Shown piece after piece: positions 1 to 64,000 of a stretch of DNA of 64,000 nucleotides. The notes under the pieces were generated by a model that was not told the DNA's origin, did no database searches, and saw nothing but the letters and a program-made list of their open reading frames with translations. How positions within the stretch are numbered: position 1 is the stretch's first letter; each line of letters opens with the position of its first letter. This stretch comes from Nephrocerus scutellatus (Eukaryota; Arthropoda; Insecta; Diptera; Pipunculidae). A program made the translations under genes and the position numbers. Location of the stretch: positions 72,373,536 through 72,437,535 of the forward strand of contig OX352764.1 in assembly GCA_947095585.1 (NCBI GenBank). The letters are read 5' to 3'.

Positions 1-520
1 AAAATTGTCTCTATTTCTTTCACGCCTACGCGTTTTAACTTCTGAAATTAAAATTATGTTATTATAAATATTGAATTTCTCCGACACTAAAAAACACACA
101 ACAGATAATTTTTTTGATCTGACAGATCTGATCAGAGAAAAAAATTATCGGATTTATCGGATAAGCAATTTTTCGGATCTCTCCGATTTCTCCGACATAA
201 AAAAAACACGCCAAGTGGCTCAGTCGCTCAATGGTTCAGTCGTTCAGTCTTCAGTTCATTCACTGTTCACTCACTCACTGGTTCTGGTTCTTGGATTCTA
301 TTCTATAGTGAATCAAAAGAGCGGTACAGTTCGTTCGTATTGAAGATTGAACGGAACAGTATTGTTTTTAATAGTTGTGGCAACACAGAACAGACCGTGA
401 TGAGCGAAACATTGAGGATTGAGCCATTGGGTATCTATGATTGATGGCTCACTCTCACCCATACGGAAAACAAAATTTGTTTTTGTTTCAGTTATTAATT
501 TATAATGAAATACTCTGAAA
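1..520. other. AT-rich non-coding stretch
   Basis: No gene is recognised. The stretch at 75-215 has repeated short TCGGA/TCCGA motifs and a C-TCCGACATAAAAA-like string that recurs, degenerate, near 36905 and, in reverse complement, near 32195, so it is probably part of a dispersed repeat. The short reading frames here look random. Confidence 0.4.
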
Positions 521-1166
521 TACCGGGTGATTTTTAAATTCTCTATATTAACTTCACTTGCCCGTGGCACGGATGTCTATCGTCGGTCGTCTGCGTGGAA
601 TCTTTTAACCCACTTCCCAAAGCCCGATTTTATTGAAATTTTGCACACATTTGTATTTCCGGAGACAACACTTTCTATTAAAATTTTTAGACCCCGGGCC
701 GTGTGGCCCCAAAATTTTATTAAAAAAAATTAACTCGATTTTCTTCAAATTTTATATATGTAGGTATCTCCGATGAAAAACACTTTTTGTAAAAATTTTG
801 GAGACCCCGGACCCCAAGGTCATTGGGCCCCAAAAATTAAAAAAAAAATTAACCGATTTTTTTTAAATTTTATATATACATGTGTATCTCCGATGGACAA
901 CATTTTTTGTAAAGTTTTTGGAGTGAATAGGCCCTGAGGCCCGAAGGGTGCCCATATAATTTTTTTAAAAATTAGCTCGCTTTTCTTCCAATTTTAAACA
1001 CATGTGTATCACTGATGGACAAAACTTTTTGTAAATTTGTTGGAGTGATAGGTCCCTGAGACCCGTGTGGTGTCCATGTAAATTTTTTAAAAATTAGCCA
1101 GATTTTCTTCAAATTTTAACACATACCAGTCTCCTATTAGAGAATTTACATGAAAATTTTTTATGG
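521..1166 (-). repeat. MS2 minisatellite-bearing element, copy 1
   Basis: About four ~120-bp units, each holding a reverse-oriented version of the core CATCGGAGATACACATG followed by an AT-rich stretch and a GC-rich GGGCCC-type stretch (cores near 763, 883, 1005 and 1125). The outer end has TACCGGGTGATTTT followed by a string that also ends the copy at 13.6 kb. The inner end is AT-rich and leads into a TTATGGGTTGT motif shared with the copies near 13.05 and 62.3 kb. It has no coding capacity, so I infer a non-autonomous transposon with internal tandem repeats. Confidence 0.6.
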
Positions 1167-1291
1167 GTTGTTTTTTTTTAAGCTGAAATTCAAATATCTC
1201 GGGAAATAAGCTCTTTACGAAAAAAAAAATGTCCACGATCAAAATTTAATCATTCCGCGGGGGAAATATATAAGTGCTAAAATTAGTACCC
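1163..1291 (+). repeat. Left arm of ~125-bp inverted repeat
   Basis: The segment running from GGGTTGTTTTTTTT through AATATCTCGGGAAATAAGC and ATGTCCACGATCAAAATT to GTGCTAAAATTAGTACC is matched, imperfectly and inverted, at 4900-5022. Together the arms enclose ~3.6 kb. They could be long terminal inverted repeats of a DNA transposon or two opposed copies of one short element. Confidence 0.55.
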
Positions 1292-1645
1292 CCATCCATT
1301 TCGAATTCTCCTACTGAGAACCTATGTATACGATTTTGCAATACGTTTGCAATAAAAATGTCACATTTTCATTGTAAATACTTGTAATTGGTCATTTTGC
1401 TTTGCAATAAACCAGAACCATTTCAATTTTCTCTTGTAAAGTTAAATACTCCATTCTAAAGTAGTATTAATAGCCTAACACAGATATTGTTGTTTTCGAA
1501 ATAATCTTCATTCAAGCTGAATCGGTATTTTTGAAACAAAATACAAAAACATTCATTAATTTAAAAGCAGATTTAATGGCCTGTTCCTGGAAAACGTTGT
1601 ATTTTTATTGCAAACGTATTGCAGAATTATTCAAAGGTTCTCAGT
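1292..1645. other. AT-rich non-coding, internal repeat
   Basis: No gene is seen. A string of about 20 bases describing AACCTATGTATACGATTTTGC...TGCAATAAAAAT near 1320-1360 recurs inverted near 1595-1640, giving a loose ~300-bp stem that may be a small palindromic element. Confidence 0.35.
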
Positions 1646-1649
1646 AAGA

Positions 1650-2192
1650 GAAATTTCATCAAGACTTTTTGTGAATTCACTTAATAGTTTTTCGCGAATG
1701 GATTGATGACTCTGATTTAATCCACATATGAATTAATCTCTGACTAATTCATCTTTGATAACACCAAATGAACAGGTTTTACTTAAATTTTTTAATCCCG
1801 TTAAGAATTCATCAATTGATTCTGATGAGTTTTGACGGCGTGTAAAAAATTATACCGTTCCATTATTATATTACACTTAGGCAAAAAATATGTGTCAAAC
1901 TTCTTTATGAAATATTCATGCTTCATTGTTTCCTTATCGACATCGAAAGATTAAAAGATTTCAAAGGAATCTGCTCCAATATGATGAAGCAGAAGTGAGT
2001 TCTTTCTATTGTTGCTTCCAGAAGATTACTTGCGGCAAGAAATATTTTAAACTGTTTCTTTCAAATTTTCCATGCCGCTGCCAAATTTGAGGATTTTAAG
2101 TCGAGTGCTCGTAAGGATCCACTGTCTACACCGATTTGTTTAATGTTATTGTTAATTATATTAACTTTATCTTCTGTTTTATCTTCCGGCAT
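1650..2192 (-). pseudogene. Ty3/gypsy gag remnant
   Basis: Read on the minus strand from the ATG at 2192, the translation starts MPEDKTEDK and continues with blocks typical of insect gypsy Gag capsid proteins: NLAAAWK, KQFKIFLAAS, LLLHHIGADSFEIF, SSESIDEFL-like, LSKTCSFGVIKDELVRD and SHQSIREKLLSEFTKSLDEI. These blocks lie in different frames with stops between them, so the gene is dead. About 180 codons of capsid are represented; nucleocapsid and pol are absent. The ATG lies ~70 bp from a tRNA primer-site-like sequence at 2264-2275, which fixes it as the 5' end of an element reading leftwards. Confidence 0.65.
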
Positions 2193-2263
2193 TTTAATTA
2201 TTATTATTTAATTGTTTTTTCTTTCTTTCTTGTTCTTTTAACTTTTACTACCCCATATCTAAA

Positions 2264-2275
2264 CATCTGACACCA
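2264..2275 (-). promoter_or_regulatory. tRNA primer-binding site of the gypsy remnant
   Basis: On the minus strand this reads TGGTGTCAGATG, close to the TGGTGTCAGAAGTGG class of gypsy primer sites usually assigned to tRNA-Leu. It sits between the gag ATG and AT-rich sequence that would be the 3' end of a 5' LTR (from 2276 to perhaps 2480). The second LTR is not present to confirm the boundary. Confidence 0.5.
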
Positions 2276-2506
2276 TATTAAAGAAAAGGTCCGTGTTATT
2301 TGAGAGTTGAGAAAAAACTGACTTTATTTAAAGAGATTATCCATAATAAGTAATGTGTTATAAAGTGTCATATAGCGAATACTCTAACATGTAGGTATTT
2401 TAAAGATTTGCTTCATCGGTTACATGCCTTACATCATACTCATGTATGTGTGCAGTACGTTTGCACCGACACGTTACTGCATACTTTTCAATCATTCATT
2501 TTTCGC

Positions 2507-2884
2507 TTACTGTCTTGACGTGCAGAACACAATGTCAGAAGCGGATAAAATAATTTTGGCAGTGATTGCAGTGTAGTTGCTGCGTAACGTGTTTATTTTT
2601 TTAGCAACTTCTTTTCTATCAGCATTTCGGTATCTTTCCCGATATTTCTCCACTAATTGCTGATTCTGCTCCTCCCTTAATACTCGTTTGCTATACTCGT
2701 TGCTCCTTATATCCCATAACGCAGGTAAAGTGCGGTAAAATTCGATGAACTCAATAACAAAAATTCTTTCGGTGTTTTCCGCCATGAATGCAGTTTCAGT
2801 CACTCCAATACACGTGACCCATGCCCATGCATGCAGTATGCAATCCAAATGAGTTGGATTTTGCTTATTGCATGCTTCAGTCAT
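2507..2884 (-). pseudogene. MADF-domain DNA-binding protein fragment
   Basis: Residues ~40-107 match the MADF (Myb/SANT-like in Adf1) pattern: FVIEFIEFYRTLPALWD, then a spaced basic-acidic helix, then KKINTLRSNY. MADF proteins are insect sequence-specific DNA-binding factors, and the same fold is the accessory protein of some PIF/Harbinger transposons. The first 38 residues are unrelated to MADF and the C-terminal 18 after LRSNY do not continue the domain, which suggests a lost intron boundary or truncation. No BESS domain follows. It may be a single exon or a transposon-derived piece; I cannot tell which. Confidence 0.5.
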
Positions 2885-3172
2885 TGTATGTGAGACGCAT
2901 TCATACCTGTTTCACTAATACACCTTTACGATGATGTAAGGAATGCAGTAACGTATCGGGGCCGCTTTACTCTTAAGCAAAATGTACAAGTAAGCTAAAC
3001 TGAAAAGAAACCCTTTCCGCTGTGTCATCGTCACAAGTACATGTTCGTAATACATCCCTTTAAATATGCGATTCGAACTAAATAGCCTAGCTTATAGTTT
3101 TCTGTCTGTCAAGAAAAGGCTGAAAATTTTTCATTGTAATTCGTTTATTTTTAATTTTTTTTTAATAAAATT

Positions 3173-3634
3173 ATGTTTCGAAAAGGTTCGAGGTTTCATA
3201 ATTTGAATGAAGACTTAATCGCATCCAGCATCGAATTTATAAATGTTGCGAGGCCGTCGCAGACGGCTATCATCCTATCGAAAACAGAAAATAAACAACT
3301 CTTACAGCGAAATGATATATCTAAGAAGTAGATCTGTGAAACGCTCTGATACTGGCCTTAGACGTCGCCGACAACATACTATTAGCAGACAATCTGATCT
3401 TGCTACTCAAACCACGGATTGTCTGTTTGAATTGGATAACATCGCTTGTAGTTATAAGCTCGGGAATGGCAGCAAATCGAAGAAGAAAAGCAAACGGCAT
3501 CAAACCTTTCTTCTGGATTGCCATCTGAAAAACCGAAAAGGAAGATAATGATGATGATGATGATGTTGGCAACGTGAGTCCATCGCTAGACCCAGTGCCA
3601 GAGGACGTCGAAGTAGAAATGCCAAATCTTGCCT
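3173..3634 (+). pseudogene. Possible degraded coding region, function unknown
   Basis: An ATG at 3173 opens a 52-residue frame (MFRKGSRFHNLNEDL...) ending at 3331. A second frame at 3243-3548 is basic and Ser/Arg/Lys-rich. A third, through a GAT-repeat at 3548-3567, reads an Asp tract followed by VGNVSPSLDPVPEDVEVEMP and stops at 3642. The base composition is richer in GC than the flanks and the three frames abut, as expected of a frameshifted gene. I recognise no domain. Confidence 0.2.
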
Positions 3635-3774
3635 TAACCTGAACTCGACAGACCCACTGGCTGTCGATGGCTATTCAATCGTTTCCGTTAAGTTCGGAAA
3701 CATTTAATTTGATATGAAGAATAAAGTATAATACAGCAAAAAATTGGTGTGTTTTTGTTTTGGACATTTTTTTG

Positions 3775-4880
3775 TGGGGGCAAATATGTGTTTTACCGAA
3801 TTTTAAAGAATTTTGAAATCGAATTTGAAATTCAAAAGTGGGCGGGGCCAAATAGTGATAACTATTTCTACACGGCCGTACTTTTTTATGGGCGTACGCC
3901 ATCTAAAACGGAAGTTTGATCAAGTTTTACCTGGTTCATGTGGTTTTTCATATATTTGAGTGAAATTTCATATGATTGAGTTTATCCCATACAAAAACAT
4001 GTGTTACATAGCAATGTGCATTATAGGTTTTACGCGGTTACGGCTTTCTAAGTTATTTAAAGGAGCTTTAGCTCATTTGGTAGCAAATGAAAGGTAATAT
4101 AGGTAAGTATCCATGAAAAATATTAACCATCCTTGCCAGTAGTAGAGCCAAAAAACTGAAAAACTGATTTTTTTACAGTGTGTGCATAATTTAGAAAAAC
4201 GCCTTTTAAAAGGAAAAACTCATATCTGAATTTAAGCAAAATAAGCAAGGGAATCATATCATCTCTTGTTGTAGTTTTATTAAATAAAGATTGGGTCACG
4301 CCCATAACGCAGTTATGTAGAACAAATTTTCACCTTTCATTTGATACCAATATTTATGCCCGCACACGACCCCTGCTGAACTTTAATGTGAAATAATTTT
4401 TTTTTCTCTAACTCTGACGAGTGAGGTTGGATTGGACCCAATTTTCTATATAGAAAGGTATTTTTATTGACTTTTATTTGATACCAATTAAACCCCTAAC
4501 ATCCATCAAACCACTTAGAAAAATGCATTTTTCAAAAAAGTGCTCAAAAAATTAAAACCCCCTCTCTCCTTGAGGGGGAATTTCCGAGAAAAAAGATTAC
4601 TGTTTTTGAAGTCTGTTCAATAAGGGCTTTCAGATGGGGGGAGTCCAAAAGCCGTAACTTTATTTTCGGTAAAACGCACTTTAGCCTTTAGTGTAGTGTT
4701 TTGTTATTGGAAATAAATTTTTAAATTGAGTGTTGATTAAGGAGTTGCCATATTTAAGTTTTTACTACTACGAAAAGAGCAATCGATTCAAGACTTACAT
4801 GAACTGAAAAAAAATATTTCAGACTTTTAGCCGTAGAATCCAAATTTGCAATAAAGGGTTCCTATTTAAATTTCAAAGTT
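3775..4880. repeat. Dispersed repeat family B, copy 1
   Basis: This non-coding block carries strings that recur at 18020-18660, 30715-30960 and 32285-32610: CACCTTTCATTTGATACCAA, AAGTGGGCGGG, CATATGATTGAG, TTTTAAAAGGAAAAACT, and CCACTTAGAAAAATGCATTTT followed by TCTCTCCTTGAGGGG. No protein is encoded. The order of motifs is conserved between copies, so this is one long repeat rather than chance similarity; its transposon class is unknown. Confidence 0.6.
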
Positions 4881-4899
4881 AGCCCCGCCCCACCTAAAA

Positions 4900-5022
4900 G
4901 GGAGTACTAATTTTAGCACTAATTTATTGATTAATGATTAATTTTGATCTTGGACATTTTTTCCGTGGATTGCTTATTTTCCGAGATATTTTAAAGTTTC
5001 AGTTTAAAATAATCACCCGGTA
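4900..5022 (-). repeat. Right arm of ~125-bp inverted repeat
   Basis: This is the reverse complement of 1163-1291 with scattered differences, ending AATCACCCGGTA. That 12-mer is also the exact inverse of TACCGGGTGATT at 521-532. The two termini therefore bracket 4.5 kb with perfect 12-bp inverted ends, although the longer similarity lies with the inner arm. Confidence 0.55.
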
Positions 5023-5085
5023 TAAGGGATGATTCTGCAATACAGAACTCAGACAGTACAAAGAACCAAAATAACGAAATGAACG

Positions 5086-5281
5086 GATATGGAATGATTT
5101 GCCTGATTCTGTGTTTCCGCATTTTTATGATCTGCAGTCGTTTAAGACTCGCGTGCATAGACATCTCATCTTTTCCTCTCCCTAATTTTCTAACGCCCAC
5201 GCTGTGCTAAGCATTAAAAGGGTGCAAACCCCTTTAGCGTGTGTACATTATAATAAAAAATAAAATAAAAAAAAAAAAAAA
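5086..5281 (+). mobile_element. LINE 3' end with poly(A)
   Basis: The sequence matches the last ~170 bp of the LINE at 32.6-33.95 kb almost base for base (ATATGGAATGATTTGCCTGA through TTTCTAACGCCCACG and the GCGTGTGTACATTATAA tail). It then runs into A-rich simple sequence. It is a 5'-truncated insertion of the same non-LTR family. The coding part left is the extreme C-terminus of the reverse-transcriptase ORF. Confidence 0.75.
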
Positions 5282-5726
5282 ATCTGTTGAATGGTTCTTC
5301 GTCGTGACTGAACCAAAAGATTCAGTACACTCAAGAGATCCATTTGTCCCACCTCTAGTCGGATGGCATGAATTTCGTTTAAAACTGCATTAAGTTGAAG
5401 GGACGCCTACTAAGTTCACATGCAATTTTCTCGAGGACCCTATTATGTTACAGTTAAACCAAATACACGCAATTTAAGTAAATTTAATGAAATACGCGTA
5501 AATTACTCTAAAGTTAATAGAAATAACTAGATTTTCTAAATAAAGTGTTAGTTTTTGAATAGAGTTGTTTCTCTAAATAATTTTCTATAAAATAACTTAA
5601 GCCCATGGTCACTAAACACATTAATATTAGATATAAAATCGGAAGTAGCTCAGGCTCATCTCGAGAACGGGACTCGGTTAGTCTTCAGTGCGGAGCGTCG
5701 ACCAATTAGCAACCCGGTTCGAAATA
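5282..5726. other. Leader region upstream of gypsy gag
   Basis: No ORF is seen. The last ~80 bp become GC-rich like the gag that follows and probably form the element's untranslated leader. I looked for a 5' LTR matching the TGTAAC...GTTACA segment at 11236-15619 and did not see one, so the 5' LTR is missing or too diverged. Confidence 0.35.
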
Positions 5727-6496
5727 ATGCCGACCAGGCCCACACTAATACTGCCATCTATTGACGAAGTTACCGTTGCGGGCCTTAAAGTTCGGCTCGA
5801 GCAGTACCAGTTAGAGACAAGGGGTCGCAAGAAAGAACTCTAGGAACGACTCAAAAGTGCGACCATGCGGGAAAGTCCCGCGATAACGGCAGGCTCGGTA
5901 CTTGACGCCAATTCAACTCTGAGTACCAAGATTGCGAACGAAACGTTGCCGATGCCGTCGGTGAACGATCTCCTCCAACGACAACGACTCGAACTCGTCC
6001 ATCGGGAACGCGACTTGTTGGTCCGCGAAAACCAGTTGCTGCAGCAAAGCCCTTGTGGAGCAGCAATCGGACGTAGTGTGTTTAGCGTGCAGGACGTCGC
6101 GGATGTGATTCCTCAATTTGAACCACGAGATCAAGCGGGGGCGTCGTCGGAGAAGTGGCTGTCGAAAATCGACCGCTTGATGGAAACTTACCAGCTTCAC
6201 GAGAGACTTGTACTCTGGCGGCCACCACAAAGTTAAAGAGTGCCGCGAAAATTTGGACAGACGGCGCGGAGTTAGTGTCTTGGTTTTACTTCAAACGGGA
6301 ATTTCTTACGTATCTTCCCAACACGGTTAACCCCGCCGATGTGCACCGACATCTCGATAGCAGGGTCAGAAAACCGTATGAGGACTACGTCGAATACGTG
6401 ATGACTATGAAAGCAATCGGGGAGAAGGGGAACGTCAGTGAAAGTGCAGTCGTGAAATACGTTATATCCAACATAAATGATAGTGAGATGAGGTAG
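5727..6496 (+). pseudogene. gag: Ty3/gypsy gag with SAP-like N-terminus
   Basis: The ATG at 5727 opens a frame whose residues ~15-40 (VAGLKVRLEQYQLETRGRKK then EL, a stop and ERL) fit a SAP DNA-binding helix-turn-helix. A single stop at 5838-5840 interrupts it; the same frame resumes through 6236. A frame change near 6150-6230 leads to a capsid block, LAATTKLKSAAKIW, LTYLPNTVNPADVHRHL, RKPYEDYVEYVMTMKAIG, ending at 6496. The GC-rich codon use contrasts with the AT-rich surroundings. Gag would package the element's RNA. It is non-functional as it stands. Confidence 0.7.
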
Positions 6497-6502
6497 TCGC
6501 TC

Positions 6503-6990
6503 GTGTCGGGTTGTGTTCGGTTAGTTGGGAGGGGGGTCATTGACCTTGTTCGTTGGGTGCTCAGTCTTATGGAGCCCCGTAACACGTTAGGCTCAAGGAA
6601 ACAGTCCCTGGAACCGGTAATCGAAACCAGACCCAAGTCCCATGAGGTACGATGCTTCAAGTGCCAGCAAGTAGTGCATACTCGTCAGCAATGCGCGGGT
6701 CGTGAACGACACAAGCATCAACACGTACCGGATCCACGGCGGCAGGTGAACCTAGTGCGGTCGGGTGGGTCGAAATTCGATAAAGTCGCCTTCATTAACG
6801 GGAAGCCCCTCAAAGCCTTGATTGACCAAGGTAGCGACTGCGTCACTATATGGGAAATAGACACACTAAACGCGCACCAGCTACGCGTGTTCGGAGGGGG
6901 AGGCTGCGACACGATCGGATGGTTGTACGGAGCGATCGCGGTCGACAATCTATGCGAACGGTGCGAAGTATTAGTTGTCCCAAACGAAAA
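6503..6990 (+). pseudogene. Gypsy nucleocapsid and protease region
   Basis: The translation contains a retroviral CCHC zinc knuckle, CFKCQQVVHTRQQC (CX2CX4HX4C, bases ~6653-6694). About 45 residues later comes an aspartic-protease active-site block, ALIDQGSD, in place of the usual ALIDTGSD/ALIDSGSD; the Thr/Ser after the catalytic Asp is Gln here. The reading frame then runs into reverse transcriptase but with internal loss, because the linker to RT is shorter than normal. The family role is RNA packaging and polyprotein cleavage. Confidence 0.6.
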
Positions 6991-8125
6991 CGGGGGCGAC
7001 AGATTCTGCATAGACTACCGCGCTTTGAACAGAATAACGGTTCGCCAACAATTCCCAATGCCCGTTGTGGAGGAGGTGTTGAGCTCTTTGGGGAGCAATC
7101 GCTTTTTCACCGCACTCGACTTCAACTCACCAAATTCCGAACGCCGAAGAGTCAAAGGCATACACTGCGTTTAGCACTGCGGAGGGATTGTACGAGTTCA
7201 ACCGGTCACGTTTTGGGCTGGTTAATGCACCGGCCGCTTTCCAACATGTTATGAACCAGCTAGTTAGCCAACTGGAACGAGGAGACGCGATCGTGTATCT
7301 CGACGATGTCATCATCCCTAGTTGGTCTGTCGAGGAAGGCTTGGAGAAGCTTAAGCGGGTCCTCACGAAACTGACAGACATCGGAATGACCCTAAACCTA
7401 GGATAATGTCAATTACTGAAAACGAGTATCGACTTCCTGGGGCATCAAATATCAGGAGGCCGAGTAGAACCAGTCACCGAAAAACAGACGCGGTTAGGTT
7501 CTTTAAAACCCCAACAACCGTTAGACAGTTCCTGGGCCTCAGTGGCTACTTCCGTAAATTCGTAGAGAAGTACTCCGTCATAGCCAAGCCCCTGCGTTTC
7601 AGAGTTTTCCTCCTGGGAAAGGAGTTCACCGTAGTTACGGACTGCGAAGCCATCGTCACCACCACAAACAAAGCTAAGGTGGTACCCAGGGTTGCACGCT
7701 GGTGGCTACGGTTACAGGAGTTCACGTTTACGACCAGGCACCAACCGGGAAAGGGGGCTTGCCACGTAGACGCGCTCAGTAGCGCGCAAGTAGATAAGGC
7801 GATCAGTACGGAGGAAGCTTCGTTGAGGGTGTTCCACATATCCAGTCCTTCTCCTGACACCGAAACCGACCACGACTGGATAGCCGCCAGCCAACAACAA
7901 GACGAGACGCTGAGCAGCATCGCGGAAACCATCCGATCCGAAGCCCGATCAGCGCTCGCACAGAATTACTGCCTGAAGGGAGAAAGGCTGTTTCGACTGG
8001 TGAGTGGACAATACAAACTTGTAGTCCACACGCGAATACGGTGGAGAGTTCTTAAGGGAGCACACGACGACGTCCGGCACTTTGCCGATGCAAAAACCGC
8101 AGCGCGGGTTCGCCAATATTTCTGA
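6991..8125 (+). pseudogene. pol: Gypsy reverse transcriptase and RNase H
   Basis: RT blocks appear in order across three frames: DRFCIDYRALNRITVRQQFP then FFTALDFNS (to 7174), GLYEFNRSRFGLVNAPAAFQ and the catalytic VYLDDVII with YLDD at 7296-7307 (7188-7402), then TVRQFLGLSGYFRKFVEKYS (7406 onward). RNase H remains only as its C-terminal part, GKEFTVVTDCEAI ... RWWLRLQEFTF ... GKGACHVDALS, so its N-terminal half is deleted between ~7600 and 7620. Frameshifts near 7175 and 7403 separate the pieces. Confidence 0.8.
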
Positions 8126-8171
8126 TTCCCGCAGATGGGTAAATTCGTAAATTCCTACGTAAAAGCATGCG

Positions 8172-8347
8172 TTGGGTGAGCATACGGTAAGAAGAGAGGA
8201 GGGGCTACGGAAGGCGGAAGAGGAGGGGCCGCTGAAACGCGAACCGGTCCCGTTTCACACTATTCACATTGATCACCTTGGACCGCTTCCTCGCGGTAAG
8301 AGAGGAACCTGCTATATTCTGGCAATTGTGGATTATTTTACTAAGTA
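8172..8347 (+). pseudogene. Gypsy integrase, first half (interrupted)
   Basis: The frame starting near 8172 contains PFHTIHIDHLGPLPRGKRG and ILAIVDYFTKY, the start of the integrase catalytic core with the first catalytic Asp (IDH). The upstream HHCC zinc domain is deleted. The frame is cut at 8347 by the pogo-type element at 8348-9819 and resumes in phase at 9822. Confidence 0.75.
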
Positions 8348-9819
8348 CAGGAATACAGCTAATGAAAGTTCATGCCCTGGTTATAAAATTTCAAAAGACC
8401 GTCTCATACTGTTATTAAGTGGAAATGGGAAATGCAGCAGGGGATTTCAAATTAAAACCGATGCTTGTGTACCGTGCAGAAAATCTTCGAGCTCTTAAAA
8501 ATGTTTCAAAAAACGATCTTCCAGAAATGCCATTGCGGAAAAACTGTGGTAGATATAGTCAAGGAGGGAGGCAAAGTGTGGCACAAGCTGGAACGCTCAA
8601 TAAAAAATGAGTACATTCATGAGGCCCTGAAGGAAAGGCGCACGCGAAGCCTAACGATGAACCGCTGGATCCGCGTGGGCAGGTGCCGAAAAAATTAATT
8701 AAATTCGAGTAAAGTCAAATTTTTCGTTCAGGAACGAACGAAAAAAAGCGTGGGTTACAAAATCTTTATTTGAAGATTGGTCCACCAATTATTTTTGCCC
8801 TACAACAGAACGTTATTGCAAAGAAAAGGGATTGGATTTTAAGATTTTGTTGATTTTGGATAATGCCGCTGGTCATCCGACTGGTCTTTATCATTTAAAT
8901 AAAAATGTTCAAATACCTTTTCTTCCGCCAAACACAACGTCATTGATTCAACCTATGGATCAAGGGATCATTGCCACATTTAAGGCATATTACTTACGAC
9001 GCACATTTTCGCAAGCCATAAAAGCTACACAAGGAGAAAATGCTCCTATTAGTTTATACGAATTTTGGAAGAGCTACAACATTAAAAACGTCATAGAAAA
9101 TAAAGGCGAAGCATGGCATGAAGTTACGTAAAGCAATATGAGAGCGGTTTGGAAACATATCATTACACATTGCTAAAATGATTTCGTTGGATTTGAAACC
9201 CATTTTACAGAAGTCACTATTACGATAGTGGAAATTGGACAAGAATTGGGTTTCATGGAGCTGGATTCCGCCGACATTATTCAATGCATTGAATCAAACA
9301 CCAACGAATTGGATAATGAAACACTCATCAACATAGATGAACAACGAGCCTATGAAGAACGGGAGAACAATTTAGACAAGGAAGACTGTCTTGAAGTTCC
9401 CCCACAAACATTGAGCTTGGAACAACTGACAAAAATTGTCGGGATGGTTGAAAAATTGTCCGAGTTCATCAGTGAAGTTGATCCAAAGATAGAACGTAGC
9501 CGTAATCTCCGCCGAATGTTAAAAAATGCAACTCGTTGCCACACAGAATTGTATAAAGAAACAAAAAAACAAGAGGAAACAGGTAAAAAACCTATCCTCC
9601 AATTTTTACAAAGGAAAAAATAAATTTCGAGGTTATTATTTATAATAAAGACTGAATTTGAATGCAATAATTATTCTATATTTATTTAAATTTAGCGAGA
9701 ACTTTTTTTTTTGGAACAAATTAACATTTTTTCTATGCATTGAGAACTTCAATTAGTCCGGTTTCAAATAGTAGGGAAATACGTGGAACCGATTAACCGG
9801 ACTATTCGAGGTATTCCTG
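8348..9819 (+). mobile_element. pogo/Tigger-type DNA transposon inserted in gypsy integrase
   Basis: The element is 1472 bp, bounded by the terminal inverted repeat CAGGAATAC (8348-8356) and its exact complement GTATTCCTG (9811-9819), and flanked by TA on both sides (8346-8347, 9820-9821). TA duplication and a CAG start are the hallmark of pogo/Tigger (Tc1/mariner superfamily). Removing one TA and the element leaves the host integrase frame in phase, which fixes the boundaries. It is internally deleted compared with full-length relatives of 2-3 kb. Confidence 0.85.
8395..9623 (+). pseudogene. pogo/Tigger transposase remnant
   Basis: The N-terminal part is a broken HTH region (8395-8690; ENDLPEMPLRK-like blocks in shifting frames). 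After a gap the DDE core resumes near 8735 with WVTKSLFEDW, then LDFKILLILDNAAGHPTGLY with the second catalytic Asp and NTTSLIQPMDQGIIATFKAY with the third (8832-9131). The first catalytic Asp block (DETG) is missing, a result of the internal deletion. The C-terminal tail continues after a frame break at 9228-9623 (charged, coiled-coil-like, ending ILQFLQRKK). It cannot be active. Confidence 0.75.
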
Positions 9820-9821
9820 TA

Positions 9822-10233
9822 CTGTGTCTTGAGACCAGTCAAATCGACCTGTACCCAAGGGGTTCTACACGTCCTACACGTGCTGCGGATACTTCGCGGA
9901 TACGTCCCTAAACGCATTATATCCGACCGAGGCACTTCCTTCACGTCGAGCGCATTCGAAGCTTACTGTTCAGAAAATAACATTCTAAACACGATGTCGA
10001 ATGCCATAACCAGACGTTGCCCACAAGAGCTTCTGTTCAATTTCGTTCCCCGGGACATCTTAGGACACAAGCTCCTGCTAGCCCTTCAATCATCGGATGA
10101 AGAACCACTGGAGGACATGGAAGAAGTGCGACTTGAGGCGCTGAGGCGGATCGAAGAGAACCAGTCCCAACAAACCGTCAGAAAAATTCTTAAAAAAACT
10201 CACGTTTCGCGAAAAAAAAATTACTTGCGATAA
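9822..10233 (+). pseudogene. Gypsy integrase, second half
   Basis: The frame continues from 8347 with RPVKST and then YVPKRIISDRGTSFTSSAFEAYCSENNI, which holds the second catalytic Asp (SDRG). The block containing the catalytic Glu (usually QANGQVER) is absent. The sequence jumps to a degenerate C-terminal region, LLFNFVPRDILGHKLLLAL ... EEVRLEALRRIEENQ. A deletion of roughly 60-100 codons is inferred from the family's normal spacing. Confidence 0.7.
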
Positions 10234-10267
10234 TTGTTTGAAGGTTGAAAACATAGACTATTTAGTT

Positions 10268-10395
10268 TTCGAGAAAATGTTTTTCTAGCAAATGTTTTTC
10301 GAGCAAATTTCGTTTTATACATTTGCGAGCAAATGTTCTTCGAGAAAATGTTTTTCAAGAAAATGTTTTTCGAGCAAATGTTTTTCGAGTAAGTG
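10268..10395. repeat. Short tandem repeat, ~16-19 bp unit
   Basis: About seven degenerate units built on CGAGCAAATGTTTTT or CGAGAAAATGTTTTT lie just after the end of pol. No coding role is apparent; it is probably in the 3' untranslated part of the gypsy element. Confidence 0.6.
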
Positions 10396-10639
10396 TATGG
10401 ATACCGGAAAAAACAAATGCTCACGCACCAACAACAAAACTAGAGGTTCGCCGACGCACGAGCACCCACATGATATAAAACAAGGAAAAAAACAAATCCA
10501 CACGCAACAACAACAATACAGGAGTAGAAAAAAATCACATGCAAAGACAACACAACAAAAAACCGTATAACAATAACGGACACAACGGGATTCTGGACAA
10601 ATCGTGGGAACGAAGCAAACTTAGGATTCTCACGGTTCA

Positions 10640-10672
10640 TATATCATATAAAAGGAAACCATGCAAGCAGTC
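10640..10672 (+). promoter_or_regulatory. Core promoter-like TATA box
   Basis: ATATAAAAGG (about 10645-10656) is followed after ~20 bp by an arthropod initiator-like CAGTC at ~10667. It precedes the 61-bp repeat array, which would then form the start of the transcript. The assignment rests on motif alone. Confidence 0.3.
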
Positions 10673-10704
10673 TCTTCCTTCTGGACTACAGACCGACAAA
10701 GACT

Positions 10705-11085
10705 AATTCTCTGAACGTGATCTGCGAAGTATCCTTTTCACTGGTTCAGACACCTGGGCACACAGACTCTTCTGAACGTGATCTGCGAAGTATCCTTTTC
10801 ACTTGTCAGAACACTTGTACACACAGACTCTTCTGAACGTGATCCGCGAAGCATCCTTTTCACTTGTCAGACACTTGGACACACAAACTCTTCTGAACGT
10901 GATCTGCGAAGTATCCCTTTCACTGGTTCAGGCACTTGGACACACAGACTCCTCTGAACGTGATCTGCGAAGTATCCTTTTCACTGGTTGTTCAGACACT
11001 TGGACACACAGACTCCTCTGAACGTGATCTGCGAAGTATCCTTTTCACTTGTCAGAACACTTGGACACCTAGACTCCTTGGAACA
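10705..11085. repeat. Minisatellite, 60-65 bp unit x ~6.5
   Basis: The anchor CTGAACGTGATCTGCGAAG starts at 10711, 10772, 10833, 10893, 10953 and 11018, with a degenerate last unit near 11079. Each unit also holds ACTTGGACACACAGACTC. Unit lengths of 61, 61, 60, 60 and 65 shift the reading frame, so the apparent repetitive peptide frames are by-products. Confidence 0.85.
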
Positions 11086-12765
11086 GAATATAGCGAAATA
11101 CCTTTTTACAACACCAAGAATACACAATTTACCCAATCAGACCTAAGTCATAGTGAACATAGTTTCACCATAAACATCTAATTTTTAAGGAAAAGAATAA
11201 AGAGTTAATAAGCCCCTGAAACAAATAAATTTTATTGTAACGCCCTTTTTACCTAAGAACCCTGGTCACGCTGAGGATACCCCGGCTGGGAAAAACCTCG
11301 TTACAAAGACGACCTCGGGACGAGTTCTGGTCAGGATGGGCGACTGTAGAATACGTAGTTAGCACCGCGGTAGAAAGTAGAATACGTAGTTGGTACCGCG
11401 AGAATGTTCGAAGAGTTACAGCTGTAGAGCTTCCAATACCGGTAACGATATTACCGGTGTTACCGGTAATGGCAGTGAAATCTCATTTCGGTATTACCGG
11501 TATTAAACTAAAGTTCTATCGGTATTACCGAAAATAACAAAAAAAAGTTTCAACAGAATATTTCTCGTTCAACGTGTGCGGTCTGCTACTGTCTCTGACT
11601 ATTATATTCTTCCTAGCTGACCCGACAGACGTTGTCCTGTCCCACTTTCAATAAATTTGTTTGTAATCGTTTTGTGAACTTGTGAAAAGCTATTTGTTTT
11701 GCGATATCGAGTCACAGTATTAGTCACATCATTGTGTTACATTTTTTAATTTTGGGTCTTTTAGGGTCTTTTGGGGTTCTTTTGGGGGTCTAACCCAAAC
11801 AATTGGAATCTATTGGAACAGAAATGAAATAACGACTTTTGCTGGACAGATCGCGAATCAACACAAATTGAATTTTCTTTTAAGTTATGCTGGAATGCGT
11901 TTTTCCAAAGTTTTCATTTCACCGAAAACATTCAATAGAGTTATTTCCTCAAAATATATCCAATTTATCGTTTTCCAAATTTTCCCGCTGGGAACATAAC
12001 GAACAAAACAATTTTTGCTGTTTATCCGAATTTTTCGACTTTCCTTTGTAATTGTCTTTGTTTCCTAGGACTATAACCAACAAAACAAAAAAAGAATTAC
12101 GCTAATCCATCGTTCGAATCGTGAGTTTTGGTCGCGAGTTCATACATAAATCCTATGGAAAACAGGACTTTCAGTTTCCGAATTTTACAATTTTCCGGGC
12201 ATCTTTTCTATTTTTTTTCGCATAAACCTTATTCGGACTATGGCGAATTTATAAAATAAAAGTTAGCCAAATCGGTCCAGTCGTTCTCAATTTTTTTTTT
12301 CACTTTAAAACCTATTCTCATACCTACCAAATATACATAAAAAATGTCATAACAATCGGTCGATCCGTTTCGGAGCAGTTGAGACCCAAACACCGTGACA
12401 CAAGATTTTTATATATTAGATTTGATTTTGTGCAACCGAATTGAAAAGACATAGACCTATCCAATTCTATCAATCGAATCGTTATTTTATTGCGTACTAG
12501 ATTCAAGAAAAAAAAGTACTTTTGTGTGGTGTCTAAAATATCGAATAATAATATCGAATTATTCTAATTATTTTATAATAAACCATTGAGTTTAACTAGA
12601 AAACGTGTCGTCGTTTACTAACAATTTCAATCGAAATATTCGATAAAAAATATTGATTTTGTGGGGTTAAATTTTCCTGTCTGTTCATTTTACAGAAAAT
12701 TTTTAAAGAATCAAACCAATTGTGTATTTTTGTGGTATAATAAATAAATAAGTGTATATTTTTAG

Positions 12766-13030
12766 ATGAATGAAGACAAGTTTATCGAATCTGATGTAAG
12801 TAAAATTAGCCTAATTAAGATCAAAACATACATGATTTCAAATTTTCAATAACAACAGCTAAATATTTTCAGCCATAGCGAATATGAATAGAAAAAAAGA
12901 GTCTCCATGGAAATATTTTAAACGTGATAAAGACAGTTGTATATGTGAAATAGAGAACTGTAGGAGGCAAATAATAACTGCTGGTGGAAGTACAAGTGGG
13001 GCTACATGCTCATCTAAAAATCATGCATAA
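12766..13030 (+). pseudogene. hAT transposase N-terminus with BED zinc finger
   Basis: A short start exon (ATG at 12766) ends at a GTAAGT donor-like site (12796), with a TTTTCAG acceptor-like site ending at 12872. The following frame reads SPWKYFKRDKDSCICEIENC then GGSTSGATCSSKNH, the aromatic, Cys pair and His layout of a BED finger, which binds transposon ends. The phase across the putative intron does not match, and the protein stops at 13028, just before the MS2 insertion. Confidence 0.65.
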
Positions 13031-13046
13031 AATAATTTTTGTTAAT

Positions 13047-13612
13047 AAAACAACCCATAAAAATTAAAATTTTTCGTGTAAATTTCGTGTAAATGTAATT
13101 GGGAATAATTTTTAAAAATTTTTGTTAGAGAGCCCCCCGACCATTTACTACCAAATTTTTACAAAAAGTGTTGTCCATCGGAGATACATACGGAGATTGA
13201 TATAAAATTTGAAGAAAATCAGGTAATTTTTTTATAAAATTTGTATGGGTACCCCCCACCACCGAACCCGATAACTTCCAAATTTTTACAGAAAGTGTTG
13301 GTCATCGGAGATACACATGCGTATAAAATTTGAAGAAAATCGGGTAATCGGCCCCCTTGACCATTTTTGCAGAATGTATTGTCCATCGAAGATACACATG
13401 CGTATAAAATTTGAAGAAAATCAGGAAAATTTTTAAAAATTTGTATGGGACCGACCCTGCGCCTCGAGAAAGTATTGTCATGGGAAATACACATGTGTGC
13501 AAAATTTTAATGAAAATCGGACTTTAGGAAGTGTGTTAAAACATGATCACAAGATTCTGCCCACCAGCCAGCCACCCACGGGCACGCGAAGTTAATATAG
13601 AGAACTTAAAAA
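13047..13612 (+). repeat. MS2 minisatellite-bearing element inside hAT transposase
   Basis: About four ~110-bp units with the core CATCGGAGATACACATG (near 13178, 13304, 13386 and 13470) lie between a left end CAACCCATAAAAATT and a right end GAAGTTAATATAGAGAACTT that is shared with copy 1. hAT transposase similarity stops on one side and resumes on the other, so this is an insertion. No clear target duplication is visible. Confidence 0.65.
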
Positions 13613-13679
13613 GGGACATCGACAACTGGTAGAAGGAAGCACTGTTAAAAAAAACCAGATATAGCAGTTCGGAGAAAAA

Positions 13680-14021
13680 TAACTACCTATTTTTTATTAT
13701 TAGTCCAGTAGATGAATCTATACAGCCAGGGATGGCCTCCCTTTTGTTAAAATATGTACGTCATATGATATTCGTAGTCTGCTTCAATCTAGATGTTATA
13801 CAAACATTCCAGTCTCTTTGCCGGTTATTCATCAGCTATGTCTAGCTCATGGAATGCAATTGGCAGTATTGAAAATTCTTTATCGAAAAGAAACGATACT
13901 ATATACCGATCAGTCTGATGAAGAGAATGTATTAAGTGACGATGAACTAATTGGAAACATTGATGATGATGGTATCGAAATTATTAGTGATGTCCCTTTT
14001 TTAGAATTACAATTTGATTAA
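13680..14021 (+). pseudogene. hAT transposase central fragment
   Basis: The reading resumes after the MS2 insertion. From 13818 the frame gives VIHQLCLAHGMQLAVLKILY, the conserved CxxH..L block in the RNase H-like core of hAT transposases, then an acidic stretch and a stop at 14019. The DDE residues cannot be assigned with confidence because the flanking blocks are degraded. Confidence 0.6.
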
Positions 14022-14144
14022 TCCCAATTTCAATACACTAATCGATAAGATTCGAAAAGTTGTTAAGTTTTACAGAAACACGTTGTAGAAAATTTTTGAA
14101 CAGAAAAATCCTTAATTCTTGATTCGAAAACTAGGTGGAATAGT

Positions 14145-14486
14145 TTGTTGACTATGTTGGAGCGCTTTTATCAACTTAGAAATTGCATTAGAAAAAGTTT
14201 GATTGATTTAAAAGTTGATATATACTTTAAACAGCAGGAATTGGATTTGCTAAATGAAATAATATTTGCTTTGCAGCCAGTTAAGGTTGCCTTAGAAAAC
14301 ATTTGTTGTGCAGATACCAATTTATTCAGTGCAGATGTAACAGTTAAATTTATGCTAGATGAATTATCGGGGCAGAATAGTTCACTTTCAAAAGAACTTA
14401 AAGAAGAACTAAATAAACGAATTAAAGAAAGGCGAACCAGCTATTCTGATGTACTGCAATTTCTTCACGATCCTGAAATAAATTAG
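14145..14486 (+). pseudogene. hAT transposase, C-terminal half, part 1
   Basis: The frame MLTMLERFYQLRNCIRKSL ... LLNEIIFALQPVKVALENIC ... TVKFMLDELSGQ fits the insertion-domain and helical region between the second catalytic residue and the dimerisation domain in hAT transposases (W..L..L.PF...T pattern). It stops at 14484; the remainder is in another frame 20 bp downstream. Confidence 0.65.
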
Positions 14487-14505
14487 AATGATGATGGAAA
14501 TATAA

Positions 14506-15024
14506 ATGACTATAATATTTTCAATAACACATATATTTTCAATAACACATCTATTAATAATAGAAATAGCTGAGCGGCTAAATATTCTTGAATGTGAAGA
14601 AAATGAAAATTGTGATACTAATAATTCTAATGATCATATTGATGATATTGCGGTTTTAGTATCAAATTCAGAAACAGACACCACCTCACTTACAATGAAG
14701 GAACGACTTCATAAGCTTATAAAAGAAAACACAGGGAATGAATTAGAAAATCGTGCTAAAAAACAAGGCGCATATAATGTCCGAGAAATAGCAAAAATAA
14801 TTCTAAAAGAACTTAATTGTTTTAAACAAGAAAAGGTACGTGGAAAATATTTAGATTTAATTTATAAATACTTGTTGACAATTCGACCGACAAGTGTAGA
14901 AGCAGAAAGTGCGTTTTCAGCTGCGGGATTATTGTGTACCAATATAAGATCATCATTGAGTTATGAAAGTTTAAATACGGTATGTTTTTTAAGGACACAT
15001 TTCATTCAGTGCAATAAAACTTAA
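14506..15024 (+). pseudogene. hAT transposase dimerisation domain
   Basis: The last ~60 residues contain YLLTIRPTSVEAESAFSAAG, then IRSSLSYESLNTVCFLRTHF, a textbook hAT C-terminal dimerisation block. The segment before it is acidic and Asn-rich. The first residues (a repeated IFSITH) come from a local TTTTCAATAACACAT duplication, so the true frame probably starts later. It is part of the dead transposase. Confidence 0.8.
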
Positions 15025-15619
15025 TACGATATTTTTTTAATGTGATACAATTGAAACTGACTGAATTCTAATTAACATTTCTCATAAATAATTGCAATTA
15101 TTTTATTTATTTATTATTTATTTGAAATATTTTTATTTGAATGTTAATTGTAATAATTTTTTTATATAATTAATTATCATTAATATTTTTTTAATGGAAT
15201 ACATATAATAATTTATATTTTGAATTTTCTTTTCTTTACAAATTGAATTCAAAAAAAGTCTTCCAAATACTTTTCCAATAAAAATACTAATAATTCCTTT
15301 TTTTCTATAATACCCGGATGACCGGTAATACCGATAATGTGAGAACATAATTTCGGTACTACCGGTAATGCCAAAAACTGTTATTTTGGAAGCCCTAGAC
15401 AGCTACGACTAATAGGAAAGAGAGCGTAATAGATCGTCTAAGGGGACAGTCGTGGCGGAATCGTTCTATATCATTGAATTGTTTGTTAATAAAGAAGCCT
15501 GTTGAATTGAATTATTAATAAATAATCGGCGCATATCGCTGCCATCCTGTTCTTAATTATTTCATTTTCTATTTCTTGTTCTCAGGAGTCGGTTCCGCTG
15601 ATACTTTACACTTGTTACA

Positions 15620-17278
15620 ATTGGTCGGATACGACACAATCTCGTTAATTTAAGGGGATCAATATTTATTTTTTTATTGGATATTATGAGACATATATGT
15701 TGACGGAGTAAATTTTTTTGTATTAATTGATTTAACCTATGATACCTTGGATAATGCCTAGTTGGTTTTTTTGGATACTTTGTTTGAATATCTTACCTTC
15801 ATGGACGAAGTCGTCTATAGGTATACTATTACTGATACCCTGATTGATCTGTATTAGAATAATGACAATTCATTTCATTTAATGAAGGAAAATACATTGT
15901 ATATATCTAATAAGTTTATCAGATTTACTAATGGCCTAATGATTTTTCGTCGATACCTTTGTTTCTTATAAATACAAATCGCTTAAATCCAAAATTATAT
16001 CTCATCTTTACGATTTTGTAACCCAACCTTGCTTTTAATTAGTTTTGTACCTTAAACAGATAACAAGGAAAAAAAAAGAAAATAAAAGAAAACGTTTATT
16101 TTGTTGTTCTAACATATGAAATCCAGTGTTTTATATTGTTTGGTTGAACTTGAGGATGGTTTAATTGACTAAGGTTGACATCGGGGCATTCTTCCCTTTT
16201 CTCTTGTAAGCACAACCTGGGAGCGTTAGTTGACGACGGGTGGGGAGCAAACTTCTTATTTTCTCTTGTTCTTCTCTACAACCGTGCACGTATTTTCTTT
16301 TATCGTGAAGTTGACAGCTGAGGGTGGGGGGGGGGGCAAGAACCCACCCATTTCGGCAAGCTAGGCCTGAGCCTCTGCAAGACGTGCACCCCGCACCCCC
16401 AATTCGCTGCAGAAATCCGGATTCCACGACAACAACTTCGATCCGCAAATGGACACGTACTTCATTACACACCAGAAAATGATTAATTTCCTATGCTGGA
16501 TTAGTAAATGTGGAATCGCTAAATTGAATTAAATATTCTTGCAATATTTTCCAAAGATGTACTACATCTGACTTCTCAAATCTACAACACAGAAAATCAA
16601 CCTTGTACGACTTATAACCTTTTTTGCTCATTAGCATGTCGAGATTTGAAAACAAGTTAGTGTGAAGAGCACAATAACATGTAGTGGTGGCTGGGCGTTT
16701 CTACGGTATCCGTTTTAACGGTATTTTTGCCACTCCCCACAACCCCTCCACCACACGACCCACCAACATTTGTGTGTAGGAGGGGCATCCATGGTCACGG
16801 TGAAATGTCAATGGAGCGGTTTAAGTTGACCGTGTAAGCGAGTTTGTGTGGGTGTGTAATGCACATCTTGCACAAACCCACAAAAAACTTAAATCCAAAC
16901 GCTGCAGACTATAAATTTCGGTCCGGAAAAATACCTTTTTCGATGAATCGAAACTGTCGATTTTTCAAATCTGCACATTTACAAACCTTTGGCTTGACCA
17001 CATTCCCATAAGGTGTATCCAAAAACATTGCAGGATAAGAAACTCAAATTACGTGACGGATTGGGGTTCGTTTTCAAGAGAGGTCGTTATTGATTGGGTA
17101 ACTTAAATTATTATCACACTCGTATTATGAAATTTTGTATGCGTCCGCGGCGTGTGGCGCGTGTCGATGTATGTATAAAAGTTTGTGCCCAAAGAACGAA
17201 TTTTTTTACATTTACCATTCTTATACTTTATTTATTATTTTATCATATATGTTTATATTTATTATATAGGTTTCGAAT
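15620..17278. other. Intergenic, no gene recognised
   Basis: AT-rich to 16150, then mixed composition. A G-run of 11 sits at 16325-16336 inside a G-rich tract (16318-16400). The 103-codon minus-strand frame at 16161-16472 over it shows no domain and is probably chance. The last ~300 bp may be the ruined 5' part of the Merlin element that follows. Confidence 0.4.
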
Positions 17279-17822
17279 AACCAGCATCCTATAGGAGGAG
17301 TGGGAAAAATTGTGGAGATCGATGAGTCGAAGTTCGGGAAGCGGAATTATCATCGTGGGCACCACATCGAAGGCCAGTGGGTCTTCGGTGGCATAGAACG
17401 CCACAAAGGTCTTTGCTTTATGGTGCCCGTTGAAAAACGAGATACAGTGACCCTCCTTCCAATTATAAAGGAACAGATTCTGCCAGGAACAACAACATAT
17501 CTGATTGTTGAAAAGCATACGATTACCTGGCAGATGAAGGATACATGTACCTGAGAATCAACCACTCAAAAACGGTTGTTGACCGGGAAACAGGTGCGTG
17601 TAACAACCGTATTGAGGCGTCTTGGGGTGCAGCCAAAAGGACAATGAGCTCCTCTGGGCGAAGAAAAAAATTTTCCCTGGCTATTTGGCGAAATACATGT
17701 TTTTAAAAATGTGTAGAGTAACCAAAGTGGATCCATTCGTGGAATTCATAAAGGCAGCGGGAAAGTTATACAACCCCTTAGCTCCCAAGCCCAAACCCGC
17801 TGAGCAGCAGGACGGAAATTAG
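17279..17822 (+). pseudogene. Merlin-type (IS1016/ISXO2-like) transposase
   Basis: The frame reads HPIGGVGKIVEIDESKFGKR, then HIEGQWVFGGIERHKG, the DDE core start of IS1595/ISXO2-like transposases, with the first catalytic Asp in EIDES. A frameshift near 17500 moves into the frame carrying the second Asp (ISDC, directly followed by a TGA in place of the usual Trp), then INHSKTVVDRETGACNNRIE with the catalytic Glu, and GRRKKFFPGYLAKYMFLK, ending at 17822. Eukaryotic Merlin elements carry this enzyme. The N-terminal zinc/HTH part and the terminal inverted repeats were not found. Confidence 0.8.
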
Positions 17823-18019
17823 CAACAGAACTCAGAACTCATGCATTATACCTCCTGGGGATAGCATGTAATAAAAAATTCATTTATAAGCTTACCTCAA
17901 GGGTGATGTGGAAAAAGCTTAAAAAATATAAATATATATAAATATAATGTTGTTTTGTTTGTTTTGTTTCTTATAAAAATTACATTTCAATAATATCTAC
18001 TATTAAGTACTTAAGAATA

Positions 18020-18660
18020 AATTAATTGAGTGCACAGTAATCTACATAATTTTTAAACTCGTTTTTTAAAAGGAAGAACTTCAATATAAATATAAATTAA
18101 TTGAGCGCAAATAATCATATAATGTGTCCATAATCTTCGAACACGTTTTTTAAAAGGAAAAACTAGTTACTGAATAAAAACCAACTGAGCAATGGAATCA
18201 CATCATCATATCTTTTTGTATGAAAAAAACTCAATCATATGTAATGAGTACAAATTGATCTACCTTTCGTTAAAATTGGGCAACATCCATAAAAAAAGCA
18301 TGGATGTGTAGACCTAATTATCACCTTTCATTTGATACCAATATTTTCGCCCGCCCACTTTTAAGCACGCCCCGTTTTACACTTTTGTATAAAAGTTTGT
18401 TTTTTACTCTTACTCCGTCGAGGGGGGTTCTATTGGCCCCATTTTTTTATCAAAATTAAATTGAAGGTATTTTTATTACCTTACGTATGATACTAATTAA
18501 CCACCATACCTCCTTCTAAATACTTAGAAAAATGCGTTTTGGAAGCCCCTACCACCTAAAGTGGGCGTCTCCCCCAAACAAGATGGCGATTTTCGCAATC
18601 TGTTGCATTATGGCTTTCAGGGGAGGGGTGTCAAGAAGGCCAAATCGAGTAACACGTGTA
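18020..18660. repeat. Dispersed repeat family B, copy 2
   Basis: It shares an ordered set of motifs with 3775-4880: TTTTTAAAAGGAAAAACT, CTCAATCATATG, TCACCTTTCATTTGATACCAA, CCCGCCCACTTTTAAG and ACTTAGAAAAATGCGTTTT. The first part is a partial tandem duplication (the ATTGAG and TTTTTAAAAGGAA strings occur twice at 18020-18160). Confidence 0.6.
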
Positions 18661-18737
18661 CCGTAGTTTAGCCAAATTATTCATTTGGGACCAATGTCTT
18701 GAACACAGAAATGCCATCTCCCAAAAATTAGATGAAC

Positions 18738-19001
18738 TTTTAGAGTCCCCGCACACTAGAGACTTTTTTATCGGCCGATAGTTTGGTCGTTTTCGGCTGC
18801 CAGTGCGCACACTGTGCCTATTAAACAGTCGGGTTAGTGGTGAGTGGTGAGACAAAGACAAAGTTGAATGGCAATCGTGTCGCACATTCAACTTATTTAT
18901 CGGCCGATACCAAATCGTTGTGTCTGCGCACTTGCATACATGTTCATACTGATTCAAACTATCGGCCGACAGAAAGTCTCTAGTGTGCGGTGACTCTTAA
19001 A
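18738..19001. mobile_element. Palindromic MITE, ~264 bp
   Basis: The first ~47 bp (AGAGTC, CGCACACTAGAGAC, TCGGCCGATAGTTTG) are the inverse of the last ~47 bp with few mismatches. An extra TCGGCCGATA occurs inside. The flanks TTTA and TTAA could be a degenerate TTAA duplication, as in piggyBac-like MITEs, but this is uncertain. It has no coding capacity. Confidence 0.7.
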
Positions 19002-19319
19002 CGTAGTGAAAATAGTACCAATAAATAAAAGTAGGGAAAAAATCGTAAGCGGATATGTTAAAAGACAATGTGAAAATAAAGTTGATACACCGAAACGATA
19101 TTGCGAAAAGCGCAATAGGTGTGGTTACTCTACCAAAGGTAGACAAGCAAAGAAACAGAATCTGCTATAAAAAATTATCCCAACTAAAATATCGACTGGA
19201 ATTACTGCAGTCAAGCATATTAATAAAGGGGGTGTAGCATTAAGTACCGCAAGTTATGGAGGAAGTAAAAAATTAGAAAAGAGGTGAACAATTTTTTTAG
19301 ACGATTCTTACAAAATCTA

Positions 19320-19848
19320 TACCACAAAACCAAGGTTGCCCCAGCTTGTCTTTAAAGAAATATTGCGTGAATATAAGGACCAAGAGCTAAAGGAAGAATT
19401 TATATGCACAAACTATTTCCTAGCCACAGAGAACAATATTACCGTAAAACTAAAAAAGAAGTACACAGTGAATTGAAAAAATGCATGGATGTATTTATTA
19501 GACACATCACCACAAACCTTTAGAAAATTGGTCAATAGGTATGTCACCCTGGACTTTGGCTCTCACTATGTAAAGGAACATTTTAATATCACTAGATGTT
19601 TTAAATGCCAAAAATATGGACATATTAGCTCAAACTGCCTTGAAATTGAAAGATGTGCCAAATGCTCAGAGGATCACGACACGAGAAATTGTGATAAGAC
19701 TAGTGAAACGGATTTTAATTGCACCAATTGTGCTCATGCTAATAAAAATGGATCCAGGTATAGCACATGCCATGCATGCCTGACTTATATTAATCAAGTC
19801 AGGAAACTACAAGAAAAGACACAATACAACTTCGATAATACTCATTAA
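19320..19848 (+). pseudogene. LINE ORF1 (gag-like) with zinc knuckles
   Basis: Residues from ~19560 give CFKCQKYGHISSNC (CX2CX4HX4C), CAKCSEDHDTRNC (CX2CX3HX4C) and a third cysteine set, CTNC...CHAC, the nucleic-acid-binding end of jockey/R1-type ORF1 proteins. An N-terminal part is visible upstream (LPQLVFKEILREYKDQELKE at ~19334) in the frame that is stopped at ~19475. ORF1 ends one base into the next frame, which overlaps the endonuclease ATG at 19848. Confidence 0.75.
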
Positions 19849-20766
19849 TGATCAGTCACTATAGCAACAAAAACCAGCTAAAAATAATATTCCTAAATAT
19901 ACGTAGGTTAAAAAATAAACTTAACCAACTACAAGTAGAAATATCTGCAGCAAAATTTTGCGATATAATCATACTTAATGAGACTAGTCTTAAATCAAGT
20001 GAGAAAAATTTTTTCAATCTTCAAGGATATACAGCTGTATTTAATAACAGAGAGGAAACTGATGGTGGTGGATCTTGTATATACATAAAAGATGAAATAA
20101 AATTCAGAATAACACAAATAACTCCGGAATTCAATATGACGGTTGTGGAATTAACGGAATGTGTACCCAAGATAAAAATATTAACATTTTATAGACCACC
20201 AAACAGCAATCTCAACTATTTTTTTCTCAACTTGATGAAGTATTAAACAACAGTTGCAACATGATGATGGCCGCAGATATAAATATTAACATTATAAAGT
20301 GAATAATACTATCAATAGCTATATGGACATTTTAGGTAGCAGTGCATTTAGTGTAATTAACAATTCTCAACCAACTAGAGTAACAGATCACAGTGCAACT
20401 CTAATAGACCACATTGCCACTGATTTAGAACCAAACAACTCGCACAAATGCTACCTTTTAGACACGCCAATGTCTGCTCATAAAATGTTAGTATGTAAAA
20501 TCCAAATAAAACAGATTAAGATCAATAAAATGGTATTTAAACACTTTTATAGTGTTAATAAAACTATACTCTTAGAAGATATTAGAAACAAAATACTTCA
20601 GCGACCATACTTTGAGGAATTTATAGAAATAATCAAGGAAGCGAAAATCAATGCGACAGAATCCACAAGGATTAGAGTTAGAGGCTACAATTGGATTACT
20701 TTTGGTATGACAGAAGAATTTAAAAAAAGAAATAAAATTTATAAATACTGGAAAAAAATATGCTGA
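19848..20766 (+). pseudogene. LINE ORF2 AP-endonuclease domain
   Basis: The first frame (19848-20246) starts LKIIFLNIRRLKNKLNQLQ, then DIIILNETSL with the catalytic Glu, then GGGSCIYIKDEI, the exonuclease/endonuclease/phosphatase fold that nicks target DNA. It breaks at ~20246. The second frame (20299-20766) carries SATLIDHIATDL and the SAHKMLVCKI block corresponding to the usual SDH terminus (SAH here). The start overlaps the ORF1 stop, the usual layout for this LINE class. Confidence 0.75.
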
Positions 20767-20929
20767 AGTCGAAAAAAATGTTAACAGACCAGCTTAATGA
20801 TTATTTCAACTCTATTGGAAGTATTTTAGTAAGCTCAAATATATCTTATGATGAAAGAATTAAAAATGATCGATGTATAAATTCGATATTCCTCTCGCCA
20901 ACAAATTCTTCAGAACTATAAACGATTAG

Positions 20930-21960
20930 TCAGAATTCATTCAGCAGAATGCGCTGCTCCGGGTATTGATGGAATCACACCCAACAATATGGTCACAATT
21001 TTCGAAGTGATCAATAATAGTCTTGTAGATCTTATTAATTATTACTTAGCCAAAGGTGAATTTCCTGACGCTCTAAAGGAAGCCATTATTGTTCCAATAT
21101 GGAAATCTTGGGAAAAATCGTGCCCAAGCAACTACCGTCCAATCTCGCTCTTGACAACATTTTCGTCAAATATTTAAAAGAGATCTTGATAAAAGAATAA
21201 GAGAATTTGTTAAAAAATACTATGATTTTGATAAAAAACAGTTTGGTTTCCAATTAAAAATTGGAACCGATTCAGCACTTATTGAAGCGATCAATAACAT
21301 TAACGCAAATCTTGATCGTGGATTTTACGTGGTATCTATGCTCCTGGATCTTAGGAAAGCCTTTCATACAGTTAAGACATGATTTATTATTTATGTGTCT
21401 AGAAGAACTTGGAATAAGAGGTTCAGCACTACAAATCATCATAAGTTATTTTTCAAATAGAAAAATCAGATTAAAAGTAAATAACACGTACAGTAGTTCA
21501 CTAACACTCTGTGCTGGTGCTCCTCAAGGATCTATATTGGGACCCCTTTTTTATCTGCTTTTTATTAATAACATCAGATATAGTGGACTGAAGGGAGATT
21601 ATACGATCTTTGCTGATGACACAAGCATTATGTACCATGGTGAGAATAAAGAAAAAATCCAGAGAATGATAAATGATGACCTTAAAATATTGAATAAATG
21701 GCTAAAGGGCAATGCTCTATCTATAAACGTAGAAAAGACCTGCTACCTACAATTTAAACAACGTGGAAAATGTGATTATAGACACATATATAACTTTGGA
21801 TAATTCTGTAATTAGACGAGCACCTAAAGCCAAATACCTTGGTATGATTTTAGATGAAAAACTCTGTTGGGATGAACATGTAAATCCTTCACAAAAAAAA
21901 TTGTGCCAATCCTGGGAGCATTAAAAAGATGTTCGAAACTAAGCAGCCAAATGGCTGGGA
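20930..21960 (+). pseudogene. LINE ORF2 reverse transcriptase
   Basis: RT motifs in order: GIDGITPNNM, SNYRPISLL (near 21129), DLRKAF-like (21345), CAGAPQGSILGPLFYLLFIN (21510) and the catalytic FADDTSIM (~21610), then KGNALSINVEKTCYLQF and PKAKYLGMILDEKLCWDEHV. Frameshifts at ~21175 and ~21380 separate the pieces. Upstream of GIDGI, part of the linker is lost. The catalytic Asp pair is intact, but the frame is broken. Confidence 0.8.
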
Positions 21961-22321
21961 TGGTTTTTATTCATTTGTACCAGATTACATAAAATCATCA
22001 AGTTGTCTACCAACATTCAAAAAACAGTTAGTTAGTCTAAGGTAAAACAAAAATAAAGTAAGAAATAAACCCAATTATTCGAACTGAATTTCAACAAAAA
22101 AAAAATAATAATTACTACTAAGTTTAGACGTTAATGATTGTAACCATAAAATTAAAAAAAGACCACATCAGCAATTATGTGGATAATTGCTTTATACCAG
22201 ACTTAAGCTGACTAGCAATATTGAAAAACTTATATATATTTATAACAAGATATTAATTAGGCAATCTTGTAACCAAATCTGTTCAGAAAAGAATCTATTC
22301 AAATAAATAAAAAAAAATAAA

Positions 22322-23216
22322 TAAACGTTGTTGAGTACCGCGTATAAGATTTTCTCCTCTATCCCCACACGCTAAAGGGATCATTGGTCCATACCAGTGT
22401 GGCTGTTTCAAAACTCACTACACCATCTTTTTATAGACTTTAAAGCCGACTATGATAGCATAGCCAGGGTAGAACTTTATAAAGCCATGAGAGAATTCGG
22501 CAGCCTAAATAAACTGACACGACTATGTAGGTAGACCATGACCAAGTAAAAATATCCGGATTTCTATCAAGCCCATTCAACATCTATAACGGGCTCCGAC
22601 AAGGGAATGGACTGGTCTGCGTCCACTTCAACCTGGCGTTGGAGAAAGTGATCCGAGAGTCTGACGTAACTGACGTAACGGCGAGAGGAACAATCCTCTA
22701 TTCCAGTCCATTTACATTCAGCGCGAATTTGAAGTAGGAATTTAACTATAATATCCAAGCTGCTGGTATATAAGACAATTGTCATACCAGTACTTACATA
22801 TGGATCCGAGACTTCGGTGCTTAGCAAAAAGCATTCTGACCTCTTAGCCGCGTTCGCGAGAAAAGTCTTACGGAGAATTGTTGGCCCCGTATGTGAGAAA
22901 GGACGATTGTGGAGATTTTATAATGACGAGGTCTACGAGCGTTGCCGCGATGTCGACATCGTGAAGAAAATTAAGCTCGGTAGGTTCCGGTGGGCAGGAC
23001 ACCTAGCTTGTATGAGCGAAGCGGAAAGTCCTTTGAAGTAGGATTTATGGAACACGACAGCGAGGCCGGCCAAACCTACGTTGGAAGGATGGCGTAGACC
23101 AAGACGCCTAGAGTTTAGGGATGCCAAACTGCATGACATCGGCTCGTATCGGGACCGGTGGAGAGACTTTTTGCGGGAGGCCAGGACGGACCCCGGTTGT
23201 AGAGCCAAATATGATG
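22322..23216 (+). mobile_element. RTE-like LINE fragment, copy 1
   Basis: The sequence is close to 27640-28870 but with internal deletions. It starts at a TATAAGATTTTCTCCTCTAT string and keeps GNGLVCVHFNLALEK (the usual GLRQGD...FNLALEKV block), then SKKHSDLLAAFARKVLRRIV, RWAGHLACM and the 3' tail. It ends in a short ATGATG run after GCCAAAT, the simple-repeat 3' end typical of RTE-type elements rather than poly(A). Confidence 0.7.
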
Positions 23217-25266
23217 ATGTATTTTTTATATTAATTTACTGTTTAAAAACTTAAGCTGATTTCATAAGAGCTTTAAACGTATGAAATAAATAATTAGTAA
23301 TAGAATATTTCATTCGGGCAATTTTTTCATAATCCCGTCATCCATGTTTGATTTGGGACGATATTTATTGTTCAATAAATCATTTACATTTTTGTCAACT
23401 AAAAAAGTTATTTTGATTGTTTATTTACACAACGTCCTAAATCTGAATTTCGGACTGGAACTCTTGGAATTACTTTACTAGTGACCTCAAGACTTTTGGA
23501 TTTGTGGAAGTACTGCAAATTAGGCAGACGGACTCCATTCCTTAGTAGGAGCACGCCATTCATCACCGTGTGATCTTTATAGGCACATGTGGGTACGAGA
23601 CGCATATGAAAACGAGAAGCTGATAAACAAGCTGCGTCTTCTCGTGTAGATAATATATGTAGACACATATCATCCGCTTAATAAACCCCTTCACGAACCA
23701 AATTAAACACAAAAACCATGAGATAATTTTTGGTACAAGAAATGTGCACAAAATTTATACAAAATTAATCCCAAAATAAATTTTTAAATTTTTGATACTA
23801 AACTTCTTTACACCGTTTGATTGCGAGTTTTAAACTTTTTCACACTAATTACAAATGATTTTCTAAGTGACATACCTGGTCATAGTATAATATTTTTGAA
23901 TGTTCTTTTATATGTATATTATAAACTCTCTTCAATGTAAACCAGTCCAGTGTATGATTTCTCCTATCTTGATCCATGTCGGAAAGTTTGTGCGAAAAGT
24001 CGCTCAATATGTTATATTGTACTGGCAACACATTTAATATTATAATCACTTTCACTAATATATAGTTCTTGATAATGATAATTCTTTTTTTCTGAAATGA
24101 ATTAAATTAAATTAACTGTAAACATACAAAGCTATGGGGTTAGACTTATTTTTTTATTGTCAGGTATGTATTCGTTTTAAAGGGTAGAGAGAAAGGTATT
24201 TAATAACAACTTAAAATGCATATTAAATTCCGCAGTATTTAAATTCTTTGCATAACAAGGAAAAAATGTGGCATACTTAGTGAAAAGTAAGTAAAAAAAT
24301 CAAATACATATTAAATTCCACAGCAATTAAATTCCTCGCATAACAAGGATCAAGTGTGGCTAAGTTCAAATCAAGGTATTTTAAATACTCAAATACTTGT
24401 GTTAGTCCGCTCCAGACAAGATTTATGGGTATTTCTTTACTTTAATGTCTTATTTTAAGAAGGGTGAGTCATTTGAAGATAGTAAAGTCCAAGTTACATT
24501 AAAACACCAGAAATGGCCTTAAATATTGAATATGCCCTGATGCATTTTTCCATCTGGTTGCTATCAGAGCTATTTGTCAGATTTGCACTAGTAACCCTGA
24601 TCTACCATGTTACTAAACGGACAAAAGCATCCGACGAGCATCAAAGACTTTGGGAAATTGTAACGTGAACTAGAAACACTTCAGTGACATAACTTATATT
24701 ACACATTAAAATCTTACCTTAAACGTCTGCAATATCCTGGTGATTCTGTTTCCCTGCATAAGAATGGTTCACTTTGGTCGCTCAATTTTAGTGTAGCCGA
24801 CTCCAAATCCCCAAGGATGGGTAACGGCGTGTGGCGCTGGCGAGTTGTGTACTGCAAAAGTCACTGCCATTTTTGTATTTTAAGTTTTTGGTATTTCTTG
24901 ATTTTGATTGGTAATTAGTTGAAAGTAGTTTTAAATATTTTTTTATAATAGCTGTATAACATGTTAGCTAATAAAAATACATTTTTAATTTAAAACGTTT
25001 AAAACGAGTATTGTGCGTAGTAGTTTGCTTTGATCTCAAATAAATAGCAAACTCGCGATGTTTTAATTTTTTTACGATTTGTTGCCTTTATTTTGTGATT
25101 TGTCAATGTTCATCCAGTTCTGACCTATGTTTAAAGTTTCACGGCTCTAGCTTAATGGGAAGTTAGTTTAAAATCAATTACAAAATTCCACCCGCCGGAC
25201 AGACATACATCCAGTTTTCCTCCTAAAAGTAAATCAGAAAAAAATACATTACTTTTTATATTTTTT
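23217..25266. other. Intergenic; one local duplication
   Basis: No gene was recognised in ~2 kb. A ~110-bp segment is repeated at 24208-24270 and 24302-24365 (CATATTAAATTCC, GCATAACAAGGA, TGTGGC). A string resembling a splice donor (CCAGGTATGTCACTTAG) lies on the minus strand at 23854-23880 and recurs at 52147 and 63168. Minus-strand frames at 23408-24055 have no recognisable domain. Confidence 0.4.
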
Positions 25267-26154
25267 TTGGGTAGCAAAAATATCAAAATATGCATTTATT
25301 TTTTCTTCTTTAAGCTTCCAGTATTAAAATCCCCCCTACTGATTAGCTATCGCGACTATAATGACTTCAGCATTGACCAATTTGTTATTAACTATGCGCA
25401 AATTAATCGTATTCTCTCATTGACAGATATTGATGAACAGATTTGGTTCCTTAATCGGTCCTTAATTGGTCTCTTCCATCAATATGTCCCAATTTAAACT
25501 AAACGAGTAAAGCAAAAACAATATCCTTGGAATAACGCTGAAATATCGAATGCAAAAATAAACACGGACTTTGTAGAAGTATGTTTTGATGAAAGGTGAA
25601 GAATATACGGTATAAATCGTAATAGATTCGTATCGTTCATTAAAAGTTATATAAGGAGATTTGGTGAAATGTTTTTTTTAACTTGAATCAACCATCTAAA
25701 CAGCTTTGGCAAAAAATTAATGGTATAGGTATTGTTGGCAATCCTGATCTCAGTAATTTACACCTGATAAATTTTTTCCTCATCCTTCTCCTCCTATAGC
25801 AGTGACCGTTCCTTCCAGAACTTTATATCAAATAATAACCCAAACAATCATAATTTTAGATATGTCACTAAAGAGGAGTTGTGGAATGCAGTCTGGTCAA
25901 TTAAGTCGAATGATACATTAGATTATATTCCAATTAGGTTTGTGAATCTTTTATTTCCTCTGATTTCATGCTATCTTCTCCACATCATAAACAAAGTGTT
26001 TACATCATCTACTTTCACAATCTGTTGGAAAGCCGTGTTGGTAAGACAGATTCCAAATAAAAATAATCCAGCTCTTTTATATGATCTTAGGCCATACTAT
26101 CAAAGTGGGTTTATAAAGACTTATAGCACAATAACTGCTATTATCGACTTGTAA
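25267..26154 (+). pseudogene. LINE ORF2 fragment (linker and RT start)
   Basis: Translation pieces YRDYNDFSIDQFVINYAQIN, TDIDEQIWFLNRSLIGLFHQ, KQYPWNNAEI, FRYVTKEELWNAVWSIKSND and QSGFIKTYSTITAIIDL follow the order of the region between endonuclease and RT in jockey-superfamily LINEs. The last piece corresponds to the QSGFRPGHSTTTAL block. The catalytic FADD part is missing, because the element stops near 26200. Several stops and frame changes are present. Confidence 0.6.
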
Positions 26155-26489
26155 GATTTTATCCGTGTTAACACTGATAAAAATATGGCTACCTTACTTA
26201 TTCTGGCGGTCAGCCATCAGCAGAAATAGAGGGAATAACACAGAATGCTCTAGAATTGCATGTGGCCGTAACTATCTCTGACTGGTGGAAGTGCGATCAA
26301 ACCTCCACGTGGTGGCCGCTGGTAATTTTCCTCTAATGCAGGAAAAGCTGAATGATCGGGCTAGTCCCTTCAAAGTAAGGTTGGCGCGAGGCCAACAACC
26401 TCGCCTGTACAAATTTTTTTATTACGGAACCCAAAATCAGCCTCGGATACACTGATGAACGACGACGACCACGGCAACGAAAACGGCTA

Positions 26490-27463
26490 AACGATTTAAG
26501 AATTTTCTCATGGAACGTACGCTCACTGCATAGAGCTCAAGCTGCACAGCAGCTAGCCGATACCCTGTCCAAATATAGTGCTGACATAACAGCATTTTAG
26601 GAGATGCGATGGACGGGGAATGGTGTCTTACAAAAATCAGAATATGACATTTATTACAGCTGTCATGCAAGACATCATGTGCTCGGGGTGGGGTTTCTAG
26701 TCAGCAAAAGAATGAAACCCACCGTTATCGGCTTTAATGCAGTAAATGAACGGCTATGCACCCTTCGCGTGCGGGGCAAATTTAAAAACATAAGCCTCAT
26801 AAAGCCACCTGGGTATCTCCCGATGGAACCACTCGCAACCAGATAGACCACGTGTTGATAGACCGCCGCCACAACCCGAACCTGATGACGGTACGTACGT
26901 ACCGAGGTGCCAACGTCGACTCGGACCACTATCTTGTTGGTATGGTGCTCCGAGCGCGGATTGCATCATCACGGAAGACTGCATCCGCGAATCAGATTCG
27001 AGTCAACATGGCTGCCCTTCGCAATGAAGAGACCAGAAACAAATACGGTCAAACGATAGGACCCGCCCTAAATGCAGGGAGAGTAAGTTCTGGGGTTGAG
27101 ATGTCGGGCGTAGAAGAGAAATGGACACGCCTTAAAAATACTGTCATTAGTACTGCTGACTCCATCTTAGGCAGTAGTCGTAGAGATCGAAACGACTGGT
27201 TCGATGACGAATTTAAGTTTGCGACTGAACGTAAGAATGTTGCGTTCCGAGCAATGCAACAATCTCATAGAACGCGGGCACGCGAAGATGAATATAAAGA
27301 GCTCAGAAGATATGAAAAAACAGTTCACCGGCGAAAGAAAGCAGCCTGGGAGAAGAATCTCGTCCGTGAACTGGAACAGTACAGAGAGCAAGGACCGCAC
27401 CAGGCGCGAAAGTTCTACCAAAGAGTCCGCGGTATGACGCAATATACACCGCGTTGCACATAG
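26490..27463 (+). pseudogene. RTE-like endonuclease and linker
   Basis: The frame begins near 26490 with LRIFSWNVRSLHRAQAAQQL, then TAF, a stop and EMRWTGNGVL (Gln to stop just before the catalytic Glu), GVGFLVSKRM, and after a small deletion RNQIDHVLIDRRH and DSDHYLVGMVLRARI with the catalytic SDH. The linker that follows (26950-27463) is charged and helical, ending where the RT fingers should start. The enzyme would nick target DNA to prime reverse transcription. Confidence 0.75.
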
Positions 27464-27479
27464 TAAGGACAAAGAGGGT

Positions 27480-28710
27480 ATTCTGATCGCCGATCTTAAA
27501 GGCATCTTAGAGCGATGGGAAGAGCACTTTCATGAGCTGCTAAATGGCCAGCTAACTGAGGAATTGGAAGCTCCACAAATGATCGAAGATCATACAATGC
27601 TGCCGCCACCAAGCATAGTCGAAGTTAGCAGAGCGATAAATCGGGTATAAGATTTTCTCCTCTATTCTTCAGGACAGTATAGCCCCATACGCTAAAGGGA
27701 TCATTGGTCCATACCAGTGTGGCTTCATCCAAGGCAAATCAACAACTGATCAGATTTACACCCTTAGGCAGGTGATGGAAAAATGTCTAGAGTTTCAAAA
27801 CTCACTACACCATCTTTTTATAAACTTTAAAGCCGCCTATGATAGCATAGCCAGAGTAGAACTTTATAATGCCATGAAAGAATTCGGCATCCCAAATAAA
27901 CTGACACGACTATGTAGGTTGACCATGACCAATGTTATAAGCCAAGTAAAAATATCCGGATCACTATCAAGTCCATTCAACATCTATAACGGGCTCCGAT
28001 AGGGGGATGGACTGGCCTGCGTCCTCTTCAACCTGGCGTTGGAGAAAGTGATCCGAGACTCTGACGTAACGGCGAGAAGAACAATCCTCTATAAGTCCAT
28101 TCAGGCTTACGCAGACGATATTGACATCGTTGGTAGAAACCAAAGATCAGGAAGCTTTCATCCAGATAGAGCAGGCGGCACGAAATCTGGGGTTGCACAT
28201 AAATGACATAAACAAAGTACATGGTGGCCACGTCTGCGAGTAGAAGATCCCACATTGGTCCCTCAATTCAGATAGTGGAGCGCGAATTTGTAGTAGTGCA
28301 ATCCTTTAACTATCTCGGGTCAACTATAGCAGCCGATAACAGCATGGAACCAGAAATACGTCAAGACTCTTCAAATCCAGGAACTTAACCATAACATCCA
28401 AGTTGCTGATATATAAGACAATGGTGATACCAGTACTGACATATGGATCCGAGACTTGGGTGCTTAGCAAAAAGCATTCTGACCTCTTAGCCGCGTTCGA
28501 GAGAAAAGTCTTACGGAGAATTGTTGGCCCCGTATGTGAGGAAGGACGATTCCGGAGACTCTATAATGATGAGATCTACGAGCGTTACCGCGATGTCGAC
28601 ATCGTGAAGAAAATTAAGCTCGGTAGGCCCCGGTGGGCAGGACACCTAGCTCGCATGAGCGAAGAGGATCCTGCTCGGAAAGTCCTTTGCGGTAGGATTT
28701 ATTGAACACG
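27480..28710 (+). pseudogene. RTE-like reverse transcriptase
   Basis: Pieces in order: LLNGQLTEELEAPQMIEDHT, YQCGFIQGKSTTDQIYTLRQ, HLFINFKAAYDSIARVELYN, NVISQVKISGSLSSPFNIYN then GLR followed by a stop at the usual RQGD, FNLALEKV, IQAYADDIDIVG with the catalytic YADD (~28105), and SKKHSDLLAAFERKVLRRIV with RWAGHLARMSEEDPARKVL. The fold of the palm is complete by motif, but at least three frame breaks occur. Confidence 0.75.
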
Positions 28711-29029
28711 ACAGCGAGGCCGGCCAAGCCTACGCGGATGGCGTAGACCAGGACGCCCAGAGTTTAGGGATGCCAAACTGGATGACATCGGCTCGAAATC
28801 GGGACCGGTGGAGAGACTTTTTGCGGGAGGCCAGGACCGGACCCCGGTTGTAGAGCCAAATATGATGATGATGATTATTAATAAGTGTCGACTCAACAAT
28901 AGGGGCCCGACGTATTTACTCTTTTGGTTTTGTATTGCTAATTATTAAACAATAATTTTGACTACTTAATCTACATGTTTATATTTACAGCAATTTAATT
29001 TTAAACAATAAATTTTAAAATAAAATAAA

Positions 29030-29520
29030 AATGAAAAAATATATAAGAGGAGGTATAGACCTCTGTAATGTTGATTGCTGGCCTTCTTGTAGAAGGAGAC
29101 GTCTTGATTATTAAAGATGTCGTCGAATCTAGCATCTGTGAATCCTCTGATGTGTATGTACCGGTGACTTGGCTCGATTTCTTCGCTTCTCAGTCCTTGC
29201 ATTCAGGCATGAGTTTCCAATCCGTCGGCAAATCTCCTTGCATTTGGAACAACTGGTTGGTTATTGGCAGCAGACCTGCTGCTTCGTAGTCTTGCAGTCG
29301 ACACAAACTTATAGCTGTTTGGCACCCTCCAGAGTCCTGTACAGATCCTTAGTACCTTCCTTTCAAATAGGGAGATCTTCGTCATCGTTCTTGGTGAGAC
29401 GGTGAGGAAAGGTACTAGCCTGATACGAGTATCACCACGTCATCTGCATACGCAAAAACCTTCTTCCGATCCTCTTCAAGTTTTAGTAGCATATCATTAA
29501 TTGTTGGAGGGTAATTCAAA
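29030..29520 (-). pseudogene. LINE RT fragment, minus strand (R1/I-like)
   Basis: On the minus strand from ~29520 the translation reads TINDMLLKLEEDRKKVFAYA then DDVVILVSG, an RT catalytic YADD block, followed at once by FERKVLRICTGLWRVPNSYK from the connection region and HRYIHIRGFTDARFDDIFNN near the 3' end. The jump between blocks indicates an internal deletion. It is unrelated to the plus-strand RTE copy beside it. Confidence 0.6.
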
Positions 29521-30458
29521 AGTTTTTCTTTTTACTCAAGAAATTCCAGGAAACCTTTGGATTGCTTTTGATATCATACTCAACAGCCATAAAATAATAA
29601 AATATTGTTTAAAGATTTATTTCTTAAGAAATTCATACTCTTTCCTCGGTCGATTAAATTCCATTCGTAAAAAATAATTTTTCTTGCTTTTTTGCCATTT
29701 TAGATGTTAAGTTTTTTAATCGCCTTAAATGAGATTATTTCAATTTAGAAGTTTTTTTTGGAAAATTAATTAATTAATTATTCATGAACACACATTCACT
29801 TAAACTTAAGTTCGTGAAGAGTTGGCTCCAAACAAAAGTATTCAGATAATGCTATTAGAATCAACTACATTGAAATAACACCTGAAACTTATCAAGGAAT
29901 TTAAGCTTAAGTCCTTATTCCAAAAGATATTTAAGTTAAAATAAGTTGTGATACGTGTTTTTTTACATGAACTTGTAAAAGCAGCTGACGCATAACATCT
30001 TCTTCATTACATAGCGACTATTTTTTTTCAACATTTAATATTTAAAAAAAAAAAGTTTTAGTCGGCGTAATATTTTTTATATCACTATCACAGCCTCCCA
30101 TACCCAAATTCACCACTACTTGAGCATCATACTATCGCTTCATGAGATCAATGTTCGATATCAAAATTAGCCGGCTTACAATGACTTTTTCGTGTTGGTG
30201 CCGTGGCTCAGTGTTTAGTGCATAGATTTCTGAGGAATCTGAGGAGGTAGTTCGAATTTTAGAAAACACCAAAAGTATTTTTATGGTCCCACTTCTCGCG
30301 AATGTCTGGCAAACATGCGAGTTTCTCAATTCGCCGTTGGGATGCCGCATTAAGTTGTAGGATTGTGCAAACATAAACATGCACAACACAAATGGTCGGG
30401 AGAAGCTAGGGTCTGTCGCGCCGAATATTATTATTTTCTATTACTTTTTCATTTACAT
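29521..30458. other. Intergenic, nothing recognised
   Basis: AT-rich, with a short (ATTA)n run at 29766-29782. The minus frame at 30132-30389 shows no domain. Confidence 0.4.
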
Positions 30459-30618
30459 ATGGTGTCTTCAGCGTAAGCAACAGATGCCAGTTGACATCTA
30501 AGGGCCGATGGTTGCAAAATAAGACTCAGACTCTGATTCAAGCCTCATTTCGTGACCAAAATCGGACCTCAGATGTCAACTTGCACCTCTTGCTTATGCT
30601 GAAGCTGAAGACATCATA
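30459..30618. repeat. Palindromic element, ~160 bp
   Basis: ATATGGTGTCTTCAGCGTAAG...GTTGACATCT at 30459-30502 is matched inverted by AGATGTCAAC...CTTATGCTGAAG...GACATCATAT at 30570-30618, with a few mismatches and a 6-bp indel. The loop is ~65 bp. It could be a MITE or the ends of a deleted transposon. Confidence 0.65.
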
Positions 30619-30714
30619 TTGTATGGACACAGATCAAAAATTTAACAAAATCAAATAAAGCTGCAAGGCTAATTGAATAAATTTCGGGCATACTAGATAT
30701 CACGATCTTCGATA

Positions 30715-30960
30715 CAATGAAAAAGATATTTTTATTACCTTTAATATGATACCAATTAACCCCCTAACATCCATCAAACCACTTAGAAAAATGCATTTTT
30801 CAAAAAAGTGTTCAAAACTTTAACACATCCTCTCTCCTTGAAGGGGAATTACCGAGAAACAAGATTGATGTTTTTGAGGTCTGCTCAATAAGGACTTTCA
30901 GATACGGTGGTCCGAAAGCCGTAACTCTATGCTCCTTCAAACGCACTTTAGCCAAAACTC
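30715..30960. repeat. Dispersed repeat family B, copy 3 (partial)
   Basis: It matches 4440-4690 over ~245 bp (GATACCAATTAA, CCACTTAGAAAAATGCATTTT, TCTCTCCTTGA, TCAATAAGG.CTTTCAGAT, AAAGCCGTAACT). Only the right-hand part of the family unit is present. Confidence 0.65.
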
Positions 30961-32284
30961 CGCGTCAATGACAGCGAATCCATAAGAGCGAACGAACATT
31001 CAGATTTTAGACATTATGCGTCTTATAAAAATAACATATGGATACTTCCAGATTATCAAGAATCGATGTCATTTTTGATCATACAAGGAACCATTTCGCA
31101 CAGTCAACCGAAGAAACTATTCGACGTGCCTCATTTTCCGATGAGAATCCGATGAGAATAAGGATGACATCTGTTGATTCTGTTATCACGTGCATGAAAG
31201 GGAACGATCAAATGATGAACACCTCGACAAAGGCAAATACTTTTTGGTTAACTGGAGTGTGGCTGAAAATTATTCCTTGGAAAGCGGCATTTTAAGGCAT
31301 GACTTAATCTTTTTTTAAACCATTTATTTAACTGTTTCATACTTATTTTCATACCTGTTGTTGTTCTCTTTATCCATCCTTACAGCATTCAAATTTGGTA
31401 CCGCCCGATAAAATATTTGCCGGCATATTACATTTTGCTGGTACTGTAATTTATTTTCTTATTTAGTGCATGTACTTTTATGCATTTGCTTTCAAATTCA
31501 CGCTTGTAATAAGACATATCATGTCATATAAAGTTTATAACTGTTTGTTTTACATTATTTCACATGCGAATTGCTTGTTCAAGTTTCCGGCTCAACTCAT
31601 TGAAAACTTTGAATTTGTGTACATATCCTTTTATTTCTTATTAGGCGATCACCTAACCCAAACATTGGCGGCTTTATTACATTTAAAATTATGCACAACA
31701 CAAATATTTGTAAAATGTTTTTATTTAAGCTCAACAATGTACGGAATATATAATGTTCCGATTGTATAACTGTTGTTGTTGTATATTTGTTTTATGTTGT
31801 TGTATAGTTGTTGTCAAAATAACCGGTACGGTCCAATTATTTTCCCGGGTAGAAAAAGAAAGTTTCAGAATGAAGTTGGGCGAACTTCAGTAATGCTATC
31901 TTTCTTTGTCATAATTTTATGTATAATAGGGTTTTCTATGCTATTTTCCGCAAAATGGCTGGTGTTTTGTTGTTTTGCAAATAATTTAAAATATTGAATA
32001 AAAAGTTTAAAAGATAAATTTTTGGCACTAAAATCATCACAAATATTCTATATCGTATGCGAAAAGTTAAATTTCTTCTGTTTTCTTACTACGTCGCATC
32101 GGTTCTGTAAAACTGTATTCTGAAATAACTTCTGTCTCTTTACATTTAGCGTTAATATTGTTCTATTTTTTTATTAATAATGGTCGTGTTTTTTTATGTC
32201 GGAGAATCCGAGTTCAGAGATCCCATAATGTTTTTTCTCTGATAACTTCTCTCAGCTGTGTTTTTGTTTTTAATAATAGAAATA
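30961..32284. other. Intergenic, no supported gene
   Basis: The 85-codon frame at 31038-31295 has less AT-biased composition than its flanks but no recognisable domain. The 99-codon frame at 31470-31769 is Phe/Tyr/Leu-rich and AT-driven. Near 32185-32270 a TCTCCGACATAAAAA-type string is shared, inverted, with 75-215. Confidence 0.35.
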
Positions 32285-32610
32285 AGTTTTATTTTGATAA
32301 ACTCCGGTATACGGTTTTCGAAATTTAAAGTACAAAAGGGGCGTTCTTAAAAGTGGGCGGGTCCTAAGTATAGGTATCAAATGAAAGGTGAAAATTAGGT
32401 CTACACAGCCATGCTATTTTTATGGGTGTGGTCCAATTTAAGCGGAAGGTACATCGAAATATACTCAGTTCATATGATTGAGGTTTTTCATCCAAAAAGA
32501 GGATGATGGGATTCCAACGTCCAATTGGTTTTAATTCAGAAATGAGTTTTTCCTTTTAAAAAGCGTGCTCAAAAATTATGGACACTGTAAGATATTGTGC
32601 GCTCAATTAA
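32285..32610. repeat. Dispersed repeat family B, copy 4 (inverted)
   Basis: Its motifs run in the opposite order and orientation to those in 18020-18400 (AAAGTGGGCGGG, ATCAAATGAAAGGTGA, CATATGATTGAG, AGTTTTTCCTTTTAAAAAGC, GCGCTCAATTAATTTA). It abuts the 5' truncation point of the LINE that follows. Confidence 0.6.
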
Positions 32611-33955
32611 TTTAGATTTAGATAATAGTTTTTTCTTTAAAAAGGCGTTTTTGTGGGAAGCTTGGCAAAAATACCGTAATGAAAATGGTTTTCGTAGTCA
32701 ACGTTCTACAGGTGACCTGATGGCTTATCTCACTGAAAAGTGGAACCAGTCTATTCACAAATTTGGTGAAAGTAAAGTTGTTGCACTCGATATTTCCAAG
32801 GCATTTGACAGAGTCTGGCATCAAGCTCTTTTGTCGAAAATGAATGCTTATGGAATTAATAACACCCTGCTCAATTAGACTAATAACTACCTTTCTGACC
32901 GTTCAATCCAGGTCGTATTGGACGGATTCAAATCCAATGTTCATCGCATAAACGCCGGTGTTCCTCAAGGCTCTGTTTTATCTCCGACACTCTTTCTAAT
33001 TTTCATTAATTATCTCCTATCCACCACCTCTAATCCACTCCATTCTTTCGCTGATGACAGTACTCTTAGCTTTTCATATGACTTCACGCTGTCTGCACGA
33101 CCCTCTTCGTTACAAGTGGAACTTGAACAACAACGTATGTTAAGCACGTTAAATTCTGACCTTGAAAGCATAACAAGGTGGGGACTACATAATAGAGTTG
33201 AATTTAACGCTTATAAAACCCAATGCTGTCTTCTGTCGTCTAAGTGTAATTTAAACCCCCAACCTTTATCCATGCATGGTTCTTCCATCAAAGAAACTGA
33301 AAAGCTCTCAATTCTCGGTATGTGCGTCAACAACAAGCTTCGTTGGAACGCCCACATATTTGCCATCGCCAAAAATGCTACGAGATGTTTAGGTTTCCTA
33401 AAACGGTGCAAGATGTACTTCACTACTTCAGATCTGGCTACTATTTACAAGGCGTATATTCGCCCTAAACTCGAATACAATTGTATTGTCTGGGCAGGTG
33501 CCCCCAAGACTACATTGCATCTACTAGACAGAGTTAAGAACCGCGCGTTAAAACTTATTGGTGACGTTCATATCGCGAAAACAATCGAATTGCTTGAACA
33601 TCGAAGGAATGTTTCCTGCCTGTCACTGTTTTATCGCTTTTTCCACAAGCGGTGTTCAAAAGAAATATCCAGATGCATCCCGCCTATTCTCCAACCCATC
33701 CGTAATACCCGTGCCTCAACTCGAGCTCACGGGTCTACTATTAAGCCTATCTTCGGACGTACTAACCAATTCAGAGATTCCTTCTTTAGCCGCACGATTG
33801 TTATATGGAATGATTTGCCTGATTCTGTGTTTCCGCATTTTTTTATGATTTGCAGTCGTTTAAGACTCGCGTGCATAGACATCTCATCTCTTCCTCTCCC
33901 TAATTTTCTAACGCCCACGTTGTGCTAAGCATTAGCGTGTGTACATTATAAAAAA
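32611..33955 (+). pseudogene. LINE reverse transcriptase, 5'-truncated
   Basis: It begins mid-RT with NGFRSQRSTGDLMAYLTEKW and VVALDISKAFDRVWHQALLS (32597-32878), stopped by a TAG at 32876. A second frame of 336 codons (32918-33928) gives NAGVPQGSVLSPTLFLIFIN, the catalytic HSFADDSTLSF, the thumb block LSILGMCVNNKLRWNAHIFA, RPKLEYNCIVWAG and a C-terminal NDLPDSVFPHF. The tail has TTATAAAAAAAA with no long poly(A). Only one stop interrupts the palm and fingers, so this is a fairly young copy. The same 3' end occurs at 5086-5281. Confidence 0.85.
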
Positions 33956-34123
33956 AAACAGCACGAGAAGATAACTTCAACATAATTTTGTTTTCCTAAA
34001 AACTCTGTCATTATTTTGAAGGGGAAACAAACAAGTTGACAACAAAAAACAAATCTGGGAAATAGTTTTACGAAAAAAAACGACATAACTAAACCCAACA
34101 ATTCGAAAGACTATAAGCTGGAA

Positions 34124-34408
34124 TTTAATTGCCGAGGAATAAGGAATTACAACAGCTGTATTTTAATTGGAATCCGAATAAGGAATTCGAATGTCAAAAC
34201 CAGCAAAAAACCATCAAAACAACAGGTTTTTCAATTCCAAAGAAGGAATTCGACAGTGCAATGGTTGTTGTAATTCCTTATTCCTCGGCAATAAAATACG
34301 GCTAACAACAATTGTACTATCATATTCCTTCTTTAGAATATGAAAACCTGCGGTTTTTCTGGTTTTGGCATTCTAATTCATTATTCCTTAGCAGATAAAA
34401 TACGCCTT
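34124..34408. mobile_element. MITE family M, outer copy with a nested copy
   Basis: The outer copy starts AGCTGGAATTTAATTGCCGAGGA and ends TAGCAGATAAAATACGCCT. It is split after GGAATTACAAC by a complete inner copy at 34154-34303 (AGCTGTATTTTAATTGG ... CGGCAATAAAATACGGCT). The ends are inverted repeats related to AGCTGTATTTTATTTG. Each copy also has an inner AATAAGGAATT/AATTCCTTATT pair, so the ~145-bp unit is nearly palindromic. Confidence 0.75.
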
Positions 34409-34425
34409 AAATTGAATTCATCTAT

Positions 34426-34565
34426 AGCTGCATTTTATTTGCCAAGCGAGTTCGAAATTCGAATGTCAAAACCATCCAAAACCAGCTAAACAGCAGATTT
34501 TCACAATTTCAAAGAAGGAATTCGAAAGTGCAATTGTTTTTGTTCCTCGGCAATTAAAATACGGC
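34426..34565. mobile_element. MITE family M, copy 3
   Basis: Starts AGCTGCATTTTATTTGCC, contains GGAATTCGAAAGTGCAATTG and ends CGGCAATTAAAATACGGCT. The flanks are TATAT and TATAT-like, consistent with insertion at TA. Confidence 0.7.
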
Positions 34566-34599
34566 TTATATGTCTAAAAATGAATGGCTGTGTGTATAT

Positions 34600-34912
34600 C
34601 CTTTTTAGAATCGTAAACTATGCATTTGATCATGTGATGATCTTTAGCAAAGCTGTTGTGCATGAGCCCGCAAAGGTTTATGGGTTGGTTCAGCCCCGCT
34701 AGGTGGCGCTAGTAGCGTGTTTTTTTTTCGAAAATTCTTATTTATGTAACGATTTCGCTCAAAATCACACCATATAATATTTAAATAAAAAGAAAGTCGT
34801 TGACAAAATTAAGACCCGATAGGTAGCGCTTGTGTCTTTTTTTTTTCTTCCGAAAATTCTTATTTATGTAACGATTTTGCCTGTATAAGTGTCGATTCTA
34901 TAGTTTTCTGGA
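34600..34912. repeat. Duplicated ~110-bp segment
   Basis: TAGGTGGCGCTAGT...GAAAATTCTTATTTATGTAACGATTT at ~34699-34757 recurs as TAGGTAGCGCTTGT...GAAAATTCTTATTTATGTAACGATTT at ~34821-34879. No coding role is seen. Confidence 0.6.
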
Positions 34913-35040
34913 TTGGTGAGTTGGTTAGTTATTGGGGTGTAAGTTGTCGGGAGGTCAGTGGGATGGGGCCGCCGGGAAACGCGGGTGTAAGTGGGCGTGG
35001 CGTCAGTGGGCGGGTAGCAAAGCGCCCGGAACAGCTAGTA
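34913..35040. repeat. G-rich repeat shared with the tandem units
   Basis: GTCAGTGGGATGGGG.GCCG and AGTGGGCGTGGCGTCAGTGGGCGGG recur at ~40020-40155 and ~46370-46508. Several GGG runs on the plus strand could form a G-quadruplex. Confidence 0.6.
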
Positions 35041-35214
35041 TTTAATAAAATAGTGGAAAATACAACCAATCGTGCGTTGAAGTAAATATAATGTAAACTT
35101 TTTTTGTATAGAAAAAAGACTTTTGTTTGCTTGTTTCGTAATCTGGTGGACATAAATGAAATTGGCAAGCATCTTAATAAAATTTTGTTTGTAATAAAAA
35201 TGTTAACTTTTTAC

Positions 35215-35980
35215 TAATTTTTTAGTGCCTCCAGAAAAACATGGTCCAGGATGGAGACATTGACTCTTCTTGTATTTGCCATAAACAAAAAAGACGAGTT
35301 CCAACATACCTTTAAAAGAAAAACCATACATGCTAATCTACTGGAAGACATGACTAGTTCAGGTGTTTCGGTATGCATATGCTTTCTATTATGCATTACA
35401 TATGAAATTTAAATTGATTTCACGTAGAATATTCCTTATACGGATCCAGAAATTCAAAACAAATTGAAATCTCTCAAAAAGCTTATAAAGATGCCCTAGA
35501 AAATATATCTAAAACAGGATCAGGGTAAGCCGTTTAGGGATTTATTAGAGGAGCTCTTCGATACAGAACGACCAGTTGAGTTTCAGAATATCAGACAATT
35601 GCAGCTGTAGTTACAGGTCCAACTAAGTCAATTGGTACACAAGCTCTTGACAGCAACGACCCAAATATTTTAACAAAAGTTGCTGGCTTATCGACTTGGA
35701 TCCCAGAGTCAAAAAAATAAGTCAATAAATATATAGAATTGGTTGACATTATTGACGTATCTTTACCGGATAGTGCTCACCAATCACATCAATCGAAGAA
35801 AATCAGACAATCTAAAAAATCATTTTGGGCTAAAAAGCTGGATTACCTAAAGGAAAGAGAACTTAATAAAGAGAAACGGCACCAAGATCTTTTTAAAACG
35901 CATGAAGCCCAAAAGAATATTAATGAAGAAAAAATTCAATTACTGAATCAGCTAATGAATATTTTAAAATCTAAATAAAG
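35215..35980 (+). pseudogene. Myb/SANT-like DNA-binding protein remnant
   Basis: The first block (35230-35400) reads, across frames, METLTLLVFAINKKDEFQHT then KRKTIHANLLEDM, the helix layout of Myb/SANT-like proteins found in insects and in PIF/Harbinger second ORFs. The next, after an apparent intron (35371-35429), gives DPEIQNKLKSLKKAYKDALE then KTGSG before a GTAAG donor-like site. The last, uninterrupted at 35739-35978, is a Lys/Glu-rich coiled coil ending ILKSK, the usual C-terminal helix. Stops in the middle make it dead. Confidence 0.5.
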
Positions 35981-36296
35981 GAATTGCATTTTTTTTTTTG
36001 AATTCCTTTCATCGGAATCTTCAGAATCTAACGAGAAAAAATCCGATATTGGACACATTTCGTAGTTATCGATTTCATTGATAATATTCTTAAAAAAATT
36101 TAATCAAAAAATTCGTATAATTTTTAAAGTTCAAACAATAAAATCACATTACTAACCTCAAAAGCTGGTATTGAGTAATGAATATTTTTTTACCTGGATT
36201 AATAGCTTTTCAATAGCAGTTTCCATTATAGAAATTTCAAACTGAATAATTGACATTGGAAAAATAATGGAATAAACTGTCATATTAGCTGGAATT

Positions 36297-36435
36297 TAAT
36301 TGCCGAGGAATAAGGAATTACAACACAATTGCAATGTCGAATTTTTTCTTTGGAATTTGAAAACTTGCTGTTGGGCTGGTTTTGACTGGTTTTGACATTT
36401 GAATTCCTTATTTGGATTCCAAATAAAATACAGCT
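36297..36435. mobile_element. MITE family M, copy 4
   Basis: AGCTGGAATTTAATTGCCGAGGAATAAGG-like start (matching the outer copy at 34124) and GGATTCCAAATAAAATACAGCT end, ~139 bp. TTA flanks both sides. Confidence 0.75.
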
Positions 36436-36655
36436 ATTATAAAAAGATAACAACTTTCAGAAGTAAAAATAATACGAAATAGAATAAATAATTCAAACAT
36501 TTTTGAAAAATAAATTATATCGAAAATCAATGCAACTTTTGTTGTAAGATATAATTAATTCTCAAAAAACACAGCTGTAGTCAGGTCCAAAGTTTAGAGA
36601 AGCAAACCACTACAGCTGTCAAAAATGTTCTGTATATTTTTTCAAAGTAAAAATA

Positions 36656-36801
36656 ACTGTATTTTATTTGGAATCTGAATCCGAAATCGAATGTCAAAAC
36701 CAGCCAAAACCAGCAAAACAGCAGGTTTTCTTATTCCAAGAAGGATATAGATAGTGCAATTGTGGTTGTAATTCCTTATTCCTCGGCAATTAAATACAGC
36801 T
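36656..36801. mobile_element. MITE family M, copy 5
   Basis: ACTGTATTTTATTTGGAATC start and CCTCGGCAATTAAATACAGCT end, ~146 bp, with the GGTTTTC...GAAGGA core in the same orientation as copies at 34154 and 50838. Confidence 0.75.
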
Positions 36802-37019
36802 ATAATCATATCCGAGAAATATCGGAGCGTAAAAAAACCTCAGAGAACAAAGAATTCTCGGAGAATGAAAAAAAAACACATATAAGCATTCTGACAGGTA
36901 AATTATCTCTCCGATTACTGCGACATAAAAAAAAGAGTGCGTGTAACTTTTACGCGCGGGTGAAGTCAAACTTTTGTAACGTTTTGGCCGATATTACGTT
37001 TAAAGATGAGATGAGATGA

Positions 37020-37330
37020 CGATGAGAAATGGCTTAGTTCCAAAAAATTCCAGTCCCTATTGGACAGATCCCAGAATTCCCATAGCAACAAATCTTATAG
37101 TCGCATATTACTCCTACATTCCGAGTTTCATACGAATCGCTTGAGAAATGGCTTGGTTCCCAAAACTCCAGACCATATTGGCCAGATCCCAGAATTTCCA
37201 TAGCAACAAATCTTGTAGTCGCATACTCCTACATTCCTCCTACATACCGAATATCAAACAAATCGCTTGAAAAATTGCTTAGTTCCCATAATTCAATCAT
37301 ATAACACAAACAAAAACGTTACACAAAATC
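37020..37330. repeat. MS1 minisatellite, forward orientation, unit 1
   Basis: About 2.3 units of an ~118-bp repeat (GAGAAATGGCTTAGTTCC, CCAGTCCCTATTGG, CCCAGAATT.CCATAG, AACAAATCTTATAGTCGCAT, CCTACATTCCGA, AAATCGCTTGAGAAA). A run of ACACAAAATC-like short repeats follows to 37365. The identical block in unit 2 is 43371-43680. Confidence 0.85.
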
Positions 37331-37959
37331 CGAACGCAAAATCGGAACACAAAAACGTAACACCATTATTTTTGATACCCTACTAAATTTTCTCCTTACC
37401 GTCGCTAAAGTAGTTTCACTTCAAAAACAGCTAATTGAATTAACTCTATTATTTCTCTTTTTTGTGAATAAATGAACTTTTGTTTTCTTTTTTTACCAAG
37501 GAAAATTACTTTAGTGCGTTAATTTTTCTATTGTGTTGCGTTTTCGTTGCACGATTTGTAAAAGGATTATTTTTAAATCCGTAAAATCATGCGAGATTGA
37601 GAGTTTTAGTTAGTGTTATGATTAAATTTCGACATAAGGTCCAAATCGTTAGACGTAACTATAACTAAAAGCGATGCTTTTAGTGACGAAAGTTGATGAC
37701 TACAAGCCTTGCTACAACTTTCCATTCCACTCTATTACATTGCTATAGCATGAGTTGTAGTTGTAGTAGCGTCTATCGATTCGGACCTAAGTGTTTCATG
37801 CAGAGATGTTGAACTACGACAAATTTTAAATAAAAATTTGGAAGTGATCAGGTCGCAGGTCTAAGGGGCTTCTACCTATATACATTTTTTCAAACTTGTG
37901 TATCCCCGATTAGAGAATTTACTTGAACATTTTTAATTGTTATGGGTTATTTTAGACTA

Positions 37960-38995
37960 CACCATTCTGCAACTCCATTTCAACAAAAACTACCAGGTCA
38001 CCTTCCCCTCCAGGTCATTCTGGGACTAGGGCGCTTACCTGGAAGATGAACACATTCATTTTTACACAGACGGGTCAGCAACTGATGACGGAGTCGGCGA
38101 CGGTGTTTTCTCAAAAAAGCTAAATCTTAGACTCTTGGTCTGTCTTCCAAGTCACTGTAGTGTTTTCCAGGCTGAAATTATGGCGATCAGTGAAGCCTCC
38201 TCTTAGCTGAAGAGAAACGTCATATCCGTTAAGGATATCCGTATATTCTCGGATAGCCAAGCTGCACTAAAATCATTGGAATTAGTATCCACAAATTCAA
38301 TTTTAGCCATTAACTGCCGATCATCTCTCGTGGAGATAGCGGAACAGTTTAAAATCCACCTGTGTTGGGTGCCGGGGCATAAAGACATTCCGAAAAACTG
38401 TATTGCTGACGAACTCGCCAAGCAAGGAACTACACTACCCTTCTTACCTGAATATGGTTCTATAGGCATATATATCGCTACATGCAAATTTTTGTTAAAG
38501 CGCGATGCGAATGTAAAAACTAACTGTAGGTGGTCAAACGGTACAACTTGCATAGCGACAAGTGTTTGATCTCTTAAAAAAGATTGCATATCGGTGCTAT
38601 TGTAGGTGTCATCACTGGACACTGTCTCATAGGCATGCATGTAGTAAGTGAAATCTTTTTGAGGCTGCATGGATGAGGAGGAGGAAGAGGCTATCGTCCA
38701 TCTTCTTGTACTTGTCCAGCCCTCTCCCAAAGATATAAACTTCATATGGGAGCTTTTTTCTACAACGACACTAATGATCTCATCAACATTGACATTTGTA
38801 GTCTCCTTCACTTCATACGAAGCTCTAATTGGTTCATCGAGTAGGTGGAAGGAAATTTTCCTGATCCGTGTGGTATCACAATAGACCATTACTGGTCTGG
38901 ATCAATTGATAATTTACCACCGACCAGTGCGGACGCGTTTTTTCTGCCGCTTCGTAAAATCAACTACTTTCCTCTCCCCGTAAACGTAGCAAAAT
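37960..38995 (+). pseudogene. LINE RNase H and C-terminal domain, unit 1
   Basis: FYTDGSATDDGVGDGVFSKK (38060), VFQAEIMAIS, a stop TAG at 38204, IRIFSDSQAALKSL, VPGHKDIPKNCIADELAKQG. All four RNase H acidic residues (D, E, D, D) are present. The 3' domain follows in a shifted frame: GVITGHCLIGMHV, CMDEEEEEAIVHLL, then GAFFYNDTNDL and INYFPLPVNVAK near 38990, typical of the 3' end of R1/LOA/I-type ORF2. The long open frame on the opposite strand (38203-38889) is antisense to this. Confidence 0.75.
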
Positions 38996-39326
38996 AATTC
39001 GCGCCTACCGTGTTGAATAATTGCTCTATTAACAATAATCCGCTGTTCGTCGACCTCCCTAAGTGTTTACGCTTACCCCAACAGAATTTTGTGTGTGTGA
39101 ACATTCGTATTGATTTTCGACTGTGTAACAACTATCCTACTTATTTTGAAATAGTGCTCAAAAGCTAAACGTATATAAAAAAAACCGTTTTTGTTTCCTC
39201 TGTGTTACTGACCTATTTTTTTTTAAAGTAGTACGCGTATAGAGCTCGCCTTTGCTCTTTCCTCCTAGAGTGTCATTTACGTTGATCTTTAATTAACATA
39301 ATCATAATCATTTAATAAACTCAACT

Positions 39327-40006
39327 ATGGTATGCGGTAACGAGGCATGTACCATCAATGACGATCACGAAGAGTGGGTGCTTTGTATGGGAATCTGCGG
39401 CAAGTCGTTCCATGCACAATGCGTAGGTCTGAGAAAAAGATCTATACTATATCTAAAAGACCTTAGTGAAAATTTCAGGTTCTACTGCGACGAATGCAAG
39501 GAAGTTTCATTCGCAGACGTTCTAAGAGCCATTAAATGTAGCAATGAAGCAGTTAAAACCCTATCAATGGATAACAACACTAAAATCATACACCAACTGG
39601 CCAAATACGACTATCTTCTAAAAAATTTCCATGACCTTAATTCCACCGTTCACTCCACTAGTGATTTATACATGTCAAAATTCAACTCAATTGAGAAGCA
39701 GCTCAAAATGAGAAACCGTGCTTCTAAATAATCCATGGAAGCCATCACCAACCTCACCATCTCTAAAAAAATGACACAGCCAACACAGCCTTACAAGACG
39801 TCGTTAACAAGTTGGAATTGGTAATTGAAGCTACCAACAAACTAAACACACAATGTGATTACCTCCAGATGAGTACCTCGTCCCAATCTACCAAATCATC
39901 ACGGATCGATGCCTTATGTCTTCGATTGTCTCATCTATCCGAAATCATAAATGAACTAGTCATCAAATCTAACGACACCAACGCCAAACTCTCCGAAACG
40001 ATTTGA
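39327..40006 (+). pseudogene. LINE ORF1 with PHD finger and coiled coil, unit 1
   Basis: Residues 1-57 hold a PHD-type zinc finger: CGNEAC, then WVLCMGICGKSFHAQCVGL and FYCDEC (C4HC3 layout with the FH..C core). PHD-finger ORF1 proteins are known in jockey-superfamily LINEs of insects. A helical stretch ends at 39729; after a short frame break the helical part continues at 39812-40006. RT is missing; the sequence runs into G-rich repeat. The ~330 bp before the ATG may be its 5' UTR/promoter. Confidence 0.7.
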
Positions 40007-40019
40007 GGTAATTTTAATT

Positions 40020-40155
40020 GGTTGGTGGTCAGTGGGGGGGGGGATCTGTGGGAGGCTGGTCACTTGCCGGGAGGTTATAGAGCGGGATGTCAGTGGGCGT
40101 GGCGTCAGTGGGCGGGTGTTAACTTAGGTAGGGGTCAGTGGGATGGGGCAGCCGG
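40020..40155. repeat. G-rich repeat in unit 1
   Basis: GTCAGTGG with a run of nine G, then GTCAGTGGGCGTGGCGTCAGTG and GTCAGTGGGATGGGG. It matches 34913-35040 and, with a run of eleven G, 46370-46508. The G-run length difference explains part of the offset change between units. Confidence 0.65.
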
Positions 40156-40329
40156 TTCAAAAGTTCACAGTTTTACACTGCTCATCATTTATTTACTTAA
40201 AACACTTATGTTACATTTTTGTTCTCTTAGGTGGTAGCTCTATCTGCTTGCGAGTGCTTTTCAATTACAAAAAAATAATCTAGCAAAGATTAGAACATAG
40301 GACTCTTCAATTCAGTTAAGTGTTTCTTT

Positions 40330-41095
40330 ATGTAGGACTAAGATGTTCTTATTGAAATTCTGGGATACGGTCACTGGGGACTGGAGTTTCGGGAACGAAG
40401 CCATTTCTCAAGGCATTTTTATGAAATTCGTTATGCAGGACTAATATGCGACTATAAGACTTGTTCCTATGGAAATTCTGGAATATGGTAATAAGGGACT
40501 GGAATTTTGGGAGCTAAACCATTTCTCAAGCGATTTATATGAAATTCGGTATGTAGGACTAAGATGCGACTATAAGGTTTGTTACTATGGAAGTTCTGGA
40601 ATGCGGTCATTAGGGACTGGAATTTCGGGACCTAAGTCACTTCTCAACCGATTTGTATGAAATTCGGTATGAAGGACTAAGATGCGACTATAAGGCTTGT
40701 TCGTATGGAAATTCTGGGATACGTTCGTTAGTAACTGTAATTTCAAGACGTAAGCCATTTCTCAAGTGATTTATATGACTCAGTGTGTAGGACTAATATG
40801 CGACTATAAGGCCTGTTCCCATGGAAATTCTGGGATACGGTCATTAGTGACTGGAATTTCGGGAACAAAGTCATTTCTCAAGCAATTTTTATGAAATTCG
40901 TTATGCAGGACTTATATGCGTCTATAAGGTTTGTTACTATGGAAGTTCTGGAATGCGGTCATTAGGGACTGGAATTTCGGGATCTAAGTCACTTCTCAAC
41001 CGATTTGTATGAAATTCGGTATGAAGGACTAAGATGCGACTATAAGGCTTGTTCGTATGGAAATTCTGGGATATGGTCATTAAGGTCTGGAATTT
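40330..41095. repeat. MS1 minisatellite, reverse orientation, unit 1
   Basis: About 6.5 units of 118 bp; the anchor CTAAGATGCGACTATAAG starts at 40441, 40559, 40677, 40793, 40911 and 41029 (spacing 118, 118, 116, 118, 118). It is the reverse complement of the blocks at 37020 and 49612. It is followed at 41096-41160 by a GGGGTCTTTTT-type GT-rich tract. Confidence 0.9.
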
Positions 41096-41639
41096 TGTGT
41101 GTTTTGGGGGTCTTTTTGGTGTCTTTTTAGGGTCTTTGGGATGTTTTGGGGTTTTATGGATATCTTTTTATGATTTTTTGGCGGTTATGTGTTTTTGTTG
41201 GACGCTATATCCCCATAAAAATGATATCGGTAATCCCTATTCGCGCCTAAAATAGTTTATACAGCAACCGTTGCATCCGTAAGATAATATCCACGTCAAA
41301 ATGAGTTTAGTTAACCCTTAATCGCGCCTAAGGAAGTTTAACTTCAACAAGTGGTTTTGACAACATAACTGCTGCCCTACGAGGCAGAGACAATGACGAA
41401 ATGCTGAGTTGAGGTAAACGCAGCAGCAAGTAGCTTTGACAAATTGACTGCTGCCTTACCTGGGAAAGACAATGAGAGCGAAATGTTGAAGTGAGGTAAG
41501 CGTAGCAAAAAGTAGTTTTGACAACTGCCTTACTGCCTTACGCGGCAGAGACAATGGCATTAATCATCGTCGTGATACTCTTAAAAAATTCAAGGAGTTA
41601 GAGTCAAGCGGAACAATTGATATGTTAAAAAACCCATTA

Positions 41640-42385
41640 TAAAAATTTTTCATTTAAATTCCCAAAAAGGAGATACATATGTGTGCAATGTTTGAACCGG
41701 GTTAATATGGAAAAAATTAATATTAGAGCCCCTTTACTTCAACATTTTTAAAAAAACTGTTGTCACCGGAGATACACATGTGTAAGAAATTGTTTGGGAG
41801 CCTCCGAACTTGGGGCCCTATCACTTGCAATTTTCAATTGTATGTATTTTCATTGGAGATACACATGTATGAAGAAATGCGGGCTAAATTTGAAAAAATG
41901 TATATGGGCCTCAGACCTCATGGCCCGTTCACTCCAAAAATTTTACAAAAAGTTTTGACTATCGGAAATACATATGTATTTAAAATTTGAAGAAATCGGC
42001 CTAATTTTTAATATATCTTTTATGGGCACCCCTCGTGCCCATTTTACTTAATTTTACAAAAAGTTTTGACCATCGGAAATACAGATGTTTTTACAATTTG
42101 GAGAAAATCGGGCTAATTTTTAAAATATGTATTTGGGAACCCCTCGGGCTTCAGGGTTCGTTCAATCCAAAAATTTTACAAAAAGGTTTGTCCATCGGAG
42201 ATACACATGCATATAAAATTTGAAGAAAATCGGGTTAATTTTTTTTTGATAAATTTGTATGGACCCTCACGGGTCTCCAAAATATACACAAAAAGTGTTG
42301 TCTACCGGAGATACACATATATATTGGATTTGAAGAAAATCGGGTTAAATTTTTTATAAAAATTTTTATGGGGCCGTAGTGTGAC
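41640..42385. repeat. MS2 minisatellite, unit 1 (six cores)
   Basis: Cores of the CATCGGAGATACACATG type occur near 41763, 41850, 41958, 42072, 42192 and 42303. The matching block in unit 2 (47993-48625) lacks exactly one repeat (~111 bp). A downstream ~90-bp segment (GAGAAAACTT.AGGAAAAG.TTTTCTTATTTTGC) is itself duplicated at 42410-42502 and 42658-42750. Confidence 0.85.
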
Positions 42386-43107
42386 TTTTGCGAGCATCCA
42401 AGACCTTCCGAGAAAACTTTAGGAAAAGCTTTTCTTATTTTGCTTGTCAACATATCATTGATTGTGATTGATGATGTTCACGGACACTGTGTTGAGTGGA
42501 ATTCCCCACGATTGGCTACATAGTCAACGTACTCTTCAACTCAATTCAACTTGATGATGCATGGAAAACTTCCAAGCCATTTGAAGATTATCGGGTTAAT
42601 TTTTTTTTATTATTTGTATGGGGCCCCAGTGAGACTCTTGCGAAGCATCCGAGACCTTCTGAGAAAACTTCAGGAAAAGTTTTTCTTATTTTGCTTGTCA
42701 ACATATCGTCGTAATTGATGATGTTCATGGACACTGTGTTGAGTGGAACACCCCACAACTTGAAAGCGTTTAATCAAGGAATTCCGAATAGGTTAGTTTC
42801 TCGATTGACATTCGTCGAATTCTAACTGTGTGATTAATTTCGCAGCTTCTTTGATATTGCGTTGATTCAGATTACAGCTTCTTGTTGTACTTCGCCAGCT
42901 TGGCCTAACCGTTGACCTGAGAAAAGTTTTATTTTATTAGAGCCATTTGATATTGTTGGTGGGCTTGAATTTCTCTTGTGGCCTTGGCTTCTTCTTCTTG
43001 TTGCTGCAATTGTTCATTAACAAAATTTCATTTTTTCAGAAGATGAAGAAAGAAGCACATTTAATTATTCTATTGCATATTTATTCACAAAATATTTGCA
43101 AAATAAT

Positions 43108-43309
43108 CAAAAAAAGAGTGCGTATAACCTTTACGCGTGGTGTTAGTGAAACTTCTGTGATGTTGTGTGGCAAAATGATATTCAAGAGACCCATCAAAGA
43201 CCTTAAAAGAGCAAACAAAGACTCTTCAAAAAATTCCCTAAAATACCCGCAAAAGACCTCAAAAAGACCCTCAAAAGAAGCATAAAAACCCCAAAAGACC
43301 CTCAAAAGA
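43108..43309. repeat. Junction zone with CA-rich AAAGACCCTCAAAAG repeats
   Basis: 43108-43180 (AAAAAGAGTGCGTATAACC, TTTACGCG) is homologous to 36925-36995, the edge of the duplicated unit. It is followed by AAAGACCTTAAAAGA-like short repeats (43185-43309) that are the inverse of the GT-rich tract at 41096-41160. It is a likely site of ectopic recombination. Confidence 0.65.
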
Positions 43310-44310
43310 AAGTGAAGTGATACTTTTGTAACGTTTTGGCCGATATTACGTTTAAAGATGAGATGAGATGACGATGAGAAATGGCTTAGTTCCAAAAAAT
43401 TCCAGTCCCTATTGGACAGATCCCAGAATTCCCATAGCAACAAATCTTATAGTCGCATATTACTCCTACATTCCGAGTTTCATACGAATCGCTTGAGAAA
43501 TGGCTTGGTTCCCAAAACTCCAGACCATATTGGCCAGATCCCAGAATTTCCATAGCAACAAATCTTGTAGTCGCATACTCCTACATTCCTCCTACATACC
43601 GAATTTCAAACAAATCGCTTGAAAAATTGCTTAGTTCCCATAATTCAATCATATAACACAAACAAAAACGTTACACAAAATCCGAACGCAAATCGGAACA
43701 CAAAAACGTAACACAATTATTTTTGATACCCTACTAAATTTTCTCCTTACCGTCGCTAAAGTAGTTTCACTTCAAAAACAGCTAATTGAATTAACTCTAT
43801 TATTTCTCTTTTTTGTGAATAAATGAACTTTTGTTTTCTTTTTTTTCCAAGGAAAATTACTTTAGTGCGTTAATTTTTCTATTGTGTTGCGTTTTCGTTG
43901 CACGATTTGTAAAAGGATTATTTTTAAATCCGTAAAATCATGCGAGATTGAGAGTTTTAGTTAGTGTTATGATTAAATTTCGACATAAGGTCCAAATCGT
44001 TAGACGTAACTATAACTAAAAGCGATGCTTTTAGTGACGAAAGTTGATGACTACAAGCCTTGCTACAACTTTCCATTCCACTCTATTACATTGCTATAGC
44101 ATGAGTTGTAGTTGTAGTAGCGTCTATCGATTCGGACCTAAGTGTTTCATGCAGAGATGTTGAACTACGACAAATTTTAAATAAAAATTTGGAAGTGATC
44201 AGGTCGCAGGTCTAAGGGGCTTCTACCTATATACATTTTTTCAAACTTGTGTATCCCCGATTAGAGAATTTACTTGAACATTTTTAATTGTTATGGGTTA
44301 TTTTAGACTA

Positions 44311-45346
44311 CACCATTCTGCAACTCCATTTCAACAAAAACTACCAGGTCACCTTCCCCTCCAGGTCATTCTGGGACTAGGGCGCTTACCTGGAAGATGA
44401 ACACATTCATTTTTACACAGACGGGTCAGCAACTGATGACGGAGTCGGCGACGGTGTTTTCTCAAAAAAGCTAAATCTTAGACTCTTGGTCTGTCTTCCA
44501 AGTCACTGTAGTGTTTTCCAGGCTGAAATTATGGCGATCAGTGAAGCCTCCTCTTAGCTGAAGAGAAACGTCATATCCGTTAAGGATATCCGTATATTCT
44601 CGGATAGCCAAGCTGCACTAAAATCATTGGAATTAGTATCCACAAATTCAATTTTAGCCATTAACTGCCGATCATCTCTCGTGGAGATAGCGGAACAGTT
44701 TAAAATCCACCTGTGTTGGGTGCCGGGGCATAAAGACATTCCGAAAAACTGTATTGCTGACGAACTCGCCAAGCAAGGAACTACACTACCCTTCTTACCT
44801 GAATATGGTTCTATAGGCATATATATCGCTACATGCAAATTTTTGTTAAAGCGCGATGCGAATGTAAAAACTAACTGTAGGTGGTCAAACGGTACAACTT
44901 GCATAGCGACAAGTGTTTGATCTCTTAAAAAAGATTGCATATCGGTGCTATTGTAGGTGTCATCACTGGACACTGTCTCATAGGCATGCATGTAGTAAGT
45001 GAAATCTTTTTGAGGCTGCATGGATGAGGAGGAGGAAGAGGCTATCGTCCATCTTCTTGTACTTGTCCAGCCCTCTCCCAAAGACATAAACTTCATATGG
45101 GAGCTTTTTTCTACAACGACACTAATGATCTCATCAACATTGACATTTGTAGTCTCCTTCACTTCATACGAAGCTCTAATTGGTTCATCGAGTAGGTGGA
45201 AGGAAATTTTCCTGATCCGTGTGGTATCACAATAGACCATTACTGGTCTGGATCAATTGATAATTTACCACCGACCAGTGCGGACGCGTTTTTTCTGCCG
45301 CTTCGTAAAATCAACTACTTTCCTCTCCCCGTAAACGTAGCAAAAT
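44311..45346 (+). pseudogene. LINE RNase H and C-terminal domain, unit 2
   Basis: Duplicate of 37960-38995 (offset 6351), with the same in-frame TAG at 44555 and only rare substitutions (one changes Ile to Met on the antisense frame). The shared disabling mutations show it was dead before duplication. Confidence 0.75.
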
Positions 45347-45677
45347 AATTCGCGCCTACCGTGTTGAATAATTGCTCTATTAACAATAATCCGCTGTTCG
45401 TCGACCTCCCTAAGTGTTTACGCTTACCCCAACAGAATTTTGTGTGTGTGAACATTCGTATTGATTTTCGACTGTGTAACAACTATCCTACTTATTTTGA
45501 AATAGTGCTCAAAAGCTAAACGTATATAAAAAAAACCGTTTTTGTTTCCTCTGTGTTACTGACCTATTTTTTTTTAAAGTAGTACGCGTATAGAGCTCGC
45601 CTTTGCTCTTTCCTCCTAGAGTGTCATTTACGTTGATCTTTAATTAACATAATCATAATCATTTAATAAACTCAACT

Positions 45678-46357
45678 ATGGTATCCGGTAACGAGGCATG
45701 TACCATCAATGACGATCACGAAGAGTGGGTGCTTTGTATGGGAATCTGCGGCAAGTCGTTCCATGCACAATGCGTAGGTCTGAGAAAAAGATCTATACTA
45801 TATCTAAAAGACCTTAGTGAAAATTTCAGGTTCTACTGCGACGAATGCAAGGAAGTTTCATTCGCAGACGTTCTAAGAGCCATTAAATGTAGCAATGAAG
45901 CAGTTAAAACCCTATCAATGGATAACCACACTAAAATCATACACCAACTGGCCAAATACGACTATCTTCTAAAAAATTTCCATAACCTTAATTCCACCGT
46001 TCACTCCACTAGTGATTTATACATGTCAAAATTCAACTCAATTGAGAAGCAGCTCAAAATGAGAAACCGTGCTTCTAAATAATCCATGGAAGCCATCACC
46101 AACCTCACCATCTCTAAAAAAATGACACAGCCAACACAGCCTTACAAGACGTCGTTAACAAGTTGGAATTGGTAATTGAAGCTACCAACAAACTAAACAC
46201 ACAATGTGATTACCTCCAGATGAGTACCTCGTCCCAATCTACCAAATCATCACGGATCGATGCCTTATGTCTTCGATTGTCTCATCTATCAGAAATCATA
46301 AATGAACTAGTCATCAAATCTAACGACACCAACGCCAAACTCTCCGAAACGATTTGA
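45678..46357 (+). pseudogene. LINE ORF1 with PHD finger and coiled coil, unit 2
   Basis: Duplicate of 39327-40006 with the same frame break. Codon 3 is TCC (Ser) against TGC (Cys) in unit 1, losing a Cys that precedes the finger. Two further changes (Asn to His, Asp to Asn) lie in the helical part. It is non-functional without the rest of the LINE. Confidence 0.7.
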
Positions 46358-46682
46358 GGTAATTTTAATTGGTTGGTGGTCAGTGGGGGGGGGGGGATCT
46401 GTGGGAGGCTGGTCACTTGCCGGGAGGTTATAGAGCGGGATGTCAGTGGGTGTGGCGTCAGTGGGCGGGTGTTAACTTAGGTAGGGGTCAGTGGGATGGG
46501 GCAGCCGGTTCAAAAGTTCACAGTTTTACACTGCTCATCATTTATTTACTTAAAACACTTATGTTACATTTTTGTTCTCTTAGGTGGTAGCTCTATCTGC
46601 TTGCGAGTGCTTTTCAATTACAAAAAAATAATCTAGCAAAGATTAGAACATAGGACTCTTCAATTCAGTTAAGTGTTTCTTT

Positions 46683-47448
46683 ATGTAGGACTAAGATGTT
46701 CTTATGGAAATTCTGGGATACGGTCACTGGGGACTGGAGTTTCGGGAACGAAGCCATTTCTCAAGGGATTTTTATGAAATTCGTTATGCAGGACTAATAT
46801 GCGACTATAAGACTTGTTCCTATGGAAATTCTGGAATATGGTAATAAGGGACTGGAATTTTGGGAGCTAAACCATTTCTCAAGCGATTTATATGAAATTC
46901 GGTATGTAGGACTAAGATGCGACTATAAGGTTTGTTACTATGGAAGTTCTGGAATGCGGTCATTAGGGACTGGAATTTCGGGACCTAAGTCACTTCTCAA
47001 CCGATTTGTATGAAATTCGGTATGAAGGACTAAGATGCGACTATAAGGCTTGTTCGTATGGAAATTCTGGGATACGGTCGTTAGTAACTGTAATTTCAAG
47101 ACGTAAGCCATTTCTCAAGTGATTTATATGACTCAGTGTGTAGGACTAATATGCGACTATAAGGCCTGTTCCCATGGAAATTCTGGGATACGGTCATTAG
47201 TGACTGGAATTTCGGGAACAAAGTCATTTCTCAAGCAATTTCTATGAAATTCGTTATGCAGGACTTATATGCGTCTATAAGGTTTGTTACTATGGAAGTT
47301 CTGGAATGCGGTCATTAGGGACTGGAATTTCGGGATCTAAGTCACTTCTCAACCGATTTGTATGAAATTCGGTATGAAGGACTAAGATGCGACTATAAGG
47401 CTTGTTCGTATGGAAATTCTGGGATATGGTCATTAAGGTCTGGAATTT
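46683..47448. repeat. MS1 minisatellite, reverse orientation, unit 2
   Basis: Duplicate of 40330-41095 (offset 6353), same six anchors, followed by the GT-rich tract at 47449-47513. Confidence 0.9.
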
Positions 47449-47992
47449 TGTGTGTTTTGGGGGTCTTTTTGGTGTCTTTTTAGGGTCTTTGGGATGTTTT
47501 GGGGTTTTATGGATATCTTTTTATGATTTTTTGGCGGTTATGTGTTTTTGTTGGACGCTATATCCCCATAAAAATGATATCGGTAATCCCTATTCGCGCC
47601 TAAAAAAGTTTATACAGCAACCGTTGCATCCGTAAGATAATATCCACGTCAAAATGAGTTTAGTTAACCCTTAATCGCGCCTAAGGAAGTTTAACTTCAA
47701 CAAGTGGTTTTGACAACATAACTGCTGCCCTACGAGGCAGAGACAATGACGAAATGCTGAGTTGAGGTAAACGCAGCAGCAAGTAGCTTTGACAAATTGA
47801 CTGCTGCCTTACCTGGGAAAGACAATGAGAGCGAAATGTTGAAGTGAGGTAAGCGTAGCAAAAAGTAGTTTTGACAACTGCCTTACTGCCTTACGCGGCA
47901 GAGACAATGGCATTAATCATCGTCGTGATACTCTTAAAAAATTCAAGGAGTTAGAGTCAAGCGGAACAATTGATATGTTAAAAAACCCATTA

Positions 47993-48625
47993 TAAAAATT
48001 TTTCATTTAAATTCCCAAAAAGGAGATACATATGTGTGCAATGTTTGAACCGGGTTAATATGGAAAAAATTAATATTAGAGCCCCTTTACTTCAACATTT
48101 TTAAAAAAACTGTTGTCACCGGAGATACACATGTGTAAGAAATTGTTTGGGAGCCTCCGAACTTGGGGCCCTATCACTTGCAATTTTCAATTGTATGTAT
48201 TTTCATTGGAGATACACATGTATGAAGAAATGCGGGCTAAATTTGAAAAAATGTATATGGGCCTCAGACCTCATGGCCCGTTCACTCCAAAAATTTTACA
48301 AAAAGTTTTGACCATCGGAAATACAGATGTTTTTACAATTTGGAGAAAATCGGGCTAATTTTTAAAATATGTATTTGGGAACCCCTCGGGCTTCAGGGTT
48401 CGTTCAATCCAAAAATTTTACAAAAAGGTTTGTCCATCGGAGATACACATGCATATAAAATTTGAAGAAAATCGGGTTAATTTTTTTTTGATAAATTTGT
48501 ATGGACCCTCACGGGTCTCCAAAATATACACAAAAAGTGTTGTCTACCGGAGATACACATATATATTGGATTTGAAGAAAATCGGGTTAAATTTTTTATA
48601 AAAATTTTTATGGGGCCGTAGTGTG
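47993..48625. repeat. MS2 minisatellite, unit 2 (five cores)
   Basis: Duplicate of 41640-42385 with one ~111-bp repeat missing between the third and fourth cores. The downstream GAGAAAACTT duplication is retained. Confidence 0.85.
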
Positions 48626-49551
48626 ACTTTTGCGAGCATCCAAGACCTTCCGAGAAAACTTTAGGAAAAGCTTTTCTTATTTTGCTTGTCAACATATCAT
48701 TGATTGTGATTGATGATGTTCACGGACACTGTGTTGAGTGGAATTCCCCACGATTGGCTACATAGTCAACGTACTCTTCAACTCAATTCAACTTGATGAT
48801 GCATGGAAAACTTCCAAGCCATTTGAAGATTATCGGGTTAATTTTTTTTTATTATTTGTATGGGGCCCCAGTGAGACTCTTGCGAAGCATCCGAGACCTT
48901 CTGAGAAAACTTCAGGAAAAGTTTTTCTTATTTTGCTTGTCAACATATCGTCGTAATTGATGATGTTCATGGACACTGTGTTGAGTGGAACACCCCACAA
49001 CTTGAAAGCGTTTAATCAAGGAATTCCGAATAGGTTAGTTTCTCGATTGACATTCGTCGAATTCTAACTGTGTGATTAATTTCGCAGCTTCTTTGATATT
49101 GCGTTGATTCAGATTACAGCTTCTTGTTGTACTTCGCCAGCTTGGCCTAACCGTTGACCTGAGAAAAGTTTTATTTTATTAGAGCCATTTGATATTGTTG
49201 GTGGGCTTGAATTTCTCTTGTGGCCTTGGCTTCTTCTTCTTGTTGCTGCAATTGTTCATTAACAAAATTTCATTTTTTCAGAAGATGAAGAAAGAAGCAC
49301 ATTTAATTATTCTATTGCATATTTATTCACAAAATATTTGCAAAATAATCAAAAAAAGAGTGCGTATAACCTTTACGCGTGGTGTTAGTGAAACTTCTGT
49401 GATGTTGTGTGGCAAAATGATATTCAAGAGACCCATCAAAGACCTTAAAAGAGCAAACAAAGACTCTTCAAAAAATTCCCTAAAATACCCGCAAAAGACC
49501 TCAAAAAGACCCTCAAAAGAAGCATAAAAACCCCAAAAGACCCTCAAAAGA

Positions 49552-50170
49552 CTCCTCAAAAGACCCTCAAAAAAACCCCAAAAGACACCCAAATGTCCAT
49601 TTTAAATTTCGTTTAGAAGTGACTTAGTTCCCAAAATTCCAGTCCCTAATGACCGTATCGCAGAGTTTCTATAGGAACAAGTCTTATAATCGCATCTTAG
49701 TCCTACATACTGAATTTCATAGAAATCGCTTGAGAAATTGCTTAGTTCAAAAAATTCTAGTCCCTAATGACCGTATCCCAGAATTTCCTTAGGAACAAGT
49801 CTTATAGTCGCATCTTAGTCATACATACCGATTTTCATATAAATCGCTTAGGAAATTACTTCGTTCCCGAATTTCCAGTCCCTAATGACCTTATCCAGAA
49901 TTTCCATAGGAACAAATTTTATAGTCGCATATTTGTCCTACATTCGGAATTTCATAGAAATCGCTTGAGAAATTTCATAGTTACAAGAATTCAAAAATGT
50001 AACACAAAATCGCAACACAAAATCATAACGCTAGTTCATAACGCAAATTGCAACACAAAATCATAACGCAAAATCTAACACAAAATAGTTTTTGAAAATG
50101 TGCTAAATTTTCACCTCAACGCCGATAAAGCAATTCCACTTAGAAAAACATATGCTATATTTCTTTCAAC
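49552..50170. repeat. CA-rich tract and forward MS1 arm after unit 2
   Basis: AAAGACCCTCAAAA repeats to 49597, then three forward MS1 units (from ~49612 to 49980), then ACACAAAATC-type short repeats and GTGCTAAATTTTCACC (50100), the same order as 37020-37400. With the inverted tract and arm at 46683-47513 it forms a long inverted pair around a ~2-kb centre. Confidence 0.75.
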
Positions 50171-52428
50171 AAAAAAAAAATTACAACAACAAACACATTG
50201 GATAGACCAGAAAAGGTTTAGCGTTAACCAAAAAAAATATTTTGGTTAAGAAATATTTAACCAAATTTTTAGTTATAATTCCCACCACCAGAGTCGACTT
50301 TTAAGAATTATATATGGATATGTTGGCAAACACATGAAACAAAAAATTTACCAATTTATTTGGTTAGTTTTTGCTGTTGCTTTGATCAGCCGTTAACCAC
50401 ATAAAATACCTAACTCATTTTGTTGAAAGCAATATAGCAATAGTTTGTTGGATAGTTTTTAGTTACCAATCGAACAACATGACAGCCAACGAGCTTTTTT
50501 CTCTAACATTTAGTGCTGTTTCGTTGCAAATCGAAATTCACATTACATTCATGAATTTCACCCAACTCAAACTCATGTTTATTATTTTTATATTCAACAA
50601 CAGCTGTTGCTGCGTTCTTTGGCAAAGCGGCCTTAGCTTTACAAAAAAAGAGCTTTTGGCTTTAAATTTTCGATGTTTTTTGATTGTTATGTGTGTTAAA
50701 CAAAACAACGCCAAACGGTGAGCGTTATTACTAAAAAATGGCTTTAGTTATAAATCCTAAAAACTTTTTGGATTTATTTTCGGCTTTATGCTTATGCGAT
50801 TGTGTTGTAAGCCAAGCTGGATTAGCCAAAGCAACGCAGCATGTATTTTAATTGGAATCCGAAAAAGGAATTCGAATGTCAAAACCAGACAAAACCAGCC
50901 CAACAGCAGGTTTTCAAATTCCAAAGAAGAAATTCCACAGTGCAATTGTGTTGTAATTCCTTATTCCTTAGCAAATAAAATACAGCTAAGATGCAATTAG
51001 ACCGCTGGGACTTGAATATTTTAATAACAAAATCGGTACTGTCTACAGTGTACATTGTGCTAACGCGAACCCAAGTGTTTAATTCTTCTTGCTTCCTGTG
51101 GAAATTCCTGTAGTAAATATTTCCGATTCATTCAAAACTCGCAACTTGGGTGTAATCCAAAAAATAAACTGTATCAATGTATGATGGCAAAGGTTTTCTT
51201 CAATGCAGAGGAGTAGAAATGTGTACCGTTCATTTCATATACGCCGTACACCATACACCTGTAATAAGCTCAGTATTCTAAAGACAAAAGCATGTGACAA
51301 TGAATAGTTTGGGTATTTTTTGGAAAGGCATAAACTGGAAGAAACATGCACTTATATATATCATTGTCTCACAAGTCTTAAAACTTAAATAAAAACGTGT
51401 TACAGACATCTGTGAGATGTCTTTTATGCATAAATTGAAAAGCTGGTAAATCCGCCAAATAATTTGCCGCATACGAAATGGATAAAATTAGCGTTTATAG
51501 GAAATAGCAAATAGATTTACTTGTGCATGTAAATCAAAAATTTCCTTGAAATTACTCGGAAATTTTATAAACTGAAATGTACGTGACATCTTGAGCGTCA
51601 TTCATTACAAGCGTCAATTCGAATAGAGGATTGGTTTTTTTGGCTACATATTCATTTCAACTCAAAATATCTGTAAAAATAATATACAGTTCATAGAAAA
51701 CGTAATAGGACAATATTACGCGTAATAAAGGTTAAATAGAGTACATGAGTAAGTATGCATATGAATTTTTACAGATGCAATTTAATACTTTTGATGTTTC
51801 CTTAGGGTGATAATTCGTTGCATGGTTAACAAACCAATAAACCAATTTAAAAGCTGTGAGAAGCTTCTTAAATATATGTTCGGTTTGCTTCTTCCAAGTC
51901 CATAACCTAAACAAATCCCTGATCAGCTTTCAAAATGGCACGCAAATGTTTTTGGTTACTGAAGAATAATGCTTTAGAATTGACGTAAATGCTGTCATCA
52001 CTAGAAAAATGGGCTAAATTCCAGTATAGCGCCCAGGAGGCAACCCACTTGGAAGCTCTTCTCTCATGACCCTTAACACCATCCTATTTACCGGCAGTTT
52101 TGACAGTGTATTGGAAACTTCGTGTTTTGGAGTGGTTGGAAATAGGCCAGGTATGCCACTTAGAAAATCATTTATGGGATTTCAATTTCAAATTATACTA
52201 TTTACAGTTCAATGCAAACTTTTTCCAAAGCAATTGAAACTTTTTCCAAACCAAACAAAACTTTTTTTTTGTTACTGTTTGTAACGCCTCGTTTATCACA
52301 TTCACCATATCCAAATGTCCAAGATTTTCGCTCATAATTCTCCGAGCAGCTAACTTCTCCTGAAAAGAAGTATATATTTAAATTTGTATATATATATATA
52401 TATATATATGTATATGTTGTAAAACTAT
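50171..52428. other. Intergenic with one MITE; no gene recognised
   Basis: Apart from the MITE listed next, nothing is identifiable. An 80-codon frame at 50479-50721 (MTANELFSLTFSAVSLQIEI) shows no domain. A CCAGGTATGCCACTTAG string at 52147 recurs elsewhere, and a (TA)n run lies at 52385-52412. Confidence 0.4.
50838..50987. mobile_element. MITE family M, copy 6
   Basis: AGCATGTATTTTAATTGGAA start and CCTTAGCAAATAAAATACAGCT end, ~150 bp, in the same orientation as 34154 and 36656. Confidence 0.75.
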
Positions 52429-53340
52429 TCAAGAATTTATATTATTTGGACTCACTTTTGAAAAAACTTGCTCAATGGGATTAAGCATCGGCGAATATGG
52501 TGACAGAAAAATTAGTTTAGCGGAACTTGAATCCGCAATATCCTTGATTAATGCAGTTTTGTGAATGACTGCATTGTCCATGATAAGCCACACTTCCTCT
52601 AAACCTTGGATACTTATTTTTACTAATAGTTCCCGCAGAAACAAACCAAATTTTGCACTATTGCAGTTTGAGTTTGCAATTATGTTGTGATGTACCACAC
52701 CTGATACACTTATAGCGGCAAATAATGTTATGTTCCTTCCACGTACTGTAGGAACAACCACGTTTGCACTCGAACCAATACGTGACTTAGCACGTGTCCT
52801 CCTGATATGCAAATTAAAACCGCTTTCATCAATAAAAAATATTTTGCTCCGATTTTCTGGCGAATTTCGCGTAATAATCTCTTCTTAAATCTTTAGTTCT
52901 TGAGTCATTTAATTTGACAAACTCAATTGACGCTTTTTTTAAAGTTATTTTAAGCTTACTTAAACAACTAGCCACCGTTTGAATGCTTAAACTTATATTT
53001 AAATGTTCGAACAATCTTTCTTTTATTTTTTTAAGTGTGACGCATGGGTTTGTTTAACTGCACCTTGGACAAATGTCAATACGTTCTCAGTCACCTTTTC
53101 TTTTCTTGTTCCGCCCCTTTTTTAACGATTATTTCGTCATCATCCCGTTGAAATTTTTTATAAAATAGTTTTAGCAGTGTTAACATTTATATTTGCAATA
53201 AAGGCTGCTTTACATATGGTTTTACCTTCTTCATATTGCTGTATGAAGATTTCCTTCTGCTGGCGAGAAATTTTTGAATAGGTGGTTCGTCTACGAACCG
53301 TATAATCTTCAACTTCACTTGTCGTGAAGATTCACTCATT
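52429..53340 (-). pseudogene. IS630/Tc1-mariner-type DDE transposase
   Basis: On the minus strand the N-terminal part (53340 to ~53020) is an HTH region broken by stops. The frame then reads FEHLNISLSIQTVASCLSKL and, across a small frame break at 52820, IDESGF (first catalytic Asp), PTVRGRNITLFAAISVSGVV, VWLIMDNAVIHKT (second Asp) and PYSPMLNPIEQVFSK (Glu). Spacing between the second Asp and the Glu is 34 residues, a DD34E signature. All catalytic residues survive, but the frame and N-terminus are broken. No terminal repeats were pinned. Confidence 0.8.
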
Positions 53341-53545
53341 TTATATAATTATTTAAATCAAAATGTTAATCTTAATATTATTATGTTCAAAACAAAATGA
53401 CAGTCGAACTTAGAAACCGATAAATTAAATGTGTGAGCTAAGTTAGTTGACATAAGCACGGCGAAGACAACCCGAACTATTATATAAATTATTTTTCATT
53501 GCTCAATAGAAAAAAAAAATAAGCTCACGTGTGCAATGATCAATT

Positions 53546-53686
53546 AAATATATATATATATATATATTTGGCGTATGCCAAAAAGCCAATAAGCCGATCA
53601 AATTAACTCATTTAGAATTATATATAAGCGAAAATGTTAGACATTTGGATTTGGATTTGGATTCTCAGTATATATATATATATACA
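53546..53686. repeat. (TA)n microsatellites
   Basis: TA runs at 53546-53566 and 53669-53686 flank a degenerate region with a GGATTTGGATTTGGATT short repeat. TA runs are preferred mariner-type targets. Confidence 0.6.
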
Positions 53687-54490
53687 GGGTGTATCCGTTA
53701 AGGTGGCAAATACTTAAAGGGATGATTCCTTGGTTAATTTCGTGAAAAAAATCGTATGGAAAGAGGGGGTCTATTTTCACCCCCTGTGGTGCACGTAGAG
53801 TTTTAAAACAGAGATGCGTACTTTTGACCTTACATCACTTTACACCGTGTAACTCTTGAACGCTTCTAGCTACGAGGTCACTGTTTTGATAGAAAATTAA
53901 ATCTTTATGGTCAAAAGAATATACATTTTTTTAAATTCTTAAAACCATTACCAATATAAACGTCGTCAAAGTCAAAAAAAAGAAATGTTTTTTTAAAATT
54001 TTATTTTCAAACGCTATTATTTCGAAAAAAGCTCTGGGATAATTTATTTTTGACAAATGCAGTATTAAAGCCCATCGAATTTTCTACAACTTCACCTCAT
54101 AATATTTCTGCAATAGGTCAACAGGAACAGGATTAAAATTGAAAGTCTGTGAAATGAATCAATACGTACTTTTGATCTTACATGACTTCACACCCTATAA
54201 CTCTTGAACGCTTCCATATACAAGGTTACTATTAATCTTTTTTGAAAGAAAAGTGCATTTGTTAAGATCAAACAATGTACATTTTTTTAAATTGTTTAGG
54301 GGTATAGCGATATGAAGGTCTTCCAAATCAAATTTTTTTTTTTAAAATTATATTCACAAACACGATTAATTCGAGAAATGCTATCGGATACATTTTTTTT
54401 GACAAATGCAGTATTGAAGCCTGTTGAATTTCCTACAAATATATGGCAAAATATTTGTGTGTTCGGTCAATAAGTGCGAAATAGTGCGGG
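53687..54490. repeat. Mariner-type end followed by a ~349-bp direct duplication
   Basis: CAGGGTGTATCCGTTAAGGT at 53687 looks like a mariner-class terminus after a TA run. Two ~349-bp copies follow: GTACTTTTGACCTTACATCA / TAACTCTTGAACGCTTC at ~53818 recurs at ~54167, and GACAAATGCAGTATT.AAGCC at ~54053 recurs at ~54402. No ORF is seen; the right end is cut off by the errantivirus. Confidence 0.6.
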
Positions 54491-54539
54491 TTGTGTTACT
54501 ATTACTACGTATAAGAAGGGTTGCATGACGTCCTAGTGT

Positions 54540-54883
54540 TCCTGCAGCAGCAGTGCAACAAAATTACCCAGTTTGCCCTGATAGCTAAACCGCTAAAAAA
54601 CTTATTGAAAAATAATGTAGATTTCAAATGGGATGCTTTATGTGAAGAAGCTTTTGTCATTTTAAAAGAAAAATTAATCTCCTCACCAATATTAATTTAC
54701 CCAGATTTCAAAGAAAAATTTCTCATCACTACCGATGCAAGTGATTTTGCTATAGGAGCCGTATTATCTCAAGGAAAAATAGGCCAAGACAAGCTTATAT
54801 ATTACGTCAGCCGAACCTTAAATGTTGCTGAAACAAAATATACCACTACAGAAAAAGAGTTATTAGCAATAATATTTAGCTGA
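54540..54883 (+). pseudogene. pol: Errantivirus RT tail and RNase H start
   Basis: FALIAKPLKNLLKNNVDFKW, CEEAFVILKEKLISSPILIY and ITTDASDFAIGAVLSQGKIG, then ETKYTTTEKELLAIIFS, the RT-RNase H junction with the first RNase H acidic residues (TDAS, EKE). A stop at 54881 and a jump to integrase-leading sequence indicate deletion of the rest of RNase H. Confidence 0.8.
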
Positions 54884-55025
54884 CAACAATTCTCCAATAC
54901 AGATCTTTTTTCTACCTCATGGAACACGACAAGAGGAAACTTTATTTAGGAATATTTCGGGGTATATTCGCCCCAATCCTAACGAGCTAAAGATATTTCC
55001 TCATGCAACTAAATCGTCAACGTAC

Positions 55026-56066
55026 ATGATAACCTCTTTGCCTGTACATCTTACAGAAAAGGCAACTATAGAAAACCACATTTTACAGATCCGAAATTTT
55101 TGTCAAAAGGAAAAAGTTAAAAGTATCGATATATCAATTCCTCCCCAAGAACCATTTTTTGAATATTTAAAATCATCCATAACACATGCATTTTCTCAAA
55201 TAAAGCTCGAAATTTATTTGTATTCGGACAACCGAATCATTCTCACAGATCCACAAGAGATCGAAAAAGTTTTGCATGACTTCCATAATTCGCCTTTCGG
55301 AGGTCACCAAGGAACCTCAAGAACACTCAAACGTATCCGAACTAGATATTATTGGCATACTTTGGTCAAAGACACAATGGAATTCATTCGAAAATGCGAA
55401 TCCTGCCAAAGAAATAAGCTAAGGCAAAATCCACGAATACCAATGAAAGTCACGACGACTCGCACAAGTCCATTTGAGCGTGTAGCTTTGGACATTGTCG
55501 GGCCACTTCCAACTAGCTATGAGGATAACAAATATATACTTACCTTTCAGGACGATTTGACAAAGTTCACTGAAGCTATGCCAAACGCTGAAGCTTCGAC
55601 TGTGGCGCGTTGTTTCATAGAAAAAATAATATGTCGTTTTGGACCACCGGATGCGGTGTTAACTGATCAAGGTACTAATTTCTTGAGTAACCTTTTTAAG
55701 GAGGTTTGTAAGATTTTAAAAATCAAAAAGGTACAGACCACTCCATACCATCCGCAAACTAACGGAGCCTTAGAGCGTAGTCACCGAACGCTAGCCGAAT
55801 ATCTCAGGCACTATGTCGACAAAGACCAGCTTTCATGGGACACATGGTTACCATATTCGATGTTTGTATATAACACGACACCTCATAGCAGCACAAAATT
55901 TAGTCCCTTTGAACTCATTTATGGATTTCCTGCACGGATCCCCAATTCCATAAACCGAAGTCCACAAGTCTCTTACAATTATGATAACTATGCTTCAGAG
56001 CTAAGAGCCCGTTTACAACACGGTTATCAGATAGCCAAACAAGTTTTACTGGACAAAAAAGAGTAG
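55026..56066 (+). CDS. Errantivirus integrase (uninterrupted frame)
   Basis: 346 codons. The zinc domain has H87, H94, C124 and C127 (HHCC layout), and the catalytic core has D156 (ALDIVG), D214 (VLTDQG) and E250 (GALE), with the canonical 35 residues between the last two. The C-terminal part includes WLPYSMFVYNTTPH and FSPFELIYGFPARI. It would insert the viral cDNA into the genome. The ATG at 55026 is only the first Met in the open stretch; the natural protein is cut from Gag-Pol. A TAG at 56065 ends it, followed by a degenerate Pol tail to ~56250. No disabling change is seen in the core. Confidence 0.85.
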   Translation: MITSLPVHLTEKATIENHILQIRNFCQKEKVKSIDISIPPQEPFFEYLKSSITHAFSQIKLEIYLYSDNRIILTDPQEIEKVLHDFHNSPFGGHQGTSRTLKRIRTRYYWHTLVKDTMEFIRKCESCQRNKLRQNPRIPMKVTTTRTSPFERVALDIVGPLPTSYEDNKYILTFQDDLTKFTEAMPNAEASTVARCFIEKIICRFGPPDAVLTDQGTNFLSNLFKEVCKILKIKKVQTTPYHPQTNGALERSHRTLAEYLRHYVDKDQLSWDTWLPYSMFVYNTTPHSSTKFSPFELIYGFPARIPNSINRSPQVSYNYDNYASELRARLQHGYQIAKQVLLDKKE

Positions 56067-56300
56067 TCCAAAACATATTACGACAGGGGATCTAAAGATA
56101 AAAAATTTAATGTAGGAGATAAAAGTCTTTATAAAAAACCACACAAGGAAAAATAAACTCTCTGCATTATGGGAAGGCCCTCATGAGGTAACCAACCTAA
56201 TATAAGATAATAATAATATAAAGATTTTGACAGAATAATTCAAATTTACTCCATTCTCATAAGTTCCTTGAATGAAAACAACAATGTTTTATCTTCTACT

Positions 56301-56310
56301 TTCATGTCAG
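56301..56310 (+). promoter_or_regulatory. Splice-acceptor-like site before the FHA ORF
   Basis: TTCATGTCAG after a pyrimidine-rich stretch (TTTTATCTTCTAC) ends one base before the ATG at 56312. In insect errantiviruses the env message is made by splicing to an acceptor just before env, so an acceptor here would give the FHA ORF its own message. Inferred from motif and position only. Confidence 0.4.
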
Positions 56311-56311
56311 A

Positions 56312-56740
56312 ATGGAGTCAATAGATTATCTGCCCGACACGTACTGGATTCTGTACAGCATAGTCTCAGACTACGAGATTCCTTTACGAAAGGGTCTCTC
56401 AAAAATCGGGAACGGCTATTCGAATCGTATATCCATTCCCACTGAACTCGTTTCAATTATACACGCTATAATCGAAATAGATGACTGTGAGGAATATGTT
56501 ACGGTCAAGGATTGCGAGGGCTCCAGTGGTACTTACGTCAACGGGGTGCAGCTTAGGCCTGGGGAAACCGCCGCGTTGAGAACCGGGGACATTCTGAGTC
56601 TGGGGATTCAACAAGAAGATTTCAGCCTAAATTTATGCCCCGCATACGTCGTAAGACGGCGACGACCTTACTCTGAAGCAGGACTCCTACGAGGATGGTT
56701 TCGTGATCTACAGCTTCAGATGCTTGGACATGAATCATAG
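56312..56740 (+). CDS. FHA-domain protein between integrase and env
   Basis: 142 codons, no stops. Residues ~10-105 fit a forkhead-associated domain: LRKGLSKIGNGYSNRISIP, VSIIHAIIEI, VTVKDCEGSSGTYVNGVQL and LRTGDILSLG. FHA domains bind phosphothreonine peptides in DNA-damage and signalling proteins. G33, S48, H51, G73, T74 and N77 are kept, but the phosphate-contacting Arg of the GR motif is N34 and the Asn of the usual SSNGT is S72, so classical binding may be weakened. A basic RRRR patch follows at 115-118. GC-rich third positions contrast with pol and env. It is not a known errantivirus gene; capture from the host is inferred. A nested degenerate gene fragment is the alternative, but the open frame argues against it. 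Confidence 0.75.
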   Translation: MESIDYLPDTYWILYSIVSDYEIPLRKGLSKIGNGYSNRISIPTELVSIIHAIIEIDDCEEYVTVKDCEGSSGTYVNGVQLRPGETAALRTGDILSLGIQQEDFSLNLCPAYVVRRRRPYSEAGLLRGWFRDLQLQMLGHES

Positions 56741-56897
56741 GACAAATACCAAAAATAATTATATATATATACGTAAATTTATCTAAACAAGAATAAAATT
56801 TTAACCTTTAAACCACTGTTTCAATTCTTCACTTCTATTCTGTCTTCTTACTCTTTGAAAAAAAAAAGGTTTTTGTAAAGAACTTTGTTCTCTATCT

Positions 56898-56908
56898 CCC
56901 CTACGCAG
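56898..56908 (+). promoter_or_regulatory. Splice-acceptor-like site before env
   Basis: TCTCTATCTCCCCTACGCAG ends at 56908, four bases before the env ATG at 56913, with a strong pyrimidine tract. This is the position expected for the subgenomic env message. The donor would lie in the missing 5' part. Confidence 0.5.
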
Positions 56909-56912
56909 AAAA

Positions 56913-58319
56913 ATGAAAAGCGTAACAATTTGGTGTTTTATGTTCACCATGGCGCTTGGACATCTGAATTTCACGCCAATAAAACAAGGTTCTGGAATAT
57001 ATTTCGAGGAATTAGACCGGGTCAACTTATTTTCAAATGAATGGAAAATAATAACATACTACGATTTGGAAGGTCTATTAACCACAACTAAACTTATGAG
57101 CCAATACACATCCGAAATCTCCAAATTGTGCAACGGACTAAATAACGACACGCAAATATCACATTTGTGCAAAGGTACGGTGGTGGAGCTTAATCATGTA
57201 ATCGAGGACATTCTACAAAAATGCAGCCTCCTAAACTTGGAAGTAAACACGAAACCAAGGGCGAAAAGAGCATTATTAAATGCGGTAGGAATGATCAGCA
57301 AATCTCTTTTCGGTACTTTGTCAGAAGATGATGCCAACTCTTATGACAGGCAAATTAATAAATTACAACACAACGAAGAGCATCTAAGGAACCTAATAAA
57401 AAATCAGACATATATCATGGGGACAACCATCAACATCTTCAATAGAACGCAGCAAGTTAGAGACAGTCAAATTAAAACGCTGAACACGAAATTCTCCTCA
57501 ATAATAAAACTTCTAGACGATTGCACTAATAGTGTTCAAAACGAGCGGCTAGTAAACGAACTAGAATCGCTAATATCCTATTCGACTTTAGATATTTTGC
57601 ATCACCAAAACTTATTGAATGAAGTTATCGACTCAGTAACTGAGGTACGTCACGGTAAACCTCACCCGGCCATCATAACTCCAGAACAGTTGGAGACCGT
57701 CCTTTCAGCTATGCTTAGAGAAATTCCTAGCAATACCAAACTTCCAATACTAATACGGCACAACGATATACTACCTCTTTATAAGATTAGTACGGTAACA
57801 TCTCCGATCCAATCTAAAAGGATAATATATGAAATTAAATTACCGATTCCCTTCAAAGAAATCTACCAACTTTACAAAATTTTACCATTTCCCACTAATA
57901 TTCAAAATGACTTCCTCTATATCCAACCCAAAATGAACAACGTTATAATAGACTTTGATAAAAAAAACTTCTATGATCTTACAATCGAAGAAATAAACAA
58001 ATGCACTGCACAAACTGACTCCCTGCTATGTCCGATTACTCATCCTCTTTATGACTTTAATTCTAACCAGGATAATTGTGAAATACAATTATTACGAAGA
58101 GACACGCATCCTTCGGCTTGCCAAGCGAAGCAATCACCTTTATCCGTAGTTTGGATACAGCTCTCTCAACCTGGCAAATGGTTATTGTCCGCTAAAAGCG
58201 AGTATATCATGGACGAAATTTGTGACCAAAAATTAACAACGCATAAATTTCTGGGAGCAGGAATTGTAGAATTCACAGGCAAATGCTGTCAGCGTAGTAG
58301 AGATCTGGTCAAAATTTAG
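56913..58319 (+). pseudogene. env: Errantivirus envelope gene, main part
   Basis: 468 codons: a signal peptide (residues 1-16, hydrophobic), a basic proprotein-convertase-like site RAKR at 116-119, then a fusion-peptide-like ALLNAVGMISKSLFG and a long helical region with N-linked glycosylation sites. This layout is shared with baculovirus-F-like Env proteins of insect errantiviruses. The frame is lost about 30 codons after the start of a 274-bp internal duplication: a 10-bp loss near 58305 puts a stop at 58317, before any transmembrane segment. As it stands the product would lack a membrane anchor. Confidence 0.85.
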
Positions 58320-58756
58320 ACAGCACTCTTTCTTTTATTCCGATGATAAACTTAACTCTCTTAAAATCTAAAATTAGCACAGCTTCTACAAAAGTAAATC
58401 CTATTAAATTGCTTAAATACGATGAAAATAATAATCTCGCGGAAATTTCTTACCAAGTAGATTTGTTAAAGACGAGTATATCATGGACGAAATTTGTGAC
58501 CAAAAATTAACAACGCATAAATTTCTGGGAGCAGGAATTGTAGAATTCACAGGCAAATGTTATCTGCGTAGTAGAGATCTGACAATATATGGTCAAAATT
58601 TAGACAGCACTCTTTCTTTTATTCCGATGATAAACTTAACTCTCTTAAAATCTAAAATTAGCACAACTTCTACAAAAGTAAATCCTATTAAATTGCTTAA
58701 ATACGATGAAAATAATAATCTCGCGGAAATTTCTTACCAAGTAGATTTGTTAAAGA
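58199..58756 (+). repeat. Tandem duplication inside env (274 + 284 bp)
   Basis: 58199-58472 and 58473-58756 are near-identical. The first copy lacks 10 bp after GATCTG (58305), where the second has ten extra bases ending TATATG, which shifts its frame. Otherwise only a handful of substitutions separate them, so the duplication is recent. Confidence 0.9.
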
Positions 58757-59049
58757 AAGAGGAAGGAAAAGGTTTGCAAAATTTAGATAAGCACGATGTT
58801 CATCATTATACTGTAATCTATAGCTTGACTTTACTGAAATGCATAATCCTGTTGTTCATTTATAAATACAATTCTAAACTGAAAGCCATTGTAACTGAGA
58901 TTAGACAGCAACCAACAGAGAATGAAAATAAACCAAAACCCAATGAGGAAATTATCAATGAAGTTTTTGTTGATCAATTTATTGTACAAGAAGTAGATAA
59001 TAACAATACTAACTCAAACCCAAGCCCAAGATTTACATTGTCGTCATAA
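58483..59049 (+). pseudogene. env: Errantivirus envelope gene, C-terminal part
   Basis: The second copy of the duplicated segment keeps an open frame to 59049. It carries a single hydrophobic transmembrane segment (YTVIYSLTLLKCIILLFIYK) followed by a ~60-residue cytoplasmic tail rich in Asn, Glu and Pro. It is out of register with the upstream part because of the duplication and deletion, and the Met at 58483 is not a natural start. The locus does not encode one continuous Env. Confidence 0.8.
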
Positions 59050-59594
59050 GATTCACCTTGTCATCATAAGATTCACATTATCCTCATAAATGAAAATATA
59101 TATATAATTTAAAGAAGAAGAAAAAAAATTTTTTTGTTTAAAACTAATTTTTAAACCAAAAAAAAAACTATTATTAACTATTATAAATCATAATTTATTA
59201 AGGCTAAAAGCAATCAAAATAAAACATTTGTTAATGTTGAAAAATCAATTTTTTTTTTATTACGAAATATAAAATAGAATCGTAAAAACAAAACAAAAAT
59301 TTAAAATAATTTATAATAACATCATTAATAACAATTAAAACAAGGAAAGTATTAGTGTCTAAAGAATAAGAAGAAAAATTAGATCCATACAAAAATATTA
59401 TATTACAAATTCATTATTTTCATAATTTTTGAGCTAATATTATTTAATAAATAATTATCTAATAATGTTATACATAAAAAAATATATATTATCTAGGAAT
59501 TATCTAGGAATTTTACAAACGAATTATGTAATTTTAAATATGGCTTTTCAACGAATATGGTTCGAAAATTCCAACCGTGGAATTTCCTTCTTCT
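59050..59594. other. AT-rich 3' untranslated region of the errantivirus
   Basis: No ORF; A-rich runs and several AATAAA-like strings lie between env and the polypurine tract. It is unusually long for an errantivirus, so a small insertion is possible, but none is delimited. Confidence 0.45.
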
Positions 59595-59607
59595 AAGTGG
59601 GGTGGGA
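59595..59607 (+). promoter_or_regulatory. Polypurine tract
   Basis: AAGTGGGGTGGGA lies three bases before the LTR start AGTGATC at 59611, the position expected for the plus-strand primer. Confidence 0.6.
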
Positions 59608-59610
59608 TGT

Positions 59611-60692
59611 AGTGATCGCACTACATGTCGCCTCTCAAAATCAACTCAACTCGAAATCAACTCTCCTAAATACGATTCTTCTTTCCTACGGCGTCACAAT
59701 ACCGAAAGTCCGCCAAGCACGTTACAGCGCTCACTTTTCATGTCAAACATAAATTACAATGTTTATGAGGTCGTCACCCGATATCCGTTACATTCAATAG
59801 CATTTAAATATACATTCAATAGCAATACACATAATTCATGCGATCACTATGCCTTCAATGCTATGTGCATACAGCACTGCAGCTATAACAAATAGCAATG
59901 GCAATGCAATTCATGCGATCGTTCTATGCTGTGTATATACAGCACTGCAGCTATAGCATTCCCATTGTTCCATACCGAACGTAATGCTGTACGACGGCGG
60001 ATACACACAAAATCCAAAGTCAAGTACGTTTATGCATTGTAGGTATAGAGAGCAAGGGTGAATGGACATCGTCAACAGCGACAGCTGGATGTATGAACTA
60101 TATCCAGAGCCGTTGACGAATGTAATGCTGACTCATTTATATTGCATTTGTATTGTGTAATAATTTTCCGGCTTAATCGTTTAGCCTAATGTTGTTGGGT
60201 AATAATTTAATTGCTTACTCAGTTAATAGATCATCGCACTATAACTGGAGCATAAATTAATTGATTTATGGATATTGGGAAATATCGCTGATGAGTGCAT
60301 TTCCATAAACTGCGTTGGTTTGGGTACAAAGATCGTTCGGATTGGAGGGTATAAAAAGGAAGTGAAAACCGGTTGAAAAGTCAGAGTTAATCTAATTGTA
60401 AAGCTACGAGCATCCTAGTAGAGGTCGCAGCCACGCTAAAGACAGCGGGCCTCCCTAGGATTTAAAAAATAAAGTTTGTATAAAATATAAAATTAACTAG
60501 CAGAGGTCGCAGCCACGCCAAAGACAGCGGGCCTCTCTAGTAGTGTATAAAAAAACAAATAAATAAATAATACAACTTAAATTAAAACAACCGTTCTTTT
60601 TATTAAAAACATTAACTCTCCGCCCACATAGCTCTTCCCTTGGTCTCACAAGGAAGCACGGCTGTACACGTCGGCGTTAAAACAATAACACT
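59611..60692 (+). mobile_element. Putative errantivirus 3' LTR
   Basis: It starts AGTGAT, like 17.6/297-class LTRs, right after the polypurine tract, and the proposed end AACACT gives an imperfect inverse. Inside are a TATAAAA box at 60350-60356, an initiator-like TCAGAG 31-33 bp later (60381) and AATAAA signals (60467, 60556). Direct repeats of ~45 bp (CTAG.AGAGGTCGCAGCC...) are at 60415 and 60497. At ~1.08 kb it is longer than relatives, so the right boundary is uncertain and a nested insertion is possible. The frame at 59557-59895 is not a gene. Confidence 0.45.
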
Positions 60693-60854
60693 AATTTCGA
60701 TTTTCGAGCCTATGTCATCCATTTTTTATAAAAAATTTTGTACTCCTTGTAAAACAAACAAATTTTTTTTACACCTTCCAACGGTACACAGGTAGCGTGG
60801 ATAAATTTTCTTGCATAGGTTAAAAAAAAACAGTTCCACAGTATATACCTTAAA

Positions 60855-62130
60855 AGTAGCTAATATTCCAGATTAACACATGGGTGCGACATTAGGTTAA
60901 AAATTTCCTTATAGGAAAAGAGCCTCATTAAATATTTGGATTTCCTCAGCTCTGGGACGTTATTATGTTCCCAACAATTTATCAGTGCTGTGGCGGCAGC
61001 CCAGTTGACACCACAGTAAAGTCCTATGAACGCAGACTTCCAACCAGCCCTAGCTAGTTCAGCTGCAGATTTGTTGCCTGCAATTTCCTGATAACCAGGG
61101 ACCCAACCGAGTTTCACTTTGTTGTGTCTGGCAAGAGATTGCCTTGCATCGTAGCAGTTTTTGACTGATAACGAGTCCATTAGGTAGGACGACAGCGCTT
61201 TAAGTGCTGCCTGGCTATCTGAAAAGATATGTATTATAGCGCCATTAATTCCTTTACTAAGATTCCTTTCTGTCGCAGATCTCAATGGTATAAAATTCCG
61301 CCTGTAAAACCGTGAGACTTTTTCCCATTAGTATCGAGACTTTGGTGATGGGTCCAAAGACACCAGCTCCAACTCCAGTTTCCATCTTCGATCCATCTGT
61401 TAACCAGACCAGATCTCTAGCGTCCAGTGCAGGATATTTCTACCCCAAATTACCTGCCGAAACAGTACTACCAACCTAATTTCGGGGATTGCGCAGAACA
61501 TGTCTCTTTAAGGAATTGATTTGAAATTGAATTAAAAAGTTGTCAGATGTCCCACATAGTCACCTGGTTTGTACCCGTATTCTTGTTGCAGTTTAATAGC
61601 GCATCTAGCATGCCTCTTCCTGATGAAGATTTGCAACGATGAAAGTTTCTAGTGCAGTCGTAGGGCAGGTTCGCTTTTATACCAACAATTCTTTGTAGCT
61701 TCTGAAGCTTGGTTTCCGTTGTTGCCGTAGAGGCGTCTACTGGCCCAGAAGGCCCTTGTGGCGCATTCTATTGCGGTCTTGAGAATTTCAGTTTAGTCGT
61801 TTATCAAGGATGATGCCGTGACGTAGTGCCTTAGATGATGATAGCTCCCAAATCGGTCAGTCTTCTTTTCATGAAAGGCACTAGAACGGTTTTGCAAGGA
61901 TTGATGGATAGTCCTGCTCTGCTGCACAATTCCAAAACGTGTAGTAAAGCACTTGCATGACACTAGTGAGAGTCGTGCAGTGTTTACCACTAATAAAAAT
62001 CGTCCGTATAACCAATGGCAATGTAGCCTGATCTGTAAAGATCGACTAGAAGATTGTCAATGACTAGTGACCATAGAAGGGGAGAAATCACTGCTCCTTG
62101 GGACATCCCTTAACTGCAGTCACAGGCACT
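60855..62130 (-). pseudogene. LINE RT and RNase H fragment, minus strand
   Basis: Reading leftwards: QGAVISPLLWSLVIDNLLVD and IGYTDDF (RT catalytic block with Thr for the usual Ala), LSINPCKTVLVPFMKR, then from 61440 the RNase H domain LTDGSKMETGVGAGVF, LTVLQAEFY, IFSDSQAALKAL and LGWVPGYQEIAGNKSAAELA. The last catalytic Asp of RNase H (usually ADELA) is Ala here. Several stops lie between 61285 and 61700; the last open piece is 60860-61285. The layout fits R1/I-type ORF2. The copy is truncated before RT fingers and at the 3' tail. Confidence 0.75.
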
Positions 62131-62236
62131 TTCAAGCATGGCCCTTATCCAATGATTGCACGAGTCTTTTATACCTCCACTTATATTTGTCCTTGCAATA
62201 CAGTCGTAGCCAGTGTTATCATTTGAATAAAACCGT

Positions 62237-62260
62237 GCCAGCCAGCCAGCCAGCCAGCCA
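62237..62260. repeat. (GCCA)n microsatellite
   Basis: Six GCCA units (24 bp). CCAGCCAGCC also occurs beside the MS2 copies at 13560 and 62628, so it appears to belong to the MS2 element family. Confidence 0.8.
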
Positions 62261-62314
62261 ACCAAAAACAAACAAACTAACACATTGGCAAGCGAAGTTT
62301 ATACAGATAATTTA

Positions 62315-62660
62315 AAAAACAGCCCATAAAAATTTTAATTTTTCTTGTAAATTCTCTAATCTAATCATGTGTATAAAATTTGAAGAAAATCGGGTACTTT
62401 TTTTAATAAAAAAATTTGTTCTCTCGACCCCTGGGCCGGATCACTTCTAAATTTTTACAAAAAGTGTTGTCCATCGGAGATACACATTCGTATAAAATTT
62501 AAAGAAAATCGGGTAAATTTTGTAAAATATTTGTATGGAAGCCCACCGACACCAAGGCCATAAATTTTAATAAAAAGTGTTATCATCGGAGATACACATA
62601 TGTGCAAAGTTTGAATAAAATGGCCCGCCAGCCAGCCACAAACAAACACAGGGGCATTCA
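62315..62660. repeat. MS2 minisatellite-bearing element, copy at 62.3 kb
   Basis: It has the AGCCCATAAAAATTTTAATTTTT left end and CATCGGAGATACACAT cores near 62470 and 62588 (units of ~115 bp), ending with CCGCCAGCCAGCC. Same orientation as the 13-kb copy. Confidence 0.65.
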
Positions 62661-64000
62661 CAAAAATTCGTAGTGGAGATCTCTCTCGGCTCGGCCTCTA
62701 TATTCCAGTTGCCGCTCTACCCGTTTCGCTTAAGAACATACAGAGTAAACGCAATTTTTTGAAAAATTAAGGATTAGCGTTCGCATAATTCCCATTTTCG
62801 TACCTCTTAGTTTTTTGTATTACATTACATGTATTACATATATTAACTAAGTTTTAAGTTTAAGTTTTCATTAAATTATAGACTTAAATTAAAATATAAT
62901 AAAGATGTATTCTTGCTTTTAGGAACAACGCAAGATTTGGCCGATGCAAAATTAAGACATAACTCCCGGGAATTAGTCAACACTTGACTTATGTTAATTA
63001 TTTTAATTAAGATTCATGCAGCAGTCACTAGAAAAAACAACTACAAAACATCATCAACAACAACATCATCTAAAACAAAAGAACATCATCAACAACAACA
63101 TCATCTAAAATAAAAGAACATCATTAACAACAACACCTACATTAGAATAATTATAAGAAAAAACTAACAGGTATGTCACTTAGAAAATCATTTTTCATCT
63201 GTGTGAAAAAATACGAATTTGTGAACAAATGAAATCAACAGTTGCTGCACCATTTGACAATGCAATTATGCCAAGCCAAATTTTACAAATGATAACTAAG
63301 AGATAATGCATTTAACGATAAACGACAAATGAAAAAAATATTTGATAAAGCAGGCGTCAATAGAACTAATATACATAATTTAATTTTTATTTATTTGTAT
63401 TGCTTATTTATAGACTTTATTTAATTGTATTTCAAAAAATAATAATATTTGCCAATATATTTCGGTCTTGCTGACCAAAAAATAAATAAAAATAAAATAC
63501 AATTAAATGAGGTCTATTAATAAGTTAATATTTCATTTTTTTTTTGTATTTAAAGATACATTATTGTTATCAGCGTCATTCAGGTGAGAAAAGGTTGAAA
63601 TATATTTTGCCCGCTAAGGCATTACGTTATATTTATTCATTTTTAAAGTTAAATAATCCAAAAACTTAAGCTTATATATTATGATTAGGATTTTTATATT
63701 TATTATTACTTAAGTGGTGAACGTGAAAATTTTTTCACTATGGAATAATTTATGAACTGACATTGAAAAAACTTTACTCTTTAAGGATATTTCATTTTGT
63801 ATACTGAGTCCCTGACATATTATTATGCATGTGGTCAGACAATCAGCGCTAACATTGTCGCATGAACCGCTAATATTGGATTTAGGATATTCATCATTAA
63901 ACCCGAAAATTCCGAACATCTACATAATTAAACCATAAAGTTTTAGTTTCGGTTTTCTTTCGACAGATACCGTCTGCATTGTCTTCAATAGCGCACTATT
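62661..64000. other. AT-rich terminal region, simple repeats only
   Basis: A ~44-bp unit (CATCATCAACAACAACATCATCTAAAA type) is repeated ~2.5 times at 63048-63145. AGACTTTATTTAATTGTATTT at 63412 is inverted at 63497-63519, giving a ~110-bp hairpin. A GGTATGTCACTTAGAAAATC string lies at 63170. No gene is recognised. Confidence 0.5.

What the first reader, a model, noticed from the sequence alone, without database searches (positions are those of the whole stretch)
56312..56740. FHA-domain gene carried between pol and env of an insect endogenous retrovirus
An uninterrupted 142-codon frame with the FHA core (IGxG, VSxxHA, SSGTYVNG, LRTGDILSLG) sits exactly between integrase and env, in the same orientation. 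FHA domains read phosphothreonine in DNA-damage and cell-cycle signalling. I know of no errantivirus that carries one. Its GC-rich composition against AT-rich pol and env suggests acquisition from a host gene, comparable to oncogene capture by vertebrate retroviruses. An intact frame in an element whose env is broken hints at recent acquisition or selection before decay.
Basis: partly seen in the sequence, partly recalled or inferred. Interest (0 to 1): 0.88.

Follow-up and report, generated by a model that had tools for sequence, protein, structure and literature searches.

The report
FHA gene carried by insect retrovirus
A family of virus-like elements in this animal's genome carries an extra gene for a protein-binding module (an FHA domain) between its enzyme and envelope genes, and the gene was kept in working order while the elements multiplied, so the virus probably uses it.

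Summary
The 142-codon frame at 56312-56740 is an FHA domain (Pfam E=6e-12; predicted fold matches solved FHA domains), on the same strand between integrase and a Baculo_F envelope gene. It is not a freak of this locus: 40 near-full-length copies (93-100% identical; 40 of 107 candidates scored) were fetched from the same genome; 39/40 are followed by env, 31/40 preceded by integrase. Three subfamilies carry it; the youngest moved recently. Variants shared between copies are mostly silent (15 replacement: 30-31 silent), private ones are not (47-49:17): the frame was selected while the element spread. All 40 have a splice-acceptor-like site just before the frame. Four young copies lost most of env but kept it. 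Not all fits: 21 of 40 scored integrase copies have no FHA hit downstream. Best reading: a genuine accessory gene of an errantivirus-like element, probably a phospho-independent adaptor. Searches of an open-access library found no such gene described.

The parts
54521..54883 (+). RNase H fragment of pol (broken copy)
   Evidence: Pfam RT_RNaseH_2 E=1.5e-27
55026..56066 (+). Integrase part of pol (H2C2 zinc binding and rve core)
   Evidence: Pfam E=3e-19 and 6e-11
56309..56310 (+). Splice-acceptor-like AG with pyrimidine tract, 1 nt before the FHA ATG
   Evidence: 1.15% of all AGs of the window score as well; GTCAGA directly before the frame in 40/40 copies, followed by ATG in 39 (ATA in L037); 15-18 pyrimidines of 20
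56312..56740 (+). FHA accessory gene, 142 codons
56402..56605 (+). Pfam FHA match, residues 31-98 (fold matches cover about residues 10-110)
56411..56413 (+). Codon 34: Asn where FHA domains that bind phosphothreonine carry Arg
   Evidence: 12 of 12 compared bacterial FHA domains have R or K; N in 39/40 copies, S in 1
56654..56665 (+). RRRR, residues 115-118, possible nuclear localisation signal
   Evidence: 38/40 copies keep RRRR; function inferred only
56907..56908 (+). Splice-acceptor-like AG before the env ATG
   Evidence: 0.39% of window AGs score as well; the pattern sought was found in 27 of 40 copies
56913..58319 (+). Envelope gene, Baculo_F type, N-terminal 468 codons
   Evidence: Pfam PF12259 E=2.3e-27
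58193..58756 (+). Tandem duplication of about 280 bp that breaks env in this copy
58483..59049 (+). C-terminal env fragment after the duplication
59608..60684 (+). 3' LTR (TGTAGTGATC...CGTTAAAACA)
   Evidence: Ends matched to the LTR pairs of young copies

Best explanation
A bona fide accessory gene of one errantivirus-like (Ty3/gypsy group, Baculo_F envelope) endogenous retrovirus family. SHOWN: the gene sits between pol and env in many copies, is held by three subfamilies, and was under purifying selection while the element multiplied; the youngest copies are recent. INFERRED: it is translated from its own spliced subgenomic RNA, by an acceptor 1 nt before its ATG, in the way env is; the product is a stand-alone FHA-fold adaptor with a short basic tail (RRRR), perhaps nuclear, that binds a host or viral protein through its FHA surface without the usual phosphothreonine pocket (as the afadin FHA domain binds Scribble PDZ1). 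The most likely role is to tune a host pathway or host factor in favour of the element's replication, not envelope function, since an env-deleted sublineage keeps the gene. That it is a selected viral gene: about 0.95. Own spliced RNA: about 0.7. Phospho-independent binding: about 0.6. Host-directed rather than virus-internal target: about 0.55.
Against: No transcript, peptide or binding data. 21 of the 40 scored integrase copies (of 295 candidates) have no FHA hit downstream; what they have instead was not read, so FHA-less relatives seem to exist. 7 of 40 env copies have no FHA hit upstream. The C-terminal tail shows no clear constraint (N10:S8 shared, N10:S5 private, p=0.72). Constraint on the whole frame (0.15) is somewhat weaker than on integrase (0.10) and env (0.09). 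The acceptor score is a crude one and the site was examined after the fact; no GTRAGT donor was found in the first 900 bases (less where the piece ended) after the primer site in nine copies, only weaker donor-like GTAAGC. 9/40 FHA frames are broken.
Confidence: 0.6

Rival explanations
1. Passenger: a piece of host mRNA caught once and copied along without function.
For: Stand-alone small frame, GC-richer than its neighbours; about half of the scored integrase relatives have no FHA hit.
Against: Strong excess of silent changes among shared variants, in the FHA frame and not in the other two sense frames; kept in three subfamilies and in an env-deleted sublineage.
Confidence: 0.05
2. Canonical phosphothreonine reader that competes with host checkpoint or cell-cycle FHA proteins (Chk2- or MDC1-like decoy).
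For: FHA fold close to MDC1, Rad53 and CHK2 FHA domains among others; Ser48 kept in 39/40, His51, Gly73, Thr74 and Asn77 in 40/40.
Against: The key Arg is Asn in 39/40 and Ser in 1/40; the residue after Ser48 is Ile in 40/40; the Asn before Gly-Thr is Ser in 39/40 and Arg in 1. Substitution of the Arg abolishes FHA-dependent interactions (PMC11326605, passage).
Confidence: 0.15
3. Virus-internal role: binds Gag, integrase or the Env tail and helps assembly or transport in the cell (FHA domains of kinesin-3 proteins act in transport; recalled).
For: Placed, and perhaps spliced, like env; a phospho-independent surface is possible.
Against: Kept when env is lost and in a sublineage without integrase; the latter must rely on helper proteins anyway.
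Confidence: 0.25
4. Mimic of the SLMAP-type FHA domain, acting on the STRIPAK/Hippo pathway.
For: Best solved-sequence hit is VPS64, an SLMAP relative (E=3.5e-5; the link VPS64-SLMAP is recalled, and supported); best matches in the own genome are SLMAP-like FHA frames (phmmer up to 22.9 bits; grouping with SLMAP).
Against: Scores are weak, CHFR scores nearly as high (25.5 against 27.3 bits), SLMAP itself only E=0.18, the tree does not join them, and the SLMAP-like set is the largest sampled.
Confidence: 0.08

Closest known systems
Insect endogenous retroviruses / errantiviruses (gypsy, ZAM; PMC12992720, passages seen)
   Same: pol with H2C2-rve integrase, Baculo_F-type env (env-F), LTRs TG..CA, 4-bp target-site duplication, acceptor-like site before env; env-deficient derivatives arise
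   Different: An extra FHA gene between pol and env; [quoted passage not shown]
   Same: LTR elements with an extra non-envelope ORF (DEDDy exonuclease, GDSL esterase)
   Different: Other protein families and hosts, an ORF3; FHA does not occur in its main text
Afadin FHA domain (PMC9355967, passages seen)
   Same: FHA fold lacking the two basic residues that hold phosphothreonine; binds its partner without phosphate
   Different: Cellular multidomain protein; no evidence that the viral domain has the same partner
FHA protein of Melanoplus sanguinipes entomopoxvirus (BFVD Q9YVJ8)
   Same: FHA-domain protein in a virus of insects; structural match E=4.5e-5
   Different: Large DNA virus, 14% identity, 215 residues
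Oncogene capture by vertebrate retroviruses (recalled)
   Same: Retrovirus carrying a gene of cellular type
   Different: Here the gene is kept by selection over subfamily splits and has no identified recent cellular source

Membership tests
FHA domain (Pfam PF00498) | Profile match above the curated cut-off | tested here: met
   46.2 bits against 20.7
FHA domain (Pfam PF00498) | FHA beta-sandwich fold | tested here: met
Canonical phosphothreonine-binding FHA | Conserved Arg of the IGR motif | tested here: not met
   Asn34 in 39/40 copies, Ser in 1; 12 of 12 compared domains have R or K
Canonical phosphothreonine-binding FHA | Basic residue after the conserved Ser (MDC1 K73) | tested here: not met
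   Ile49 in 40/40; correspondence to MDC1 K73 by motif, not by a printed residue-level alignment with MDC1; two of 12 bacterial domains have Gly there
Canonical phosphothreonine-binding FHA | Binds phosphothreonine peptides | not testable with these tools
   Needs a binding assay
Errantivirus / insect ERV | Integrase with H2C2 and rve domains | tested here: met
Errantivirus / insect ERV | Baculo_F-type envelope | tested here: met
   PF12259 E=2.3e-27; relatives P0001 39%, P0002 (Trichoplusia ni) 25%
Errantivirus / insect ERV | LTR pair, short target-site duplication, primer site | tested here: met
   on young copies; the window copy itself has only the 3' LTR
Errantivirus / insect ERV | Reverse transcriptase groups with the gypsy/gypsy clade | not tested
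   RT was not fetched
Errantivirus / insect ERV | env from a spliced subgenomic RNA | tested here: inconclusive
   Acceptor-like sites before env and FHA; no GTRAGT donor in the leader stretches of nine copies, weaker GTAAGC seen in the two leaders printed; no RNA data
Captured cellular gene | Identifiable close cellular homologue | tested here: inconclusive
   None found: own genome at best about 30% over 78 residues or 40% over 53; protein set none in the size range. Intron-split exons, longer proteins and other hosts were not covered

The most novel reading that the evidence does not exclude
An insect retrovirus has turned an FHA module, stripped of its phosphate-binding arginine, into its own accessory gene with its own splice acceptor, a counterpart of the accessory genes of complex vertebrate retroviruses. 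It antagonises a host pathway, and the host's expansion of SLMAP-like FHA genes on contig C6 is the other side of the conflict.
Probability: 0.08. Interest if true: 0.93.

Novelty: new variant of a known kind. Interest (0 to 1): 0.76.

Why it matters
Insect endogenous retroviruses are usually described as gag, pol and env only. A selected extra gene in a recently active family means they can carry accessory functions as complex vertebrate retroviruses do, and gives a small, testable protein by which an element may act on its host. It also offers a natural case of an FHA domain conserved without its arginine.

Tried and rejected
Viral contigs: one weak FHA match (L001) lies in a long frame of a viral contig that looks like a phage baseplate gene (my reading; Pfam gave nothing significant) and shares KIGNGYSN by chance; env and integrase gave nothing. 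Bacterial contigs gave 14 ordinary FHA matches at 30-38%, used only to guide the alignment (12 of 14 used; L005, a tandem of domains, and L009 left out). Single-sequence fold was poor, replaced by the aligned one. SLMAP origin was considered and not upheld. Retro-insertion of a host mRNA into this one provirus was rejected: the gene is in the same place in other copies. I asked whether the nine copies without integrase come from a reverse-transcribed spliced RNA: no. Eight of the nine share an unspliced stretch in its place; in L018 it holds a protease-like frame (best Pfam 23.2 bits, E=1e-4, under the cut-off). The ninth, L025, was not resolved.

Literature. Direct searches: errantivirus + FHA domain, 0 papers; 3 papers; 2 papers, one of them also; 0 papers; the listed papers are off the subject by title and abstract start. 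Broad searches: 140 papers, 20 seen in the listing; 8,080, 20 seen; 4 seen. One search was about FHA biochemistry. All cover open PubMed Central papers only.

Rows dropped: the 41st match (166 bases, inside L019's duplication) was left out of the 40. In selection counts the near-identical L028-L030 and the pair L026/L027 counted once each; for integrase and env, pieces under 85% identity were dropped. The 87 'virus-type' FHA hits used are the 40 plus 47 rows that I sorted by hand from its 112; most of those 47 were not checked by sequence.

Full report

IT IS A GENE OF A FAMILY. The genome that holds the window (613 Mb, 9 contigs, unnamed) gave 40 near-full-length matches to the FHA DNA, 93-100% identical, on six contigs; 40 of 107 candidates were scored. 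All 40 were fetched and read. Env follows within 1.2 kb on the same strand in 39 of 40 (inverted in L038), integrase precedes in 31 of 40. Of the nine without integrase, eight share a stretch in its place; in L018 this begins in a protease-like frame (Pfam 23.2 bits, E=1e-4, under the cut-off), so they look like one internal-deletion sublineage; L025 was not resolved. Starting from env, 33 of 40 scored copies (of 104 candidates) have an FHA hit upstream, and of the 15 youngest env copies 14 do. Starting from integrase the picture is less tidy: 19 of 40 scored copies (of 295 candidates) have an FHA hit downstream, 21 do not. I could not read those 21, so close relatives without the gene seem to exist and it is open whether they lost it. 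Other envelope-bearing copies lack it: of the 72 best-scoring Baculo_F matches (of 2472 candidates) none lies within 6 kb of a virus-type FHA hit.

SUBFAMILIES AND AGE. By FHA sequence the copies fall into three sets: L016-L030 (the window's own), L031-L043 and L044-L055, with mean pairwise differences of 2.8%, 1.4% and 0.15% within and 6.3-7.9% between sets. LTR ends were sought in ten copies of the young set (of 12). The LTR is about 1.13 kb, begins TGTAGTGATC and ends in ACA. Seven pairs were aligned over 849-1139 columns and differ by 0-3 mismatches, with up to 3 gap columns (three pairs by nothing); three more were seen over 238-264 columns only (0-2 mismatches). The four copies in which one search shows both outer ends (L044, L047, L048, L055) have a 4-bp target-site duplication. 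Nine of ten 5' pieces show the primer-site sequence sought, and in the two leaders that I looked into (L047, L055) a 377-codon open frame stands in the place of gag. The family has therefore moved recently; the gene itself is older than the three sets.

SELECTION. Among the 40 copies, variants shared by at least two copies are 15 replacement and 30-31 silent; variants private to one copy are 47-49 and 17 (Fisher 3.8e-5; 1.6e-5). Private changes are mostly what accumulates after insertion; shared ones mostly arose while the element multiplied. Scaled by sites the ratio is 0.15 against 0.85; for residues 20-105 it is 0.06 against 0.65. Integrase (0.10 against 0.67) and env (0.09 against 0.54) behave alike. 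Of the five control frames four do not show it; the fifth, the antisense frame whose third positions coincide, shows it weakly (p=0.006). Pairwise dN/dS between subfamilies is 0.12-0.23, in residues 20-105 0.045-0.105, on the 31 of 40 copies with an intact frame. The tail after residue 105 shows no clear constraint.

EXPRESSION. One base before the frame stands an AG after a pyrimidine tract, as GTCAG-A in 40 of 40 copies, followed by ATG in 39, although the tract itself differs between subfamilies. By a crude score 1.15% of the AGs of the window do as well; the AG before env is at 0.39%. Insect retroviral env is made from a spliced RNA (PMC12992720, passages). I infer that the FHA gene is made in the same way. 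Against it, no GTRAGT donor lies in the leader stretches examined (up to 900 bases after the primer site, nine copies), and no RNA was seen.

WHAT IT DOES. FHA domains bind phosphothreonine by a conserved arginine whose loss abolishes binding (PMC11326605, passage); MDC1 needs R58 and K73 (PMC9355967, passage). Here the first is Asn34 in 39 of 40 copies (Ser in one), the residue after Ser48 is Ile in 40 of 40, and the Asn before Gly-Thr is Ser in 39 of 40. Since the domain is otherwise strongly conserved, it is probably kept for something else than ordinary phosphothreonine reading. The afadin FHA domain lacks the two basic residues and binds Scribble PDZ1 without phosphate. I therefore take the product to be a phospho-independent adaptor; RRRR at 115-118 (38 of 40 copies) may send it to the nucleus. 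Four young copies, L050-L053, share a deletion of most of env, about 1.3 kb by position, and keep the FHA frame intact, so the gene is not merely a helper of env. Which partner it has is unknown.

WHERE IT CAME FROM. The own genome holds cellular FHA genes (SLMAP, NBS, SNIP1, kanadaptin, a kinesin-type one and others). The nearest to the viral domain are SLMAP-like frames, at about 30% over 78 residues or 40% over 53, and 22.9 bits. A tree of 39 domains leaves the viral clade on a long branch with no supported neighbour. The protein set gave nothing in the allowed length range, with one sequence or with nine; longer proteins were outside that range. Capture from a cell is the natural guess, but donor and date are open.

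NOVELTY. Four direct searches and three broad ones of which I saw the listing or its head showed no paper on an FHA gene in an LTR element; they cover open-access papers only. Extra ORFs in LTR elements are known in rotifers (PMC5408684, passages), and an FHA protein is recorded in an entomopoxvirus. I rate this a new variant of a known kind.

LIMITS. Species and lineage were not determined; 'insect' rests on the type of element and its envelope relatives. RT phylogeny was not done. Copy counts are lower bounds since most searches scored only their best candidates.

Noticed in passing
G000 contig C6 12.8-14.5 Mb and 2.07 Mb (L077-L083, L086-L088, L090, L091, L093-L095): Fifteen FHA frames, many in long open frames, that group with the SLMAP gene on C4 (L084; PDB 6ar0 E=4e-42) in the tree: an expansion on one small contig.
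   Followed up: partly
L018, L019, L022, L026-L030: A sublineage of the element without integrase but with a shared stretch (protease-like in L018), the FHA gene and env kept, in several places of the genome.
   Followed up: partly
L050-L053: Young copies that share a deletion of most of env and keep the FHA frame intact.
   Followed up: yes
G000: 2472 first-look candidates for Baculo_F envelopes; several of the 72 scored lie in open frames of over 2000 codons, as if pol and env were one frame in another family.
   Followed up: no
window 36960-49600: Tandem segmental duplication of about 6.35 kb, 99-100% alike where sampled, with arrays of a 118-bp repeat.
   Followed up: no
window 6503-10233: Frames that look like fragments of another LTR element; one weak integrase match at 8250-8348 (39% over 33 residues, E=0.005).
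   Followed up: no
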